64,000 bases of DNA. Origin: Verrucomicrobiaceae bacterium (GTDB taxonomy: Bacteria > Verrucomicrobiota > Verrucomicrobiia > Verrucomicrobiales > Verrucomicrobiaceae). The stretch is taken from the NCBI GenBank assembly GCA_027489965.1, contig JAIXZA010000174.1:1-64000 (forward strand). The letters are read 5' to 3'. The notes beneath the pieces were generated by a model. The model did no database searches, was not told where the DNA came from, and saw only the letters and a list, made by a program, of their open reading frames with translations. How positions within the stretch are numbered: position 1 is the stretch's first letter; each line of letters opens with the position of its first letter. This document shows positions 1 to 64,000 of this stretch, piece after piece. A program made the position numbers and the translations under genes.

Positions 1-3000
1 GTAATCTTATCACCATTGGTTAGATTCCCCGTAAAAGTATCTGCGACAACGTTCAGTGAAGTCGAGCTGAAACTATCGATCTTCGGCACGAAACGAACAT
101 TCACGCCAGCACTGGAAATCGGCAATGCAGCGCCACCAACAGTTGCTGCAATCTGGAATGTGGTTCCGGTTGAACCAACGACGTAATACGCCTTATCCTT
201 TTGTACGCCGCTAGGCAAAGTGGTATCTAAAAAGTAAGGAAAGGTGATCTGTGTCCCGTTGGCAAAGTTACCCGTAAAGGTATCAAGAGCAGGATTAACT
301 GTCGTTTCTTCAGCATCTGTTCCCAAGGCGTTGTTAGCCGTCACCGCAAGAATGCCTTCATTGATGGAGGTTAGACCACTGTAAGAAGCAGCTTTACCAA
401 GCACCCAGGTCCCCGATCCAAGTTTCATTAAACCCGTGATCTCGCTGATGCTTTTATCCCTTAGCTCTAGCAAAAGCGTGTTATCTCCCCTGCCGGTTCC
501 GCCAAGTGTCAGCGTGCGGTTACCGCCATCTTTGAAAGCGATGGGCTGGCTGAGGTCATTAATTTCAGTGAATAAATCCCTGTCTTCGCGACCGAATGTG
601 ATACGCGCTTCTTGATTGCTGCCATTCGCAATGATTGTGGCGCCATTAGCTCCCGTCCCCATCGTAAAGGAGCGGTTGGTTCTTTGCTGGGAAGTCAGGT
701 TAAAAATAAGTGCTGATTTATCAATGAGTAAAAGCCCAGGATTATCACTACTCGCGTAACCAAGCACGCTCTCTGAAATAAAATTATCACTGATTCTTGT
801 GACGGTTACGCTGCCATTACGGATTTCTAAACCATTGGAAAAGTTACTGCTGGTGTTCGTCAGCGCCAGATCTCCAGGCCCTTGTTTGATCAGACGCAAT
901 CCAAACGGTGCATTGAGATCATTTACAATTTTGCTATTCACCGTTTGGTTACTTGAAATATCAAAAATGAGATTGGTCGGAGCAGTAAGATCTATCGGCG
1001 CCTCAGTATTACTGATGGTGGATCCCACCGTATCGGTAATTTGCCGGATCGTTTGTGAAACTCCAGCCAATTGAAGAATGGATGCTCCCAAATTAAGGTT
1101 CAATCCACCTGTTCCTAAAGCATTAGGCGTCTTTAGTTTTAGAATACCTGAAGCCATCGAGATCGGCTGATCAAAACGAGTTCCTCCTAGCCAGGTGTTG
1201 TTTCCTTCAATCGTAATATTCCCCTGCGTTGAGCGTATGCCGCCTGTGAAATTGTTATTTCCAGTGATCACGATATCACCGCCCTGCTGGTTAATACCAC
1301 CGATGGTATTATTTCCCAAAATGGTCAATAACCCATTGTAGTTCGCTGGAGCGACCGTTACGTCTGTTTGAATACCCGTCAAAAAGGTGTTCGAACTGGA
1401 AGCATTTCCAAGCGTCAAACTGTTGAATTGTTGTTCTGAAGAAGAGCGAATACCAACCTCTAATAAGCCTTCAGCATAAATCGGATTCGTGATCGCAAAA
1501 TTAATGACAGGCACTCCATTGACATTGTCTGGATTGCTCGATCCCACCTCAATTCGGCCACCTGTGGTGCCAATCTTGAGTCCGCGGAATCCGTCACTAA
1601 AATTCAAATTCAAATCGTCCGCAGGTAGGGATGATGGAGCAGGGTGCCCGATCTGTAGAGTCCCACCATTGATCTGAATGTGATCTTGCACAAAGGCACT
1701 TGGAGCAGCACCCAGGCTAGCCAAAGACCTGACAAGCAAGGTCCCTGAATTAATATAAGTCTTACCCGTGTAATTGTTGGCACTATTTAGAGTTAGCAGA
1801 CCAGAACCCGATTTTGCTAGGCTAACTGAGCCACCTTTAAAGGTTAGTTCAGTCCCAGTTGTTATCACTGCAGTTGTAGGTGACGTCAGAGTGATACGGT
1901 TGTTGGTATCCACGGTCTCGATACGCGTTCCTGGTGCTATGCCCAGACCCGTAACCGACATCCCAGCCAACAAACCATTCTGGGCAAGCAAGTTCGGCAG
2001 TGTAATCTGGATGGTTCCCACTGGTAGTGAACTACTCAGAACCAAATTGACTTTTGATTCAAAATCTTGGATCGGATTATTGATCGTCAACGAACTGTTA
2101 TTGATGAGATAAAGAGTCTGTGGCGCATTCAAGGCCGTGCCCACAGTCAACATTCCTGTACCACTGATTGTGGGATTTCCACTATTAGCCAAAATTCCTC
2201 CTGATTCCACACTCAGTCGGAATGACAAAACATTAAATGTCCCACCGGTTAAATTCAGTGAATTCACCGTATATGCATTATTTGCTGGTGGATTACTTGT
2301 TGGCGCTGTAAAACCAGACGATTTTACATTCTGGGTTGCATTCCAGGCAGCCGCTCCACCCGTCTGGTAATTTTCGAGTCTGAACACTCCTTTGGTCGCA
2401 TCATAGGTAGCCCAGTCATTTTCGACCGTTGCCCATCCGCCAATAATCCCACCTTTAAGAGTTGGGTTTCTGGTAAACACAATGCGATTGAGAGCATTCG
2501 CGCCAAGAAGACTTGTGTCATCTCCAGATTCATCCTTTCTTCTGGATGAGAAATTCAAGGTTGCCCCGGGCTTCTGTTCGAGTGAACCAAATTGCAGTAA
2601 ACTAGAACCTCCAACACCTGCCGTGGTGGTTCGGATGGTCAATTGGCCTTCTGACAGGAGTAGCTTCCCGATGGATTCTGAATAAGCGACGTTATCGACG
2701 CCATTGTTAGAGAACTCAAATCTACCTCCTTTTGAATTCAGAATGGCAGCGTCATCAATACGGTTCGTGTTATTCTGATTCCGTTCGATGATTCCAGACC
2801 CTGTCCTAGTATTGAAGGTAACTTCATTTCTGATGGTCATGATCCCGCCCAAACCAATATCGAGCTGAGTGCCGCTGAAGGTGCTATTAAGCGAAGTACT
2901 CCAAGTACCTCCAGTAGCAGTACTAAGTCCACCATTGCCTAAAGCGACCGTCCTTCCATTGGCTGAAATGATAGTTTTGATGCGATCAACCGTTCTTAAG

Positions 3001-6000
3001 TCGTTGATTGCGGCACTATCAGCAGCACGCGATACAGCCCAAGTCGCTCCATCTCCTGAGGATAAAATCAGGCCATCCTGGCCGGCAACTAATATCTGCC
3101 CACCCGCTGTGGCTACAGCACTTAGATCAAGACCTGTCCCAGAATTTCGTGAAGTCCAGCCAGAACCATTTCCTGAAGTTAGAATGGCTCCGTAATCACC
3201 CACTGCGATAAATTGTGATCCAGTCCAAAACACATCATCCAATTTGGGTAAGGGTACCTGAATCGGAGTCGCATTCTTGATTTTAGTGACCACCGAGCTT
3301 CCTGAAGCAATAGTGCCCGTGTAAATCCCCAAAGACACTTGAACAGGCGCACTTCCCACATTCAAATTAGGAGCACTGCTCAAAAAAACGGTATCATTGG
3401 CATCGTCCAAGACACTGACATAGAACGGCACGACATTATCTGCTCCTTGGGCATCACCCGTCACGAGAAGCAGCATGCCTTCCGTTAATTCTGAAAAATC
3501 AATAACCCCCGTGATAACGGAAGAATTATTGGTCACCACACCTTTAAATGTCAAAAGCGGCACATCACTCGCATTGCTCAAAGCTGGACTACTAAGTGTC
3601 AATTCATTCAGAGCTGAATTATAGCTGCTAACTGTGACATTACTTGGGATCTTGCCAGTCACAGAAGCCACGCTTTTGCCTTGGGAAAAATGGGTCGTTC
3701 CTGGTCGTCTCTGAATGCTTGGTAGATTGCTCACATTTCGCACAATGGGGTCATTCACCGTCAAATCACCATACAAGACACCAAAGCTCCCTCGGCCTTC
3801 GGTTGGGGGCACCCGAGTCAGCCAGATAATTCTTGAGTCTGGGAATAATCCAAAAATGATGCCTGTCTCGGTTCCATTGAAAGCACTGCCGTGCAGCGCC
3901 ATTCCGACGGCTAAGCCTTTGAAATCACTGACTTCTGTGAGAAGCGAAGAACCTGCGGTAACAACGGCTGTAAAAGTGCGGATAGGTTTGCTGGCTTCCG
4001 TAATGGTGGAGGCAGTCGTCATGGTAAAACCAGTAGCCTCGACACTTCTTACCCTGGTGCCTGCCGGAATACCCGATTCAGCAAACACGGGGATACCCAC
4101 TCTAACCGACTGAATCCCACTTACATTCGTGATCGAATTATTACCTGATGTATTTCCTTTGAAGACTCCAAAACTCACTGCAGTTCCCGCTGCTGCACTG
4201 CCACTCATCGTCACGGTGCTACCAGCAACATCCGTAATGAACTGCCCCGAGGAGTTAAGCGGTGGTGTCTGATTAGACCATGTAATCCCGTCTGGGGAAG
4301 TCAGTAACCGCCCCGCCGTGCCTACGGCAACAAAAGTTGTTGGTGAAGCGCTGATGGAATTTAGTGTGTTAGAAACACCAGAAGTCCGAACGAGCCAAGA
4401 TCCGGTCTCGCCACCGAGAGAGGTGGCAATATAACCAGTCGTCCCAACAACGATCATATTGAACCCGGCTCTAAAAGTAGCTGATGAAGCATTCTGTAAG
4501 GCGTTTTGGGATAAGGTTACATCCGTGCCAGAAATAGCATTGATCACTGTTCCTGGTTGTGTGACTCCGGCCAGAAATACTGGCATACCCACAGACAAGG
4601 TAGCGGCATCTGTAACTCCGGTAACCAATGAGCTATTGATGGTGAATGAACCCGAGGCAATCCGCTCAGTCCGAGTTTGTGTCAGGCTTGCACCTGTGGC
4701 GGTGGCCCTGGCCGTATTTGAAACGGTCAATGTGTTGGCTGTTGTGGCGATGACACGCGTACCAGTAGGAAAGAGTAACCCACGAACTGCCATCTGCGGC
4801 CTGAATGAAGAGACCGACGAAACATTCTGAACTAAAGTGCTATTGGCAGTAAGCGTCCCTCTATAAACACTCAGAGGCGCACTTGGGTTCGTTGCGATCG
4901 CTCCTTCAGAAAGGCTAATCGTATTGGAAGTCATGGCCGTGATGTAAGCGCCCGCAGGTATCCCCTGTCCGGCAAGTATCATGCCGACAGCTAAGCCATT
5001 CGTGTTTGAGACATTCTGGATGACAGCACTATTCAGGACGATATTTCCCGTCAGTGTGAAGAGCCTTACTGAGGTTCCCGATAGCGCAGCAGGCTGAGAA
5101 AGTGTCAGCGTGCTATTGGGGCCATTGACCGTGCTAATGGTTGTCCCAGCAGGTATAAGATTACCACTGGTGATCACAGTTCCTGTGGCCAAGTTTTGAG
5201 CCGTCATGACGTTTGTGATGGTGGTCTGATTGGTGCCAGAAGAAGTCGTTCCTCTGAAGTAACCAAAATCCACATCCGTTCCTACAGCGAGAGGATTGGA
5301 ATCCATGACGACCGAAGTCCCGGAGGCACTGACGATCTGAGTACCTGGCGCCGTGACCAAGCCAAAGATTGGCGTTCCGATGGCATAGCCACTGGCATTA
5401 GCGACATTTTGAATGATCGCAGAATCAACTGTTACATTCCCCGTGAAAGTCAAATTCGCCGATGTTGTGCCATTCAATCCCCGTGCACTTCCAGAATCCT
5501 GAAGACTCCAGTTGATACCGCCATCTGTAGAAGTAAGCACGCGCCCCAGATTCCCGACAACCATCAAGCGCTCCCCTGTCCAGGTGATGGAAGAAAATGC
5601 CACAGCTGCTGGATCCTTATACCGAAGGTCCCATAGCTGACCATCTGTTGAAGTATGAATGGTTCCTTTGGATGTGACCGCAATAAATTGGCGGCCATCA
5701 TGAACCACATCAGCAAAGTTTAACGACTCACCACGAATCGCGCCATCTGTAGCACTGGAGTAATTGATGCTTACTTTTCGCCCAGCTGGAATCACCACCG
5801 GCTGATTCAAGGTTAGGGTACGGCTCGTCAGATTGATGGCCTCAATGCGCGTATTGGCTAGGATTGTAACTCCAGTCGCTGGATTGTTGTCGGTGTTATT
5901 TGATAGAGTAAGAATCGAGCCAACGACCAAATTCGACACATCCGTCAAGGTTAAAGAAGTCCCGTTAGCAGTGTTTTGGACCACACGATCAATCGTACTC

Positions 6001-9000
6001 CCGACTGAATTCAGCCTCAACGAGACACTAGAGAAATCAAAATGATCCGTTGCCTCAACAACAGCATCGAAGGCACTGCCAATACTATTGGCGTTATAGA
6101 TCTGACTGGCGATGGTGGAATTGGCGAAAACATCACGACGTCCACCATCCAGAGAAATATTACCAGCCGACAGGCTAGATCCAATGCTCAAGGATTTGTT
6201 TAAACCAGGCGTGCCGCGCAGGGTTAGACTTTGTTCAATAAAGGCCTTTTCACCACGTAAGCTGCCGTCTCCAGACCGAAAGCTAACGGTACCTTCGAAG
6301 GAGCTTAGTGAGTCCAGATTGGCAGCACCACTATTAAAGCTGAGGTTGCCAGAGCCAAACTTACTCAAGTTGGCTGCGCCCAGCACGGAATCATCAAAGT
6401 TAATGGTCGATCCTTGTGTGTCCACGTTAATCTTCGTGCCGACAGCTGCAATGATGCTACTAGCAAAACTGGTCGTATTGATAAGATTCAGCGTGCCTCC
6501 ATTCAAAAGAGTAGAACCTGTGTAGGAGATGTTACCTCCACGTAGGGTTAATGAGCCCGTGCCATTTTTAGTGAGTCCCAGTTTACCAGTGCCAGAGCCA
6601 CCGGCTCTATTGCGGACAAAACCACCGATAAAAGAATCCAGATTGTTTCCACCCAAGGTTAAGACCGCACTTCGATTGACAGTCTCACCTTCCATGTTTT
6701 CAAGCACCAGAGAGGATCCAATGTCCATGATATTACCAATCGTCTCATTACCACCCATCAGTTTAAAATAGGCCCAGCGATTCGAAGCGCCATCCGCGAT
6801 GACTGTAGCCATATCAGCGATTTGATTTCCCTGGTCGCTTGCAGGAAAACTGGTAGAAAGCACTCGATTCTCTAACAATTGAAGTACGGCATTGCCCGCA
6901 CTGCCTAGGCTGGCACTTCCGATGCGGACATTCCCAAAGGCAGCGCCACCAGTAACGCCAAGCTCCACCTGGGCTCCAGTGCCTGTGCCACCACGATTCT
7001 GCAGCCACAAGTCTGACAGTGACGAAACCGCATTACCACGAACAGTTAAAATCCCATTTCCAGTGCTAACGAAATCACCGGTTCCAGAGAGCCCGCCACT
7101 CAGCGTCAGACGACCAGCATTCACCCGAATATTAAGCTCTTCATCGGTGTAGATACGGGCACTAATGACATCCTGATCTCCCTGGGCCTTATTAATGAAT
7201 GATTTACCACCACCGATGCCTCCCATGGCAAAAGTGAGTGCATTCGCAACACCGCCTGAACCCGCACTCAAGGTGATGTCTTGATCTTGAAAGGAATCTC
7301 CGATGGTTAGCACCCCGACGGTTCGAGGAGCTTCGAGAGCAATGTTTGCACCAGCCGTGTCATTGTTAAAATAAACATATGAGCCGATACCACCAGGAGC
7401 TGGATAGACGCTTCCCAAAAAGCCTGTAGGAGCGGCCAGGGTTACAGATGGATTAGATGTGTATCCCGAGCCCGGCTGGGTGATTGTGATGGCAGCAATC
7501 GTACCCGTTTCACTCAAAACAGCCGTTGCGGTTGCTGGTATGGCTCCGCCGCCAGTGGTTAATGCTAATAAAGTGACTGCACCACCTTCAACGCGGGCAG
7601 CAGCTGTCGCTGCAGTCGAATTAGCGGGAGGATAGGCGATGGCGACAGTGGGAGCAGAGATCAAACCTGCACCACCATGAAGCACCGTAAAGCCTGTGAC
7701 TTTGCCAGAAGTAATAGAAGACGAGACGACAGGCCAAGTGATTCTGCTCAAAGTCACTGTCGGTGCGCTCGTGTATCCAAAGCCGCCTGATGTGACCGTA
7801 ATAGAAGTGACTTGATTGCCTGTCAGGTTAGCCCTGGCAACCGCACCCGAGCCACCCCCACCCTGAAAAATAACCGCTGGGGGGACGTCATAACCAGTTC
7901 CCCCCTGTAGGACAGTGACTGTAGAAACGACGAATCCCACGAGCGCTGCCGAAGCTGTAGCACCACTCCCATTAGACGTAAATATCACCGTCGGTGGGCT
8001 AGTGTAGCCACTTCCCGCTGAAGTCACCGTTACTGAAGTCACTTTATTGCCTGTCAAATTTGCAGTCGCAGCAGCACCTGAACCACCACCACCCTGAAAA
8101 GCAACGATAGGAGCAGTCGTGTAGCCATCTCCAGCATTCAGCACACTCACAGCTGAAACCGCATTTCCCGTGAGTGTGGCGTTTGCGATAGCTCCCGTAA
8201 TTCCATTTGAGATGAAGGAGACGCTAGGAGCAACAGTATAACCCTCACCACCAGGAGTTAGCGCTATAGAAGTGACTGCACCCCCAGTTAAAGTGGCTGC
8301 GGCTGTGGCAGCGATACCACTATTGGGAGCCGCAGTCATCGAAACGGTCGGGGCAACGGTATGACTGGCACCGCCATAAATGATGTTAAAGGAAGAGACT
8401 CTGCCCGCCGAAATGTTTGAGGTGGCGATTGGATAAGTCACTCCATTGGAAGTAAAGGTTACATTGGGGGTACTTGTGTATCCACTGCCAAAAGCGGTCA
8501 TGGTAATTGAAGTCACTCTGCTACCTGTAAGGACGGCTGTTGCTGCAGCTCCCGAACCACCACCACCCTGAAAATTAACCGTAGGCGGTGCAACATAGCC
8601 GTCACCACCGTCCACAATTGAAACGGCGGTAATCGTATTGCCTGATCGGGTCGCTGTGGCAATGGCCCCCTTGATCCCATTGGAAACAAATGAAACTCGC
8701 GGAGCTGCGGTATAGCCCCGCCATCCGCTGGTGCCAATCGAGACTGAAGGCACAGAGACGTAGCCAGCGCCAGGATTGGTGACTGCAATTTCAGACAAAG
8801 CGTTGCCAGCACGAGATGCACTGGCTTGGGCTGTACGAAGCAATGTTCGGCCAAAGTCCATGGTTGGAAGTGATGTGAATCCATAGCCGCTCTGATTAAG
8901 ATCAATGGATGACACCGCACCTTCGGCCGTGAGATTCACGGTAGAGACGACACCACCAGCACCACCAGGAGCGGTGAGCGTCACCTCTGTAACCTGACCA

Positions 9001-10238
9001 TCCTGAATTTCAGCGACGGCTTCTGTGCCAGCGTGACTGATGATCCCGACTTCCCCTCCTCCCGCAGAAAAACGCACTTGAGGTGGATCCAGGTAGCCTG
9101 CGCCTGGTGAGAGGATTTCAATGCCCGTAACAACACCATCTTCCGTGACGGCCACAGCTGAAGCAGGCGAAGTTGGCGGTGTTGCCGTGATCGTCACGGT
9201 GGGTGTGGAGGTATACCCAGAACCTTCATTGGTCATCACGTAACCAACCACGCGCCCAACACCTGCTGTTGATGTGAAAACCACCGCACTGCCAGGCGTA
9301 GTAATCAAATCAACAGGGGCGCCGCCGATGCTTGTGGCAACCTGGAAAGTGGTCCCTGAAGAATTGATCACAAAATAACGCTGAGTCAGAGAGATTCCAC
9401 CTGGAGGTACATCACTACCAGAAAACTCAACCGGGGTATCATTGGCTGGAGCTGCTCCCACGACGGTAAAAAGGTCCGTCGCAATGTCAGCGGTAACATC
9501 CACATTAATATCACCCGTAATCACCGGTGTGGCTGTAGCCCCAGTGCCACCTCCGCCCGTAATCGTTACTTGCGTGCCATTCTTACCATACCCAATGCCC
9601 ACATTTCCTGGATTAATGGCCGTGATCTTATCTCCAGTTCTGACAGCTGTAGCAGTAGCCCCCGTTCCTGGCGTAAAGCTTACGTTTGGTGGAACGGTAT
9701 AACCACCTCCGCCTTGGAAAAACAGCTGCGGGTTCCCCGTGTAACCAGAACCACCGCGCGAGACTGTGACTTGGGCTAATTCAGACGTAATTGTAACGGT
9801 AGGCGTAGCCGTATAGCCCCCACCTTTTGAAATGACTTTGATACCAGTAATGACCCCACCCGAGATCGTCGCCACGGCTCTTGCACCATAGCCGCCCGTT
9901 GTACCACCAGTAATGATCACTGTCGGGGCTACTGTGTACCCGCTTCCGCCATTGATCAGATTCACCGCTGTGATTTCACCACGGCCATTGCGCACCGCCG
10001 AAGCAAGTGCGACGGCCTTACGTGTCACGGAAAGTTCGGCAGCTCTGAGTGGGGATGTTGTGGACCACTGGCTCAAATTACCTCCCCACGTTCCGCCTCC
10101 GCTACTACTCCATGAACCATTCACACTGACTTGAGCGTTGATTGGCAAAGCAATGGCAAGAATACCGAGCCCTAAAAAAGGCCAAATTTTCCAATGATCG
10201 GCTCTCGATTGAGTCTCGGTTTGAGATAGTGCCTTCAT
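1..10238 (-). CDS. Giant secreted beta-strand repeat protein (autotransporter-associated repeat type), partial
   Basis: The frame stays open from an ATG at 10238 to the left edge, more than 3400 codons, and the C-terminus lies outside. I checked it at about ten points and found one unbroken frame. Residues 1-35 form a long signal peptide with a hydrophobic core (FLGLGILAIALPINA). Next come about 20 copies of a GxGYTxxPTV motif with glycine-rich spacers, up to roughly residue 930. Then follow beta-helix-like stretches with autotransporter-associated repeats (for example TLRGGNISYTGSTLLNGGTL), three pairs of propeller-like blades (TSTDGGINW, TSPDGITWS), and many modules of the form NVS..GL.VGM..GIPAGT. 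The last part again carries autotransporter-type repeats (SANNYTGKTYINSGTL). Probably a surface or adhesive structure. Whether it ends in a beta-barrel or a sorting tail cannot be seen. Its G+C is visibly lower than in neighbouring housekeeping genes. The prepilin-like gene starts upstream and ends 48 bases before this ATG. Confidence 0.88.
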   Translation of the reverse strand, partial: MKALSQTETQSRADHWKIWPFLGLGILAIALPINAQVSVNGSWSSSGGGTWGGNLSQWSTTSPLRAAELSVTRKAVALASAVRNGRGEITAVNLINGGSGYTVAPTVIITGGTTGGYGARAVATISGGVITGIKVISKGGGYTATPTVTITSELAQVTVSRGGSGYTGNPQLFFQGGGGYTVPPNVSFTPGTGATATAVRTGDKITAINPGNVGIGYGKNGTQVTITGGGGTGATATPVITGDINVDVTADIATDLFTVVGAAPANDTPVEFSGSDVPPGGISLTQRYFVINSSGTTFQVATSIGGAPVDLITTPGSAVVFTSTAGVGRVVGYVMTNEGSGYTSTPTVTITATPPTSPASAVAVTEDGVVTGIEILSPGAGYLDPPQVRFSAGGGEVGIISHAGTEAVAEIQDGQVTEVTLTAPGGAGGVVSTVNLTAEGAVSSIDLNQSGYGFTSLPTMDFGRTLLRTAQASASRAGNALSEIAVTNPGAGYVSVPSVSIGTSGWRGYTAAPRVSFVSNGIKGAIATATRSGNTITAVSIVDGGDGYVAPPTVNFQGGGGSGAAATAVLTGSRVTSITMTAFGSGYTSTPNVTFTSNGVTYPIATSNISAGRVSSFNIIYGGASHTVAPTVSMTAAPNSGIAATAAATLTGGAVTSIALTPGGEGYTVAPSVSFISNGITGAIANATLTGNAVSAVSVLNAGDGYTTAPIVAFQGGGGSGAAATANLTGNKVTSVTVTSAGSGYTSPPTVIFTSNGSGATASAALVGFVVSTVTVLQGGTGYDVPPAVIFQGGGGSGAVARANLTGNQVTSITVTSGGFGYTSAPTVTLSRITWPVVSSSITSGKVTGFTVLHGGAGLISAPTVAIAYPPANSTAATAAARVEGGAVTLLALTTGGGAIPATATAVLSETGTIAAITITQPGSGYTSNPSVTLAAPTGFLGSVYPAPGGIGSYVYFNNDTAGANIALEAPRTVGVLTIGDSFQDQDITLSAGSGGVANALTFAMGGIGGGKSFINKAQGDQDVISARIYTDEELNIRVNAGRLTLSGGLSGTGDFVSTGNGILTVRGNAVSSLSDLWLQNRGGTGTGAQVELGVTGGAAFGNVRIGSASLGSAGNAVLQLLENRVLSTSFPASDQGNQIADMATVIADGASNRWAYFKLMGGNETIGNIMDIGSSLVLENMEGETVNRSAVLTLGGNNLDSFIGGFVRNRAGGSGTGKLGLTKNGTGSLTLRGGNISYTGSTLLNGGTLNLINTTSFASSIIAAVGTKINVDTQGSTINFDDSVLGAANLSKFGSGNLSFNSGAANLDSLSSFEGTVSFRSGDGSLRGEKAFIEQSLTLRGTPGLNKSLSIGSSLSAGNISLDGGRRDVFANSTIASQIYNANSIGSAFDAVVEATDHFDFSSVSLRLNSVGSTIDRVVQNTANGTSLTLTDVSNLVVGSILTLSNNTDNNPATGVTILANTRIEAINLTSRTLTLNQPVVIPAGRKVSINYSSATDGAIRGESLNFADVVHDGRQFIAVTSKGTIHTSTDGQLWDLRYKDPAAVAFSSITWTGERLMVVGNLGRVLTSTDGGINWSLQDSGSARGLNGTTSANLTFTGNVTVDSAIIQNVANASGYAIGTPIFGLVTAPGTQIVSASGTSVVMDSNPLAVGTDVDFGYFRGTTSSGTNQTTITNVMTAQNLATGTVITSGNLIPAGTTISTVNGPNSTLTLSQPAALSGTSVRLFTLTGNIVLNSAVIQNVSNTNGLAVGMILAGQGIPAGAYITAMTSNTISLSEGAIATNPSAPLSVYRGTLTANSTLVQNVSSVSSFRPQMAVRGLLFPTGTRVIATTANTLTVSNTARATATGASLTQTRTERIASGSFTINSSLVTGVTDAATLSVGMPVFLAGVTQPGTVINAISGTDVTLSQNALQNASSATFRAGFNMIVVGTTGYIATSLGGETGSWLVRTSGVSNTLNSISASPTTFVAVGTAGRLLTSPDGITWSNQTPPLNSSGQFITDVAGSTVTMSGSAAAGTAVSFGVFKGNTSGNNSITNVSGIQSVRVGIPVFAESGIPAGTRVRSVEATGFTMTTASTITEASKPIRTFTAVVTAGSSLLTEVSDFKGLAVGMALHGSAFNGTETGIIFGLFPDSRIIWLTRVPPTEGRGSFGVLYGDLTVNDPIVRNVSNLPSIQRRPGTTHFSQGKSVASVTGKIPSNVTVSSYNSALNELTLSSPALSNASDVPLLTFKGVVTNNSSVITGVIDFSELTEGMLLLVTGDAQGADNVVPFYVSVLDDANDTVFLSSAPNLNVGSAPVQVSLGIYTGTIASGSSVVTKIKNATPIQVPLPKLDDVFWTGSQFIAVGDYGAILTSGNGSGWTSRNSGTGLDLSAVATAGGQILVAGQDGLILSSGDGATWAVSRAADSAAINDLRTVDRIKTIISANGRTVALGNGGLSTATGGTWSTSLNSTFSGTQLDIGLGGIMTIRNEVTFNTRTGSGIIERNQNNTNRIDDAAILNSKGGRFEFSNNGVDNVAYSESIGKLLLSEGQLTIRTTTAGVGGSSLLQFGSLEQKPGATLNFSSRRKDESGDDTSLLGANALNRIVFTRNPTLKGGIIGGWATVENDWATYDATKGVFRLENYQTGGAAAWNATQNVKSSGFTAPTSNPPANNAYTVNSLNLTGGTFNVLSFRLSVESGGILANSGNPTISGTGMLTVGTALNAPQTLYLINNSSLTINNPIQDFESKVNLVLSSSLPVGTIQITLPNLLAQNGLLAGMSVTGLGIAPGTRIETVDTNNRITLTSPTTAVITTGTELTFKGGSVSLAKSGSGLLTLNSANNYTGKTYINSGTLLVRSLASLGAAPSAFVQDHIQINGGTLQIGHPAPSSLPADDLNLNFSDGFRGLKIGTTGGRIEVGSSNPDNVNGVPVINFAITNPIYAEGLLEVGIRSSSEQQFNSLTLGNASSSNTFLTGIQTDVTVAPANYNGLLTILGNNTIGGINQQGGDIVITGNNNFTGGIRSTQGNITIEGNNTWLGGTRFDQPISMASGILKLKTPNALGTGGLNLNLGASILQLAGVSQTIRQITDTVGSTISNTEAPIDLTAPTNLIFDISSNQTVNSKIVNDLNAPFGLRLIKQGPGDLALTNTSSNFSNGLEIRNGSVTVTRISDNFISESVLGYASSDNPGLLLIDKSALIFNLTSQQRTNRSFTMGTGANGATIIANGSNQEARITFGREDRDLFTEINDLSQPIAFKDGGNRTLTLGGTGRGDNTLLLELRDKSISEITGLMKLGSGTWVLGKAASYSGLTSINEGILAVTANNALGTDAEETTVNPALDTFTGNFANGTQITFPYFLDTTLPSGVQKDKAYYVVGSTGTTFQIAATVGGAALPISSAGVNVRFVPKIDSFSSTSLNVVADTFTGNLTNGDKI
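7438..9955 (-). repeat. GxGYTxxPTV coding repeat array within the giant protein
   Basis: Some 20 imperfect copies of a short motif (GGSGYTVAPTV, GSGYTSTPTV, GDGYVAPPTV, GEGYTVAPSV and similar) recur every 30-70 residues. They are separated by spacers such as FQGGGGSGAAATA and LTGNxVTSITVTS. Some blocks are long-range duplicates: three related stretches around 7735-7910, 7965-8110 and 8425-8590 share the same order of spacer and motif. The pattern suggests growth by duplication of one- and two-motif units. Confidence 0.8.
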
Positions 10239-10286
10239 AAAGTGAATGAAAAATGTTATGCTAGAATCAACCAATAGATCAAAAAA

Positions 10287-10832
10287 CTATTTCCGAGTTT
10301 TGGCTATCAACTGGGTGAATCTCTTCACTGGAATTGCCGGAGGTGGCTGATCAAAGTTAAATTGCTGATCTTGAGTGACTGCCACCTCGACCTGCACACG
10401 ACGCAGAAACGGATTCGTCAAATTACTGTTGGATGGAAGTCGTGCACCCCGACCAATTTCATTCTGATCAACGAGGCGAACACGTGCCAAATAAACCAAA
10501 TTATCCAAGTTGCCATTACCAGCTCCAAGCTCTAATCCCTGATCATCAAAGTATTTGAGGATAACATTACTTGATGCAGCACTGACTATTCCAGACATCG
10601 TGGTCCAGTCAGCAGCCTGCACTTCACCAATCAATTGATCTACAATTCTCGTTTCAGCCTGCTCATTGGCCGTCTTACGGGACATTTCCATGCCGTGAGG
10701 GAGCAGGCCAAGAATGGTCACCACACCCAGGGCCATGATGCCGACGGCTAGCACCACTTCTACCAGCGAAAACCCTGCATTGCGTAAGGCGACGACATTA
10801 GAGTGAGCTGGATGGTTGATTTGTGTTTTCAT
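10287..10832 (-). CDS. Prepilin-like protein, Verru_Chthon cassette protein B type
   Basis: A 181-residue protein with a type IV prepilin N-terminus. A 20-residue polar leader ends in glycine, followed by FSLVEVVLAVGIMALGVVTI: Phe at +1, Glu at +5, then one hydrophobic helix. A prepilin peptidase would be expected to cut at Gly-Phe. I chose the ATG at 10832 because the in-frame start at 10913 would put 27 extra residues before the leader. Family knowledge, recalled: Verrucomicrobia carry multi-gene cassettes of pseudopilins (Verru_Chthon A-D), and this resembles member B. Other members would have to lie beyond the left edge. The gene ends 48 bases before the giant repeat protein on the same strand, so the two are probably co-transcribed. 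A general type II secretion pseudopilin is the alternative. Confidence 0.8.
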   Translation of the reverse strand: MKTQINHPAHSNVVALRNAGFSLVEVVLAVGIMALGVVTILGLLPHGMEMSRKTANEQAETRIVDQLIGEVQAADWTTMSGIVSAASSNVILKYFDDQGLELGAGNGNLDNLVYLARVRLVDQNEIGRGARLPSNSNLTNPFLRRVQVEVAVTQDQQFNFDQPPPAIPVKRFTQLIAKTRK

Positions 10833-10986
10833 GGAAGCTGGGATGGAGAGAGTTTGCGCTACTGGATTGGACCTAAATCCTGAATTTGTGTTGAGAATAC
10901 CAAAAATGCCCACGTACCGTCAATCTAAATACATGGTAAATACCAGCCTATCGGCCGAAAAAGACACTTTTCACCGAACTGGGGAT

Positions 10987-11772
10987 TCACTGAGCCTTCT
11001 TAATGGCATCCCAGGCGGCATCCATTTCCTCCAAGGTTGCCTCTCCAAGCTTTTTACCTTCAGCCGCAATTTTTGCCTCTACGGCATGAAACCGTCGGAT
11101 AAATTTCTCATTGGCAGCAGCCATCGCTGCCTCTGACTCGATTCCCAATTTTCTGGCCAAATTAACGACACTGAAGAGCAAATCTCCCAGTTCCTCCTCC
11201 ATAGCTGCCGTTTGGCCAGCAGCCACAGCTTCCTCTAATTCAACGGCTTCCTCGCGAATTTTGGCAAAAACAGGCGCTACATTAGGCCAATCAAAACCGA
11301 CTCTTGCCGCCTTCTTTTGCAGCTTTTGCCCCCGCATCAGGGCAGGCAGGCCATTGCCAACCCCGTGGAGGTAACCTTCAAATTGTGTGCCTTTTTCCTG
11401 GCGCTTAATCGCGTCCCACTGGGTCAAAACAGCATCGGTGGTGATAGCACTCGTCTCCCCGAAGACATGTGGGTGACGGCGGATGAGCTTATCTGAAAGC
11501 CCATGCGCCATCTGATCCAAATCAAAGGTGCCTAGACCAGAGGCAATCTCTGCATGAAGCACAGGCTGAAGTAGCAGATCCCCTAATTCTTCACAAATCA
11601 GCTCAGGATTCCCACTTTTGATCGCATCCACCACTTCGTAAGCTTCCTCTAGGACATGCGGGATCAGAGATTCATGAGTCTGCTCCATATCCCAGGGACA
11701 ACCTCCGGGGGCGCGTAGGCGGTGGACGATGTAACGAAGGCGGGTAATACCATCTGGGTGATCAAGGCTCAT
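10987..11772 (-). CDS. mazG: Nucleoside triphosphate pyrophosphohydrolase MazG
   Basis: A 261-residue MazG that hydrolyses (d)NTPs to monophosphate and pyrophosphate, a house-cleaning and stringent-response function. The first domain starts with LRAPGGCPWDMEQTHESL. It carries the metal-binding EEAYE and EELGDLLLQ motifs typical of all-alpha NTP pyrophosphatases, then RRHPHVFG. A second copy of the acidic motif (EEELGDLLFSVVNLAR) gives the two-domain layout of E. coli MazG. A GTG 17 codons upstream (11823) would add an unusual MQTFFVLDAAF extension. I prefer the ATG at 11772 because its N-terminus matches the family. It is transcribed away from trxA, with about 110 bases between the two starts. 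Confidence 0.93.
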   Translation of the reverse strand: MSLDHPDGITRLRYIVHRLRAPGGCPWDMEQTHESLIPHVLEEAYEVVDAIKSGNPELICEELGDLLLQPVLHAEIASGLGTFDLDQMAHGLSDKLIRRHPHVFGETSAITTDAVLTQWDAIKRQEKGTQFEGYLHGVGNGLPALMRGQKLQKKAARVGFDWPNVAPVFAKIREEAVELEEAVAAGQTAAMEEELGDLLFSVVNLARKLGIESEAAMAAANEKFIRRFHAVEAKIAAEGKKLGEATLEEMDAAWDAIKKAQ

Positions 11773-11885
11773 ACCTGTGGCGATAATCGGGAAAGCGGCA
11801 TCTAGCACGAAAAAAGTTTGCACCTGTGTCCTGAATGCCTACCTCATGCGTATCCGTTTAAACAGTCACTCAAATCTATAACATT

Positions 11886-12215
11886 ATGGCCAGCGAAGCA
11901 GTCCTCCTCCGAAACGATACCAATTTTGCCTCAGAAATCGCCAACACCACCGTTCCCGTTCTTGTGGACTTCTGGGCAGAATGGTGTGGCCCTTGCCGCA
12001 TGCTCGGACCGATCCTCGATCAGCTCGCCACTGAAAAAGGTGACGCGATCAAAGTCATCAAAGTGAATGTCGATGAAAGCCCTGCGCTCAGCGCCCAATA
12101 TGGAGTGCGCTCCATTCCGATGCTCCTTTTCATCAAAGGCGGTGAAGTGAAAGAAACCGTTGTCGGCGTGCAATCCAAAGATGCTCTGGCCCGCAAGCTA
12201 GAAGCGATTGCTTAA
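11886..12215 (+). CDS. trxA: Thioredoxin
   Basis: A 109-residue cytoplasmic thioredoxin, the usual length. The redox site WCGPC lies at residues 33-37 (cysteines 34 and 37), preceded by VLVDFWAE. The cis-proline loop (RSIPML) and the C-terminal GGEVKETVVGV strand are both present. It reduces disulfides in cytoplasmic enzymes and would be recharged by thioredoxin reductase, which is not in this window. The ATG at 11886 gives the canonical N-terminus. No Shine-Dalgarno motif precedes it (leader ...CTATAACATT). It is monocistronic, with a strong hairpin terminator 22 bases after the stop. Confidence 0.97.
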   Translation: MASEAVLLRNDTNFASEIANTTVPVLVDFWAEWCGPCRMLGPILDQLATEKGDAIKVIKVNVDESPALSAQYGVRSIPMLLFIKGGEVKETVVGVQSKDALARKLEAIA

Positions 12216-12237
12216 TTTTCGTTTTTCAACTTCAATG

Positions 12238-12275
12238 CGGTCGCTTTGGCATGTCCTGAAGCGACCGTTTTTTGT
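12238..12275 (+). terminator. Rho-independent terminator of trxA
   Basis: A perfect 9-bp stem (CGGTCGCTT with AAGCGACCG) and a 12-base loop are followed by a run of six T and then G. Confidence 0.9.
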
Positions 12276-12415
12276 TTATCACTGAGTCAAGAAGCCATTC
12301 AAGGCACTAAGACTTGTAGCGTCACTGCAGACGGCAGCTTGATCTTCAGAGATTCAATCAAGGCGTCAGGCAATGCTGTGCCACAGGTATGCAGCACGTA
12401 CCACTAATTTCAAAA

Positions 12416-14695
12416 TTAGGGTCTCTGGAGCATCATCCGCAGCCTCTGAGCATCAGCAAAACCGGGATCAATGCTAAGGGCCCGCTCAGCCGCAGCGGTA
12501 GCTTCGGTTTTCTGGCCGAGTTGAGCGTGGATGGTGGCTCGGGCATAGGGGATGGAAGAATCACCTGGCTCCGCGACTTCACCTTGTCTTAAAGCAGCGA
12601 TTGCCTCAGCCGTCTGGCCTAGTTGATTGAGCGCCAGACCAAGATTGTACCAAGCCCGAGCAAAACGTGGCTGCACACGGACGCATTCACGCAAAGCTGA
12701 CACAGTGGCAGTGAGGTCGCCTGTTTCACTATAGGCTAGCCCCAGTTCATAGTGATACTGCGCTTCATTGGGGGCCAGCTTAATGGCGTCTTGCAACTTT
12801 TGAATCGTCCGAGTTTGATTACCACTCGCGTTATAAAGCATGGCCAGATCATGATGGAAAGGCGGCGAATTCGGATCCCAGGAGACAGCGGTCTCCATGT
12901 GCTTGATCGCGCTCGGCACATCACGCCTAGCAAAATTAAACTGCCCGAGCTGCATCTGGCCACTCGGTTGATCAGCATTCAGTTGCAGCATGTGTTGCAG
13001 ATCCTTTCCAGCTGCGGAGTTCAGATCTACCGTGTCACGCAAAGCCCACGCAGCAGCCACTCGCACGCTGCGCGCTGGGTCATTCAAAAGAGCCTCCATG
13101 CTGGTGCGCACACCTGGAGCTTGCATGGCAGGCTCCAGGCTGCGGGCAGCAGATTGGCGCACCAACGGATGCTCATGCTTCAGCTGGGTGCGTAGAGCCT
13201 CAGTCACTGGCGGCTGATCCACCCAGCGGTCGAGCACCAGACTTGTGCTAGCCTTCCAGTGCGGCATTTCATCACTGTCTAGCAGCGCAATCAGACCATC
13301 ACGCGCCGTTTGGTCCCCCTGCCGAGCTTTGGCGATGAGTGTGGCCCGTGTCCTCGTTTTTCGATTCATCTTCTCTCCCCACCACTTTTCTGTGGCAGCC
13401 AGAGACCACTCATTGTCTTTATCCTGATGACATTTATTGCAGGCATTTGGCACTCCAAACTGCTTGGTCAACAAGGGATCAGGAATGGTAAACCCATGAT
13501 CATGGCGCGGATGCCGCTGCATGTAGGTCGTCTGCGGCATGTGACAATTGATGCACTGATTGCCAGCGCTGGCAGCCTGATGAAAGCTATGCATTTCAGG
13601 AAGAATCACAGGAGCCTTTGGGAATCCACCAGCGGTGTGGCATCTCATGCAAAGTTGGTTACCTGTGAGGATCGTCTTCATGCTATGCATGTCGTGACAA
13701 TCCATGCAGCGCACGCCTGAGTGATACATGCGGCTGCTGATGAAACTGGCAAACTCATAGTCTTCATCACGAATCTGCCCATCTGGATAATAGATGTCAC
13801 TGCCATCCGTGATTGTGAGTTGATAGTGATCCCAAAAAGATTCACCCGGAACAAAATCACCGGTCACTTCCCCGCGCCGAGCATGACAGCCTGCGCAGTT
13901 CTCAGTGTGTTGATCCCGTGTCCAGTTGGTTTTGATGGCTGGATTCAAGGTGTGGGCCTTCATCGGCCCATGACAGGACTCACAGCTGACCGTCATCTCG
14001 GCCATCGTCGTCTTATAAGTGTCTGTCGGTGGATCGTAATTTTTGCGGACGCGAGTGTTGTGGCAGCTCGCACACATCTGATTCCAGATCATGCCACGCC
14101 CCGTCCAGTGGCCCCATTCCCCCGGTTTGCGGTCCTCGTTGCCATACACATTGAACCAGTCACCCCGCAGCGGATCAAAGCAGGCCTCCATGGTGTGCAG
14201 CGCTCCCCGTGGACCTTTGACCAAAAACTGCCGCAGCGGATCATGTCCGATGACACGCTCCACAGGATAAGCCTCGACCTTATCTCCAAAGCCGAGAGAG
14301 GTGAGCTGATACAGCTGATCTTTTTTCTCTGCCTTTGTCGTCTGCGATCCGTGTTGGAAGGACTTAGACGGAGAAAAAGCCGACAAATCCAGCTCATCAT
14401 TCGGCTTCCGCTCCGCCAGTCCGTGGTGTGATCCTTTCCACTTCTCAAACTCCACCGCATGACACTGTTTGCAGGAATCCGAGCCCGCATATTCAGCGAA
14501 AACAGCCTTTTCATCAGACATGACAAAGGGCGTAACTGCCTTGGCTGGCAGAACGTCCACAGGCACCTCCGTATAATTTTTTTCAGGCCATAACGCCCAT
14601 CCGATCAGACCAACGATCACGAGAAGAACAGCAACGAGCACTAGACCTGCTTTTACATTGGCAGGTGCTTCAGGTGTCGGGACAGATTTCTTCAT
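12416..14695 (-). CDS. Octaheme cytochrome c fused to HEAT-like and TPR repeats
   Basis: A 759-residue protein. Residues 17-36 are one hydrophobic helix (signal anchor), so the rest is periplasmic. Eight CxxCH haem-binding motifs lie between residue 75 and about 420: CKQCH, CASCH, CESCH, CAGCH, CMDCH, CMRCH, CINCH, CNKCH. The middle, about 455-590, has helical repeats with HEAT character (HPLVRQSAARSL, RSVRVAAAWALRD). The last 165 residues are TPR units (AQYHYELGLAYSETGD, ARAWYNLGLALNQLGQ). The haem part resembles the cytochrome c-554/hydroxylamine-oxidoreductase-like group of multihaem proteins. The substrate is not evident, and an electron-transfer role is inferred. It is last in a minus-strand run, 84 bases after the OmpA-domain gene. 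Confidence 0.9.
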   Translation of the reverse strand: MKKSVPTPEAPANVKAGLVLVAVLLVIVGLIGWALWPEKNYTEVPVDVLPAKAVTPFVMSDEKAVFAEYAGSDSCKQCHAVEFEKWKGSHHGLAERKPNDELDLSAFSPSKSFQHGSQTTKAEKKDQLYQLTSLGFGDKVEAYPVERVIGHDPLRQFLVKGPRGALHTMEACFDPLRGDWFNVYGNEDRKPGEWGHWTGRGMIWNQMCASCHNTRVRKNYDPPTDTYKTTMAEMTVSCESCHGPMKAHTLNPAIKTNWTRDQHTENCAGCHARRGEVTGDFVPGESFWDHYQLTITDGSDIYYPDGQIRDEDYEFASFISSRMYHSGVRCMDCHDMHSMKTILTGNQLCMRCHTAGGFPKAPVILPEMHSFHQAASAGNQCINCHMPQTTYMQRHPRHDHGFTIPDPLLTKQFGVPNACNKCHQDKDNEWSLAATEKWWGEKMNRKTRTRATLIAKARQGDQTARDGLIALLDSDEMPHWKASTSLVLDRWVDQPPVTEALRTQLKHEHPLVRQSAARSLEPAMQAPGVRTSMEALLNDPARSVRVAAAWALRDTVDLNSAAGKDLQHMLQLNADQPSGQMQLGQFNFARRDVPSAIKHMETAVSWDPNSPPFHHDLAMLYNASGNQTRTIQKLQDAIKLAPNEAQYHYELGLAYSETGDLTATVSALRECVRVQPRFARAWYNLGLALNQLGQTAEAIAALRQGEVAEPGDSSIPYARATIHAQLGQKTEATAAAERALSIDPGFADAQRLRMMLQRP

Positions 14696-14779
14696 TCAGG
14701 ATTTGTTCAATACGCCGCAAAGGCAGAAAGGGTCAACGAAGCTTCATCCTTTGGCTTTCCTTAAAAGAACCAAGCCGAA

Positions 14780-15763
14780 CTATTTCTCGACACGCACCAG
14801 AGCTACACGACGATTTTTTGCACGTCCTTCATCACTGCTATTTGATGCGATGGGGCACTGATAACCCACACCGCATGGTGTCAAACGTGAGCCGGCAGCT
14901 GGAACGCGCTCACTTAAAGCTGCGACGACAGCGGCGGCACGTTTTTTAGATAGCTCAATGTTGTCTTCAAAGCCACCCACACCATCGGTATGACCAACCA
15001 CTAGGAGACGCAGAGTAGCATCTGCTTTGAGTAGCTTTTCCACCTCGTCCAGTGTCGGTCCAGACTCAGACTTGAGCGTGGCAGAACCAGTGTCGAAGTA
15101 GAAGCCATAGAGATTCACACCACCTTGCTCAAGGATTCGTGAAGCCATTTCCTCAGCCTTTACCACGACCATCTTTTCGTCCATCGCAGACGATTCAATC
15201 ACATCCAGCGCGATGATGGGCACTCCCTTGGCAGGTTGCAGAGTCTTTGGATTGACAGTGCCCACTTTAAAATTTGTCACGAAGAGAGAAAGATGATCTC
15301 CTCCCTTCTTAGCTGCTAGGTAACGACCACCCTGTGGACTAAGCGCAAAAGTCCCTCCAGGCCGATTGGCGTAGCGGCTTAAAAAGATCTGCCCTTTGGC
15401 ATCACTCAATTCCGCTTCGCTACCTTCCCATAGAATCTCCCAACCTTTGGCAGCCAACTCTGTCTGATAATTTCGATAAACCTCCAGTGCCGTGCGGTTA
15501 GGATCACTGCCGACATAGGTCACGCGCGTCACCTTGCCTTCCAGTTCAAGACTATTCGCAAAGGTGACTTGGCTAGACGTTTTCTTCATCTTTCCCAGCG
15601 GCAGCGTATAGCTGTCAAAAGCCTTCTCTTCATAGAAAGTGGTGCGTGTGTCCTCATAACGCTTCAGTCCTAGTGGGTCTTTGGAACCCGGCACATCCTC
15701 GGCATGTGAAATGAAGGACACTGCAAAAGCAAAAAACGTAGCGAGGCTGTGAATGGATTTCAT
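14780..15763 (-). CDS. OmpA-domain outer-membrane or periplasmic protein
   Basis: A 327-residue exported protein. The ATG at 15763 gives a clean signal peptide (MKSIHSLATFFAFAVSFISHA); an ATG nine codons earlier is possible. The N-terminal two thirds are unassigned, with EVYRNYQTELAAKGWEILWEG resembling DUF4892-type proteins. The C-terminal 110 residues are an OmpA peptidoglycan-binding domain: YFDTGSATLKSES, then LLVVGHTDGVGGFEDNIELSKKRA and a terminal AKNRRVALVR. OmpA domains bind diaminopimelate in peptidoglycan, so the protein probably tethers the outer membrane. It stands between a membrane-anchored unknown gene and the octaheme cytochrome, all on the minus strand. Confidence 0.88.
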   Translation of the reverse strand: MKSIHSLATFFAFAVSFISHAEDVPGSKDPLGLKRYEDTRTTFYEEKAFDSYTLPLGKMKKTSSQVTFANSLELEGKVTRVTYVGSDPNRTALEVYRNYQTELAAKGWEILWEGSEAELSDAKGQIFLSRYANRPGGTFALSPQGGRYLAAKKGGDHLSLFVTNFKVGTVNPKTLQPAKGVPIIALDVIESSAMDEKMVVVKAEEMASRILEQGGVNLYGFYFDTGSATLKSESGPTLDEVEKLLKADATLRLLVVGHTDGVGGFEDNIELSKKRAAAVVAALSERVPAAGSRLTPCGVGYQCPIASNSSDEGRAKNRRVALVRVEK

Positions 15764-15848
15764 GAGAAGACTAAGATGCTGAGAATTCACCTACAACTCA
15801 AAGATGGCGTTGACTACCCAGCCTATCAATCAGAATCCATCACCAACC

Positions 15849-16445
15849 TCAGCGCTTCATTCCCTGAACTCGTGACTGCATGTCCTCGAGAAATGGCAGC
15901 ATATCCATCTTTGTTTTTAAAGGAGCTTGGCGCAGGAACAACATAGGATCATCGGCGATCATGCTTTCCATGAACTCACGATCTTTTTCAGCTTTTGGCC
16001 CAGCCTCTTTGTTAGGCCCACCCATTCCCTTCACATCTCCCCTGAATCGACCGACGATCCGCTTCCGCTCATCTTCTGGCATGACTTTTAGGGCTTTTTC
16101 GATCACTTCAAAAAGTGGCTCGATCGTCCGGTCCACATACTCTTTTTTCTCCTCGTCATTGAGCGATGCAAAGAATTGATCTAGCTCAGATTGACTATCC
16201 TCTCTGAGGCTCCGGCGCTGGCTCGCATCCAGCCGCAAATAGCTGGCAATAACTTGCGCTAAGTATTGGCGGCGCTTTTCATCACTTAGCGTCTGCCCAT
16301 TCAGCCAGGGCGCCGCCTCCATAAGTTCCGACACTTTTCCAGGCCAGGAAACCAGATGATCCGTCTCATGCATGATCACAGCCACAATCGACCAAACGAA
16401 AGCTAGCAGAACGGCGGCGGTGAGCCAGATACGTTGACGAGGCAT
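15849..16445 (-). CDS. Membrane-anchored protein of unknown function coupled to murJ
   Basis: A 198-residue protein with one N-terminal transmembrane helix (IWLTAAVLLAFVWSIVAVIM) and a charged, mostly helical remainder. The tail is rich in Glu, Lys, Asp and Arg (SLNDEEKKEYVDRTIEPLFEV, EDERKRIVGRFRGDVKG). I do not recognise the family. The ATG at 16445 is only 7 bases after the murJ stop codon, so translation is probably coupled to murJ and a role in envelope biogenesis is a reasonable guess. An in-frame start inside murJ at 16508 is less likely because it puts 21 polar residues before the anchor. Confidence 0.75.
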   Translation of the reverse strand: MPRQRIWLTAAVLLAFVWSIVAVIMHETDHLVSWPGKVSELMEAAPWLNGQTLSDEKRRQYLAQVIASYLRLDASQRRSLREDSQSELDQFFASLNDEEKKEYVDRTIEPLFEVIEKALKVMPEDERKRIVGRFRGDVKGMGGPNKEAGPKAEKDREFMESMIADDPMLFLRQAPLKTKMDMLPFLEDMQSRVQGMKR

Positions 16446-16452
16446 GATCAGA

Positions 16453-18069
16453 TCAACGTTTAAATCGCTTGGAGACAATGCCAATAAACTCACCCGCCTC
16501 TTCGACACGGAGTTTTTGAGTGACCGAGAAATAAACGACGGCTGCTAGAGTGACCGTCACCCCAAGACCAGCGGCCTGCATCAAGAAGCTCATTTTGGCC
16601 CAGTCTGCCAGCAAGTAAATTTTCATCCCATAACTTACGGCAGCCATCATTCCAATGCCGATCAAGAGCCGCATCAGGGATGCCGAAAGCGCCTTCGTTT
16701 CCAACCCTCCCGCAAATTTCCTCATGCTGAGATAGAGTGCCGAAAAGTTAACAGCTAACCCCAAGGCGGTAGCCCAGGCCAGAGCAGTGTGATCCCAATG
16801 CAAAACAAAGACGGTGAAAAAATTCAGAGACGCATTCAGGGCAATAATGCCAAGACTAACCATCATAGGAATGAATCGTTTATCGATGGTGTAAAAGGCA
16901 GGCTGGAGGACTTTAATCGCCGAATAAAAGACCAAACCAAAGGCATAAGCCTGCAATGGCCCTGCCGTCATCGCCACATCATGAGCGGTGAATTTGCCGT
17001 GCTCGAAAAGCAGAGAAACAATCTCTTTGGCAAAAATCGAAAGCCCCACAGCGCATGGAAGAGTCAGAAAAAGAACCAACCGTAACCCTTTCGCCAAAGC
17101 ACCTCTAAAAGCTGGCGTGACACCTTCTGTCGCCAATCGAGAAAGCATCGGCAAAGTGACCGTAGCGACGGCCACACCAAAGAGGCCGAGTGGAAGTTGC
17201 TGTAACCGTTGTGCATTGGCCAACCAAGCATTCGCAGATTCCTGCCCCGGTGTGTAGGAGGCAAAGATCGAGTTTAAAAAGACATTAATCTGAGTCCCGC
17301 CAGCAGCGATGAGCGACGGCCACATCAGACGCAGAACATCGCGGACGCCGTCGTCTTTCCAGTCAAAATCCAAACCAAATTTAAAGCCTACTTTTTTCAG
17401 GGCCGGAAGCTGAATGAGCAGCTGAAGCATACCACCGATCAGGGTGCCCGCGGCAAAACCCATCAATCCCTTTTCTGTGATGTGACCCTCACGAAATCCT
17501 GGATCAATTATCCAAGCAATGGTCACACCACCCACAATGCAGCCTAGATTAAAAAAGGCGGAAGCCACCGCTGGAATAAAGAAAACTCTTTTTGAGTTTA
17601 GCATCCCCATAACCAAGGCTGTGATGGAGACAATGGTGATGAACGGATACATGATCTGCACCAGAGTCGTGCAGAGCTTCAAACTAACCTCACTCTCCCA
17701 ACCCGGATTTAAAAGACGTACCAACCAAGGAGCTAATGCCACACCGGCCATCGCAATGACGGACATGAAACAAAGTGAAAGAGCCAGCATCTTTCTGCCA
17801 AGTGCCCATGCAGCCTCATCACCCTCATTTTTAATCTTCTTCGTGAAAGTCGTGACAAAGGCAGTCGATAGAGCCCCTTCTGCAAATAGGTCACGCAGCA
17901 TGTTCGGCGTTCTGAAAGCCGCTGTGAAAATGCCCGTGAAGTGAGAGCCAAAAAGCCCATTCAAAAGCTGATCCCGCACCAGCCCCAGCACTCGGCTACA
18001 AAGAATGGCGATGGAGACTACACCTGTGCTTTTGGCCGTGGAGTTGGTGTCTTTTTTGAGGTCGCTCAT
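16453..18069 (-). CDS. murJ: Lipid II flippase MurJ
   Basis: A 538-residue polytopic membrane protein of the MVF/MOP superfamily that flips lipid II across the inner membrane for peptidoglycan synthesis. Diagnostic segments are SRVLGLVRDQLLNGLFG near the N-terminus, RTPNMLRDLFAEGALSTAFV, and PSLIAAGGTQINVFLNSIFAS mid-protein. About 14 hydrophobic helices follow. The ATG at 18069 is chosen because a longer frame would overlap the toxin gene and adds 43 non-family residues. Only 8 bases separate the toxin stop from this start, so murJ probably depends on transcription from further upstream. Confidence 0.95.
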   Translation of the reverse strand: MSDLKKDTNSTAKSTGVVSIAILCSRVLGLVRDQLLNGLFGSHFTGIFTAAFRTPNMLRDLFAEGALSTAFVTTFTKKIKNEGDEAAWALGRKMLALSLCFMSVIAMAGVALAPWLVRLLNPGWESEVSLKLCTTLVQIMYPFITIVSITALVMGMLNSKRVFFIPAVASAFFNLGCIVGGVTIAWIIDPGFREGHITEKGLMGFAAGTLIGGMLQLLIQLPALKKVGFKFGLDFDWKDDGVRDVLRLMWPSLIAAGGTQINVFLNSIFASYTPGQESANAWLANAQRLQQLPLGLFGVAVATVTLPMLSRLATEGVTPAFRGALAKGLRLVLFLTLPCAVGLSIFAKEIVSLLFEHGKFTAHDVAMTAGPLQAYAFGLVFYSAIKVLQPAFYTIDKRFIPMMVSLGIIALNASLNFFTVFVLHWDHTALAWATALGLAVNFSALYLSMRKFAGGLETKALSASLMRLLIGIGMMAAVSYGMKIYLLADWAKMSFLMQAAGLGVTVTLAAVVYFSVTQKLRVEEAGEFIGIVSKRFKR

Positions 18070-18077
18070 GGAAAGTT

Positions 18078-18395
18078 TTATTGGGGGAGGCGAGATTGCA
18101 GAAGTGCCAGGATAGACGCTGTGTTTTGTCTGAGATGCAAAACTGCGAGAATCACATTCCTTCGACCTTCGACTCGATAAAAAATGGCAATATCCCAAGC
18201 CAGAATAACAAGACGGCGCATGGACTTCATCGCCAAATAAGCAGGCCCGATCAGGGGATGTAAGCAGAGTAGATTCAAGTGCTCCTGTATGGCCTGATCA
18301 AACAAAGCACCGCCACCTTCCCGCCGCTCCTCAAAGCGGACATAGTGGCCAAACAGATCCTGGTCCGCCCCAGCGAGCACCAAGTTCTCACTCAT
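18078..18395 (-). CDS. RelE/ParE-family toxin
   Basis: A 105-residue protein with the ParE/RelE fold signature. There is an early helix (LFGHYVRFEERREGGGALFDQAIQEH), then RRLVI, IFYRVEGRRNVILAVLHLRQN, the core strand pair of type II toxins. ParE members poison DNA gyrase and RelE members cut mRNA; the sequence does not tell which. The ATG overlaps the antitoxin stop codon (ATGA), the usual arrangement for antitoxin-first pairs. It ends 8 bases before murJ. An in-frame upstream start inside the antitoxin gene exists but is not needed. Confidence 0.82.
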   Translation of the reverse strand: MSENLVLAGADQDLFGHYVRFEERREGGGALFDQAIQEHLNLLCLHPLIGPAYLAMKSMRRLVILAWDIAIFYRVEGRRNVILAVLHLRQNTASILALLQSRLPQ

Positions 18396-18658
18396 GCTCT
18401 TTGACGGCGGTCGGCTTTGAAGGCTTCGTAACGCTGCTGCAACCCCTCTCTGACCTCTGCCCAAGGTCGAGCAGTCTCAGGGTGTGTCTGATAGTGATCC
18501 CAGCGCGCAGACAAAAGCTCGGTGACTGCAGCTCTGGTATCTGGATCTTCTAACTGAGGATCACCCTGACCGTTCAGCTCGGAATCCAACTCATGAAAGA
18601 CCTCCCACTTCTCTTCTCGGGACATGGCAGCGAGTTCTGGCAGACGTTCAGCGATCAT
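18392..18658 (-). CDS. Putative antitoxin of the ParE-type pair
   Basis: An 88-residue acidic helical protein (MIAERLPELAAMSREEKWEVFHELDSEL at the start, WDHYQTHPETARPWAEVREGL later). It resembles the short addiction-module antitoxins that lack an obvious DNA-binding domain and neutralise RelE/ParE toxins. The assignment rests mainly on its position: it precedes the toxin, with a 4-base overlap of stop and start. It begins 39 bases after sua5 ends, with no visible terminator between them. The pair therefore seems embedded in a housekeeping transcript. Confidence 0.75.
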   Translation of the reverse strand: MIAERLPELAAMSREEKWEVFHELDSELNGQGDPQLEDPDTRAAVTELLSARWDHYQTHPETARPWAEVREGLQQRYEAFKADRRQRA

Positions 18659-18697
18659 AGGGGAAAGATTAAATTCTGAATGCTGCGGGTCAAGATT

Positions 18698-19738
18698 TCA
18701 TTGAAGCGCCGTTTTCATCGCCGCGCGGCGCAGCCGATCCATCATGGCGATCCCCATACCGTGCTCGAACATTGGCTCAGCGATGATCTCATCCACGCCG
18801 AGTTGATCCAGAGTTCTGAGAATGTAGAAAAAGCGTACCGCCGCCTCTGGCAGCTTCCCGTTTCCAGGGCTGAGGACCATGATCTCTTCAAACTCTGCTA
18901 GATCCAGATAGCCGTCCTTTTCCTCGCCGCGGTAACTCATCAGTGCATAACGTTTACCTTCCACAGGCGTGAAATCGCTCGGTTTACTAAGCAGGCGCAA
19001 CGGCGTGCGTGGAGCATAGTGACTGGCCAGTTGCCCAGGGGCCTCAGTAGCCTCATCAATCACGGAGCGACTCAGAACCTGCACCTTCCCATAAAGCTTC
19101 AAATCTTCGACTGTGATCGGTCCTGGACGCAGCACCGTGATCATAGGCTTGGGTGAGCCAGCCTCAATCTTGATGATCGTGGACTCCAATCCATGCATGC
19201 AGGCACCGCCATCCACAATAAGAGGGATGCGACCATCCAGCTCAGCCAAGACTGCATTGGCTGAGGTCGGACTGATAGCACCAAAACGGTTCGCACTCGG
19301 TGCAGCAATCGGCTTTTCTAGGCCCTGGATGATACGTTTAAAAATCGGATTGCTGCTCACCCGCACTGCCACGCTTGGCAGACCAGCTGTCACTGAATCT
19401 GGCACACAAGCCTTCTTCGGCAGCACCAGCGTCAGTGGCCCTGGCCAAAATCGCTCAATCATCTGAATGACCGTCTTTTGAATCGCCTCAGGCACCTCAG
19501 CCACTGTATCCAACTGCTTTTTATCGGCGATATGAACAATGAGCGGATCGTAGGAAGGCCGACCTTTGGCCTCAAAAATCTTGGCCACAGCTGCCGGATT
19601 CAGCGCATCTGCGGCCAGTCCATAAACAGTTTCCGTCGGCAGTGCCACCACCTCCCCTGCCCTGAGTAGCCGCACCGCCTCCTCCACGGCCGTGTGCAAG
19701 AGTGGCGGAAGATCAGTCGGTAAGATGGGAGTAGGCAT
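18698..19738 (-). CDS. sua5: L-threonylcarbamoyladenylate synthase (Sua5/YrdC/YwlC)
   Basis: A 346-residue long-form Sua5. It makes threonylcarbamoyl-AMP from threonine, bicarbonate and ATP for the t6A37 modification of ANN-decoding tRNAs. The YrdC core (about 15-205) has GEVVALPTETVYGLAADA, KGRPSYDPLIVHI, and the nucleotide-site segment PSANRFGAISPTSANAV. A linker containing SHYAPRTPLRLL and a C-terminal Sua5 domain follow, which the short TsaC form lacks. The partner TsaD/B/E genes are not in the window. It lies 102 bases downstream of lysS on the same strand. Confidence 0.95.
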   Translation of the reverse strand: MPTPILPTDLPPLLHTAVEEAVRLLRAGEVVALPTETVYGLAADALNPAAVAKIFEAKGRPSYDPLIVHIADKKQLDTVAEVPEAIQKTVIQMIERFWPGPLTLVLPKKACVPDSVTAGLPSVAVRVSSNPIFKRIIQGLEKPIAAPSANRFGAISPTSANAVLAELDGRIPLIVDGGACMHGLESTIIKIEAGSPKPMITVLRPGPITVEDLKLYGKVQVLSRSVIDEATEAPGQLASHYAPRTPLRLLSKPSDFTPVEGKRYALMSYRGEEKDGYLDLAEFEEIMVLSPGNGKLPEAAVRFFYILRTLDQLGVDEIIAEPMFEHGMGIAMMDRLRRAAMKTALQ

Positions 19739-19840
19739 GGCTGGAAAAAGCCTTTGCCAACTGGATCACATCTCCAAAAGTCAGCGCGGCCCACCCTCCA
19801 TAGCCAGATTCCCTGAAAATGCCATCTCAAAGGTGAATCA

Positions 19841-21319
19841 TCATGACTCAGTCTTCCGCTTTAGCTGCGGGAAGAGGACGACATCACGGATGCTTTCGGC
19901 ACCGGTGAGCATCATGATCAGGCGATCAATGCCAATGCCAATGCCGCCAGCGGGAGGCATGCCATGCTCTAGAGCCAAAAGGAATTCTTCATCGATTTTT
20001 TGTGTCTCTTCACCAGCCTGATCGAGCAAGCGCTGACGCTGGACGATTGGGTCATTCAGCTCAGAGTAACCAGGGCTGATTTCCTGTCCGTTGATGATGA
20101 GCTCATAGACATCAACGACGCTGTCATCGGCCACATTTTGCTTGGCCAGTGGGACGAGTTCCTTCGGCACATGAGTCACAAAGGTGGGATTGAAGCTTTT
20201 TTCTTCGACGAGCTTTTCAAAAGCCTTCTGGTCGAGTTCGTGATGCTCATCACCGGCATGAATCTCATTCACGCCGAGGCTATGAGCACGCTCAACTTTG
20301 GCTTCTTTGCTCAGCGTGAACCAGTCCTCACCAGCAGCGCCTTTCACGAGTTCACGATAGGAAACGCGCTTCCAGGGACGACTGAGGTCGATGGTCTTGG
20401 TCAAAGCACCTTCCTCATCTTTATGCTCGATGATCAGACCACCACAAAACTTCTCGGCAAGATGGCAAATCATGTCTTCGACGAGGTCAGCCATTTGCTC
20501 AAAATCAGCGTAAGCCCAGTAGGCCTCTAGCATGGTGAACTCTGGATTGTGACGGCGGCTAACGCCTTCATTGCGAAAATTACGATTCAGTTCAAAGACG
20601 CGATTGAAGCCACCTACGAGCAGCCTTTTTAAATACAGCTCTGGCGCAATGCGAAGATACATCTTCTGATCCAGAGCATTGAAGTGCGTCTCAAACGGAC
20701 GAGCAGCAGCTCCTCCAGGAACGTCCTGCATCATCGGCGTCTCCACTTCCAGGAAATCACGGCCATGCAGGTAATTGCGGATCTCCGCGACCATCTTGCT
20801 GCGAGTCACGAAGATCTCACGACTGCGATCATTGGAAATGAGATCCAAATAGCGCTGGCGATACTTGATCTCGCGATCCGTGACGCCATGCCATTTGTCA
20901 GGCAGTGGACGCAGCGCCTTTGAAAGCGGGATAAGCACCTTCACATGGATGGAGGGCTCACCTTTTTTGGTGACAAAACTCTGGCCTGTGACCCCGACGA
21001 AGTCACCGATATCAATCTGGTGAATAAAGAGCGCGTAGTCTTCTTCACTGACGTCGCTCTTGCTCAGATAGCACTGAATGCGGCCTGTAATGTCGCCTAT
21101 GTCAAAGAACGTCGCTTTTCCCATTTCACGACGGGAAAGAATACGACCAGCGACCTTGACGTCGATGCCCTCTACAAAGTTCTTTCTCAGCGTGCCCGGA
21201 TCATGGGAAACCTCAAACTTGCCACCAAACGCCGCGATGCCCCGTTTCTGAAGCTCATCGAGCTTAGCACGGCGGAATTGAAGGAGTTCAGATTCAGAAT
21301 GTTCGGGGGCAGGTTGCAT
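19841..21319 (-). CDS. lysS: Lysyl-tRNA synthetase, class II
   Basis: A 492-residue class II LysRS. The N-terminal OB-fold anticodon domain covers about 50-160 (VAGRILSRREMGKATFFDIGD). Class II motif 2 is FELNRNFRNEGVSRRHNPEF, with MLEAYWAYADF following, and motif 3 is GIGIGIDRLIMMLTG near the C-terminus. Length and motif order match the bacterial enzyme. It heads the minus-strand run lysS-sua5-toxin/antitoxin-murJ and faces away from the polyphosphate kinase gene, with 135 bases between the starts. Confidence 0.97.
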   Translation of the reverse strand: MQPAPEHSESELLQFRRAKLDELQKRGIAAFGGKFEVSHDPGTLRKNFVEGIDVKVAGRILSRREMGKATFFDIGDITGRIQCYLSKSDVSEEDYALFIHQIDIGDFVGVTGQSFVTKKGEPSIHVKVLIPLSKALRPLPDKWHGVTDREIKYRQRYLDLISNDRSREIFVTRSKMVAEIRNYLHGRDFLEVETPMMQDVPGGAAARPFETHFNALDQKMYLRIAPELYLKRLLVGGFNRVFELNRNFRNEGVSRRHNPEFTMLEAYWAYADFEQMADLVEDMICHLAEKFCGGLIIEHKDEEGALTKTIDLSRPWKRVSYRELVKGAAGEDWFTLSKEAKVERAHSLGVNEIHAGDEHHELDQKAFEKLVEEKSFNPTFVTHVPKELVPLAKQNVADDSVVDVYELIINGQEISPGYSELNDPIVQRQRLLDQAGEETQKIDEEFLLALEHGMPPAGGIGIGIDRLIMMLTGAESIRDVVLFPQLKRKTES

Positions 21320-21454
21320 GATCAGACAATGAGTAGGGCGGAGTCTTTACTCAGCTAGCGCACTTTGCCAACTCAAACAGCACATCTTTAACATGCTCTG
21401 GAATTAAAACCGTGATAGTCATCAGGATTCAGCTCCTCCAAGCCACCTCCCGAC

Positions 21455-22339
21455 ATGAAACTCAAAATCAACCTCGACGACTTCCGCGCCGACTCAGGCA
21501 AAGCCTTCCGCCTCAACAAGGCCAGGACCAAAGTGAAGAATGTCTATGATAACAGTGCTCATTATGAGACCCTGATTGCTCAGTTCCGGGTTGAGATCGA
21601 TGACCTCCAACAAAAAATGTATGCTCAGGATCGACAAGGTCTGCTGCTTATCTTTCAGGCCATGGATGCTGCCGGCAAAGACAGCACCATCAAACATGTC
21701 ATGAGTGGTGTGAATACCCAGGGCGTCGAGTGCCATGCCTTTAAACGACCTACCGACGATGAACTGGACCGCGACTTCTTGTGGCGGACCACGCGGGTCA
21801 TGCCTCCGCGCGGGCGGATTGGCATTTTCAACCGCAGCTATTATGAGGAAGTGCTCGTCTGCCGAGTGCATCCTGAGATTGTCACCAAGATCCAGCGCCT
21901 ACCCGCAAAGACGACCAAAAACACTGACAAGCTCTTTGCTGATCGCCTGAAGGACATTCGCAATTTTGAAGCCTACAGTGACCGCAATGGCATCCGCATC
22001 GTGAAGTTCTTTCTCAATGTCTCTAAAGAAGAACAAAAGAAGCGCTTTCTGGCCCGCATCGACACACCCAGTAAAAATTGGAAATTCGAGGAAGGCGACG
22101 TCAAAGAGCGCGGCTACTGGAAAGACTACATGCGCGCCTATGAAGATGCCATTCAGACGACTGGCACCCCTGATTGCCCATGGTATGTCGTGCCAGCCGA
22201 TGATAAAAAGAACATGCGCCTCATCGTCAGTGCCGCGATCCTGCATGAAATGCAGAGTATGAAACTGAAGTATCCCGAGCTGCCCGCCGAACAAAAAGCC
22301 GAGCTTGCCGCTGCCAAGAAATTCCTCCTCGCGGAGTAA
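21455..22339 (+). CDS. ppk2: PPK2-family polyphosphate:nucleotide phosphotransferase
   Basis: A 294-residue cytoplasmic enzyme that transfers phosphate between polyphosphate and nucleotides. The P-loop lies at about residues 69-78 (AMDAAGKDST). The lid and Walker B region is GRIGIFNRSYYEEVLVCRVHPE, then ADRLKDIRNFE and KFFLNVSKEEQKKRFLARIDTP. This is the single-domain PPK2 layout. The subclass (ADP, AMP or both as acceptor) cannot be settled by eye. The leader is pyrimidine-rich with no Shine-Dalgarno motif. It stands 58 bases before the sigma-factor gene. Confidence 0.93.
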   Translation: MKLKINLDDFRADSGKAFRLNKARTKVKNVYDNSAHYETLIAQFRVEIDDLQQKMYAQDRQGLLLIFQAMDAAGKDSTIKHVMSGVNTQGVECHAFKRPTDDELDRDFLWRTTRVMPPRGRIGIFNRSYYEEVLVCRVHPEIVTKIQRLPAKTTKNTDKLFADRLKDIRNFEAYSDRNGIRIVKFFLNVSKEEQKKRFLARIDTPSKNWKFEEGDVKERGYWKDYMRAYEDAIQTTGTPDCPWYVVPADDKKNMRLIVSAAILHEMQSMKLKYPELPAEQKAELAAAKKFLLAE

Positions 22340-22397
22340 GATGACCATTTTCTCCTCTTGCCACGCTGAAAGCACGTCATAGACTCGTCACCCACCC

Positions 22398-23072
22398 ATG
22401 GAGGACGACATCCCCAAAGACATCCCAGAAGACATTGTTAAGGAAGCCTCAGGCGGCATCCCGACGCGGAAGACCTTGATCGAGCGTCTGGACAACTGGT
22501 CAGATTGGTCGAGTTGGGATGAATTTTACCGCACCTACTCTGGATTTGTCTTTCACGTCGCCCGGAAATCAGGTCTCAGTGATGATGAATCCAACGACGT
22601 GGTGCAGGAGACCTTCATTGGGGTGGCTAAGAACCTGCAAAAGAAGAAATTTGATACCAGCCTGGGCTCCTTTAAATCCTTCCTTCTCAATCAGGCTCGC
22701 TGGCGTATTTTGGATCAGTTTCGCCGACGGAAAAAACAGCAGAGCCGCGAAGCCAATCTGTATGCCGATGAGACCGACGAACGCCGCACCGCCCCCATCG
22801 ACCGCTGTGAAGACCCCAATGGGATGGCCCTGGAAAAGCTCTGGGACAAGGAATGGCATGACAAGGTCATGGATATCGCCCTGCGTCGAGTACGTGCGCT
22901 GGTCTCTCCACGGCAATTTCAGATCTTCTCCTGTTATGTGCTGAAGGGCTGGTCCCCGGAGCGTGTGAAAAAAGAGCTTGGTGTTAATGCAGCCCAAGTT
23001 TACCTAGCGAAGCACCGCGTTGGTCGCATCCTAAAAAAAGAAGCCGCCAAACTTGCAGAAGAGGATCAATGA
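22398..23072 (+). CDS. ECF-like RNA polymerase sigma factor
   Basis: A 224-residue sigma-70 family protein containing only regions 2 and 4. Region 2 runs from about residue 43 (FYRTYSGFVFHVARKSGL) through DVVQETFIGVAKNL to ILDQFRRRKKQQ, which includes the -10-binding helix. Region 4 (about 165-216) is VSPRQFQIFSCYVLKGWSPERVKKELGV, a helix-turn-helix ending in AKHRVGRILKK. The 40-residue acidic N-terminal extension is longer than in typical ECF factors. The form resembles sigma factors common in Planctomycetes and Verrucomicrobia. No anti-sigma gene is adjacent; an AP2-domain protein follows 112 bases later. Confidence 0.88.
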   Translation: MEDDIPKDIPEDIVKEASGGIPTRKTLIERLDNWSDWSSWDEFYRTYSGFVFHVARKSGLSDDESNDVVQETFIGVAKNLQKKKFDTSLGSFKSFLLNQARWRILDQFRRRKKQQSREANLYADETDERRTAPIDRCEDPNGMALEKLWDKEWHDKVMDIALRRVRALVSPRQFQIFSCYVLKGWSPERVKKELGVNAAQVYLAKHRVGRILKKEAAKLAEEDQ

Positions 23073-23184
23073 ACAGTCTGAGAAAATGAGTGTCTCATAA
23101 AGTGTTGAAAGCGTACCACACTTAAAGGTTGCGCGAGCACTCAACACCTTCACCTTCATGCCCCCCATTTTTTAACCTCCAACT

Positions 23185-23805
23185 ATGCGCCGCCGATCCA
23201 ACCCCCTGTCAGAACGCAATATCAAGCGTATCGACACCCGCCCAGAAGCCACTAAACAAACACACGGCTTCCAAGTCTGCATTTCCCGCAATGGCTCTCT
23301 GCACACCAAACATTTTTCTGACAGCCTCTTTGGTGGCGTCAAAGGCTCCCTGAAAAAAGCCCGTGCTTATCGTGATGAAATGCTGGCAGACATGCCACCT
23401 CTAGAGGCCAGCCGGATCGCCCATGCATCCAACGCCAAAAACAAAAGTGGCCATGTCGGCATCTCCTACCGCAAATACAAGACCACCAAAGGCAAGACTA
23501 CCCGCCTAATCGCCGTTTCTGTGCGCGCCGAAAAAGGCAAAACTCTCTCCCGCGTTTATCGCTACACCAAGGAAACGAAAGAGGCTGTGCTGCAAGAAGC
23601 CATCGCCTTCCGCGAAGACTTGCTTAACGAGCGCCTCAAACGTGAAGGTGGCGTAGCCGGCATCGTGAAGGCCAAAGCACCTCTTGCCGCAAAAAAAACC
23701 GCCCCAACCAAAAAAGGTGCTAAAACCGCCAGTAAACCGGCCGCAAAAAAAGCAGCAAAGCCAGCCGCTAAGAAGGCTGTCAAAAAAGCCAAAGGTCGTA
23801 AATAA
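23185..23805 (+). CDS. AP2-domain protein with a histone-H1-like Lys/Ala tail
   Basis: A 206-residue basic protein. Residues about 27-70 (HGFQVCISRNGSLHTKHFSD then KKARAYRDEMLAD) and about 88-150 (KSGHVGISYRKYKTTKGK, then AVSVRAEKGKTLSRVYRYTK) look like two AP2/ERF-type three-strand-plus-helix DNA-binding units. Bacterial AP2 proteins recalled from memory share this two-unit layout. From residue 165 the protein is nearly all Lys and Ala (AAKKTAPTKKGAKTASKPAA and on), like histone H1 or bacterial HctB-type tails. It probably binds DNA; whether as regulator or chromosome-compacting protein is unknown. It ends before a 12-bp bidirectional terminator. Confidence 0.75.
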   Translation: MRRRSNPLSERNIKRIDTRPEATKQTHGFQVCISRNGSLHTKHFSDSLFGGVKGSLKKARAYRDEMLADMPPLEASRIAHASNAKNKSGHVGISYRKYKTTKGKTTRLIAVSVRAEKGKTLSRVYRYTKETKEAVLQEAIAFREDLLNERLKREGGVAGIVKAKAPLAAKKTAPTKKGAKTASKPAAKKAAKPAAKKAVKKAKGRK

Positions 23806-23813
23806 TTCAAACA

Positions 23814-23852
23814 AAAATGCGGCTTTGTGGAACCACCATGAAGCCGCATTTT
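23814..23852. terminator. Bidirectional hairpin terminator after the AP2 gene
   Basis: A perfect 12-bp stem (AAAATGCGGCTT with AAGCCGCATTTT) with a 15-base loop, 9 bases after the AP2 stop codon. The A and T ends allow termination in either direction. Confidence 0.88.
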
Positions 23853-23977
23853 CATGAAAACGACTGACCGATAAGACTCCAAAGATCCTATTTATTCAGC
23901 CGCAGAGGGCATAACGGCTTTATTTCCCGTTGCACCCCCCGCGCAGCGTGCCATTTTCGCGGCCCTTTTCCCCTCCC

Positions 23978-25204
23978 ATGGCCCTCATTGTCCAGAAGTT
24001 TGGCGGCACGTCCGTCGGTAGCCCAGAGCGCATTCGTAACTGCGCGCGTCGCATCTTAGAAACGCAGCGCGCTGGACACCAAGTCGTGGCCGTCGTCTCC
24101 GCCATGTCTGGCGTGACCGACAATCTCATCAAGCTGGCCAAAGACGTCTCTCCTGAGCAAGAGCCAAGCGAACGCGAGATGGACGTCCTGCTTTCCACAG
24201 GAGAACAGACCACCATCGCCCTTACCGCCATGGCCATCAATGCCCTCGGCGGCAAAGCGGTCTCACTCACCGGGGCACAGGCCGGTATTTCCACCGACCG
24301 CGTCCACACCAAAGCTCGCATCGTCAACATCACGCCAGACGCCGTGCATAAGATGCTGGATGAAGGCAACATCATCATGCTGGCTGGCTTCCAAGGTGAA
24401 ACCGCAAGTGGCGAGATCACCACACTGGGACGCGGCGGCAGCGACCTCACCGCCATCGCCATGGCAGCCGCCATCAAAGCTGACCTTTGCCAAATCTACA
24501 CCGACGTCGATGGCGTCTACACCTGCGATCCACGCGTGGTCAAAAATGCCACCAAGATCCAAGAAATCAGCTATGAAGAAATGCTGGAGATGGCCAGCAG
24601 CGGCAGCAAAGTCATGCAGAGCCGCAGTGTCGAGTTTGCCAAAAAGTTTGGCGTCCGTTTTGAAGTCCGTAGCAGCCTGAACAATAACCCTGGAACCCTC
24701 GTGAAAGAAGAAACCCCTGGAATGGAATCCGTCGTCGTGCGCGGCGTCAGCCTCGAACGCAATCAGGCCAAGATCACCATTGATGACGTGCCTGACCGCC
24801 CCGGCATCTCCTCAGCCATTTTTGGAGCGATCGCCAGCGCCAATGTCATTGTGGACATGATCGTCCAAAACGTCAGCTTTGATGGCGAAACAGACATCTC
24901 CTTTACCCTCAGCGCCGCCGATCTGCCAAAAGCCGAAGCTGCACTCAAAGCCATCCTGCCAGAACTCGGCGGAGAAGTCGCCCTGCGCGCCGAGAGCGGC
25001 ATCGCCAAACTCAGCGTTGTCGGCATTGGCATGAGAAGCCATAGCGGAGTCGCCGCCAAGATGTTCAAAGCCTTAGCCGACGTCAGCGTCAATATCCTCA
25101 TGATCTCCACCAGCGAAATCAAGACCGCCGTCATCGTCAAAGAAGCTGACATCGAAACCGCCGCTAAAGCCGTGCACACGGCCTTTGGGTTGGATGCGGC
25201 CTGA
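23978..25204 (+). CDS. lysC: Aspartate kinase
   Basis: A 408-residue enzyme catalysing the first step of Lys, Thr and Met synthesis and diaminopimelate supply. The amino acid kinase domain begins right at the start (MALIVQKFGGTSVG) and includes TLGRGGSDLTAIAMAAAI and the ATP-site segment YTDVDGVYTCDPR. Two C-terminal ACT domains follow (ITIDDVPDRPGISSAIFGAI and LSVVGIGMRSHSGVAAKMF, ending ISTSEIKTAVIV), so feedback inhibition by Lys or Thr is expected. I chose the ATG at 23978; an upstream ATG at 23930 adds 16 Pro/Ser-rich residues absent from the family. I looked for a lysine riboswitch in the 125-base leader and saw none. Confidence 0.96.
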   Translation: MALIVQKFGGTSVGSPERIRNCARRILETQRAGHQVVAVVSAMSGVTDNLIKLAKDVSPEQEPSEREMDVLLSTGEQTTIALTAMAINALGGKAVSLTGAQAGISTDRVHTKARIVNITPDAVHKMLDEGNIIMLAGFQGETASGEITTLGRGGSDLTAIAMAAAIKADLCQIYTDVDGVYTCDPRVVKNATKIQEISYEEMLEMASSGSKVMQSRSVEFAKKFGVRFEVRSSLNNNPGTLVKEETPGMESVVVRGVSLERNQAKITIDDVPDRPGISSAIFGAIASANVIVDMIVQNVSFDGETDISFTLSAADLPKAEAALKAILPELGGEVALRAESGIAKLSVVGIGMRSHSGVAAKMFKALADVSVNILMISTSEIKTAVIVKEADIETAAKAVHTAFGLDAA

Positions 25205-25332
25205 TCATCTTTGACACTGCAACTAAAGCAAAGGTTGCCGCAATTAAACCTCTACATACCTAGGGTTTTGATCTAATTTTATCTCGACAATAGGAGATTG
25301 CCTTTCCTAATGGGACGTGAGAGTCTTGAACC

Positions 25333-28300
25333 ATGTCGATGAAATTCAAGATTATTCTGTCCTTGGCCCTGCTTTTCACGGATGCAATCATTGCATTTCA
25401 AGCACAACATCTCGCGCTGCCGGATAATGGTGCGGAGCCGCATGATCGCTTTGGCTCTGCCGTTGCTTCGTCTGGTGATTGGTCTGCCATTTCTGCTCCC
25501 AATGACAGCTCAGGTACTGAAAATGCCTATGGCTCTGTTTACATGTATCAGAGAGTTGCTGGGGAATGGTTGCTGCGACAGAAGCTCAGTCAACCAGAGC
25601 CTAGAACGAAGCAGTCTGCTTTTGGCAGAGTCACTGCCATGGACGCTGGCACATTGATCGTATCCTGCGGAGATGGCGTGATGGTTTACCTGCTTCAGGA
25701 AGGCCAATGGCGCTATCAGACGACCGTGATCACCCGAGATTTCGGAATAAGCTCACTAGCTATCAGAGGTGGAACTCTGGCCATTGGGCTCGCTCATGAG
25801 GAGCAATCGGCAGTGAGTGTTTACTCAGGCCAGGGGGCTGCGTGGTCCCAAGAAGCGGTACTGACAAGTCAGCCTGGTGCGGGGATAGAAAACTTCGGCA
25901 GGGCTTTGGCTCTGGATGATACGAGCCTGCTCGTCGGGGCACCTGAAGGCACAGGGCGGGTTTATGTTTTTGAAAAGGTCTCTGGTTCGTGGTCTCGCAC
26001 GGGCGTCCTAACCCAGCCGGACTGCCGGGGCTTTGGCTCAAGTGTCGTGATTCATGAAACGCGGGCGATGATCGCTGCACCACATTATGAAGGATATCAG
26101 AATCCAGATATCCTTGGCCGAGTTTGCTTTTACCAACACAGGACGTCTGGCTGGGAATTCGAACGGGCCGTGCGTCCGGCACCTTCGGGCAGTCCGCCCG
26201 TGGAGAGCGAGCTCACGAGTCTGATCGCGTTGAATAACGAGATTGCCATTTTTGTTAGCGCGCAGGACTCGGTCTTCACAATGACTTTGAGCGGAGCACC
26301 AGAATCGTGGATCCTCCGTGAAAGAGGTGAAAACATCGTGGCAGATGCGCTTGTACCGGTAGCTGCACCTACAACTCCGAATAGTCTATCGGCCATGTGG
26401 ATGGATGATTTCGAACTGGTGTTGCCTAACCCTGGTCGCCCCGTGCTCAGAATCACCCATGCAGTGAAGACTCTAGTGGCAGGTGAATTGTGGCATGGAT
26501 CTTACACCTATGGACCAGGCTCTGCGCCGCCCGATAACCTGGGATGGATCACCCGTTATATTCGCCAAGGCAATACTTGGGTGGCACCACAAATACAGCC
26601 AACGCTGCAACCGCCACGATCACTGCTGCAGGATAATCAAGGCTTTGGCACACCTCTTTTATCAGAAAATCTGGCCGTAATCAGGGTGCCTGATCGCCCA
26701 GACCTGACACGAGTCCGAACCATGGTGAGAGTACAGGGACTCTGGCAATGGGGCCAATTCGACGGAACACAGATTCAAGATGAGCCTGTGGCACTTCATG
26801 GAAATCGCCTTTTGACCACCAGAATCTATTATCAGGGCGACGCACGAAGAAGAGTTCTGACTCTTTTCCAGAATGACGGTGCCGACTGGATCAAGGAAAC
26901 GTCGTTTGATATGGAGCAGTCCTATGGTGCAGCGACGTCCTTTAACTGGGGGCTAGACTTGAATAGCGGGCTTGCGCTTGATGGTGACACTCTGGCCTTT
27001 AGCAAGACGACCGGAAACGGCACTACCAATCATATCAGAATTCTCCATCATGATGGAACTGCATGGCGCGAGGAGGCTCAGCTTGCAGTACCCAATCAAG
27101 GTAGTTTTGTGGGAGCGCTCTTGGCTTTAGAGGGCGATACTTTGGCCATCGCAGGTAAGCATCCTAGCGCAAACCTGCTGCTTTATCGCCGGATTAATCT
27201 GCAATGGACACTGGAGGCTACCTTTGCCGCAAATGCGCAGCCAGTGAAGAATACGCCAGAGAAAAACAATCAGCTTCTCGCCCTGCACGGAAAACGTGTG
27301 GCGGTCAGCAGTGTCATGAACGGGCGCTACGGCGTGCAGGTCTATGAGCGAAATGGTGCGACATGGAAGCGGCTGCCTTCACCAGTGCTAGCCTCGAGTC
27401 TTTTCCCCACGGCGCTGAGCTGGGCGGGGGAGGCGCTTTTGATCGAGACTGACAAAAAGCCTGGTAACGATGCCGCCCTCTGGGTCCTGCCAGGTGGCAC
27501 ATGGAAGGCACGCTCATCACTTCGCGCATCCGTCGGTCCTGAGGACACGATCCTCGCTAGAAGTGCGACGGAAGAGACCGTGATGCTGCTCAACCTGACT
27601 AAAGTCATCGAAACGTCCAACATGTTTGGCTCCACGTACAACACCTCAGATGCACCAGAGATTCTGTTTTATGACCTAGGCTCCATATCCGTTCAAGATG
27701 GTCCCGATCGTGTGATCAGCCCATCACTGGCGGGAGGCTCTACCATTGACTTTGGTTCAGTGATGATTGGAGAGACCACCACGCGGGTGATCACACTGAG
27801 CAACGACACACCTTTACCATTTACTCTCAGGTCAGTGACCTTCAGCGGCTCAGCAGCAGCGGACTTTAAGCTGGCTGTTCCTGTGACCACGATCAATACT
27901 GGGGAAAATAAAAGCTTTCGCTTGGAGCATGTGCCCAGCAGAGAGGGAAGTCGGGAAGCAACACTCCTAATCCAGGGCTCCATCCGCCCACTGTCCTTTC
28001 GTCTGTCATCCCTGGCAGTGACGCAGCGTGTGCAGCCGCAGATCCAGATGCTGACGACGGACTTTTTAAAACCTGAAGCTGAGGCATTGACCTTAAACCC
28101 CTCCATCACCGGCACGCACCCCTATGGATGCCAGTGGCAGAAAAACGGACGTGTTCTGCCAGGTGCCATCTATCCAGCTCTGCACCTGGGTTCTTTGAAA
28201 AGCACGGATGCTGGACTTTACCAACTCATCATCGACAACCCTACAGGCGAGATCAAAGGACCGGAGATCGCAGTGGGTGTCTATCGGCCAGTGAAGCAAG

Positions 28301-29868
28301 ACATCACGGCTAAACCAGGGCAGCCCGTCGTTATGAAAGCCTATGCATGGGGACCAGGCTTGATTTGGCAATGGTATGGCAATGAATCTGCTTTCAGTCG
28401 AGGTAACCGCACAGATACTTTGCGGTTACTTAACCCAGAAGCACAGCCGACTGAGTGGGGTGTTTCAGTTCAAATGCGTTATATCAATGCCGAGGTAGCC
28501 CGTTTTACGGTCGCCACCACTGAGATACCTGCCACGCCATCAATCGGTTGGATGGGAAACTGGTCTCTGGGTGAGAGTGTGGAAGGTTTTCAAGTCAACT
28601 CCAGCGAGGGAAACCCCGAGTATCTGGCGACAGGTCTACCGCCTGGAGTACGGCTGAATTCAAAGACTGGCTTGCTATCGGGTGCGCCGAATCGTGTGGG
28701 CATCTACCGCATCGAATGGCGAGTCAGAGCGCGTGGCTTGACCAGTCTTCCCTTCGTCGCTACTGTATCTGTCGATACCTATGTTTATAGTGCTGGCCTT
28801 CATGCGGGGATGTTTTCAGCTAGCCGTTATCTACCTCAGGGCGGTTTTGCAACTCTGATCATGACTACATCTGGAGCATATAGCCTGAAGTTGCAAATTG
28901 GCGCACGCATCTATCGGAGCACGGGTTCCCTAGGCCGAGAGATCTCCCAACGGGATCGTTTCTTGGCACCTTTCCCGGGCACAACAAAGACCGTGCTTCG
29001 AATAGATAACTCATTATCGCTTGATCTATTTTTTGAACTTGGACCCGATACTTTCGATCAAGCTGGTACTTCATTAGTGCCCATTAAAGCCGATGGAATC
29101 CAAGGCAGCCCACTGCCCAGAGGCTTACTTTTCACTCAACCGCTCAATCCAACTTACCAGGAAAACATCCCCGTCCTGTATCAAGGCAGCGGCTTTGCTA
29201 GCATTCGCATGACTGGGGAAGGAACGGCTAACCTCGTCGGCACACTACCTGACGGAACAGGCATTACCGCCACAGGCCCAGTCGTATCGGCCTCGTATTT
29301 CGTGGATCCGATCAGTGATTCATTGCTCCTCTATTTTTGCCCCTCCGCTTCCTCAAACTGGGTCATGGGAAGCGTTGATCTGAATTCTCTTCGTGGCAAA
29401 TTCTACGAAGACTCGACGGTTGATTTGATCTGGGGTTACAGAAATCAGGCTGCCGCTCCTGATTTTGATCAGATCCAACTCAAAGGAGCCGGGGCACCCT
29501 ATTTCCCGCCTGCACCAGGAATGCTTCTATTCCCCGCGCTGAATGAACCAGGATTTAAGTTCCGCATGAGTTTTTCCGGCGCCGGATTGAGCGAGGATAT
29601 CGCGTCTATCGGACAGCTGTCACGAACTCAAAAAGCCCTATTTGCCTTGCCAAACACAAGCCGTACCAAGGTGGATTTCCATATTCCTACTGGCTTCTTC
29701 ACCGGCAGCTTTTCTGTCAGAGTACCCCTGAGAAAGACCCTAAACTTCCGCGGCATGGCAGTCCCCTATAGAAACGAAGGCCACGGTCTCTTCATCAACC
29801 GCGGAACGGATGGTAAAGTCCGCACCGGCAAAGTCTATCAAGACGCGACTTCGATTCTGGAGCCTTGA
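25333..29868 (+). CDS. Large secreted FG-GAP / Ig-like multidomain protein
   Basis: A 1511-residue exported protein with a signal peptide (MSMKFKIILSLALLFTDAIIA). Residues about 30-780 contain FG-GAP-like repeats: RFGSAVASSGDWSAISAPND, LALDGDTLAFSKTTG and LALEGDTLAIAGKHPSANLL are clear units. About 786-893 is a choice-of-anchor-D-type domain (IDFGSVMIGETTTRVITLSN). About 896-986 is an Ig-like fold (CQWQKNGRVLPGAI then STDAGLYQLIIDNPTG). About 1090-1142 is a putative-Ig unit (ATGLPPGVRLNSKTGLLSGA). The last 360 residues repeat a beta-rich module seen in verrucomicrobial secreted proteins (LPQGGFATLIMTTSG, QGSGFASIRMTGEG). No enzymatic motif is visible; probably a surface or polysaccharide-binding protein. 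It stands alone, 128 bases after lysC. Confidence 0.82.
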   Translation: MSMKFKIILSLALLFTDAIIAFQAQHLALPDNGAEPHDRFGSAVASSGDWSAISAPNDSSGTENAYGSVYMYQRVAGEWLLRQKLSQPEPRTKQSAFGRVTAMDAGTLIVSCGDGVMVYLLQEGQWRYQTTVITRDFGISSLAIRGGTLAIGLAHEEQSAVSVYSGQGAAWSQEAVLTSQPGAGIENFGRALALDDTSLLVGAPEGTGRVYVFEKVSGSWSRTGVLTQPDCRGFGSSVVIHETRAMIAAPHYEGYQNPDILGRVCFYQHRTSGWEFERAVRPAPSGSPPVESELTSLIALNNEIAIFVSAQDSVFTMTLSGAPESWILRERGENIVADALVPVAAPTTPNSLSAMWMDDFELVLPNPGRPVLRITHAVKTLVAGELWHGSYTYGPGSAPPDNLGWITRYIRQGNTWVAPQIQPTLQPPRSLLQDNQGFGTPLLSENLAVIRVPDRPDLTRVRTMVRVQGLWQWGQFDGTQIQDEPVALHGNRLLTTRIYYQGDARRRVLTLFQNDGADWIKETSFDMEQSYGAATSFNWGLDLNSGLALDGDTLAFSKTTGNGTTNHIRILHHDGTAWREEAQLAVPNQGSFVGALLALEGDTLAIAGKHPSANLLLYRRINLQWTLEATFAANAQPVKNTPEKNNQLLALHGKRVAVSSVMNGRYGVQVYERNGATWKRLPSPVLASSLFPTALSWAGEALLIETDKKPGNDAALWVLPGGTWKARSSLRASVGPEDTILARSATEETVMLLNLTKVIETSNMFGSTYNTSDAPEILFYDLGSISVQDGPDRVISPSLAGGSTIDFGSVMIGETTTRVITLSNDTPLPFTLRSVTFSGSAAADFKLAVPVTTINTGENKSFRLEHVPSREGSREATLLIQGSIRPLSFRLSSLAVTQRVQPQIQMLTTDFLKPEAEALTLNPSITGTHPYGCQWQKNGRVLPGAIYPALHLGSLKSTDAGLYQLIIDNPTGEIKGPEIAVGVYRPVKQDITAKPGQPVVMKAYAWGPGLIWQWYGNESAFSRGNRTDTLRLLNPEAQPTEWGVSVQMRYINAEVARFTVATTEIPATPSIGWMGNWSLGESVEGFQVNSSEGNPEYLATGLPPGVRLNSKTGLLSGAPNRVGIYRIEWRVRARGLTSLPFVATVSVDTYVYSAGLHAGMFSASRYLPQGGFATLIMTTSGAYSLKLQIGARIYRSTGSLGREISQRDRFLAPFPGTTKTVLRIDNSLSLDLFFELGPDTFDQAGTSLVPIKADGIQGSPLPRGLLFTQPLNPTYQENIPVLYQGSGFASIRMTGEGTANLVGTLPDGTGITATGPVVSASYFVDPISDSLLLYFCPSASSNWVMGSVDLNSLRGKFYEDSTVDLIWGYRNQAAAPDFDQIQLKGAGAPYFPPAPGMLLFPALNEPGFKFRMSFSGAGLSEDIASIGQLSRTQKALFALPNTSRTKVDFHIPTGFFTGSFSVRVPLRKTLNFRGMAVPYRNEGHGLFINRGTDGKVRTGKVYQDATSILEP

Positions 29869-29963
29869 TCCGATCACTTTAAATCAATCCAGGATAGGAA
29901 TGTCGTGGCAATACGCGTTTATTCAGTGTCCAAAAAGCGCACCCTGGCGCCTTTCCTTTCCGC

Positions 29964-32900
29964 ATGAACGCTCCGTTACTTTCACGACTGCTTTTGATCA
30001 CTGTCCTACTGACCACAGTCGGACAGGCTGCGCCCAGCCCTGAGGCGATCAAGTTTTTCGAGAACAAGATTCGTCCGATCCTGGTGGAAAGCTGCCAGGA
30101 ATGCCACGCGGAGAAAAAGCACAAAGGCGAGCTGCGTGTCGATAATCTGCCTTATCTCCTGCAAGGCGGTCACTCGGGGCCTGCCGTGGTGCCGCATAAA
30201 CCAGAGGACTCCGTTTTGATCCATGCCGTCAGCTACTCTGACCCCGACATGGAAATGCCACCAGACGGTAAACTGCCGGACGATCAGATCGCTGCCTTGA
30301 AGCAGTGGATTCTCATGGGCGCTCCATGGCCAGAGGCGGAGGTTGCCGCGGCCAAAATGGGTCGCCGCCCAGGCGATATTACGGGCGAAGACCGGAAGTG
30401 GTGGGCCTTTCAACCAGTGAGCAATCCACCTGTTCCCAAAACCGGGGCTCACCACCCAGTGGATGCTTTCATCCAAACGGAGCTAACCAAAAACAAGCTG
30501 CAAACCAGCCCCGAAGCCACTCCGCATGAACTGATCCGGCGCTTAACCTTCGATCTCCATGGCTTACCGCCGGAGCCAAGTGTCGTGGATCAATTTGTCC
30601 AAGAATACAACGCTGCCAAAGCACAGGATAAGCTGGACCAAACCCCAAGCTCACAAACCCATGCCGATGGGGTCTTTGCCAGCTGGGTGGATAAGCTACT
30701 GGCCAGCCCGCATTACGGTGAGCGCTGGGCACAGCATTGGCTGGATCTCACCCGCTATGCTGAGAGCGAAGGCTACAGACTCGATTCCTACCGCCCCAAT
30801 GTCTGGCCTTATCGCGACTACGTGATCCAGTCGCTCAATGACGACAAGCCCTACGACCAATTTGTGCGCGAGCAATTGGCTGGAGATGAGATCGCCCCAA
30901 ATGATCCAAAAACCGTCATCGCCACAGCTTTTCTGCGCCACACGATCTACGAGTATAACCAGCGCGATGTCGAGACCCAGTGGCGGAACATTTTAAACGA
31001 AGTCACCGACGTCACGGCAGACGTCTTCCTTGGCATGAGCGTCCAATGCGCGCAGTGTCACGATCACAAATTCGATCCCATCCTGCAAAAGGACTACTAC
31101 CGGCTGCAATCCTTCCTGGCCAACATCACCTGGCCAGAGGACAAAAAGCTGGCCACACCAGCGGAAATCAAAGCGCATGACGATCAGATGAAAATCTGGC
31201 TAGCCGCCACCGTGGAACCAAGAGCCATCATCGACCGAATCATTGAGCCTCGAATTGAGAAAGCGCAGACACACGCCATGGAGATCTTCCCTGAAGAAGT
31301 GGTGGCCATGTGGAAGAAGCCCAAAGAACAGCGGACACCGTATGAAGAACAGATCGTGCAACTAGCCTGGCGTCAGGCCGAGTATGAGCGCTATCGCTTT
31401 AAGACTGACAAGATCAAAGATCCCGAAGCCACCCAGCTCAAAGACGCACAAATCAAACTGGCTGAATTTGATCACCTCAAACCAGCATCACTGCTTACCG
31501 CCTATGCCATTGGTGAGACCGGCCCCAAAGCACGAGATGCCACCTTTAAGACTCGCAAATCAGGTCAAACAGAGGCCAAACCCGGCTTTCTCACCATTCT
31601 CGATCCCACAGACGCCACGATCCCGGAACCCAAGCCCGGCATGACCACAAGTGGACGCCGCACCGTGCTGGCCAACTGGCTCACCCGCCCAGAAAACCCC
31701 CTCACCACTCGCGTCATTGTGAACCGCCTCTGGCAATATCACTTTGGCCGAGGCATCGTCGCCACGCCGAGCGACTACGGCCATCTGGGAGAAAAACCCA
31801 CTCATCCAGAACTACTCGACTGGTTGACCACCCAGTTCATTCAGGGCGGATGGAAGATGAAACCGCTGCATAAACTCATCCTTACCAGCGCCGCCTACCG
31901 CCAAAGCGCCTTGGTTTCTCAGCCGTCGGCCATGCAGACCGATCCAGAAAACAAACTTCTCTGGCGCTTCCCACCACGCCGCCTGGATGCCGAGCAGTCG
32001 CGCGATGCTATCCTAGCCGCTTCTGGCGAACTGGATTCCACCATCGGTGGCGAAGGCGTCGAAGCTGCTAAACCGCGCCGTAGCATCTACACGCGAAAAA
32101 TGCGCAATACACAGGATGCCTTCTTGCAGAGTCTCGATGCACCACCCGGCTTTGCCAGTGTTCCTACACGTGACGCCACCACCACCGCCACCCAGAGTCT
32201 ACTCATGATCAATGGCGACTGGCCGCTGGAACGATCGGCTGCCATGGCATCCCGCCTCATCGCCAGCAAGCCAGCCAACGACGCCCAGATCATCGAACTA
32301 GCCTACGATCTGACCTTCTCAAGAAATCCCACGCCCAAGGAAAAATCCGCCGCATTGAGCTTCCTCAGCACGCAGCGCGCCCGCTTGAAAAAGGAATTAC
32401 CAGCGCAGGCACCGCTTGTTCCAGCCTTAACAGACGCCAAAACCCACTTGGGTTCCACCGCTGCATCCAAGACAGTCAAAACACTCTGGATGCAACCCGG
32501 AACGCCAAATGAAAAACTCCAAGTCAAAAACCCCTCCCAGATCGAAGGTGATAAGTTTTCCATCGAGGCCGTCGTGAACCTTAACAGCCTGTATCCCAAT
32601 GGTTCTGTGCGCACCATCGCATCACGTTGGGACAACGACAAAGCCTCGGCAGGCTGGGCACTCGGCGTCACGAGTGAGAAATCCGCCCACAAGCCTAACA
32701 ACCTCATCGTCCAACTCGTCGGCGAAGACTTTCAACGCAGCCTTGTTTATGAAGTCGTCCCCAGCGGACTGCGCGTCCCCTTAAACAAGCCCTATTATGT
32801 GGCTGTAGAGATCAGCAATGAACCCGCTGAAGGCCAAAAATTTGGCGGCACCGTTACCTTTTACCTGCGTGACCTCAGCGATCCCGCTGCACCCATGCAG

Positions 32901-33257
32901 ACCGTCACCGTCCCACACCAAATCTGCGGCAATTATGTCAATCCATCGCGGACTCTTTACATCGGCGGCCGTGAAAAAGACAAAGCCAGTCTCTGGCACG
33001 GCGCCATCGCCCGCGTCATGCTTCACCAAGGCTCCCTTGAGGCAGGACAACTCATGACCTGGACCGGCATGAATAATCCCACCTGTTTACTTGATCTGAA
33101 TGCCGACAGCGCCACTGAGATGCTAAAAACCGCCTGGAAATGGGAAACCAGCGCTCCTATCACCACCCCCAAAGGCAAAAGTGATCCCAACCGTGAGGCC
33201 ATCACCGACCTCTGCCACGTCCTGCTTAATGCGAACGAGTTCTTCTATCTTCAGTAA
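29964..33257 (+). CDS. PSD1/DUF1549/DUF1553 cytochrome-like protein with internal LamG domain
   Basis: A 1097-residue exported protein with a signal peptide (LLSRLLLITVLLTTVGQAA). It opens with the planctomycete cytochrome C domain (PSD1; CQECH near residue 45), then DUF1549 (FASWVDKLLASPHYGERWAQ, VQCAQCHDHKFDPI) and DUF1553 from about 575 (NWLTRPENPLTTRVIVNRLW). Residues about 835-1065 are a LamG/concanavalin-like jelly roll (FSIEAVVNLNSLYPNGSVRT, TLYIGGREKDKASLWHGAIA). The final 15 residues (DLCHVLLNANEFFYLQ) are the normal end of DUF1553, so LamG interrupts that domain. These proteins are common in Planctomycetes and Verrucomicrobia; their substrate is unproven. The usual DUF1501 partner gene is not next to it. 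Confidence 0.9.
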   Translation: MNAPLLSRLLLITVLLTTVGQAAPSPEAIKFFENKIRPILVESCQECHAEKKHKGELRVDNLPYLLQGGHSGPAVVPHKPEDSVLIHAVSYSDPDMEMPPDGKLPDDQIAALKQWILMGAPWPEAEVAAAKMGRRPGDITGEDRKWWAFQPVSNPPVPKTGAHHPVDAFIQTELTKNKLQTSPEATPHELIRRLTFDLHGLPPEPSVVDQFVQEYNAAKAQDKLDQTPSSQTHADGVFASWVDKLLASPHYGERWAQHWLDLTRYAESEGYRLDSYRPNVWPYRDYVIQSLNDDKPYDQFVREQLAGDEIAPNDPKTVIATAFLRHTIYEYNQRDVETQWRNILNEVTDVTADVFLGMSVQCAQCHDHKFDPILQKDYYRLQSFLANITWPEDKKLATPAEIKAHDDQMKIWLAATVEPRAIIDRIIEPRIEKAQTHAMEIFPEEVVAMWKKPKEQRTPYEEQIVQLAWRQAEYERYRFKTDKIKDPEATQLKDAQIKLAEFDHLKPASLLTAYAIGETGPKARDATFKTRKSGQTEAKPGFLTILDPTDATIPEPKPGMTTSGRRTVLANWLTRPENPLTTRVIVNRLWQYHFGRGIVATPSDYGHLGEKPTHPELLDWLTTQFIQGGWKMKPLHKLILTSAAYRQSALVSQPSAMQTDPENKLLWRFPPRRLDAEQSRDAILAASGELDSTIGGEGVEAAKPRRSIYTRKMRNTQDAFLQSLDAPPGFASVPTRDATTTATQSLLMINGDWPLERSAAMASRLIASKPANDAQIIELAYDLTFSRNPTPKEKSAALSFLSTQRARLKKELPAQAPLVPALTDAKTHLGSTAASKTVKTLWMQPGTPNEKLQVKNPSQIEGDKFSIEAVVNLNSLYPNGSVRTIASRWDNDKASAGWALGVTSEKSAHKPNNLIVQLVGEDFQRSLVYEVVPSGLRVPLNKPYYVAVEISNEPAEGQKFGGTVTFYLRDLSDPAAPMQTVTVPHQICGNYVNPSRTLYIGGREKDKASLWHGAIARVMLHQGSLEAGQLMTWTGMNNPTCLLDLNADSATEMLKTAWKWETSAPITTPKGKSDPNREAITDLCHVLLNANEFFYLQ

Positions 33258-33432
33258 GTGATTTGGAAATAAGCGCCCCCCAACAGATTCACCAATCATG
33301 GTGAAGAAGAGTTCAAGTCGGAGCGCTGACTAATCGGGCTCCGTTTGCGCTTTGAGTTAAATCATTTGCTGATAGATGCGCAGGGCTCTTGCTCGAAGCA
33401 TTCTTCATTTGTCGCAGGTTTGCCATCACCTG

Positions 33433-33480
33433 GCGTTTATGCTTTTTCTTTTCCCAAATAAAAAGATAAAACGCTTTTTT
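33433..33480 (+). terminator. Imperfect hairpin with T-run, possible terminator
   Basis: The arms GCGTTTATGCTTTTT and AAAAAGATAAAACGC pair with a one-base bulge on each side and are followed by seven T. It lies about 175 bases after the PSD1 stop, so it may end that transcript or belong to a short unannotated RNA. Confidence 0.5.
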
Positions 33481-33579
33481 TGGCCGTGAGGTCAAAAATG
33501 AGTCAATAAGCTAAGAGGCTGGTTTTCAAGCTTTTCACCCTAATCCAAAAGCCCCCGGCACGCGCTGTCATTCCTTACA

Positions 33580-33593
33580 TTACCAAATGGTAA
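33580..33593. promoter_or_regulatory. Palindrome upstream of the small exported protein gene
   Basis: TTACC-AAAT-GGTAA is a perfect 5-bp inverted repeat 64 bases before the ATG at 33658. It could be an operator half-site pair; no factor can be named. Confidence 0.35.
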
Positions 33594-33625
33594 GGTGTCG
33601 TTATCGGCTCACTTTGATAGCATTT

Positions 33626-33644
33626 ATTTAATTCCAAATTAAAT
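33626..33644. promoter_or_regulatory. AT-rich palindrome just upstream of the small gene
   Basis: ATTTAATT-CCA-AATTAAAT is an 8-bp inverted repeat ending 13 bases before the ATG at 33658. It falls where a transcription start or leader would lie. Confidence 0.35.
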
Positions 33645-33657
33645 CGCTCTGACCCAC

Positions 33658-33888
33658 ATGCCGCTCCGCTACTTTATCTTTTCGACCCTCGTGCTGACAG
33701 CCGCTTTTGGCCTGTCCTGCTACGTCGCGGAGATCCAGGAACGTGAGGCAGCTCAGACGAAGCAGCCTAACCCAAAACCACTGGTAGTGGATCAAACGGT
33801 TCAGGCACAAACCATTTCTGGAAGTTCCATCGCTCCGGGGGGGGTTGGTGGACGCCAGTCGCAATTCTCGGCGGTGTTTGGGGGTTAA
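33658..33888 (+). CDS. Small exported protein, unknown function
   Basis: A 76-residue protein with an N-terminal hydrophobic segment (YFIFSTLVLTAAFGLSCYVA). A cysteine follows FGLS, so it might be a lipoprotein, though this is not a perfect lipobox. The rest is polar (QEREAAQTKQPNPKPLVVDQ) and ends in a Gly/Ser-rich tail (SGSSIAPGGVGGRQSQFSAV). I do not recognise a family. Support for it being real: a plausible export signal, palindromes immediately upstream, and a strong terminator hairpin formed around its own stop codon. It converges on the transglutaminase gene. Confidence 0.6.
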   Translation: MPLRYFIFSTLVLTAAFGLSCYVAEIQEREAAQTKQPNPKPLVVDQTVQAQTISGSSIAPGGVGGRQSQFSAVFGG

Positions 33889-33906
33889 CCCTCAAGCATC
33901 GCCGAG
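33867..33906. terminator. 18-bp hairpin with the stop codon in its loop
   Basis: Every base from 33867 to 33884 pairs with 33889 to 33906 (15 Watson-Crick pairs, 3 G-T wobbles) around a TTAA loop. The TAA stop of the small gene, 33886-33888, is in the loop. There is no long T-run, only ATTCTTG, but its place between two convergent genes suggests a shared terminator. Confidence 0.7.
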
Positions 33907-33917
33907 ATTCTTGTGAT

Positions 33918-36872
33918 TTAGTGGATCATTTTGATCGCACGTTCAAATTCACCTAACCCAGCCTGCTCAGAGCCGTAGCGCGCTCGGGCGTACATGTCGG
34001 CCAAATGTTGCATTTCTGCGGCAAGACTCGGGCGCAGTTTCCCAACACGCTGAGCATAATCCAGTGGTCCTTCATGCCCCAGTCGTGCAGGCAGACCACT
34101 GCGCTCTAACTTGAAGCATAACCGCTGCCAAGCCCGCGCCCAAGCATCGTCCTGGCGCGCAGGACGCCGCAGCCAAAACAGCAAACAAAGCAGAGCCAGA
34201 AGAAACACGCCGATGAACAAAAGCATCATAGGATGACCTCGCAATGCTCCCAACCCCAGCCAGGTAAGCCATTCAATCTGGGATTCCTCATTGAAGCTAA
34301 TGACTGAATTATACCAGTCATATTCCACACCATCCCACCAGAGTTGCATCGCCTCTGAGCTACGCCAGAAGTAGCTATTCCGCTGCCGCTCAAGTTCACC
34401 TTCACCAGCCAGCAAGGTGCGCAAGTCTAGGTTCATGCGTCCAGGGGCCAACGCTGTCGTCAGATCCACGCGTGTCCAGCCTGTGCCTTCCAGCCAGAGC
34501 TCTGTCCAGGCATGGGCATCGGATTGCCGAACGATCATGTAACCTCCACGTGGCGACCATTGCCCACCCATATAGCCGATCACGACCCGTGCCGGTATGC
34601 CCGCAGCACGCATCAGCGTGGCAAAAGCAGCGCTGTAGTGCTCACAAAAACCAACCTTCCGATCAAAAAGAAATTCATCCAGCGCGCCACTGCCCTGATA
34701 GGTGCCTGGGTCCAGAACATACTGAAATCCCTGCTCCTGAAAATAACCCACCGCTGATTGGGCAATCTTTAAGTCTGTTTTTCCGACCTGTTTAAACTTG
34801 AGCGCCAACTGCCGCACTTGAGCCGATAGAGACCTTGGCAATTTCAGCGCCGTCTCACGCTGAGCAGGCGTCAGCTCGATACTGTCCTGTGTCAGACGTG
34901 AGATCACCTCAATGCGCTTTAGGCTGTTTACAGGCTCGACAGCCAAAAGCATGTCACTCATATCAGGCAGGACCATACGGCCATCATCTCGGGCCAGCAC
35001 AGGCACATCCAGGCTTGGTAGCCAGTAGCGACCATGAGGCTCCATGGTGATGATTTGTTTGAGATCCCCAGCCTTTGGCAGGCGCACACGACGTTTGATG
35101 GGCCAATCAGGCCCACGCTTCCAACTCAATCCGTCTCCATCCCAAAGCACCACGCAGCGCCAGTAGCGGTTGATATTTTGGGGCAACTCACCCTGCGGGA
35201 ATTCCACACGAAAGGCAGGTTCAGCACTCTGAGCCAGCTTTGAAACCTGACCTGGTTCCATGTCCTCAGAGACGCCGGTCTTACGTGTGCGCTGAGTGCC
35301 AAACTCAGACAGCGCCTCAAAGGTGCCTCGAGGAAAAACAAAAAACAGTACAACCGCCACAGGCATTGCTTGCAGGAGCATCGTGCCGGTCAGACGCAGT
35401 GGCGGCAAGAGATCCAGACGTCCACGCCTAAAGCGTACCATGCACACAGCAATGCCAAAAAAGGCACACAAGGTCCACAGAGAACGGCTCAAGGTCTGCT
35501 CGGCCAGGAGTCCACAAAGACAAAGAAACCAAGCGATCATCGTCAGCACCTGAAAGTCATGCGGAGTTCGCGACTCCAAAAGCTTTGCCCCCAATAAGAT
35601 CACCAAGGCAGCGATGCCGCCTTCCATGGAAAATAAACCTGTCGGCTGCAAATAATGCACCATCCCTAGCCCCAGACCCAGCACCGCTATCGGCACCCAG
35701 CGCGGCAGACGTTTGTTTAAAATCAACCGACATGCGATGCATGCAAGCAGCACAAACAGACCTACTATCGGCGTAATGTCGGTTAGAGGCAGAGCCACCA
35801 GCATCAACATCCCACAAAGCGTCAGAAGTAGGCCACGGGGTAAAAAAGAACTGTGTTCATGCCCTGTTGGCAGACGCTTAGCCTTCTGTGCTTCATGCAG
35901 CTCTGCCTGATCTGCGCCGGCCATCTCTGTGAGTGCATCCAGACATTTTTGCGCATGAACCGGCCCCAGATTGACCGCAATCTCAGTCTTCGGAAGTCGC
36001 AGAGCATAAGGCGTCGATGAGGACTCACATGACTCAATCCAGCGCACCATCTGGCTAGCTCGGGCAGCAGGCTCCAGCTCTAACTTCGACCAATCCAGAG
36101 TCACCGCAGCGCCTGTACCAGAGGCCCATTGTTTCACCAGCAGCGGTCGACCCCGCGCCACAGCACGCCAGTCCACATGTCGTAGAGAATCCCCAGCCTG
36201 CCACTCCCGCATCCCTGCAAAATCGTCCCCCTCACGTCCAGGTTGACCAGCGCTGTGACCGGACTCCAATCGTGCCCCCGCCAGCGTCGGATCAGGAGCC
36301 GGCAAAGGCAGCACACCTTCTGCCTGCGGATGCGTCTTCCGAGTATGCTCCAACACCACATCACGCTCCGCGCTAAAAAGTCCCAGCGGATAACTGCTTC
36401 GTAATCGCACGCGAATAGACGGCTCGACCCCGATCTCAGCCGGAGGCAGAGACACCGAGACCGCTACCTTTTGTCCACTATCAATTTGCTCAATAAAACT
36501 CCACTTCCCGCTACCAGCGCTGAGCACCTCCAGTCCCCAGACAGCCTGAGAACCCGTCGCACGAATTTCCAAAGGCAACTTACTCTCACTGCCCGCCCTC
36601 TGGACGCTTAACCGACCTGCCACCACTTCCAGACCCCGCAGATTCTCCCAAGCGCGCAGCCAGGACATCGCCGCCATCGTGCCAGTCAAAAAACACAGCA
36701 GGTAAGCTGCCCCATTGTTCTGCACCGCACCCGTGTAAGCCATCGCAGCCACAATGCCGACCAGAGACAGCGTATGAAAATTAAACCGTACACGAATCGA
36801 CGACTGCCGAAACCGTTGCCAGCGCGAGCGCCAGCTAGAGGTCTCTGCATCACGCTGTTTATCCGCGCTCAT
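33918..36872 (-). CDS. DUF58 - TgpA-like transglutaminase fusion membrane protein
   Basis: A 984-residue protein that joins two usually separate neighbours. Residues 1-330 are a DUF58 protein: two N-terminal membrane helices (LSLVGIVAAMAYTGAV, AYLLCFLTGTMAAMSW), then the hallmark FAGMREWQAGDSLRHVDWRA at about 218. Residues 345-530 hold the DUF3488 membrane bundle of TgpA. The periplasmic transglutaminase core has the triad Cys (VGFCEHYSAAF, about 743), His (SDAHAWTEL, about 787) and Asp (GWTRVDLTT, about 802). One more membrane helix (MLLFIGVFLLALLCLLFW) precedes a DUF4129-like tail (ARYGSEQ). It starts 4 bases after moxR ends. The peptide substrate is unknown; TgpA is essential in Pseudomonas aeruginosa. 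Confidence 0.9.
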   Translation of the reverse strand: MSADKQRDAETSSWRSRWQRFRQSSIRVRFNFHTLSLVGIVAAMAYTGAVQNNGAAYLLCFLTGTMAAMSWLRAWENLRGLEVVAGRLSVQRAGSESKLPLEIRATGSQAVWGLEVLSAGSGKWSFIEQIDSGQKVAVSVSLPPAEIGVEPSIRVRLRSSYPLGLFSAERDVVLEHTRKTHPQAEGVLPLPAPDPTLAGARLESGHSAGQPGREGDDFAGMREWQAGDSLRHVDWRAVARGRPLLVKQWASGTGAAVTLDWSKLELEPAARASQMVRWIESCESSSTPYALRLPKTEIAVNLGPVHAQKCLDALTEMAGADQAELHEAQKAKRLPTGHEHSSFLPRGLLLTLCGMLMLVALPLTDITPIVGLFVLLACIACRLILNKRLPRWVPIAVLGLGLGMVHYLQPTGLFSMEGGIAALVILLGAKLLESRTPHDFQVLTMIAWFLCLCGLLAEQTLSRSLWTLCAFFGIAVCMVRFRRGRLDLLPPLRLTGTMLLQAMPVAVVLFFVFPRGTFEALSEFGTQRTRKTGVSEDMEPGQVSKLAQSAEPAFRVEFPQGELPQNINRYWRCVVLWDGDGLSWKRGPDWPIKRRVRLPKAGDLKQIITMEPHGRYWLPSLDVPVLARDDGRMVLPDMSDMLLAVEPVNSLKRIEVISRLTQDSIELTPAQRETALKLPRSLSAQVRQLALKFKQVGKTDLKIAQSAVGYFQEQGFQYVLDPGTYQGSGALDEFLFDRKVGFCEHYSAAFATLMRAAGIPARVVIGYMGGQWSPRGGYMIVRQSDAHAWTELWLEGTGWTRVDLTTALAPGRMNLDLRTLLAGEGELERQRNSYFWRSSEAMQLWWDGVEYDWYNSVISFNEESQIEWLTWLGLGALRGHPMMLLFIGVFLLALLCLLFWLRRPARQDDAWARAWQRLCFKLERSGLPARLGHEGPLDYAQRVGKLRPSLAAEMQHLADMYARARYGSEQAGLGEFERAIKMIH

Positions 36873-36876
36873 GAAG

Positions 36877-37821
36877 TTAAGGAATCACCGTTTCCGTGAG
36901 CAACCGCTCTGCCTCATCCACATCTCCGATCAGTCGATGGCCCATCACCGATGTTCCCACCGCCTGAATGTCCTCTGGCAGCACCATCGCACGACCTTCC
37001 AATAATGCCCAGGCACGCGCCGCCGCCAGCAGCGCCAGTCCAGCTCGCGGAGACAAGCCGTGACCTTGGCGGCGACTCGCGGCCAGCAGATCCTGCAAAT
37101 AATCCAGCAAAGCTGGGGACACATGCACCAATCGGACCAACTTTTGCATTTGCTCCAGTTCCGACCAGGCCATAGCCGTCGGCATCTCACGCAGCAGCTC
37201 CCGCCGATCCCGACCCTGCAACATCTCACGCTCAGACACCCGATCCGGAGCCCCTAGCGCCAGGCGCATTAAGAACCGATCCAACTGCGACTCCGGCAGC
37301 ATGAATGTCCCGATTTGGCTGGAAGGATTCTGCGTCGCGATCACAAAGAAAGGCACAGGTAAAGGATGAGGCACGCCATCGCAGCTCACCTTCCCTTCCT
37401 CCATCGCCTCCAGCAGCGCCGACTGCGTCTTGGGCGTGGCGCGATTGATCTCATCTGCCAGCAGCACCTGAGTGAATACCGGTCCCGGATGAAAACTAAA
37501 GCCACCTGTCTCCCGCTGATAAATCGACGCCCCTAAGATGTCTGCCGGCAATAAATCACTCGTGAATTGCACACGCCGGAATTGCAGTCCAAGCGACTGC
37601 GCCAACGCCTGAGACAGCAGCGTTTTGCCCACTCCGGGCTGATCTTCAAACAGCAGATGCCCCCGTGCCAATAAGCACGTCACCGCCAATTTAATGACCT
37701 TCTCCTTGCCCAGAATGATCTGGGATAAAGCCGTCGTGAGGACTTTCAGTCTTTGGGCCGAGGTCAAAGCATCCGCAGTCGTGAGAGTCAGATTAGTGGG
37801 GGGAATTAAATCAGAGGACAC
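36877..37821 (-). CDS. MoxR-family AAA ATPase
   Basis: A 314-residue AAA+ ATPase of the MoxR group, thought to act as a chaperone for partner membrane or VWA proteins. Walker A is DQPGVGKTLLSQALAQ, Walker B is VLLADEINRATPKTQSALLEAME, sensor 1 is FFVIATQNPSSQIGTF, and LPESQLDRFLMRL and LSPRAGLALLAAARAWALL follow. The start is GTG at 37821. It sits directly before the DUF58-transglutaminase gene, the classic MoxR-DUF58-TgpA order. A Gln-rich membrane protein gene lies 189 bases upstream on the same strand. Confidence 0.95.
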   Translation of the reverse strand: MSSDLIPPTNLTLTTADALTSAQRLKVLTTALSQIILGKEKVIKLAVTCLLARGHLLFEDQPGVGKTLLSQALAQSLGLQFRRVQFTSDLLPADILGASIYQRETGGFSFHPGPVFTQVLLADEINRATPKTQSALLEAMEEGKVSCDGVPHPLPVPFFVIATQNPSSQIGTFMLPESQLDRFLMRLALGAPDRVSEREMLQGRDRRELLREMPTAMAWSELEQMQKLVRLVHVSPALLDYLQDLLAASRRQGHGLSPRAGLALLAAARAWALLEGRAMVLPEDIQAVGTSVMGHRLIGDVDEAERLLTETVIP

Positions 37822-38010
37822 ACTGTACTTTCACCGTAAACCGACCCAGACAGCAAGCTTAGAGTGATGCCGAGAGAAGAAAGCTACTGGAGGCGCTTGG
37901 AGCCATCGTATTCAGCCTTGCATCCAAGCAAGAGCCAGCGCTTAAGTAATCGATTAGCACTGGGTCGAAGCAATCAAGTCATCAACACCTTAGGCTGGTG
38001 GGATTGCCAC

Positions 38011-39885
38011 TCATTTCTCAAAACGCTTCCGCAGTTCAGTGAAATAGCGGCGGACTTGTTCTCGGCGGGCTGGTGGCAGGGCTGACTCATCCAGGGCCTC
38101 TTCTTCGGCGGAAATGGCTTCTGTGGCGATCTGGTTGGCACTGCGACTGGCGGCTTCTTTGCGCACACCGCCTTCAATGGCGCGGACGCTGGATTGGCCT
38201 TCGTTGTTTTGCTGAGCATTGACGACGACTTGATTCTTGGTGCTGAGCTTTTCGGTCGCTTCGGCATTGAGCTCGGCGACACCAGCCCCGGGATCTTTTC
38301 CGCCTGGCACGGAAAGGACCATGCCTGGACCTTGCCCCTGATTCTGGCCAGGCGGACCAATCATGAAAGCATCAGGCTTATCACCCGGTTTCTGGCCTGG
38401 AACGGGGGCAAACAACATCGGCTGCCCTTCTTTTCCCTGCTGACCGCCTGGTGGTGCCTGGGAGAGTGTCATCGGCTGGCCTGCCTGTGCTCCTGGATTG
38501 GGGTTCTGCTGGAGCATTTGTTGTGGCTGTCCATTCTGACCCAGACCTGGTGGCTGAAGAGATTGCTGGGACTGCCCCGATTGGCCACTCTGACCGTTCT
38601 GGCCCGCATTTGGCTGCGTCTGGCCCACTTTCTGGGCAGATTGCTGCGCTTTGTCACTCTGCCCTTGCTGGCCAGCCTCGGCCATCTGTTGCATGCCGCC
38701 TGATTGATTTTGACCGTTGATGTTGCTGCCTGCATCACGGAGTTGCTGCGCTAGTTTTTCCAGTTCCTCCTTGGATTTTTCTCGGCGTGCCAGATCCCTC
38801 ATTTTGTCAGCCAGCTTTTGGAATTCGGCCCCAGCCTCGGCTGATTCAGATTTCTGGATTTGATCTCCAGCATTCAGAACATGCTGACCGACAGGGCGCT
38901 CGCGGTCTTCTTTTTCGGACTGTTGTTGGTTATCTTTGAGGGTTTCACCCAGTCTTTCCCGTGCTTCAGAGGTCAATTGCGGGGATTTTAATTGTTGGGC
39001 GAGCACCTCAGCTTCAATAGCACTTTGATTGGCGTTTTTAGCCGCAACGGCATCTCCCAAATCAGCCGTGTCGGCATGCTCACGAAGAGACTGGATGAGT
39101 TTGTCAGAGGCCCAGATGTCCTTTTCAGCATTCAATCGATCCGCAAGTTTTTCGGCATCACGGGCGCGCTGCTCTAGACTGGCCATGACCTCGCGAGCAT
39201 CCTTACCTCCGGCTTTTTCTAAATCTTCTGCGGTTTGCTTCAGACTTTGAGTGAGTTTTTCTAGAGCTGCCTGTTCTTCAGCATTCAGGCCTTCGAGCTT
39301 CTTTTTATCCCAGTCAGCCTGGTCCAGGCGCTCGGCTTCCTTTTTCGCCACCAACTCCATATCAGCATCTACGGTCACGATCTCGGCAGCAGGATGCAAC
39401 ACATGAACGAGGAAGAGGCTAATTATGGCCACGATGAATGGCAAGCTCAGCCAGCGATGAGGCTGGAGTGGCAGATCACGAGTCAAATGGGGTAGAGCTT
39501 CACGAAGTAGCAGCCGTTGGGTGCTGACGTGTTCCGTCTCTGCCAAGGTTAATGTGGGCTGCTGCTCAAACCACCAAGCACTGGCAAAGGCCTCTCGGCG
39601 CCCCGCTGCCTGATCCCAAAGCGCCAAGTTGCTGTAATGCCCAGGCTGACGCCACCAGACCAAGGTCAAAGGGACTGCCAGCCAACCAAGCAGAAGGGTC
39701 CAGAGCAACACAGAGTAAACCGTTTGATCAGTCCAGGCAGTCAAGATGGCAAGAAGCGCCGCAGCAGCAACCATAGGCCAAAGCGTCTGCCCCAGCCAAG
39801 CCAGCCAGCGACGCAGAGTCACCCATCTGGCCACTCGCTGCGCCACGGGCGCAAAGGCAGGACTTGGGGGGGCTTCATCAGGCAT
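38011..39885 (-). CDS. Membrane protein with coiled coil and Gln/Gly-rich region, MoxR cluster
   Basis: A 624-residue protein. Three membrane segments lie before residue 170: LAWLGQTLWPMVAAAALLAI, a second at VYSVLLWTLLLGWLAVPLTL, and LPFIVAIISLFLVHVL near 155. Residues about 185-395 are strongly coiled-coil (LNAEEQAALEKLTQSLKQTA, ESAEAGAEFQKLADKMRDLA). Residues about 395-515 are low-complexity Gln/Gly/Pro (GQNGQSGQSGQSQQSLQPPG and similar). The C-terminus is charged. The layout resembles DUF4175 proteins, which also occur in MoxR gene clusters, but I cannot confirm the family. The protein could be a scaffold or substrate for the MoxR machinery. Confidence 0.72.
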   Translation of the reverse strand: MPDEAPPSPAFAPVAQRVARWVTLRRWLAWLGQTLWPMVAAAALLAILTAWTDQTVYSVLLWTLLLGWLAVPLTLVWWRQPGHYSNLALWDQAAGRREAFASAWWFEQQPTLTLAETEHVSTQRLLLREALPHLTRDLPLQPHRWLSLPFIVAIISLFLVHVLHPAAEIVTVDADMELVAKKEAERLDQADWDKKKLEGLNAEEQAALEKLTQSLKQTAEDLEKAGGKDAREVMASLEQRARDAEKLADRLNAEKDIWASDKLIQSLREHADTADLGDAVAAKNANQSAIEAEVLAQQLKSPQLTSEARERLGETLKDNQQQSEKEDRERPVGQHVLNAGDQIQKSESAEAGAEFQKLADKMRDLARREKSKEELEKLAQQLRDAGSNINGQNQSGGMQQMAEAGQQGQSDKAQQSAQKVGQTQPNAGQNGQSGQSGQSQQSLQPPGLGQNGQPQQMLQQNPNPGAQAGQPMTLSQAPPGGQQGKEGQPMLFAPVPGQKPGDKPDAFMIGPPGQNQGQGPGMVLSVPGGKDPGAGVAELNAEATEKLSTKNQVVVNAQQNNEGQSSVRAIEGGVRKEAASRSANQIATEAISAEEEALDESALPPARREQVRRYFTELRKRFEK

Positions 39886-39992
39886 GGCTGCATTGTGAGC
39901 GTGAGAAGTGGGGATGCGAGTGAATTTTCATCCTGCTTAAAAATGGAAAAGATGAATCCAGACGCCGGTTTCAGCCGCATAGATGGCTATCC

Positions 39993-41033
39993 ATGCTGAA
40001 CGTCAACGACCTCCTCGCTAAAGATCTTCTTCCAGATGCCGTCATCCGCTTTGGCATCCGCCAGCGTTTGGCAGCGACGATCCGTAAACACTCACGACCC
40101 GACATTGAGTCGCAAAAAGCCGCCCTCCAGCAGCATATCGCCGGGCTCAAAAAAAGTCCGGTCGCCATCGCCACCCATGAGGCCAATGAGCAGCATTATG
40201 AGGTGCCGACGCGTTTTTATCAGCTTTGCCTCGGCAAGCATTTGAAGTACAGTTCAGGCTACTGGCCGACCGATGACACTACCTTTGATGAATCGGAAGC
40301 CATCATGCTCAAGATGACCTGTGAGCGTGCGGAACTGGCCGATGGACAGCGCATTCTAGAACTAGGCTGCGGCTGGGGATCTCTGTCCCTATGGATGGCT
40401 GAGCACTATCCGAAGGCTGAAATCACCAGCGTCTCAAACTCCCGCACTCAAAAGGAGCATATCGACGCCGAAGCAGCACGCAGAGGACTCAAGAACCTGA
40501 CCATCATCACGGCCAACATGATCCACTTTGAAGGCGTGGGAGATGGCATCTTCGACCGCTGTGTTTCGGTAGAAATGTTCGAGCACATGAAAAATTACCA
40601 AGAGTTGCTCCGCAGAGTCTCGACTTGGTTAAAGCCCGGAGGCAAGCTCTTCGTCCACATCTTCACTCATCGTGATCTGGCCTATCATTTTGAGGTCCAA
40701 AGCGAAAACGATTGGATGGCCAAATACTTTTTCACTGGCGGCCAGATGCCAAGTGACGATCTGCTCATCTATTTTCAGGATCACCTAAAAATCGACGATC
40801 ACTGGTGTGTCAGCGGCACTCACTATAGCCGGACTTCCGAGGCTTGGCTGGCCAAAATGGACGAAAACAAAGCCGAGATCATGCCGCTCTTCCGTGAGAC
40901 TTATGGCGCAGACCAAGCCGTTAAATGGTGGGCTTATTGGCGCATCTTCTATTTAGCCTGTGCAGAACTCTGGGGCTACCGCGGCGGCGAAGAGTGGATC
41001 GTTTCCCATTACAGATTCGTAAAACCCATATAA
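39993..41033 (+). CDS. CFA-synthase-like SAM methyltransferase, coclaurine N-methyltransferase-like subgroup
   Basis: A 346-residue class I methyltransferase. The SAM-binding motif I is ILELGCGWGSLSLWMAEHYP (about 119-138). Subgroup markers are EMFEHMKNYQELLRRVSTWL, YFFTGGQMPSDDLLIYFQD, and AVKWWAYWRIFYLACAELWG then EEWIVSHYRF at the C-terminus. As recalled, these match plant coclaurine N-methyltransferases more closely than bacterial CFA synthases, which are longer and carry a different N-terminus. The acceptor is unknown: an amine or a lipid are both possible. It is followed after 5 bases by an RMDN-like TPR gene, so the two probably form an operon. The leader has no Shine-Dalgarno motif. 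Confidence 0.87.
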   Translation: MLNVNDLLAKDLLPDAVIRFGIRQRLAATIRKHSRPDIESQKAALQQHIAGLKKSPVAIATHEANEQHYEVPTRFYQLCLGKHLKYSSGYWPTDDTTFDESEAIMLKMTCERAELADGQRILELGCGWGSLSLWMAEHYPKAEITSVSNSRTQKEHIDAEAARRGLKNLTIITANMIHFEGVGDGIFDRCVSVEMFEHMKNYQELLRRVSTWLKPGGKLFVHIFTHRDLAYHFEVQSENDWMAKYFFTGGQMPSDDLLIYFQDHLKIDDHWCVSGTHYSRTSEAWLAKMDENKAEIMPLFRETYGADQAVKWWAYWRIFYLACAELWGYRGGEEWIVSHYRFVKPI

Positions 41034-41038
41034 CTCGA

Positions 41039-41779
41039 ATGAAAGCCATTCTACTCAGCTTTTTCGTCCTCGTTTCAGCCTCTGCACAAGACGCCTCTAC
41101 GCTGATTCAACAGGGCGACGTCTTGGATCAAAAGTATCAAGCCGAAGACGCTCTGAAGTATTATCTGCCCGCTGAAAAGTTGCAGCCAGACAATGCGGAC
41201 CTACTCGTCAAAATTGCCCGACAATACATCTATCGGATGACGACTCTAGGCTCAGCCTCAGAGAAACTAGCCTCGGCTAAAACAGCGCAAATCTATGCTG
41301 AGCGAGCCGTCAAAGCCGACCCAAAAAAAAGTGATGCTTACCTCTCGATTTCCGTTAGTTTGGGCAGACAAATCCAACTTCAGGGTAACCGTGAAAAAGT
41401 AACTGCATCCAAACCCATCAAAGAGTATGCTGAAAAAGCGGCCAAGCTCAATCCACGCAACGACTACGCCTGGCACATCCTAGCCCGCTGGCATCAGGGC
41501 ATTGCTGGAGCCAACAGCTTTATCATCAGCTTTGCCCGCCTAGTTTATGGCGAGATCCCGCCTGCTTCGAATGCCGAGGCTGTAAAGTATTTTGAAAAAG
41601 CCATCGCCCTGCGTCCAGATCGACTCATCCACCACCTAGAGCTGGGCCGGACCTACGCTCAAATGGGCAAAAAAGAAGAAGCACGACAGCTCATCAACAA
41701 AGCCTTAGCCATGCCCAACCGCGACAAAGATGATGCGGAGACAAAAGAACGCGGAAAAAAAACGCTGGCTGGTTTGTGA
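41039..41779 (+). CDS. Exported TPR protein resembling eukaryotic RMDN proteins
   Basis: A 246-residue protein with a signal peptide (MKAILLSFFVLVSASAQ) chosen at the ATG of 41039; an earlier in-frame ATG at 40925 lies inside the methyltransferase gene. The body is TPR-like helical repeats: EDALKYYLPAEKLQPDNADL, AERAVKADPKKSDAYLSISV, EYAEKAAKLNPRNDYAWHIL and EARQLINKALAMPNRDKDDA. The order (short TPR block, conserved W-H-x-L-x-R-W, long insert, final TPR) recalls RMDN/FAM82 regulators of microtubule dynamics, whose function in bacteria is not known. It begins 5 bases after the methyltransferase gene stop. Confidence 0.78.
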   Translation: MKAILLSFFVLVSASAQDASTLIQQGDVLDQKYQAEDALKYYLPAEKLQPDNADLLVKIARQYIYRMTTLGSASEKLASAKTAQIYAERAVKADPKKSDAYLSISVSLGRQIQLQGNREKVTASKPIKEYAEKAAKLNPRNDYAWHILARWHQGIAGANSFIISFARLVYGEIPPASNAEAVKYFEKAIALRPDRLIHHLELGRTYAQMGKKEEARQLINKALAMPNRDKDDAETKERGKKTLAGL

Positions 41780-41813
41780 ACCACAGGGAGCCAAAAATCC
41801 CCTGCGCGCTTGA

Positions 41814-41829
41814 CCACTATTTGTAGTGG
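41814..41829 (+). terminator. Small hairpin after the RMDN-like gene
   Basis: A perfect 6-bp stem (CCACTA with TAGTGG) around a TTTG loop, 34 bases after the stop codon. There is no following T-run, so termination is uncertain. Confidence 0.35.
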
Positions 41830-41954
41830 ATTCCCTGCGTCTTTGTTTTTGGCGAAACGCCTCCACTTTGCGCTAGCCCTCACTGACCACTCGCCGAATC
41901 CGACACAATCTTTGCTGAGATTCTAATGAAAAACCTGCGTTTCAGCGAACAATC

Positions 41955-43757
41955 ATGAAACGCCTTTTTTCAATCATCCTCTGCGCACTCTGTAGTTTCA
42001 CTCAGGCAGCCGATAGGCCCAACATCATCCTTATCTACACCGACGACCACGGTCATGCTGATCTTGGCATCTATGGCGTCATGAAGGACATCAAGACGCC
42101 GAATCTCGATGCGCTAGGTCGCAGTGGAGTGGTAGCGACAAACGGTTACAGCACGGCACCGCAGTGCGTGCCTTCGCGTGGAGGCTTGATGACGGGAAGG
42201 TTCCAAGGGCGATTTGATCTCGATAACAATGGCTCCAAGCTCGACGGCTTCGACAAGGAGATCACCATCGCCACGAGATTACAAAATGCAGGCTATGCGA
42301 CGGCGCAGTTCGGCAAGTGGCACCTCGGACCCACTGAGGCCATTACAAAGCATGGCTTTAAGCATGTGTTCTCTCAAAATGCACAGCGACCTTTTTCCGC
42401 CAACATCACGCTCGATGGCAAAGACCGTCCCATGAGTGATTTGCCACCGACTCAATATCATCTCGATGGCTGCTCAAAGGCCGCCGCGGCCATTATTGAG
42501 CGCTACAAAGACCAACCGTTCTTCCTTTACGTTGCCTATCGCGGACCGCACACGCCTTTGGATGCACCCCAGCGTTACATGGACCGTTTTCCCGGCGAGA
42601 TGCCAGAGCGCCGTCGTGCCGCTCTTGCGATGCTCTCAGCCATTGACGACGGCGTCGGCCTCATCACGAGCACGCTAAAGAAACACCACCTGACTGAAAA
42701 AACGCTCATCTTCTTCATCGGTGATAACGGTGCCCCACTGAAGATTCATAAAGTCGATTCGCCACTCAACGGCGATGCCGGCGGCTGGGACGGCAGTCTG
42801 AACACCCCACTCAACGGCGAAAAAGGCATGCTGGCTGAGGGCGGCATGTCCACGCCTTATCTCATCGCTTGGCCCGGCACCATCCCCGGCGGCCAAACCT
42901 ATGATCATCCTATCACCGCTCTCGATTTCGCAGCGACAGCGATAAAAGTATCTGGAGCTTTAACTCCAGAGGCCGAGGCTAAGTCCGCAGCCACATTGGA
43001 TGGCGTAAACATCCTGCCCCACCTCACTGGCGAAAACAAAACTGCGCCGCACGACGCCCTTTTCTGGCGCTGGATGGCCCAAAGCGCCATTCGTGAAGGA
43101 AAATGGAAACTCCTCCGAGGTGGCGAACGAGAATACCTCTACGACCTTATGGCAGATCGTGAAGAGAAACACAACCTCGCCACACAACACCCCGAGATCG
43201 CCACTCGACTGCGCAGCAAGCTCAAAACCTGGGCCGACACACTGAATCCGCTCGGCATGGCCCTCGGCCCGATGGCGTCCACCTGGAATGATTACTTCGA
43301 TCACTACCTCGAAGGTAAAACCATCGCCCATCGTGTTGAAACTTCAAAAGACAAGGCTGAAGCAGGCATCCAAGGCTGGCTGGCACGCAACGGAACGCTC
43401 AGCGAAAAGGATGGCACATTCATCCTAACCACCGACAAAAAAGCCCAAGCTCCCTTCATCACCCGCAGCCAACTCAAGCTCACAGGCCCACTCACCGCCT
43501 CACTCAGCATCAAGTCAGACACTGCCGGTGCAGGCGGCATCGCCTGGCGCATGGATGGTGATAAAGACTTCCTGCCCGCCAACCGAGTCGCCATCAAAGT
43601 CAGCGCTGACAACGATTGGCAAACCCACGAAGTCCCTCTACCAGCCAATGGAAAGATCATCCATCTGCGTATCCACTTCCCTGGCGGCAGCACTCAGATT
43701 CAAAAGCTCGAACTCAAAGACGCCGCAGGTAAAGTTGTGTTATTAGGGGAGCCCTAA
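41955..43757 (+). CDS. Secreted sulfatase (arylsulfatase family)
   Basis: A 600-residue exported sulfatase; the signal peptide is MKRLFSIILCALCSFTQAA. The metal ligands D30 and D31 lie in IYTDDHGHAD. The formylglycine site is C71-V-P-S-R, the Cys-type sequence matured by a formylglycine-generating enzyme. GKWHLGPTEA carries the Lys/His pair, and FIGDNGAPLKIH is the second metal site. The last 130 residues are an added beta-rich domain (SQLKLTGPLTASLSIKSDTA) that may bind substrate. It probably removes sulfate esters from polysaccharides. Its end is 3 bases from that of metY on the opposite strand. Confidence 0.93.
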   Translation: MKRLFSIILCALCSFTQAADRPNIILIYTDDHGHADLGIYGVMKDIKTPNLDALGRSGVVATNGYSTAPQCVPSRGGLMTGRFQGRFDLDNNGSKLDGFDKEITIATRLQNAGYATAQFGKWHLGPTEAITKHGFKHVFSQNAQRPFSANITLDGKDRPMSDLPPTQYHLDGCSKAAAAIIERYKDQPFFLYVAYRGPHTPLDAPQRYMDRFPGEMPERRRAALAMLSAIDDGVGLITSTLKKHHLTEKTLIFFIGDNGAPLKIHKVDSPLNGDAGGWDGSLNTPLNGEKGMLAEGGMSTPYLIAWPGTIPGGQTYDHPITALDFAATAIKVSGALTPEAEAKSAATLDGVNILPHLTGENKTAPHDALFWRWMAQSAIREGKWKLLRGGEREYLYDLMADREEKHNLATQHPEIATRLRSKLKTWADTLNPLGMALGPMASTWNDYFDHYLEGKTIAHRVETSKDKAEAGIQGWLARNGTLSEKDGTFILTTDKKAQAPFITRSQLKLTGPLTASLSIKSDTAGAGGIAWRMDGDKDFLPANRVAIKVSADNDWQTHEVPLPANGKIIHLRIHFPGGSTQIQKLELKDAAGKVVLLGEP

Positions 43758-43760
43758 AGT

Positions 43761-45083
<1,323 letters not shown>

Positions 45084-45107
45084 TTACGCAGCTCGAAGTG
45101 ATGACGA

Positions 45108-45839
45108 TCACTTCGATGCTGCCGCCGTAACATAGGGCTGCAAAGCGGCTGCAAGGAGCTTGTAGCCTTCTGCATTGAAGTGCAGCATGTCCTCGACAAA
45201 CAACTCGGGACGGACTTTGCCATCTTTGTCGAGGCTCATGGTGCGAGTATCGATGTAAGTAATGTTGGTCTGCTCTTTGGCCCAGGCGGAGACCAAATCG
45301 TTGAGCTTGTTGCCATCATCAATCTGTTTGAGGCGTTTGATCGTCGGGCTGAGACCGATGTAGTAGATCGGGATATTTGGCAGACCTCCGCGGACCTTTG
45401 CCACGAAGGTTTTGAAGTCATTGAATACATCTTCTACAGGCCAGCCTGCATTGATGTCATTGCCGCCCGCACGGATGAAGATGGCCCTCGGGGCATAAGG
45501 GAAGATCATGCGTTCGGCGTAGAAGGTGGAGTCTTTGATTTGGTTCCCACCAAAGCCACGGTTCAGCACTGGCACACCTGGGAAATCCTCCGCGAGAGTC
45601 TTCCAGCGCACGATGGTGGATGAACCGACAAAGAGGATGCTTCCTTTGACATGTGCAGTCTTCTTGTCGGCCTCTTCAAAGGCCGCAACGGCCTTTTCCC
45701 ACTTGTGGTAATCATGAGTGGTAGGTTTCGGCTTTGGCCAGACTTCAGGCGCAACGGGGTTTTTCGCCTCAGCTTCGGTGAAAAAGAAAGAGGTGAGAGA
45801 AAGAAGGGCGAAAAGACGAAAGACGAAGCGCTGATTCAT
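45108..45839 (-). CDS. Exported SGNH/GDSL-type hydrolase
   Basis: A 243-residue protein with a signal peptide (FVFRLFALLSLTSFFFTEAEA) when started at the ATG of 45839. An upstream start at 45929 adds 30 non-signal residues that overlap the sulfatase gene. The catalytic Ser is in ILFVGSSTIVRW (block I), block III is FIRAGGNDINAGW, and the Asp/His pair is in VEDMLHFNAEGYKLL. This is the SGNH fold used by carbohydrate esterases, for example sugar O-deacetylases. It follows the sulfatase gene by 73 bases, which fits a combined role on modified polysaccharides. Confidence 0.88.
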   Translation of the reverse strand: MNQRFVFRLFALLSLTSFFFTEAEAKNPVAPEVWPKPKPTTHDYHKWEKAVAAFEEADKKTAHVKGSILFVGSSTIVRWKTLAEDFPGVPVLNRGFGGNQIKDSTFYAERMIFPYAPRAIFIRAGGNDINAGWPVEDVFNDFKTFVAKVRGGLPNIPIYYIGLSPTIKRLKQIDDGNKLNDLVSAWAKEQTNITYIDTRTMSLDKDGKVRPELFVEDMLHFNAEGYKLLAAALQPYVTAAASK

Positions 45840-45912
45840 AGAGACAGGTTTAACGTCATGGCGCACTGCATATTGCAGTGAACTGATCCCAAGTTGCTTA
45901 ACGACCTTGGCG

Positions 45913-47403
45913 CTAGCGGATCTTGGCATCTGGCAGACCTGACTTTATGCCCTCATCCAGCGGCATGACGTCTGTTTTGTCGTCCAAACCTGTGGCAAGC
46001 ATCAGCTTGGCCAGCTCGGCCTGGAGGGCGGTGACTTGGCCTGCGAGCTCGGCCTGGGAGATGAGGTTTTTGGTCTCTATCGGATCGGCTTTCAGATCGT
46101 AGAGCTCTGCCAGATGACGATCTGCACCGCCGTCGCCATGAGGGTAATGGATGTACTTCCAGCGGTCGGTGCGGATGGCGCGGACGTTCGGGGTGTAGGG
46201 GAACTGCTTCTCGTAGTTGTAATGATAAAACCATGCTTTGCGCCACTCGGCATCACCTTGTTGGATGAGTTTGACCCAGGATTTGCCATGCACCTTTGGC
46301 AGCGCTGGGGCAGTGCAAAGTTCCAGTAAACTAGGAGCCATATCCACGGTGAGAGTTTGATCTTCGATGACTCTCGGCTGCGCTGTCAGAGCAGGATAAC
46401 GAACAATGAGTGGGATGCGCAGGCTGGACTCGTGACCAGTGCGTTTATCCACCATGCCGTGTTCTCCTTCTAATAACCCGTTGTCTCCCATGAAAACGAT
46501 GATGGTATTGTCCAGTTGCTTGGTTTCCTCCAGATAGGATCGGAGGCGCGCCAGACTGTCATCGACACTGAGCACCGTGCCCCAATAACCATGCACCATG
46601 TTTTCAAAGTCCTTGACCGCCTCGGGACTACGATCTGGAAATTTCTTCCGCCATTCAAAGAGAGGACCGTAAATGCCGTGCCAAGTTTCTTGGCGGTCTT
46701 TGATCCAGGTGGGTTTATCGTCGATCTGAAAAGCGCTGGCTGGATACGGCACGCGCACATCGTCAAAGCTATGCTCATATTTAGGCTCGGGCGTATAAAA
46801 GCTGTGCGGAGCTTTGTGCCCGAGGAACATGCACCAGGGCTTTTCTGCCTTCTGCTGCTTTAGCCAGTCCAGAGTCATATCAGTGACAACCGTGGTGTAA
46901 TAACCTTTCACGACCTCGCGTTTTTTGCCATTCAGATTCCACTCAGTATCGAAGTATTTGCCCTGCCCTTTATGGGTTACGAACCAATCAAAGCCAGGCC
47001 GTGGATCGTCGTTTTCCTCACCCATGTGATACTTGCCGATGTAGGCCGTGGCATAGCCCGCGTCATGCAGCGTCTGCGGCCAGCTACCCATCTGGGCGGG
47101 ATACTCCGTGAAGTTATTCGTCACCCCATGAGCGTGCGCGTAGAGCCCACTGAGAATAGAGGCCCGACTCGGCGAGCACAGGGACGTGGTGCAAAAGGCA
47201 TTCTTGAACAACACACCCTCAGCCGCCAATCGATCTATATTAGGCGTCTTCACATGCTTTGAGCCAAAGCACCCCAGGGCATCTGGACGTAAATCGTCGC
47301 AGAGGATAAACAACACATTGGGCTGAGCAGCTGCGTGCACCGGACTATCAGCTAGCGCCGAGAAGGCTAAGGCGATGGCGAGGAAAAGATGATTCATCTG
47401 CAT
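45913..47403 (-). CDS. Secreted sulfatase
   Basis: A 496-residue exported sulfatase with a signal peptide ([20 protein letters not shown]). The metal-binding pair is in [12 protein letters not shown]. The formylglycine site is C76-S-P-S-R ([18 protein letters not shown]). [10 protein letters not shown] holds the Lys/His pair, and [14 protein letters not shown] the second metal site. The form resembles iduronate/choline-type sulfatases. The gene is flanked on the same strand by an unknown exported protein (33 bases upstream) and the SGNH hydrolase. Confidence 0.94.
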
Positions 47404-47436
47404 AGCTATAAAAAAAGAGTGTCTTCAAAAGTTGCC

Positions 47437-48480
47437 CTACTGCTTCATGCCGGACTTAGCCATGAGCCAATCTCCGCCATGGCCTTTTTCGGCATCGGCT
47501 GCAAAGGCTTCGATCTCGGCCGTTTTGATATCGGGATGTTTAGCAACTAACTGGCGATAGATAACGGCGAATTGTTTGGCCCCCGCATTCATGCAAGTGG
47601 CGGCGTCTCCCTCATTAAAGGCGGCCTTGGCAGAGCCGAGCATGAAGGCGGCAAGTAAATGCTCCTCTGTGCCTGGGGCTAACTTTTTGCAGTGTTCCAG
47701 CCAGTCACTGACGGGATACTCTGGAATGCTGATCGGATAAAACGGCGTGTTTTTCAAATAGGCCAGAACCGCTCCACGGGCCTGAACGCTGTCATCCGAG
47801 AATGGGGCAGCCATGTAGAGATCGATCATCCGCGAGATATCGGCGCGTAGTGCTGGATCCTTAATGACCTGAATTACCATGCTGCCAAAGTTTTTCAGCC
47901 CCTGTAAGCCACTTGTTCCTGTACTCGCTGGACGCATCTGGCGAATCGTCAGAATGTGATTATCTAATAATGTCACCGCCACCCATTGTTTGATCAAGGC
48001 CTCAGCGACACCTTCACTGCTTTTGCCAATACGGGTGGCATCAATCGTGCGAATGGCTAAGGGCAGATCCTCTTTCACCCAGAGATCAATACCGCTGACA
48101 GCTACCTCGCTAATATCCAGATTTTTATAGCGTCCCTGCTTTTCCATGCTCCGCATATCGGCCACCACGCCATCGAGTTCTTGCAGAATCAGACGCTGTT
48201 TTTCCTCCATAACGGTGACTGGCGTCTTCACAGGGAAAAAGAAAATGTCCGCACGGGCCTGTTCCTCTAGGTTTTCATATCGGATAAAACAGCCTCCCGC
48301 CTTGTAAGAGAACTCACCCGCCAGTCGGTAACCGCCCAGCATCTGAGGAAAGGAAAGTCCTGTTCCTTCGTGCTTCCATGGACGGGCGTCTTTAGACGGT
48401 GCCTTCCACTCACCCGCCGGTTCAGCGGCAAAGGCGGAGAGGGAAAAGGCGAACAAAAAAACTGGAAAAGCGCATTTCAT
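47437..48480 (-). CDS. Exported protein of unknown function
   Basis: A 347-residue protein with a clear signal peptide (MKCAFPVFLFAFSLSAFAA). No conserved motif was recognised. The sequence mixes beta strands (GGCFIRYENLEEQARADIFF) with a helical C-terminal half (LAAFMLGSAKAAFNEGDAAT). It is first in the minus-strand group that continues into a sulfatase, an SGNH hydrolase and metY. It is divergent from sucA, sharing a 140-base intergenic region. Confidence 0.72.
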   Translation of the reverse strand: MKCAFPVFLFAFSLSAFAAEPAGEWKAPSKDARPWKHEGTGLSFPQMLGGYRLAGEFSYKAGGCFIRYENLEEQARADIFFFPVKTPVTVMEEKQRLILQELDGVVADMRSMEKQGRYKNLDISEVAVSGIDLWVKEDLPLAIRTIDATRIGKSSEGVAEALIKQWVAVTLLDNHILTIRQMRPASTGTSGLQGLKNFGSMVIQVIKDPALRADISRMIDLYMAAPFSDDSVQARGAVLAYLKNTPFYPISIPEYPVSDWLEHCKKLAPGTEEHLLAAFMLGSAKAAFNEGDAATCMNAGAKQFAVIYRQLVAKHPDIKTAEIEAFAADAEKGHGGDWLMAKSGMKQ

Positions 48481-48620
48481 GGGGTGTTTCAGACAATCAT
48501 TGGCGCTTTCTGCTCAGTCGAGCAAGTCCTGGTGCAGCACGCGTAATCCAAGAATTCGTGGCTTTCAAGGGTTGCATCCTCAAAGAAAGGCGCTTCTTTC
48601 GTGTTCCCCCATACCAACAC

Positions 48621-51389
48621 ATGAGTGCCACGCTGCCGTTTCGCGCGAACCAAGACCTTCTCGACTCCAAGTACACCGACTGGAAAAAAGAGCCATCCTC
48701 CGTAGAGCCTACATGGGCTTCCTTCTTTGAGGGCTTTGAACTCGGCATGGCAGAGCTAGCCAAGCGCGGCAGCAAGACCACATCAGCCGCTGCAACCACC
48801 GGAACGCTGTCTGAAGCCACGCTGAACTTCCGCATGAGAGTGACGAATGCGTTGCTGGCTTTCCGCAGCCTCGGCCATACCGCAGCTCACTTAAATCCCC
48901 TCAGCCCGACTGCCCCAGATGCGGCATTGCTGTCTTTGGAAGGACTGGGCTTTACGGAAGCCGATCTGGACAGCGAAGTGCAGACCCAAATGTTCCGCAA
49001 TGGCCAGACCATGAAGTTGCGCGAGATGCTCACTGAGCTGCGTGCCATTTATTGTGACAAGACTGGCTTCGAGTTCATGCACATCCAGACACCTGAAGTG
49101 CGCAACTGGGTGCTGGACCGTATCGAGAATCGCCTTTCCCAACCCAAACCCAGCGCCGAAAATCAGGTCGATGCGCTGCGCTGGCTGCTCGAGGCTGAGA
49201 CCTTCGAGCGCTTCCTGCACCGCCGCTTCGTGGGGCAAAAACGCTTCTCCGTCGAAGGTGGCGAATCCATGCTCGTCGCGCTGGAAACCATCCTCGAAAG
49301 CCTTGCTGCTCAAGGTGGCAAAGAAATCGTCATGGGCATGGCCCACCGCGGCCGCCTCAGCGTGCTGGCCAATTTCCTGCGCAAGCCTCTGGAAACACTC
49401 TTTTATGAGTTCAGCGAAAACTACGTTCCCAACATGGTCGCTGGTGACGGTGACGTGAAGTATCATCTCGGCTTTGAAACCATTCGCGAAACCCGCAGTG
49501 GCAATCCTGTCGCCGTCATGCTGGCTCCGAATCCGAGCCATCTGGAAGCCGTTGATCCCGTAGTCGAAGGCATGACCCGCGCTCGTCAGCGCTTCCTCGG
49601 TGACAGCATCGAACGGAACAAAGTCATTCCAATCCTCATCCACGGTGACGCTGCCTTTGCCGGTCAGGGCATGGTGGCTGAGGTATTGAATCTTTCCCAA
49701 CTTCCAGGCTACCGCACAGGTGGCACCATCCACATCGTAGTCAATAACCAGATCGGGTTCACCACCTCCCCTGCGGACGCTCGCTCCACAAATTACTGCA
49801 CGGACGTTGCGAAGATGATCGACGCGCCTGTCATCCATGTGAATGGCGACTGTCCACTGGAGGTCGCAGCAGCTGCAAGCTTGGCCCTAGACTTCCGCCA
49901 GAAATTTGCCCGTGACGTCGTCTTGGACATCGTTTGTTACCGCCGCTACGGCCACAACGAGACTGACGAGCCTGCCTTCACGCAGCCAAACATGGCCCGC
50001 ACCATCGCTGCGCGCGCCTCGACAGCGACACTCTACCGCATCGATCTGGCCAAAAATGGCATCCTCGATGAAGCTGGCGCGAATGCCCTTCAAAAAGAAC
50101 TCGAAGACGAGCTGGAAGACGGCGTGAAAGCCCTTGCCGAGCGCTCTGAGAAATCAGGAGGCAATCCCTTTGAAGGTTCCACCGCTGAACCTCAAGCTGC
50201 CTACGATTACGTGCCCGTGCCGACCGGCGTCGAGTTGGCCAAACTGCAAAGCATTGGCCGCAAACTACTGGAATCCCCTGAAGGCTTCCGCCTGCACCCG
50301 ACCATCGCCAAGCGCTTCCTCGCAGCCCGCGCAAAGTCTATCGAATCGGGAGAAGGTATCGACTGGGCTTATGCTGAGTCACTGGCCTTTGGCACTCTAC
50401 TCACGGAACAGCACGGTGTGCGACTTTCCGGTCAGGATGTCCGCCGCGGCACCTTCAGCCAGCGTCACTCTGTCTTTTACGACACCGAAACCCGTGAGCG
50501 CCACATCCCGCTGAATAACCTCGCGGCTGAACAAGGAAACTTCTGCGTCTATAATAGCCTGCTCTCCGAAGTGGCCGTTCTCGGCTTTGACTACGGTTAC
50601 TCGCTGCTCGCCAGTAACATGCTCATCTGCTGGGAAGCCCAATTTGGCGACTTCGTCAACGGTGCCCAAGTCATTCTGGACCAGTTCATCGCCTCGGCCG
50701 AAAGCAAGTGGCAACGTCCTAGCCACGTCACCCTGCTTTTGCCACACGGCTTCGAAGGCCAAGGTCCAGAGCACTCCAGCGCCCGCCTCGAGCGCTTCCT
50801 CCAAAACAGTGCCGGTGGTAACTGGCAGGTCTGTAACTTCACCACGCCCGCCCAGTATTACCATGCTCTCCGCCGTCAGGTGAAGCGCAGCACGCGGAAG
50901 CCGCTCATCGTGATGACGCCGAAAAGCCTGTTGCGTCATCCGAAGTGCGTCTCCAAGCTCAGCGAAATGGCTGAAGGAACCACTTTCAAAGAAGTGCTGG
51001 ATGACGAAAACCTCCTCGCCGCGCCCGAGCGCATCACGCGCCTCATCCTTTGCAGCGGCAAAGTGTATTACGATCTCCTCGAATTCCGCGAAGAGCACCA
51101 GATCAAAAACGCTGCCATCATCCGCATCGAGCAGCTCTACCCGCTGAACTACGAGATGCTCAAAGAGATCGTGGCCAAATACCCGCGTGCGCAGAAGAAA
51201 TGGATCTGGTGTCAGGAAGAACCTCGGAACATGGGAGCCTTCTACTACATCCGCCCACGTCTGGAAGAACTCTCCAACCACAAGCTCCGCTACTCAGGCC
51301 GTGAGCGCAGCTCCAGCCCCGCGGCGGGCTCCAAAGCCATTCACGTTCTCGAACAAGACAAGCTGGTAGCAGACGCCTTTAGCGTGTAG
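48621..51389 (+). CDS. sucA: 2-oxoglutarate dehydrogenase E1 component
   Basis: A 922-residue thiamine-diphosphate enzyme that decarboxylates 2-oxoglutarate in the TCA cycle. The start at the ATG of 48621 gives the family N-terminus (LLDSKYTDWKKEPSSVEPTW then FFEGFELG); the frame is open further upstream but carries no family sequence. Core motifs are VMGMAHRGRLSVLANFLRKP, ILIHGDAAFAGQGMVAEVLN, VVNNQIGFTTSPADARS, and RRYGHNETDEPAFTQP near residue 440. The C-terminal half has LLPHGFEGQGPEHSSARLER. The sucB gene follows after 53 bases with no terminator seen, so the two form an operon. Confidence 0.97.
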   Translation: MSATLPFRANQDLLDSKYTDWKKEPSSVEPTWASFFEGFELGMAELAKRGSKTTSAAATTGTLSEATLNFRMRVTNALLAFRSLGHTAAHLNPLSPTAPDAALLSLEGLGFTEADLDSEVQTQMFRNGQTMKLREMLTELRAIYCDKTGFEFMHIQTPEVRNWVLDRIENRLSQPKPSAENQVDALRWLLEAETFERFLHRRFVGQKRFSVEGGESMLVALETILESLAAQGGKEIVMGMAHRGRLSVLANFLRKPLETLFYEFSENYVPNMVAGDGDVKYHLGFETIRETRSGNPVAVMLAPNPSHLEAVDPVVEGMTRARQRFLGDSIERNKVIPILIHGDAAFAGQGMVAEVLNLSQLPGYRTGGTIHIVVNNQIGFTTSPADARSTNYCTDVAKMIDAPVIHVNGDCPLEVAAAASLALDFRQKFARDVVLDIVCYRRYGHNETDEPAFTQPNMARTIAARASTATLYRIDLAKNGILDEAGANALQKELEDELEDGVKALAERSEKSGGNPFEGSTAEPQAAYDYVPVPTGVELAKLQSIGRKLLESPEGFRLHPTIAKRFLAARAKSIESGEGIDWAYAESLAFGTLLTEQHGVRLSGQDVRRGTFSQRHSVFYDTETRERHIPLNNLAAEQGNFCVYNSLLSEVAVLGFDYGYSLLASNMLICWEAQFGDFVNGAQVILDQFIASAESKWQRPSHVTLLLPHGFEGQGPEHSSARLERFLQNSAGGNWQVCNFTTPAQYYHALRRQVKRSTRKPLIVMTPKSLLRHPKCVSKLSEMAEGTTFKEVLDDENLLAAPERITRLILCSGKVYYDLLEFREEHQIKNAAIIRIEQLYPLNYEMLKEIVAKYPRAQKKWIWCQEEPRNMGAFYYIRPRLEELSNHKLRYSGRERSSSPAAGSKAIHVLEQDKLVADAFSV

Positions 51390-51442
51390 TTCGCTCCACT
51401 CCTCTTCATCCTGTTAAAAGATACCTTTCACCCTAATCGATC

Positions 51443-52528
51443 ATGGCTGACATCAAAATCCCCGCACTCGGCGAATCCGTCGCCGGAGGTCAAATCTCCA
51501 AATGGCACTTCAAAGATGGCGACTCCGTCAAAGTCGGTGACGTTCTTCTCACGTTAGAGACCGACAAAGTCGCCGCCGAAGTGACTGCCGAATTCAGTGG
51601 TACGCTCACCATCGCCCGCAAAGAAGGTGATGACGTCGAAGTCGGTGGAGTCGTCGGTTCCATCGCCGAAGGTGCAGCTTCCCCTGCTGCTCCAGCACCA
51701 GCAGCCTCCCCTGCCCCAGTCGCCGAAGCACCTAAAGCCGCCGCACCAGTCGAAGCAGCCAAGCCAGCACCTGCTCCAAAAGCTACCCCAACTCCTACCG
51801 CCGCACCCGCAGCCGTCGCCAAGCCCGAGGGCCGCACCACGCGGAAGAAAATGACCCCACTGCGCCGGAAGATCGCCGATCAGCTCGTCAGCGCCCAACA
51901 AAACGCCGCCATCCTCACCACTTTCAATGAATGTGACATGAGCAACGTCATGGCTCTGCGCTCGAAGCTTCAGGACAGCTTTGTCAAAACTCACGGCGTG
52001 AAGCTTGGCTTCATGTCCTTCTTCGTAAAAGCCGTCGTTGAGGCACTCAAGGCCGTTCCCCAAATCAATGTTCGTGTCGAAGGTGACGAAATCGTCCAGC
52101 AGCATTTTTACGACATCGGCGTCGCCGTCGGCACCGAAAAAGGCCTTATCGTCCCTGTCCTGCGTGACACCGATCAGAAGACCTTTGCCGAGATCGAAAA
52201 AGACATCCTCGCTTACGCAGCTAAAGCCAAAGAAGGCAAAATCTCTCTACCCGATCTCACTGGCGGCGTCTTCACCATCTCCAATGGTGGCGTTTACGGC
52301 AGCCTGCTGAGCACCCCGATCATCAATCCACCGCAAAGTGCCATCCTCGGCATGCACACCATTCAGCAGCGCCCTGTCGCTGTGGATGGAAAGGTCGAGA
52401 TCCGCCCCATGATGTATCTGGCGCTCAGCTACGACCACCGTGTCGTCGATGGCAAAGAAGCCGTCACCTTCCTCATCCGCATCAAAGACTGCCTCGAGAA
52501 CCCTGCTCGCATGCTAGTCGGCGCTTAA
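51443..52528 (+). CDS. sucB: Dihydrolipoyllysine succinyltransferase (OGDH E2), no peripheral-subunit-binding domain
   Basis: A 361-residue E2, shorter than the usual 400 or so. The lipoyl domain (1-80) has the modified lysine K42 in [11 protein letters not shown] linker of about 50 residues made almost only of Ala, Pro and Lys runs straight into the catalytic domain at about 131 ([20 protein letters not shown]). The catalytic motif is [11 protein letters not shown], His about 332. I see no peripheral-subunit-binding domain, which in typical bacterial E2 proteins docks E1 or E3. No E3 (lpd) gene is present in the window. It follows sucA as an operon. Confidence 0.93.
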
Positions 52529-52539
52529 ACCCGTCTGAA

Positions 52540-53661
52540 GTGAAGTGTTTTGGTTTGTCGTCAAGACTTGCTGGCATCTTCTTGCTATCGATATTGGCTT
52601 CACTGTACTTTGGGCATCTCCGATCCTCAAACAAACAGTCTAGAGGAATGGATTCGCGAATTGTGACGCTCATGGCTGAGCGTGACATTAGCGGATTATC
52701 TCTAGCGATCATTCGGGAAGGCAAAATCGTTAAAGCGCAAGGTTATGGCTTTACCGATAAGACTCACAAGACTGCCGTAACGACCAAATCTCTCTTTCAA
52801 GCAGGCTCCATCAGCAAGCCGGTGACTGCATTAGGTGCCCTTCATTTGGTGGAACAAAATCGTTTGTCGCTAGACAGCGATGTGAATGAAAAGTTGCGTT
52901 CGTGGAAGGTGCCCAAAAACGAGTTCACCCAAGAAAAGAAGGTTACTTTGCGAGGCATCCTCAGCCACAGCGCTGGTCTGACGATCCACGGCTTTCCAGG
53001 TTATGCGCCCAAGAACCCCCTACCGAGTCTGGTGCAAGTGCTTGATGGAATGCACCCCGCCAATACCGGAGCCGTTCGAGTGGAGAAAATCCCAGGATTG
53101 GAAGAGCTATACTCCGGCGGCGGCTACGCGGTGATGCAACAATTGATTATCGATGTTACTGAAGAGCCGTTTTCAACATTCATGCATGAAACGGTGCTGA
53201 AACCTTTCGACATGACAGACAGCACCTTCGAACAACCGCTGCCTGCTCATCTGACGCTCAAAACAGCTGCAGGACACGATGCCAACGGGCATGCAATTAC
53301 GGACAGATGGCACATTTACCCCGAAGCCGCGGCAGCCGGCTTGTGGACAACGCCTTCTGATCTTGCCAAGTTCGTCATCGGTATTCAGGAGGCCATTGCC
53401 GGAAAATTAGACCTTGTCATTTCTCCATCCATGGCTCGTCAAATGGTCACCAAACAGGGGCACAATGCAGGTCTCGGCCTCTTTCTTGAAGGTGCGGGAT
53501 CCGATCTCCTTTTCATGCATGATGGACGGAATGAAGGCTTTGACTCCATCCTCGTAGCAACGGCTAAAACGGGATTTGGGATTGTGATCATGATGAATGC
53601 CAATGATAACAGTGGGGTCTTGAGAGATATCCTCACAGCCGTCCACGAAGAGTATCCGTGA
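52540..53661 (+). CDS. Exported serine hydrolase, class C beta-lactamase fold
   Basis: A 373-residue protein starting at a GTG 11 bases after sucB. It has a hydrophobic N-terminus (LAGIFLLSILASLYFG) serving as signal or anchor. The nucleophile motif SxxK is S90-I-S-K93, followed by PVTALGALHLVEQ. The tyrosine motif is YSGGGYAVMQQ, and HDGRNEGFDS replaces the KTG box. This group includes esterases, DD-peptidases and transpeptidase-like enzymes, and the sequence does not fix the substrate. The link to sucAB may be only positional. Confidence 0.87.
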   Translation: MKCFGLSSRLAGIFLLSILASLYFGHLRSSNKQSRGMDSRIVTLMAERDISGLSLAIIREGKIVKAQGYGFTDKTHKTAVTTKSLFQAGSISKPVTALGALHLVEQNRLSLDSDVNEKLRSWKVPKNEFTQEKKVTLRGILSHSAGLTIHGFPGYAPKNPLPSLVQVLDGMHPANTGAVRVEKIPGLEELYSGGGYAVMQQLIIDVTEEPFSTFMHETVLKPFDMTDSTFEQPLPAHLTLKTAAGHDANGHAITDRWHIYPEAAAAGLWTTPSDLAKFVIGIQEAIAGKLDLVISPSMARQMVTKQGHNAGLGLFLEGAGSDLLFMHDGRNEGFDSILVATAKTGFGIVIMMNANDNSGVLRDILTAVHEEYP

Positions 53662-53788
53662 TCGGCAACCATTGCCCGCAGCCCTGGCTCTTTGATTCAG
53701 AAGCGAAGGATATCCCAGAAGCATTTCAAATATCCTGCACAACACAACCTTTACGTCGTGTTCTAAGACTTTGGACTGTGACGCTAAA

Positions 53789-55138
53789 CTAAATGGCCCA
53801 GCCTTTGCGATAGGTCTTCGTGAGAAGTTTGTCGGCAGCGGGGTTGTTTTTGAAGGTAAAGGCTTGGGTATCCCACTCAAGAGTTTTGGGGTTCAGTGGG
53901 CGTCCGGTGCGTTGATCAATCTCGCCAATGGCTAGACGTGTAGCTACATTGCCGAGCTGCACGGTTTCTGACAATGGGCCAGCATAGTCGAAGCCGTCGC
54001 TGGTCTTTTCGCCGCCAAGACAGGCATCCACCCAGCGATGCCAGTGACTCAGTCCCTGTTCTTTTGGGTATTGGAACCCAGTAAATTTGTCCAGTGGATA
54101 GAGTCGCGGCCCAGCCACATGAGCCAGCACGAGGTTGCCTGTTTCACCAATGAAGATGGAGCCGCTCTTTGGTAAATCCAGGTTGCCTGGCATCTGAGCT
54201 AACTTGCGATCCGGGCGCAGTCCCCCGTCTGTCCAGGTTACCTTCAGCGTCTTGCCAGCGATACGTTCATTCCCTGGAAAAAGATATTCGATCTGCTGCG
54301 TGGTGGGCCAGATGTGTTCATTGATGCCGCTGTTTTCTGCGGTGATCTGAATCGGTGCATTCAGGCCGAGCGCGGTAAAAACGGGATCAAGAATGTGACA
54401 GCCAAAGTCCCCCAAAGCACCACCTCCAAAATCCTGCCAATCACGCCAAACGAAGGGATGATAGCAAGGGGCATAAGCCCGCTTGGGTGCCACACCTAAC
54501 CAGAGATCCCAGTTCACATGACTCGGCACTTTGGAACTAGAAGCAGGCGCTAACCGTTTGTTACGCTCATTGCCTGTGACTGATACCCAAGAGTGTACTT
54601 CTTTGATTTTTCCAATGGCACCTTCTTTGATTAGACGAGTCCCTAGACGGTACTCCAGTGCCGAGTGAATCTGATTTCCCATCTGTGTGACGACCTTGGC
54701 CTTAGCTGCCTCCAGACGCATTTGCCGCGCCTCCCAGACAGTGTGGGCCAGAGGTTTTTGACAATAGACATGCTTACCTCGGCGCATGGCATCAATGGCC
54801 ACCTTGGCATGCATGTGATCAGGAATACCGATGTTTACCGCATCAAATTTGTCCTCCAACTTGGCAAACATTTCCCGGTAGTCGGTGAAATGCGCCACAT
54901 TGGGGAAGTCCGTATCCACTTTACCAAAGCGGCTGCTGTCGATGTCACAAAAACCGACATACTGCACATTCGCATGAGCCCCGATGTTTTTGATATCGCT
55001 AAACGCCATACCGTCGGCACCAACGGAGACGACTTGCAGCTTAGAGTTTGGGTTGGCCGACTTTACGACGGCAGGGAAAGCAATGGCACTAGCCGCAAAA
55101 GTGGCCTGCTTTAAAAAAGATCGACGTGTCTTTGGCAT
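53789..55138 (-). CDS. Tat-exported Gfo/Idh/MocA family oxidoreductase
   Basis: A 449-residue protein with a twin-arginine signal (RRSFLK at residues 4-9, then ATFAASAIAFPAVV). The Rossmann segment is LQVVSVGADGMAFSDIKNIG rather than the exact GxGxxG. The EKP-type catalytic box is CQKPLAHTVWEAR. The C-terminal half (GGALGDFGCHILDPVFTALG) is the bacterial Gfo/Idh fold. NAD(P)-dependent sugar or inositol oxidation is the usual reaction. It is divergent from the pentapeptide-repeat gene, and tail-to-tail with the serine hydrolase. Confidence 0.93.
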   Translation of the reverse strand: MPKTRRSFLKQATFAASAIAFPAVVKSANPNSKLQVVSVGADGMAFSDIKNIGAHANVQYVGFCDIDSSRFGKVDTDFPNVAHFTDYREMFAKLEDKFDAVNIGIPDHMHAKVAIDAMRRGKHVYCQKPLAHTVWEARQMRLEAAKAKVVTQMGNQIHSALEYRLGTRLIKEGAIGKIKEVHSWVSVTGNERNKRLAPASSSKVPSHVNWDLWLGVAPKRAYAPCYHPFVWRDWQDFGGGALGDFGCHILDPVFTALGLNAPIQITAENSGINEHIWPTTQQIEYLFPGNERIAGKTLKVTWTDGGLRPDRKLAQMPGNLDLPKSGSIFIGETGNLVLAHVAGPRLYPLDKFTGFQYPKEQGLSHWHRWVDACLGGEKTSDGFDYAGPLSETVQLGNVATRLAIGEIDQRTGRPLNPKTLEWDTQAFTFKNNPAADKLLTKTYRKGWAI

Positions 55139-55272
55139 GGCTTCACATACGAACTAACGTGCTTAATCTTATCCAATTGAGCTACATATTCATATGATAC
55201 ATGACATTTATGCATGACGGTTGAACGCATCTTCGTTTGCGATGCTCAAAGACCTCCTCCATCATCTCGATC

Positions 55273-55743
55273 ATGGCTAGCATTACGACTGAAAAAATCC
55301 TCGCACACACCCTATGGTTAGACACTGAAGGGAGAAGTGGACGCAAGATCGACGAAACAGGCATGAACCTTGCTGGGGCCATGCTCAATGATCTGAACCT
55401 CGCCAAAGTGCATCTTGTAGGCACGACCATGACCAAAGCAAATCTGGCAGGCACCAATCTCATGAATGCCGACTTCAGCGGTGCCAATTTAGATAGCGCT
55501 AACCTAAGTGGCGCAAATCTCAGCGGTGCTGATCTCGGTGGCGTATCCCTGCGGAACTCGAATTTGAGTCACGCCAATCTCCAAGGTGCCGATCTCTCTG
55601 GAGCTAACCTCGAAGGTGCCAATCTCGAGAGTGCAGACTTCACAAACGCGGATCTCATCGCTGCTAATTTGAAACGTTCAATTCAAACAGGCATGATCCT
55701 CACCGGTGCCAAGCTGGCAGATACTCAGGGCATCGAGCGCTGA
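55273..55743 (+). CDS. Pentapeptide-repeat protein
   Basis: A 156-residue protein with a short N-terminal helix (MASITTEKILAHTLWLDTEG) and then about 20 A(D/N)LxX pentapeptides (ANLDSANLSGANLSGADLGG and on). This predicts a right-handed quadrilateral beta-helix. Some such proteins mimic DNA and protect gyrase (Qnr type); most have no known role. No catalytic residues. I chose the ATG at 55273; an earlier ATG at 55237 adds 12 residues. A terminator hairpin follows within 30 bases. Confidence 0.87.
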   Translation: MASITTEKILAHTLWLDTEGRSGRKIDETGMNLAGAMLNDLNLAKVHLVGTTMTKANLAGTNLMNADFSGANLDSANLSGANLSGADLGGVSLRNSNLSHANLQGADLSGANLEGANLESADFTNADLIAANLKRSIQTGMILTGAKLADTQGIER

Positions 55744-55769
55744 TTTCACCCAGCCTGCTGAACAAACAT

Positions 55770-55806
55770 AAAAAAGCGAAGCTCCGATAGGGGCTCCGCT
55801 TTTTGT
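55770..55806. terminator. Bidirectional terminator between pentapeptide and peroxiredoxin genes
   Basis: AAAAAGCG-A-AGCTCC pairs with GGGGCT-C-CGCTTTTT (one mismatch, one G-T wobble) around a 5-base loop. A-rich and T-rich ends let it work for both converging genes. Confidence 0.85.
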
Positions 55807-55827
55807 TCAAAATTTACCTGCGATACT

Positions 55828-56352
55828 TTACTTCAACCCGCCAAGCACCCGTTTGATGTCAGCGGCCTGTTCAGCCGTGGAGGCCGTTTTGTCATGCCAG
55901 ACCACTTTGCCGTCCTTCACTAAGAAGCACTGGCGTGTCGCAAGATTCAGCAGACCTTTAACCATTTTCTCCACTTTGAAAGCCTCGACCACCTTACCTT
56001 CTGGATCAGCAATGAGATCATACGGCAGAGTAAAATCCGCTTTGAATTTCTTTTGGGCTTCCGGCTTATCAAAGGAAACTCCCAGGACTTGCACACCATC
56101 CTTCGTCAAATCGGCAAAGGCATCACGGAGAGAGCAAGCCTGCTTCGTGCAGCCTGGCGTATTAGCCTTGGGATAAAAGAAGACCACCGTTGGTCCCTTT
56201 TTATAGACATCGGCAAAATTAACGGTCACGCCGTCTTGATTGATACCGGAAACCTCGGGGGCTGCATAGTTGACTTTTTCGCCTTCTCCGGCGTTGGCGC
56301 TGCCGAAGAGCCCGGCAAAGATGGCAGTAAATAGGCGCATGGTCTGTTTCAT
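55828..56352 (-). CDS. bcp: Exported peroxiredoxin, BCP/AhpC-TSA family
   Basis: A 174-residue thiol peroxidase. The peroxidatic Cys is C68 in YPKANTPGCTKQACSLRD, with the resolving C73 five residues later, as in atypical 2-Cys BCP. A signal peptide (MRLFTAIFAGLFGSANA) suggests export to the periplasm, unusual for BCP, which is mostly cytoplasmic. The ATG at 56352 is chosen because an earlier in-frame start (56433) puts 27 charged residues before the signal. It is divergent from lpxI with 149 bases between the starts. Confidence 0.9.
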   Translation of the reverse strand: MKQTMRLFTAIFAGLFGSANAGEGEKVNYAAPEVSGINQDGVTVNFADVYKKGPTVVFFYPKANTPGCTKQACSLRDAFADLTKDGVQVLGVSFDKPEAQKKFKADFTLPYDLIADPEGKVVEAFKVEKMVKGLLNLATRQCFLVKDGKVVWHDKTASTAEQAADIKRVLGGLK

Positions 56353-56501
56353 GGAGATTTGTTGGATTGGCTTGAGGATAGGTAATGCCAAACGGCACGG
56401 ACTGATTCGTTCTCGCGCCTGTTTTGGATGCAAGTGGTATTCCTTTCGTAATTCCCTCTCTTGCCTATGAGCCGGTCCCGTGTTCCATGGTCGCTGAATT
56501 C

Positions 56502-57317
56502 ATGTCTGTCGATCTGTCCTCCATCGCCCTCATCGCCGGGAACGGCATTTACCCAGAGACCTTCATCACCGCAGCGAGGAAGGCCGGAGTTCAGCGACTC
56601 GTCGTGGCAGCCTTTCTCAATGAAACCAAACCCGAAATCGAAAAGCTGGTGGACGCCATCGAGTGGTTCCGAGTCGGGCAGCTTGGCAAAATGATCGCCT
56701 TTTTCAAAAAACAACAGATTCAGCAAGTCGTCATGGTCGGACAGATCGCTCCAAAGAACCTCTTCGATCTGCGGCCAGACCTTCGGCTACTTATGATGCT
56801 AGCCCGTTTAAAAAAAAGAAACGCCGAGACCCTCTTTGGTGGCATTGCGGATGAATTGTGCAAAGACAGCATCTCTTTACTACCTGCGACTACCTTTCTA
56901 GAACATCTCATGCCCGCAGTGGGTCATGTCATGGGACCACAGATCAAAAAGCGGCGCTGGGAGGATGCTGAATACGGATTCAGTATCGCCAAAGAAAGCA
57001 GCCGGCTCGACATTGGGCAGACCGTCGTGGTGAAAAATGGCACTGTTTTAGCCGTTGAAGCCTTTGAAGGAACCAACGAAGCCGTGAAGCGCGGTGGAGC
57101 TATGGGACGCGGCGGAGCCACGATGGTTAAGGTTTCTAAACCTAACCAAGACATGAGATTTGATGTTCCTGTCATCGGACCCGACACCATCCGGAATGCC
57201 GCCTTTGCAGGCGTCGATTTGATTGCCGTAGAGGCTGGAAAGACGCTGTTACTAGGCTTCGACGAGATTGAGCGTGAATGCCAGACCTCTAAAATCACGA
57301 TCATTGCCCTTAGTTAG
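56502..57317 (+). CDS. lpxI: UDP-2,3-diacylglucosamine pyrophosphatase LpxI
   Basis: A 271-residue protein of the DUF1009/LpxI family, which hydrolyses UDP-2,3-diacylglucosamine to lipid X in lipid A synthesis and replaces LpxH. The N-terminal Rossmann-like part begins IALIAGNGIYPETFITAARK. The conserved C-terminal catalytic part holds DIGQTVVVKNGTVLAVEAFE, GTNEAVKRGG and MRFDVPVIGPDTI. It supports an outer membrane with lipopolysaccharide. The start is not certain: ATG 56502 gives the family N-terminus, 56487 or 56424 would extend it. The other lpx genes are elsewhere. Confidence 0.92.
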   Translation: MSVDLSSIALIAGNGIYPETFITAARKAGVQRLVVAAFLNETKPEIEKLVDAIEWFRVGQLGKMIAFFKKQQIQQVVMVGQIAPKNLFDLRPDLRLLMMLARLKKRNAETLFGGIADELCKDSISLLPATTFLEHLMPAVGHVMGPQIKKRRWEDAEYGFSIAKESSRLDIGQTVVVKNGTVLAVEAFEGTNEAVKRGGAMGRGGATMVKVSKPNQDMRFDVPVIGPDTIRNAAFAGVDLIAVEAGKTLLLGFDEIERECQTSKITIIALS

Positions 57318-57329
57318 ACAAATTCCCAT

Positions 57330-57346
57330 TTGTGAGAATTTCACAA
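57330..57346. promoter_or_regulatory. Inverted repeat upstream of the Sel1-repeat gene
   Basis: TTGTGA-GAATT-TCACAA, perfect 6-bp arms, 12 bases after the lpxI stop and 45 before the next start. It resembles a CRP half-site pair but with a 5-base spacer instead of 6. An A-run follows, so it may also be part of a terminator acting on the minus strand. Confidence 0.4.
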
Positions 57347-57390
57347 AAAAAGCGGTTAAGTCTTGATTTATTAGGCTTAAACCGGAAAAA

Positions 57391-59109
57391 ATGAACGCTC
57401 GCCCGATTTGTCGGGTCAATCAGAGTCCATTCATCCAACCTCATATGTTACTAACCGCACTTAAAGTTAAACTCGCCGCCATGGTCGCAGTCGCTGGTCT
57501 TGATACCGCCGAAATGCCAGGGACAAGCGCAGAACTCAACAAAGTTCTTGAAGCCCTCGCCTCTGACCAGGCTGCTGCTCAAAAAGCAGCTCAGGACAAA
57601 ACCACTGGACCTGATGTTAATAAGTCTTTCAACGAAGCACTCGTGAAAGTTCAGGAACTGGCCAAAGCCGGTGACAAAGACGCTCAATACGCGCTAGCCC
57701 ATTGGGGTGTGCTGAGTAACAGCGACGTCAACGCAGCCGTTGACCTTTACCGCAAAGCAGCAGCTCAAGGCCAAGTGCTTGCTAAAGTTGAACTGGCTCA
57801 AGTCCTCCTCCAAGCCGCCCCACAAGATCAAGAAAAGGCTAAAGAAGCCGTCAAACTGATCCAGGAAGCTGAAGCTGCTGACAACAAAGTCGCCCGCCGC
57901 CTACTCGCCAATCTCTACGTTTCCGGCGCACCGAATGTAGGCATTGAACAAAGCGTCGAAAAAGCCAAGACTCTTCTCGAAAAAGGCAGTACCGCTGGTG
58001 ACGGCGAGTCCACCCTCGGCCTTAGTCAGCTTTACGCCGCAGGCGTTCCAGGACTGGCTGCTGACGCTCAAAAATCTCTCGACTATTTGATCAAAGCAAC
58101 CGAGCAAAAAAATGCCGTCGCTATGAGCACCTACGCCGCACGTCTCTTTGACGGCGACACCGGTGAAAAGCCATTGGTCAAAAAAGATCCAGCTGCTGCC
58201 ATGAAGATGTTTGAAGATGCAGCCGCTACCGGTTTCGCAGCTGCCAATCGTCTCCTCGGTGCCATTTATGAAAATGGTCTCGGCGGTAACACGAAGAGCA
58301 TCAAGAAAGCCGTCGATTACTACACCAAGGCCGCTAACGCCAATGATGGTGAAGCCCTCTTCCGCCTTGGAAACTTCTTCGAAGCAGGCATCAAAGAAGG
58401 TGAAGGCGAAAAAGCTGAAGTCGTCGTTCAACAGAATGCCAAAAGCGCTCTCGACCTCTATCGCCTCGCTGCTCAAAACGGCCAAGCTTCCGCTTTCTAC
58501 AACGTCGGTGTTTATTATGAAACTGGCACCGTGGTGGACAAAGATCCAATCAAGGCTTTTGCCTTCCTCCTGAAAGCCGCCACCTCCGGCGTGCCTCAGG
58601 CTCAGTTCCGCCTCGCTGGTTTGTATCAGCAGGGCACAGGCACCTCACAGGACATCGTCGCCGCCATGGCTTGGTTTGACCGCGCTGCCTCCGCAGGCTT
58701 CGCACCTGCCCAGATCGCTCTCGGCCAGATGTTTGAAACCGGTGCAGGCCTAGGCCGTGCCAACCCAGCCGCTGCTGCTCTTCAATATGAAGCTGCTTCA
58801 GAAGCTGGCGTGCCACTCGCCATGCTGCGTCTGGCTAGCCTCAATGAGCGTGGCCTGGCTAACATCAAGGATAACAAAGCCGTGCCAAACCTGGCTCGCG
58901 CTCTTGCCTACGCTGACCTCGCCGTTGACGCTTCCCAAAAAGCTGAAGTCGCCGTGAAATATCGCGACGAGCTGAAGGCAAAAATGAAAGCTGATGATAT
59001 CGCTGAAGCCCAAAAGATCTACGACAGCAAAAAGAAATCTGATACCGCAGCTCCAGCAGCAGCGACCGATGCCCCTGCTGCCAAGAGCAAAGGCTCCAGC
59101 AAAAAATAA
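57391..59109 (+). CDS. Sel1-repeat protein
   Basis: A 572-residue protein made of Sel1-like (TPR-related) repeats from about residue 90 to 530. Typical units are DAQYALAHWGVLSNSDVNAA, AAATGFAAANRLLGAIYENG, GQASAFYNVGVYYETGTVVD and GVPQAQFRLAGLYQQGTGTS. The N-terminus is odd: if translated from 57391 it has no clear signal, while an internal ATG at 57445 begins MLLTALKVKLAAMVAVAGLD, weakly signal-like. The tail (AAPAAATDAPAAKSKGSSKK) is low complexity. Sel1 proteins are scaffolds for protein-protein contacts. It has its own strong terminator. Confidence 0.87.
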   Translation: MNARPICRVNQSPFIQPHMLLTALKVKLAAMVAVAGLDTAEMPGTSAELNKVLEALASDQAAAQKAAQDKTTGPDVNKSFNEALVKVQELAKAGDKDAQYALAHWGVLSNSDVNAAVDLYRKAAAQGQVLAKVELAQVLLQAAPQDQEKAKEAVKLIQEAEAADNKVARRLLANLYVSGAPNVGIEQSVEKAKTLLEKGSTAGDGESTLGLSQLYAAGVPGLAADAQKSLDYLIKATEQKNAVAMSTYAARLFDGDTGEKPLVKKDPAAAMKMFEDAAATGFAAANRLLGAIYENGLGGNTKSIKKAVDYYTKAANANDGEALFRLGNFFEAGIKEGEGEKAEVVVQQNAKSALDLYRLAAQNGQASAFYNVGVYYETGTVVDKDPIKAFAFLLKAATSGVPQAQFRLAGLYQQGTGTSQDIVAAMAWFDRAASAGFAPAQIALGQMFETGAGLGRANPAAAALQYEAASEAGVPLAMLRLASLNERGLANIKDNKAVPNLARALAYADLAVDASQKAEVAVKYRDELKAKMKADDIAEAQKIYDSKKKSDTAAPAAATDAPAAKSKGSSKK

Positions 59110-59160
59110 GCTGAAAATTGAATAAATTCGGCTTGTCAAAACAGAACAAGTCGCTAGTCT

Positions 59161-59196
59161 CCGGCTCCCCTTCATCAGGGGAGCCGGTTTTCTTTT
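59161..59196 (+). terminator. Terminator of the Sel1-repeat gene
   Basis: A perfect 10-bp G+C-rich stem (CCGGCTCCCC with GGGGAGCCGG), 7-base loop, followed by TTTTCTTTT. It lies directly before the tRNA-Ala gene. Confidence 0.93.
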
Positions 59197-59198
59197 CC

Positions 59199-59274
59199 GG
59201 GGCATTAGCTCAGTTGGTAGAGCGCCTGCATGGCATGCAGGAGGTCAGCGGTTCGAACCCGCTATGCTCCACCA
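59199..59274 (+). tRNA. tRNA-Ala (anticodon GGC)
   Basis: A 76-base cloverleaf. The acceptor GGGGCAT pairs with ATGCTCC (one G-T). The D stem is GCTC/GAGC, and the anticodon arm CCTGC-ATGGCAT-GCAGG carries GGC. The T arm holds GGTTCGAACC. CCA is encoded. It reads Ala GCC codons. Confidence 0.96.
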
Positions 59275-59380
59275 AAGGCAGCGTAAACAAAGCCGCCTGA
59301 AACCCTGTCCTTCGCGTGGTATTTGCATTCCCCCGCATCGTGGCCGATACATCGCGCCTGACCATCTACCCCGCACGCTT

Positions 59381-61021
59381 GTGACTGAATCAAGATCCCC
59401 TGAGCCAAAAAAGAAATCCTCCCTGCTAGGCCGCCTGAAAGCGGGCCTGAAAAAAGTCATCGGGCTGGGTGAAAAGAAAACCGCCGCCACTCCACGATCC
59501 AAGGCTGAGACCGAACATCATGTGGCCAAGATGTTTCCGCATACTCGAGGCCCTCGTGAGGACCGCCCAGCACGTGAGCCACGCTCAGATCGTCCCCGCC
59601 GCGAAGCCCCCCCACGCGAAGACCGCCCACGCCGTGATGGCGCCCCTAGCGCTGATCGTCCCCGCCGCGATGGCCCACCCCGTGAAGACCGCCCTCAGCG
59701 TGGCGCTGGACGCGGTGGCCGCAATGAGCGTGGCCCTGGCCGAGATCGTAGTGAAGATGCGCCCGTGCGTGAAAACTACGCGCCAGAGCCACCGCCGCCC
59801 GCACCTCCAGTTCCAGAAGGCCCCTACCCTGAAGCTTTCCAGATCCTTGGCCTAGCCGACTCCGTGCTGGCCGCCATTCGTGAGAGTGGGTATGAAAAAC
59901 CCACCACCATTCAGGAGCGCTCTATCCCGATCATCCTTGAATCCAAAGACGTCATCGGTGCCTCTCAGACCGGCACAGGAAAAACAGCTGCTTTTGCCCT
60001 TCCTACTCTCAGCCGCCTCGGTGCCCCTGGTAAATTCCGCTGTCTCGTGCTAGAGCCCACTCGTGAGCTCGCTGCGCAGGTCGTCGAGCAGTTTGAAAAA
60101 TACGGCAAGCACACTGGACTGCGCGTTCTCCTAGTTCATGGCGGCGTCGGCTATGACAAACAACGCAAAGGTTTGCAAAAAGGCGTGGATGTCGTCGTCG
60201 CCACCCCAGGTCGCTTGCTTGACTTCATGCAGGATGGTACGGCTAATCTGAATGACATCGACGTGCTCATCTTGGATGAAGTGGATCGCATGCTCGACAT
60301 GGGTTTCCTGCCGGATGTCCGCCGCATTGTCGAGCGCACACCCAAAGCACGTCAGACCCTCTTCTTCTCGGCCACCATGCCGCCGCAGATCAAAAGCTTG
60401 GCAGAATTTGCACTCAAAGATCCAGCCACGGTTGAAGTCGGCCTTCGTTTCTCCCCAGCAGAGACCGTGAGTCATTACATGTATCCCGTGGCAAGCGATC
60501 AGCGTCAGGAGCTACTTCTAGCCATCCTTGGAAAGACGCACTTCGAAAGTCTGATGATCTTTACCCGCACCAAAGCGCAGGCCGATCAGGTCTTTGGAGC
60601 GATCCAGGAAGAAGGTAAGTACAAGGCAGCCGTCATGCACTCCGACATCCGCCAAACAGAGCGCGAGCGTGCCCTCAAAGGCTTCCGCAGCGGTGAGTTT
60701 GAAGTCATCGTCGCCACCGATCTGGCCGCACGCGGCTTGGACGTTAGCGGCGTGACACACGTCATCAATTACATGGTGCCAGAGAACTCTGAAGACTATG
60801 TTCACCGCATCGGACGCACCGGACGCGCTCAAAAAGAAGGTGACGCCTACACCATGTTCTCGGCCGAAGAACTGCCCTATGTGGCCAGCATCGAGCGACT
60901 GATCAGCCAAAAGATCGAGCGCCGTAAGCTCGAAGGCTTTACCTACAAGTACACCACCGTCCTCGACGAAGAGGACAAAGCCCGCGCCATCTTGCATGGC
61001 CGGAAGAAAAAGCGGCGGTAA
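59381..61021 (+). CDS. DEAD-box RNA helicase with an Arg-rich N-terminal tail
   Basis: A 546-residue helicase. The only in-frame ATG upstream (59264) lies inside tRNA-Ala, so I use the GTG at 59381. Residues about 50-150 are low complexity with five D-R-P-x-R/E units (REDRPRRDGAP and similar), likely RNA-binding. The core has the Q motif TTIQERSIPIILESKDVIG, Walker A SQTGTGKTAAF, Ib PTRELAAQVVEQ, motif II DEVD in place of DEAD, motif III SATMPPQIK, and motif VI YVHRIGRTGRAQK. This is the RhlE-like family. The tail is at the N-terminus, whereas RhlE proteins usually carry it at the C-terminus. A terminator follows. Confidence 0.93.
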   Translation: MTESRSPEPKKKSSLLGRLKAGLKKVIGLGEKKTAATPRSKAETEHHVAKMFPHTRGPREDRPAREPRSDRPRREAPPREDRPRRDGAPSADRPRRDGPPREDRPQRGAGRGGRNERGPGRDRSEDAPVRENYAPEPPPPAPPVPEGPYPEAFQILGLADSVLAAIRESGYEKPTTIQERSIPIILESKDVIGASQTGTGKTAAFALPTLSRLGAPGKFRCLVLEPTRELAAQVVEQFEKYGKHTGLRVLLVHGGVGYDKQRKGLQKGVDVVVATPGRLLDFMQDGTANLNDIDVLILDEVDRMLDMGFLPDVRRIVERTPKARQTLFFSATMPPQIKSLAEFALKDPATVEVGLRFSPAETVSHYMYPVASDQRQELLLAILGKTHFESLMIFTRTKAQADQVFGAIQEEGKYKAAVMHSDIRQTERERALKGFRSGEFEVIVATDLAARGLDVSGVTHVINYMVPENSEDYVHRIGRTGRAQKEGDAYTMFSAEELPYVASIERLISQKIERRKLEGFTYKYTTVLDEEDKARAILHGRKKKRR

Positions 61022-61039
61022 TCGAGTCCACACCCACCA

Positions 61040-61071
61040 GCAGTCCCCACCACAGAGGGGACTGCTTTTTT
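61040..61071. terminator. Terminator between the helicase gene and purD
   Basis: A perfect 9-bp stem (GCAGTCCCC with GGGGACTGC), 8-base loop, then six T. It serves the helicase gene and lies 7 bases before the 3' end of purD on the opposite strand. Confidence 0.9.
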
Positions 61072-61077
61072 GTATCC

Positions 61078-62328
61078 TTATTCGAAATGCATCTGACCGA
61101 TATCTGAGCGCCTCTGCAGGCCATCAAAGGTGACTTTGACAGATTCAGAATAGGCTTTATCTCGGGCCTCAGTACGAGTCGTCCCCTGCGCAACGATAGC
61201 TAGGACGCGTCCGCCATTTGTAGCGAACTGCCCCGCGTCATTCTTCTTGGTGCCACAGTGATAGACGCGAGCTCCTGAAACGGCTTCCAAACCACGGATG
61301 ACATCGCCATTTCGAGACGTGGCTGGATACCCAGCGGAGGCAGAGATCAGGCAAATACTCCAGCCTTCCGCAAACTGCAGCAGATCACGCTGAAGTTCAC
61401 CCTTAGCCGCCGCAAAGACATAACTGGCGAAATCACCGCGAACCATTGGCATCACAGCCTCAGCCTCAGGATCACCAAAGCGGCAATTGTATTCAATCAC
61501 CTTGGGACCGTCCGGCGTGAGCATGAGACCAAAGTAGAGGAATCCACGATAGTTCAGATTGTCCTGAATCAGCCCTTTGACGGTTGGCTGCACGATCTCA
61601 CGTTCGATACGCGCCATGAGTTCTGCATCAGCGAGCTGACGGCTGGCCACAGCGCCCATGCCACCAGTGTTTGGCCCTTGGTCATTGTCACCGATTCGTT
61701 TGTAATCACGAGCTGGCATGAGGATGTGATACTGATCGTCGCAGACAGAGGCAAACACGGAAAGCTCAGGCCCGATGAGACACTGCTCAACGACCAGATT
61801 GCCAGCACCAAAGATGCGCTTTTCCATCACATCATTAATGAAAGCCTCGGCTTCTTCGCGATTTGGACAAACAGCCACACCCTTGCCCGCGGCTAAACCG
61901 TCAAACTTGAGTACAATGGGGAATTCAGTGAGCGTTGCACGGGCTTCCTCAGCCGTCGCACACACCGTGTAGGTCGCCGTTGGGATCTGATGACGTTGGA
62001 GGAAATGTTTCGCAAAAGCTTTGGAAGCCTCAAGTTGGGCCGCCTCTTTCACCGGCCCCCAACATGGCAGGGCTGCTTCAGCACAGAGATTGGCCAATCC
62101 ACGGCCTTTCACCAACAACGCTTCCTCGCCTGCCACGCAGAGGTCGATGGCATTATCTTTCATCCAGGTGATCAGCTCTGGCAGATCAGGTACGTCCACC
62201 CGAGTCGCTAGCGTCGCGATGGCGTCGCTACCAGGGTAAGCGAAGAGTTGGTGTTTTTCAGGAGATTCACTCAGAGCTGTGATGAGGGCGTGCTCACGTC
62301 CGCCTTTGCCAGTAACCAGGATTTTCAT
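61078..62328 (-). CDS. purD: Phosphoribosylamine-glycine ligase
   Basis: A 416-residue ATP-grasp enzyme, the second step of de novo purine synthesis, joining phosphoribosylamine and glycine with ATP. The N-terminus MKILVTGKGGREHALITALS is the PurD start. FPIVLKFDGLAAGKGVAVCP and DYKRIGDNDQGPNTGGMGAV are the ATP-grasp segments, then YRGFLYFGLMLTPDGPKVIE and CRFGDPEAEAVM for substrate binding. Length fits the family. No other pur genes are in the window. Confidence 0.97.
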   Translation of the reverse strand: MKILVTGKGGREHALITALSESPEKHQLFAYPGSDAIATLATRVDVPDLPELITWMKDNAIDLCVAGEEALLVKGRGLANLCAEAALPCWGPVKEAAQLEASKAFAKHFLQRHQIPTATYTVCATAEEARATLTEFPIVLKFDGLAAGKGVAVCPNREEAEAFINDVMEKRIFGAGNLVVEQCLIGPELSVFASVCDDQYHILMPARDYKRIGDNDQGPNTGGMGAVASRQLADAELMARIEREIVQPTVKGLIQDNLNYRGFLYFGLMLTPDGPKVIEYNCRFGDPEAEAVMPMVRGDFASYVFAAAKGELQRDLLQFAEGWSICLISASAGYPATSRNGDVIRGLEAVSGARVYHCGTKKNDAGQFATNGGRVLAIVAQGTTRTEARDKAYSESVKVTFDGLQRRSDIGQMHFE

Positions 62329-62426
62329 GGACCATCATTCTTAGCGGGAAAGAACCTGACGCCAAATGCAAATCACATCTTGCCGAGATTCAGTCAGCAT
62401 TCATAATGTCCCCCTCGCTACGAGAC

Positions 62427-62499
62427 GCTCCTGTAGCTCAGCGGTTAGAGCAGGGAACTCATAATTCCTTGGTCCTCGGTTCAAATCCGGGTGGGAGCA
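62427..62499 (+). tRNA. tRNA with anticodon CAT (Ile2-like or elongator Met)
   Basis: A 73-base cloverleaf. The acceptor GCTCCTG pairs with TGGGAGC (two G-T pairs at the base), D stem GCTC/GAGC, anticodon loop CTCATAA, T-loop GGTTCAAATCC. CCA is not encoded. The stem next to the loop has A-T pairs, not the three G-C pairs of initiator tRNA. The CTTGGTC variable region and body look closer to the minor Ile tRNA whose CAU is converted to lysidine-AU by TilS than to elongator Met. Confidence 0.88.
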
Positions 62500-62573
62500 C
62501 TTTCTTTTCAGCAGCCAGAATGAGGGCGCGGCACTGGACAAAGGGCCGTGGCGACTGTAAAAGCGGTTCCTCC

Positions 62574-63359
62574 ATGAAGATCAACCACCTCACACTCCTC
62601 TCGGCAGCCGTCTTGATGACCGCCTGTAAACCTGCCGCTGAAACTCCGGCAACTGCAACAACTCCTGCCGCAGCGACCCCCACGGCACCAGCCGCAGCAG
62701 CACCAGCATCGGTGACCGCAGCAGTTACGCCTGAAGGCTACACCTCCATGTTCAATGGCACAGACCTCACGGGTTGGAAAGCCAATGACGAAGTTCCTGG
62801 CTGCTTCACCGTGGAAAACGGCACTCTAAAAGTCAGCGGTGGCCGTGCCCATATCTTTTACACAGGCCCCAATGGAGACGCCAACTTCAAAAGCTTTGAA
62901 CTCAGAGCCAAAGTAAAGACCACCGCAGGTTCCAATGGTGGCGTTTATTTCCACACTCAGTTTCAAGAAAAAGGCTGGCCTGATCTCGGTTACGAATGCC
63001 AGGTCAATAGCACCCATACCGATCCAAAAAAAACCGGCAGCCTCTATGGAGTCATCAATATTCTGGCCCTGCTTCCTGACCAAAAAGAACCTCAAGGTGG
63101 CACTCATATCCGTGTCCCAGCTGCTCCAAGCAAAGATGACGAATGGTTCGACTACGTGATCCGTGTGGAAGGTAAACACATCACCCTCAAGGTGAATGGT
63201 GAGACCACAGTCGACTTCACAGAGCCAGAAGGCTGGGATCCAGCAACAGCCCTGAAGGGCATGCCCGGCCGTAAACTCAGCTCAGGCACCATTGCCATTC
63301 AGGGGCATGACCCAAAGAGCACCTGCTACTATAAAGATCTGTTCATCAAAGCTCTCTAA
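62574..63359 (+). CDS. DUF1080 (3-keto-disaccharide hydrolase-type) lipoprotein
   Basis: A 261-residue lipoprotein. The lipobox is LLSAAVLMTAC, then an Ala/Pro/Thr linker (AAETPATATTPAAATPTAPA). The domain from about 55 starts YTSMFNGTDLTGWKANDE, continues GGVYFHTQFQEKGWPDLGYE and GHDPKSTCYYKDLFIKAL, the beta-jelly-roll of DUF1080, a glycoside-hydrolase-like family common in Verrucomicrobia and Planctomycetes. Its activity on 3-keto-glycosides is known for some members only. I use the ATG at 62574; the frame stays open upstream into the tRNA. Confidence 0.9.
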   Translation: MKINHLTLLSAAVLMTACKPAAETPATATTPAAATPTAPAAAAPASVTAAVTPEGYTSMFNGTDLTGWKANDEVPGCFTVENGTLKVSGGRAHIFYTGPNGDANFKSFELRAKVKTTAGSNGGVYFHTQFQEKGWPDLGYECQVNSTHTDPKKTGSLYGVINILALLPDQKEPQGGTHIRVPAAPSKDDEWFDYVIRVEGKHITLKVNGETTVDFTEPEGWDPATALKGMPGRKLSSGTIAIQGHDPKSTCYYKDLFIKAL

Positions 63360-63369
63360 CTCAATCAAT

Positions 63370-63394
63370 GGGAACAGAGATCGACTCTGTTCCC
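63370..63394 (+). terminator. Hairpin after the DUF1080 gene
   Basis: A perfect 10-bp stem (GGGAACAGAG with CTCTGTTCCC) around a 5-base loop, 11 bases after the stop codon. There is no T-run (ATCATTATG follows), so it may also be an mRNA-stabilising element. Confidence 0.7.
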
Positions 63395-63442
63395 ATCATT
63401 ATGATCCCAGGCTGAAAAGCCTATGCTACGCACTGTAAATCC

Positions 63443-64000
63443 ATGCCATCCGCCGATCTAGCCCCCGCTGAAATTCGCTGTTACTTTGTGCGTCAGAGGA
63501 ACTGCCTGCTCGTGCGCGGCAAGTTCAGCGACCTCTACATGGACTATTACCTGCATTTCATGCAGCATGGCATCAAGCACCCAGAGCGCCTCGACATGAT
63601 GCTCAAGGAAGCTGTCGCCGGAATGGCCCTTCACCTGGCCTCTCGTCCCCATGATGAAATCTGCGCTTGGACGATCAATCTAAATGATCCACTGATGAAC
63701 CTCTTTGTCACTGGCGGAACCAAGACCGGACGCGTGGTCGGACGAATCTTCACGGAAGACGTGCGGGACACCGGTAAATGCTTGTTCATCACGCAAACGA
63801 CCCGCTTCGGCCTTCAACCGCAGCAAAGCATGATCGAGTTTCATGGCTCTGACATGCTATCTGCCATCGAGCAATTTTACTCTCAAAGCGAACAACGCCT
63901 GACGCGTATCTTCCGCCTAGCTAACGAAGACTTCGTGCAAATTTCAGCCGAGCCAGATGCCGATGAAGAATGGCTCAATGCCCTCACGGATGAGAACATC
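63443..64000 (+). CDS. hslO: Hsp33-family redox chaperone, partial
   Basis: The first 186 residues of a protein that continues past the right edge. The start is the ATG at 63443. Hsp33-like features are AWTINLNDPLMNLFVTGGTK (beta-sheet core) and AIEQFYSQSEQRLTRIFRLA, which matches the LEDYFxxSEQLPTRLF segment of Hsp33. The redox-sensing zinc-binding Cys cluster is at the C-terminus and lies outside the window, so it cannot be checked. Hsp33 is activated by oxidative stress. The opening (IRCYFVRQRNCLLVRGKFSD) is longer and more Cys-rich than usual. Confidence 0.75.
   Translation, partial: MPSADLAPAEIRCYFVRQRNCLLVRGKFSDLYMDYYLHFMQHGIKHPERLDMMLKEAVAGMALHLASRPHDEICAWTINLNDPLMNLFVTGGTKTGRVVGRIFTEDVRDTGKCLFITQTTRFGLQPQQSMIEFHGSDMLSAIEQFYSQSEQRLTRIFRLANEDFVQISAEPDADEEWLNALTDENI

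Follow-up and report, generated by a model that had tools for sequence, protein, structure and literature searches.

Blade-like segments separated by about 330 residues on one giant protein raise the question of whether a single beta-propeller is built from distant parts of a chain or whether each group of blades is a unit of its own. The window, by which we mean the whole 64,000-nucleotide stretch of Verrucomicrobiaceae DNA analysed here, opens inside the reading frame of this protein (3..10274, minus strand), which covers its first 3,424 amino acids and continues beyond the contig end at window position 1; translation likely starts at an ATG near 10238, and a signal-peptide-like stretch comes next. 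The last 810 amino acids are found as a fragment on a separate contig of the same genome (G000 contig C102), and the orthologous frames are open for 7,194–8,032 amino acids. A sequence-only reading of the window had described three pairs of segments of the form xxxVGxxGxxLTSxDGxxW and had left two options, six blades assembling into one propeller or three free-standing pairs. Our preferred answer, to which we give a probability of about 0.78, is a single Asp-box (YCF48-like) beta-propeller of seven blades with two interruptions in its chain.

Seven blades in three groups

Six blade motifs occur at residues 1533, 1572, 1942, 1983, 2357 and 2396 of the minus-strand frame (about 5678, 5561, 4451, 4328, 3206 and 3089 in plus-strand window coordinates), and the three pairs are real, each lying where the sequence-only reading had placed it. 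Their likeness to BNR/YCF48 blades was borne out by an untuned Pfam search of the whole reading frame, which reports DUF6242 (E 6e-5) and YCF48 (PSII_BNR, E 0.007) at the motif residues. The motifs are not a product of chance, since nine orthologous loci, with 40–99% identity over the aligned region, retain both the motifs and their spacing.

We built a blade profile from blades 1, 2, 4, 5 and 6 of the orthologues and widened it by two search rounds; it places seven anchors, at residues 1520, 1560, 1930, 1971, 2345, 2384 and 2432, with steps of 39–48 within groups and of 370 and 374 across the inserts. All features of the array lie on the minus strand. The first group consists of blade 1 (residues 1518–1556; 5607..5723; 45 bits with the blade HMM) and blade 2 (residues 1557–1598; 5481..5606; 42 bits), followed by a putative strand A of blade 3 (residues 1599–1607; 5454..5480). 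Strands B–D of blade 3 (residues 1937–1968; 4371..4466) open the second group, which ends with blade 4 (residues 1969–2007; 4254..4370; 48 bits), whilst the third holds blade 5 (residues 2341–2381; 3132..3254; 50 bits), blade 6 (residues 2382–2424; 3003..3131; 29 bits) and a degenerate blade 7 (residues 2425–2473; 2856..3002), which follows the third motif pair with the sequence VALGNGGLSTATGGTW and had been missed in the first reading. Blades 3 and 7 score poorly as single sequences (blade 7 alone falls below zero with the blade HMM); by hhalign, strands B–D of blade 3 match the blade profile at 94.7% probability (94.9% with strand A joined) and blade 7 matches the other blades at 92%, against 0.1–1.3% for three insert repeats used as controls. 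The blades therefore number 2+2+3 = 7, in the order given, and not six as first supposed; a six-blade ring is ruled out by the presence of the seventh. Known Asp-box propellers close as rings of 6, 7 or 10 blades.

An Asp-box (S/T-x-D-x-G-x-x-W) sits in the strand 3–4 loop, as in Asp-box propellers, and reads TSTDGQLW in blade 1, TSTDGGINW in blade 2, TSPDGITW in blade 4, TSGNGSGW in blade 5 and SSGDGATW in blade 6; in blade 5 the Asp is lost in this species and present in others, and in blades 3 and 7 the motif is degenerate. In the predicted models, four-stranded meanders pack in sequence within the groups only. The AlphaFold2 model of blades 1–2 superposes on YCF48 (5ojr_D) with Z 11.8 and 1.9 Å over 78 residues, and that of blades 5–7 on three consecutive blades of several solved propellers at 2.2–2.9 Å over 105–113 residues.

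These matches bear on a further possibility, which the sequence-only reading had named as its own refuting case: that the segments belong to an unbroken beta-helix, as is supposed for the PATR regions on either side. The same protein does carry PATR (autotransporter-type beta-strand) repeats, which were matched by PF12951 and TIGR02601 in four stretches each (one of them at 342..425, minus strand), but all of these beta-helix-type matches lie outside the blade and insert region, the structural matches of the region itself are mostly to propellers with YCF48 at the top, and its sequence matches are to YCF48 and DUF6242. We consider a continuous beta-helix highly improbable.

Inserts of tandem GM repeats

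The spacers had been taken for beta-helix modules, a description that did not hold: they are tandem copies of a GIPAGT-type domain of about 65 residues (the GM repeat), with the consensus GNxTxNSxxITNVSNxxGLxVGMxxxGxGIPxGTxI...TLTLS. Insert 1 (residues 1608–1936; 4467..5453, minus strand) is 329 residues long and, by the repeat HMM, contains five such repeats in tandem. Insert 2 (residues 2008–2340; 3255..4253, minus strand), 333 residues long, occupies the linker between blades 4 and 5 and runs from the second half of one repeat through four repeats to the first half of another, a register that is the same in the G010 orthologue. One more repeat lies just before the propeller (5796..5972, minus strand; 19.6 bits with the repeat HMM). 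The near-equal lengths of the inserts led us to consider a tandem duplication of a unit made of a blade pair and an arm. This was not favoured, because the insertion points differ (inside blade 3 in one case, in the blade 4–5 linker in the other) and because the repeat register differs as well (whole repeats against half, four and half).

No Pfam model covers the GM repeat, and against PHROGs it gave weak matches of mixed kinds. The last repeat of insert 1 was modelled by AlphaFold2 with a mean pLDDT of about 90, and this model superposes on chain 1 of 8eci, the capsid decoration protein of Arthrobacter phage Bridgette, with Z 9.0 and 2.1 Å over 69 residues; the same chain is also the best match of the GM-repeat sequence profile, a weak one at E 0.035. 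As two different methods agree, the GM repeat and the phage decoration protein likely share a domain type. The resemblance is to a protein that sits on the capsid as a single domain, whereas the GM repeats are predicted to form arms of tandem copies, and the sequence homology between the two is weak.

Ring closure and the relatives of the array

Cutting both inserts in silico leaves 302 residues. In a single phmmer alignment this insert-free sequence matches Ycf48 (5ojp_A) without a break at either junction (E 8e-5); the intact region matches over 54 residues, at E 3. Similarly, the match to PF14870 (PSII_BNR) lengthens from 63 residues in the intact region to 235 without the inserts, with scores of 16.1 bits for the whole reading frame, 20.7 for the region and 24.8 with the inserts removed, all of them below the gathering cut-off of 27. 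For DUF6242 (PF19755) the whole frame scores 23.4 bits, below the cut-off of 29, which is passed by the 1,000-amino-acid region (29.4) and by the insert-free sequence (33.8). To locate the missing first strand of blade 3, we scored each of the 334 possible junctions and took the mean over eight orthologues. The best junction is a cut after residue 1606, directly before insert 1 (z 5.3), at a spacing of 39–40 from blade 2, as expected for strand A; its lead is narrow (4.85 vs. 4.45 bits), as strands within the inserts come close. The placement of strand A directly before insert 1 is thus supported, though not proven, by this comparison of sequences.

Structure prediction, which the sequence-only reading had proposed as a check, supported the blade fold and did not pack the blades across the inserts. 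With an input alignment of ten rows only, AlphaFold2 modelled the 1,000-residue region with a pTM of 0.27 and blades 1–4 plus insert 1 with a pTM of 0.41; neither model brings the blade groups together, and superposition on YCF48 across the inserts leaves an rmsd of 18–20 Å. The models favour blades over a beta-helix and say nothing firm on ring closure. They are also what could be expected if the groups were free-standing, that is, small beta-sheet modules set between GM arms with no ring at all, and the roughly 330 residues between groups fit that possibility too. Free units could, however, vary in number, yet all relatives that span the region have seven blades, including one in which an insert sits elsewhere. 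The break in blade 3, moreover, seems to fall within its sheet, which would leave the second group with an incomplete blade at its start, and two or three lone blades would leave their packing faces uncovered; constructs of just two blades taken from other propellers form oligomers (PMC6805158). Of the two options first posed, we accordingly regard free-standing groups as unlikely and favour one propeller drawn from distant parts of the chain.

That propeller fragments can assemble as homo-oligomers (PMC6805158) also suggests a ring closed between molecules by domain swapping, or with another blade array of the giant protein, which has DUF5122 propeller repeats elsewhere. Yet one chain already contains all seven blades in normal order and needs no partner, and the DUF5122 blades are of a different family; we think such a shared ring improbable.

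Nine Verrucomicrobiaceae loci show this arrangement, including those of Prosthecobacter and the cultured Brevifollis gellanilyticus. Of 68 genomes of the family, 13 gave a match, as did 10 of 190 drawn from the order; most matches belong to one genus-level group, and the only match outside that genus is an uninterrupted array (G056). Across species the blade groups keep to lengths of 97–98, 71–75 and 133–139 residues whilst the inserts range from 271 to 438, and the blades are better conserved than the inserts in 44 of 45 pairs of alignment rows. A dN/dS of 0.12–0.13, estimated against an orthologue of 86% identity, indicates purifying selection. The relative G046 is instructive: its blade 3 is uninterrupted, a single GM repeat lies inside blade 4 and the second insert is kept, and the total is again seven.

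In the single interrupted propeller that we favour, blades 1 and 2 and the first strand of blade 3 would be made first. The chain would then exit at the A–B hairpin of blade 3 and build a first arm, five GM domains of about 65 residues, before returning to finish blade 3 and make blade 4. A second exit, in the blade 4–5 linker, would give another arm of about five domains, after which the chain would come back to complete blades 5–7 and close the ring. In a propeller the A–B and C–D loops lie on one face and the B–C and D–A loops on the other. As one insertion is in an A–B loop and the other in a D–A linker, this standard topology would probably put the two arms on opposite faces.

Probable surface setting and known propellers

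The gene directly upstream of the giant frame encodes a pilin-like Verru_Chthon cassette protein B (10287..10913, minus strand), which matches TIGR02598 with 97 bits (cut-off 51). The orthologues are flanked by Verru_Chthon B upstream and Verru_Chthon A downstream, the adjacent pair that marks membership of this cassette, and in G046 a cassette protein D lies near A; proteins A and B have pilin-like or pseudopilin-like N-termini. Other parts of the giant protein comprise the DUF5122 propeller and Ig-like domains. The PATR repeats are of the kind found in type V autotransporter passengers, and no C-terminal outer-membrane beta-barrel was recognised by Pfam and NCBIfam in the C-terminal 4,321 amino acids of the G010 orthologue (E 0.01). 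From the signal-peptide-like start, the PATR, DUF5122 and Ig-like parts, the lack of a recognised barrel and the Verru_Chthon setting, we infer that the protein is secreted and held at the surface. The propeller could then act as a rigid hub that displays the arms at the cell surface, and, judged by analogy only, its likeliest role would be in adhesion or in capturing a ligand. More tentatively, we picture two five-domain arms of phage-decoration-like modules, one on each face, on a natural modular hub for long surface structures whose insertion site would move among the blades from species to species, with their number fixed at seven; the half-repeats at the ends of insert 2 might combine into a single circularly permuted domain and so clamp its arm at the base.

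A literature search for giant proteins of Verrucomicrobia that contain propellers or beta-strand repeats returned nothing relevant. The statement that no such arrangement is known was too strong: Asp-box propellers into which a further domain is inserted already have a class of their own, type 2, represented by the Vibrio cholerae sialidase (Quistgaard and Thirup 2009, PMC2716378). The array shares with that class the Asp-boxes in the strand 3–4 loop and, if its parts form one propeller, the interruption of that propeller by inserted beta-domains. The sialidase has six blades and a lectin-like insert, whereas the present array counts seven blades and has two inserts, each with about five domains in tandem, and no sign of an enzyme.

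By sequence, the best-matching solved family is YCF48/HCF136 (PF14870; 5ojp, 2xbg), which also has seven blades and heads the structural matches for blades 1–4. It is an uninterrupted family that serves in photosystem II assembly, in contrast to the array described here, which falls below the Pfam cut-off and has no photosystem context; the host belongs to a non-photosynthetic group. Integrin alpha has a seven-bladed propeller with an I domain, inserted between blades, that serves in ligand binding. It differs from the present case in being a eukaryotic receptor with an unrelated blade family and one insert.

The arrangement is most likely an elaboration of a known design and not a new fold, and it leaves the understanding of the propeller fold itself unchanged. 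What is new is probably the combination, within a conserved Verru_Chthon cassette, of seven blades with two inserts that each hold several domains and probably project from opposite faces. It suggests that a toroidal fold tolerates two very large insertions, one of them probably inside a blade, in a chain of more than 7,000 residues, and it provides a family whose insertion site has moved from one species to another, so that a question of propeller evolution, whether blade number stays constant while accessory domains come and go, can now be tested. It also warns that motif scans can break one propeller into apparent fragments.

Uninterrupted YCF48-like arrays of the same blade type and with a 39-residue pitch occur in Verrucomicrobiaceae (L077, L078, L079 and G056b); these are without inserts and, as in type 3 Asp-box proteins, usually make up two successive propellers. 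L077 and L078 have 14 blades each, arranged as two sets of seven with a weak seventh at the 39-residue pitch, G056b also has 14, and the first run of L079 has seven. Runs of seven with a weak last blade, the prevailing pattern in the uninterrupted relatives, recur in the interrupted array, which speaks for a single propeller. On the other side, the later part of L079, together with L081, L083 and L084, consists of uninterrupted arrays that do not divide cleanly into sevens.

Blade arrays and the edges of insert 2

An array of 14 YCF48-like blades runs uninterrupted through a protein with a 5,187-aa frame in another genus (genome G056, L069/L071, G056:C2), it opens with a lone D-strand (GSTWTLRNP) and closes with a blade that has no D-strand, ends which are as would be expected for Velcro closure. 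In the giant protein, insert 2 of the propeller region (window 3255-4253, minus strand) carries halves of the ~65-residue GM repeat at both edges, the C-terminal half at its start and the N-terminal half at its end, and the same arrangement occurs in the related genome G010. These terminal halves might come together where the arm is rooted and make up a single, circularly permuted domain.

Other domains of the giant protein

The C-terminal half of a giant-protein orthologue (L027, G010:C2:132001-148000) holds a second propeller type, DUF5122/delta-60 repeats (173 bits), and also an Ig_3 domain. On the minus strand at window 7500-10000, the N-terminal part of the giant protein (roughly residues 90-900 of the ORF) is made up of many ~40-60-residue repeats of the pattern GGSGYTxAPTVTFxGGGGxGAxATAxLxGxxVTxIxV.

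Contig ends and neighbouring genes

Window position 1 is the contig start and lies inside the giant gene, and the contig of a 99% identical genome (G039) likewise ends within it, the assemblies are therefore probably broken by the gene's repeats. The order Verru_Chthon B (window 10287-10913), giant protein, Verru_Chthon A is kept across orthologous loci (L028, L030, L032, L037 and L038), with Verru_Chthon D farther along the same order in G046; this conservation suggests that the giant protein is handled or anchored by the pilin-like Verru_Chthon cassette. Elsewhere, the window encodes a protein that combines multihaem cytochrome motifs with HEAT and TPR repeats (12416-14695, minus strand) and a PSCyt1/PSCyt2/PSD1 protein (29964-33257), which adjoins a 1,511-aa protein (25333-29868, plus strand) with an ASH-like stretch and FG-GAP_2 repeats, the latter being another propeller type.
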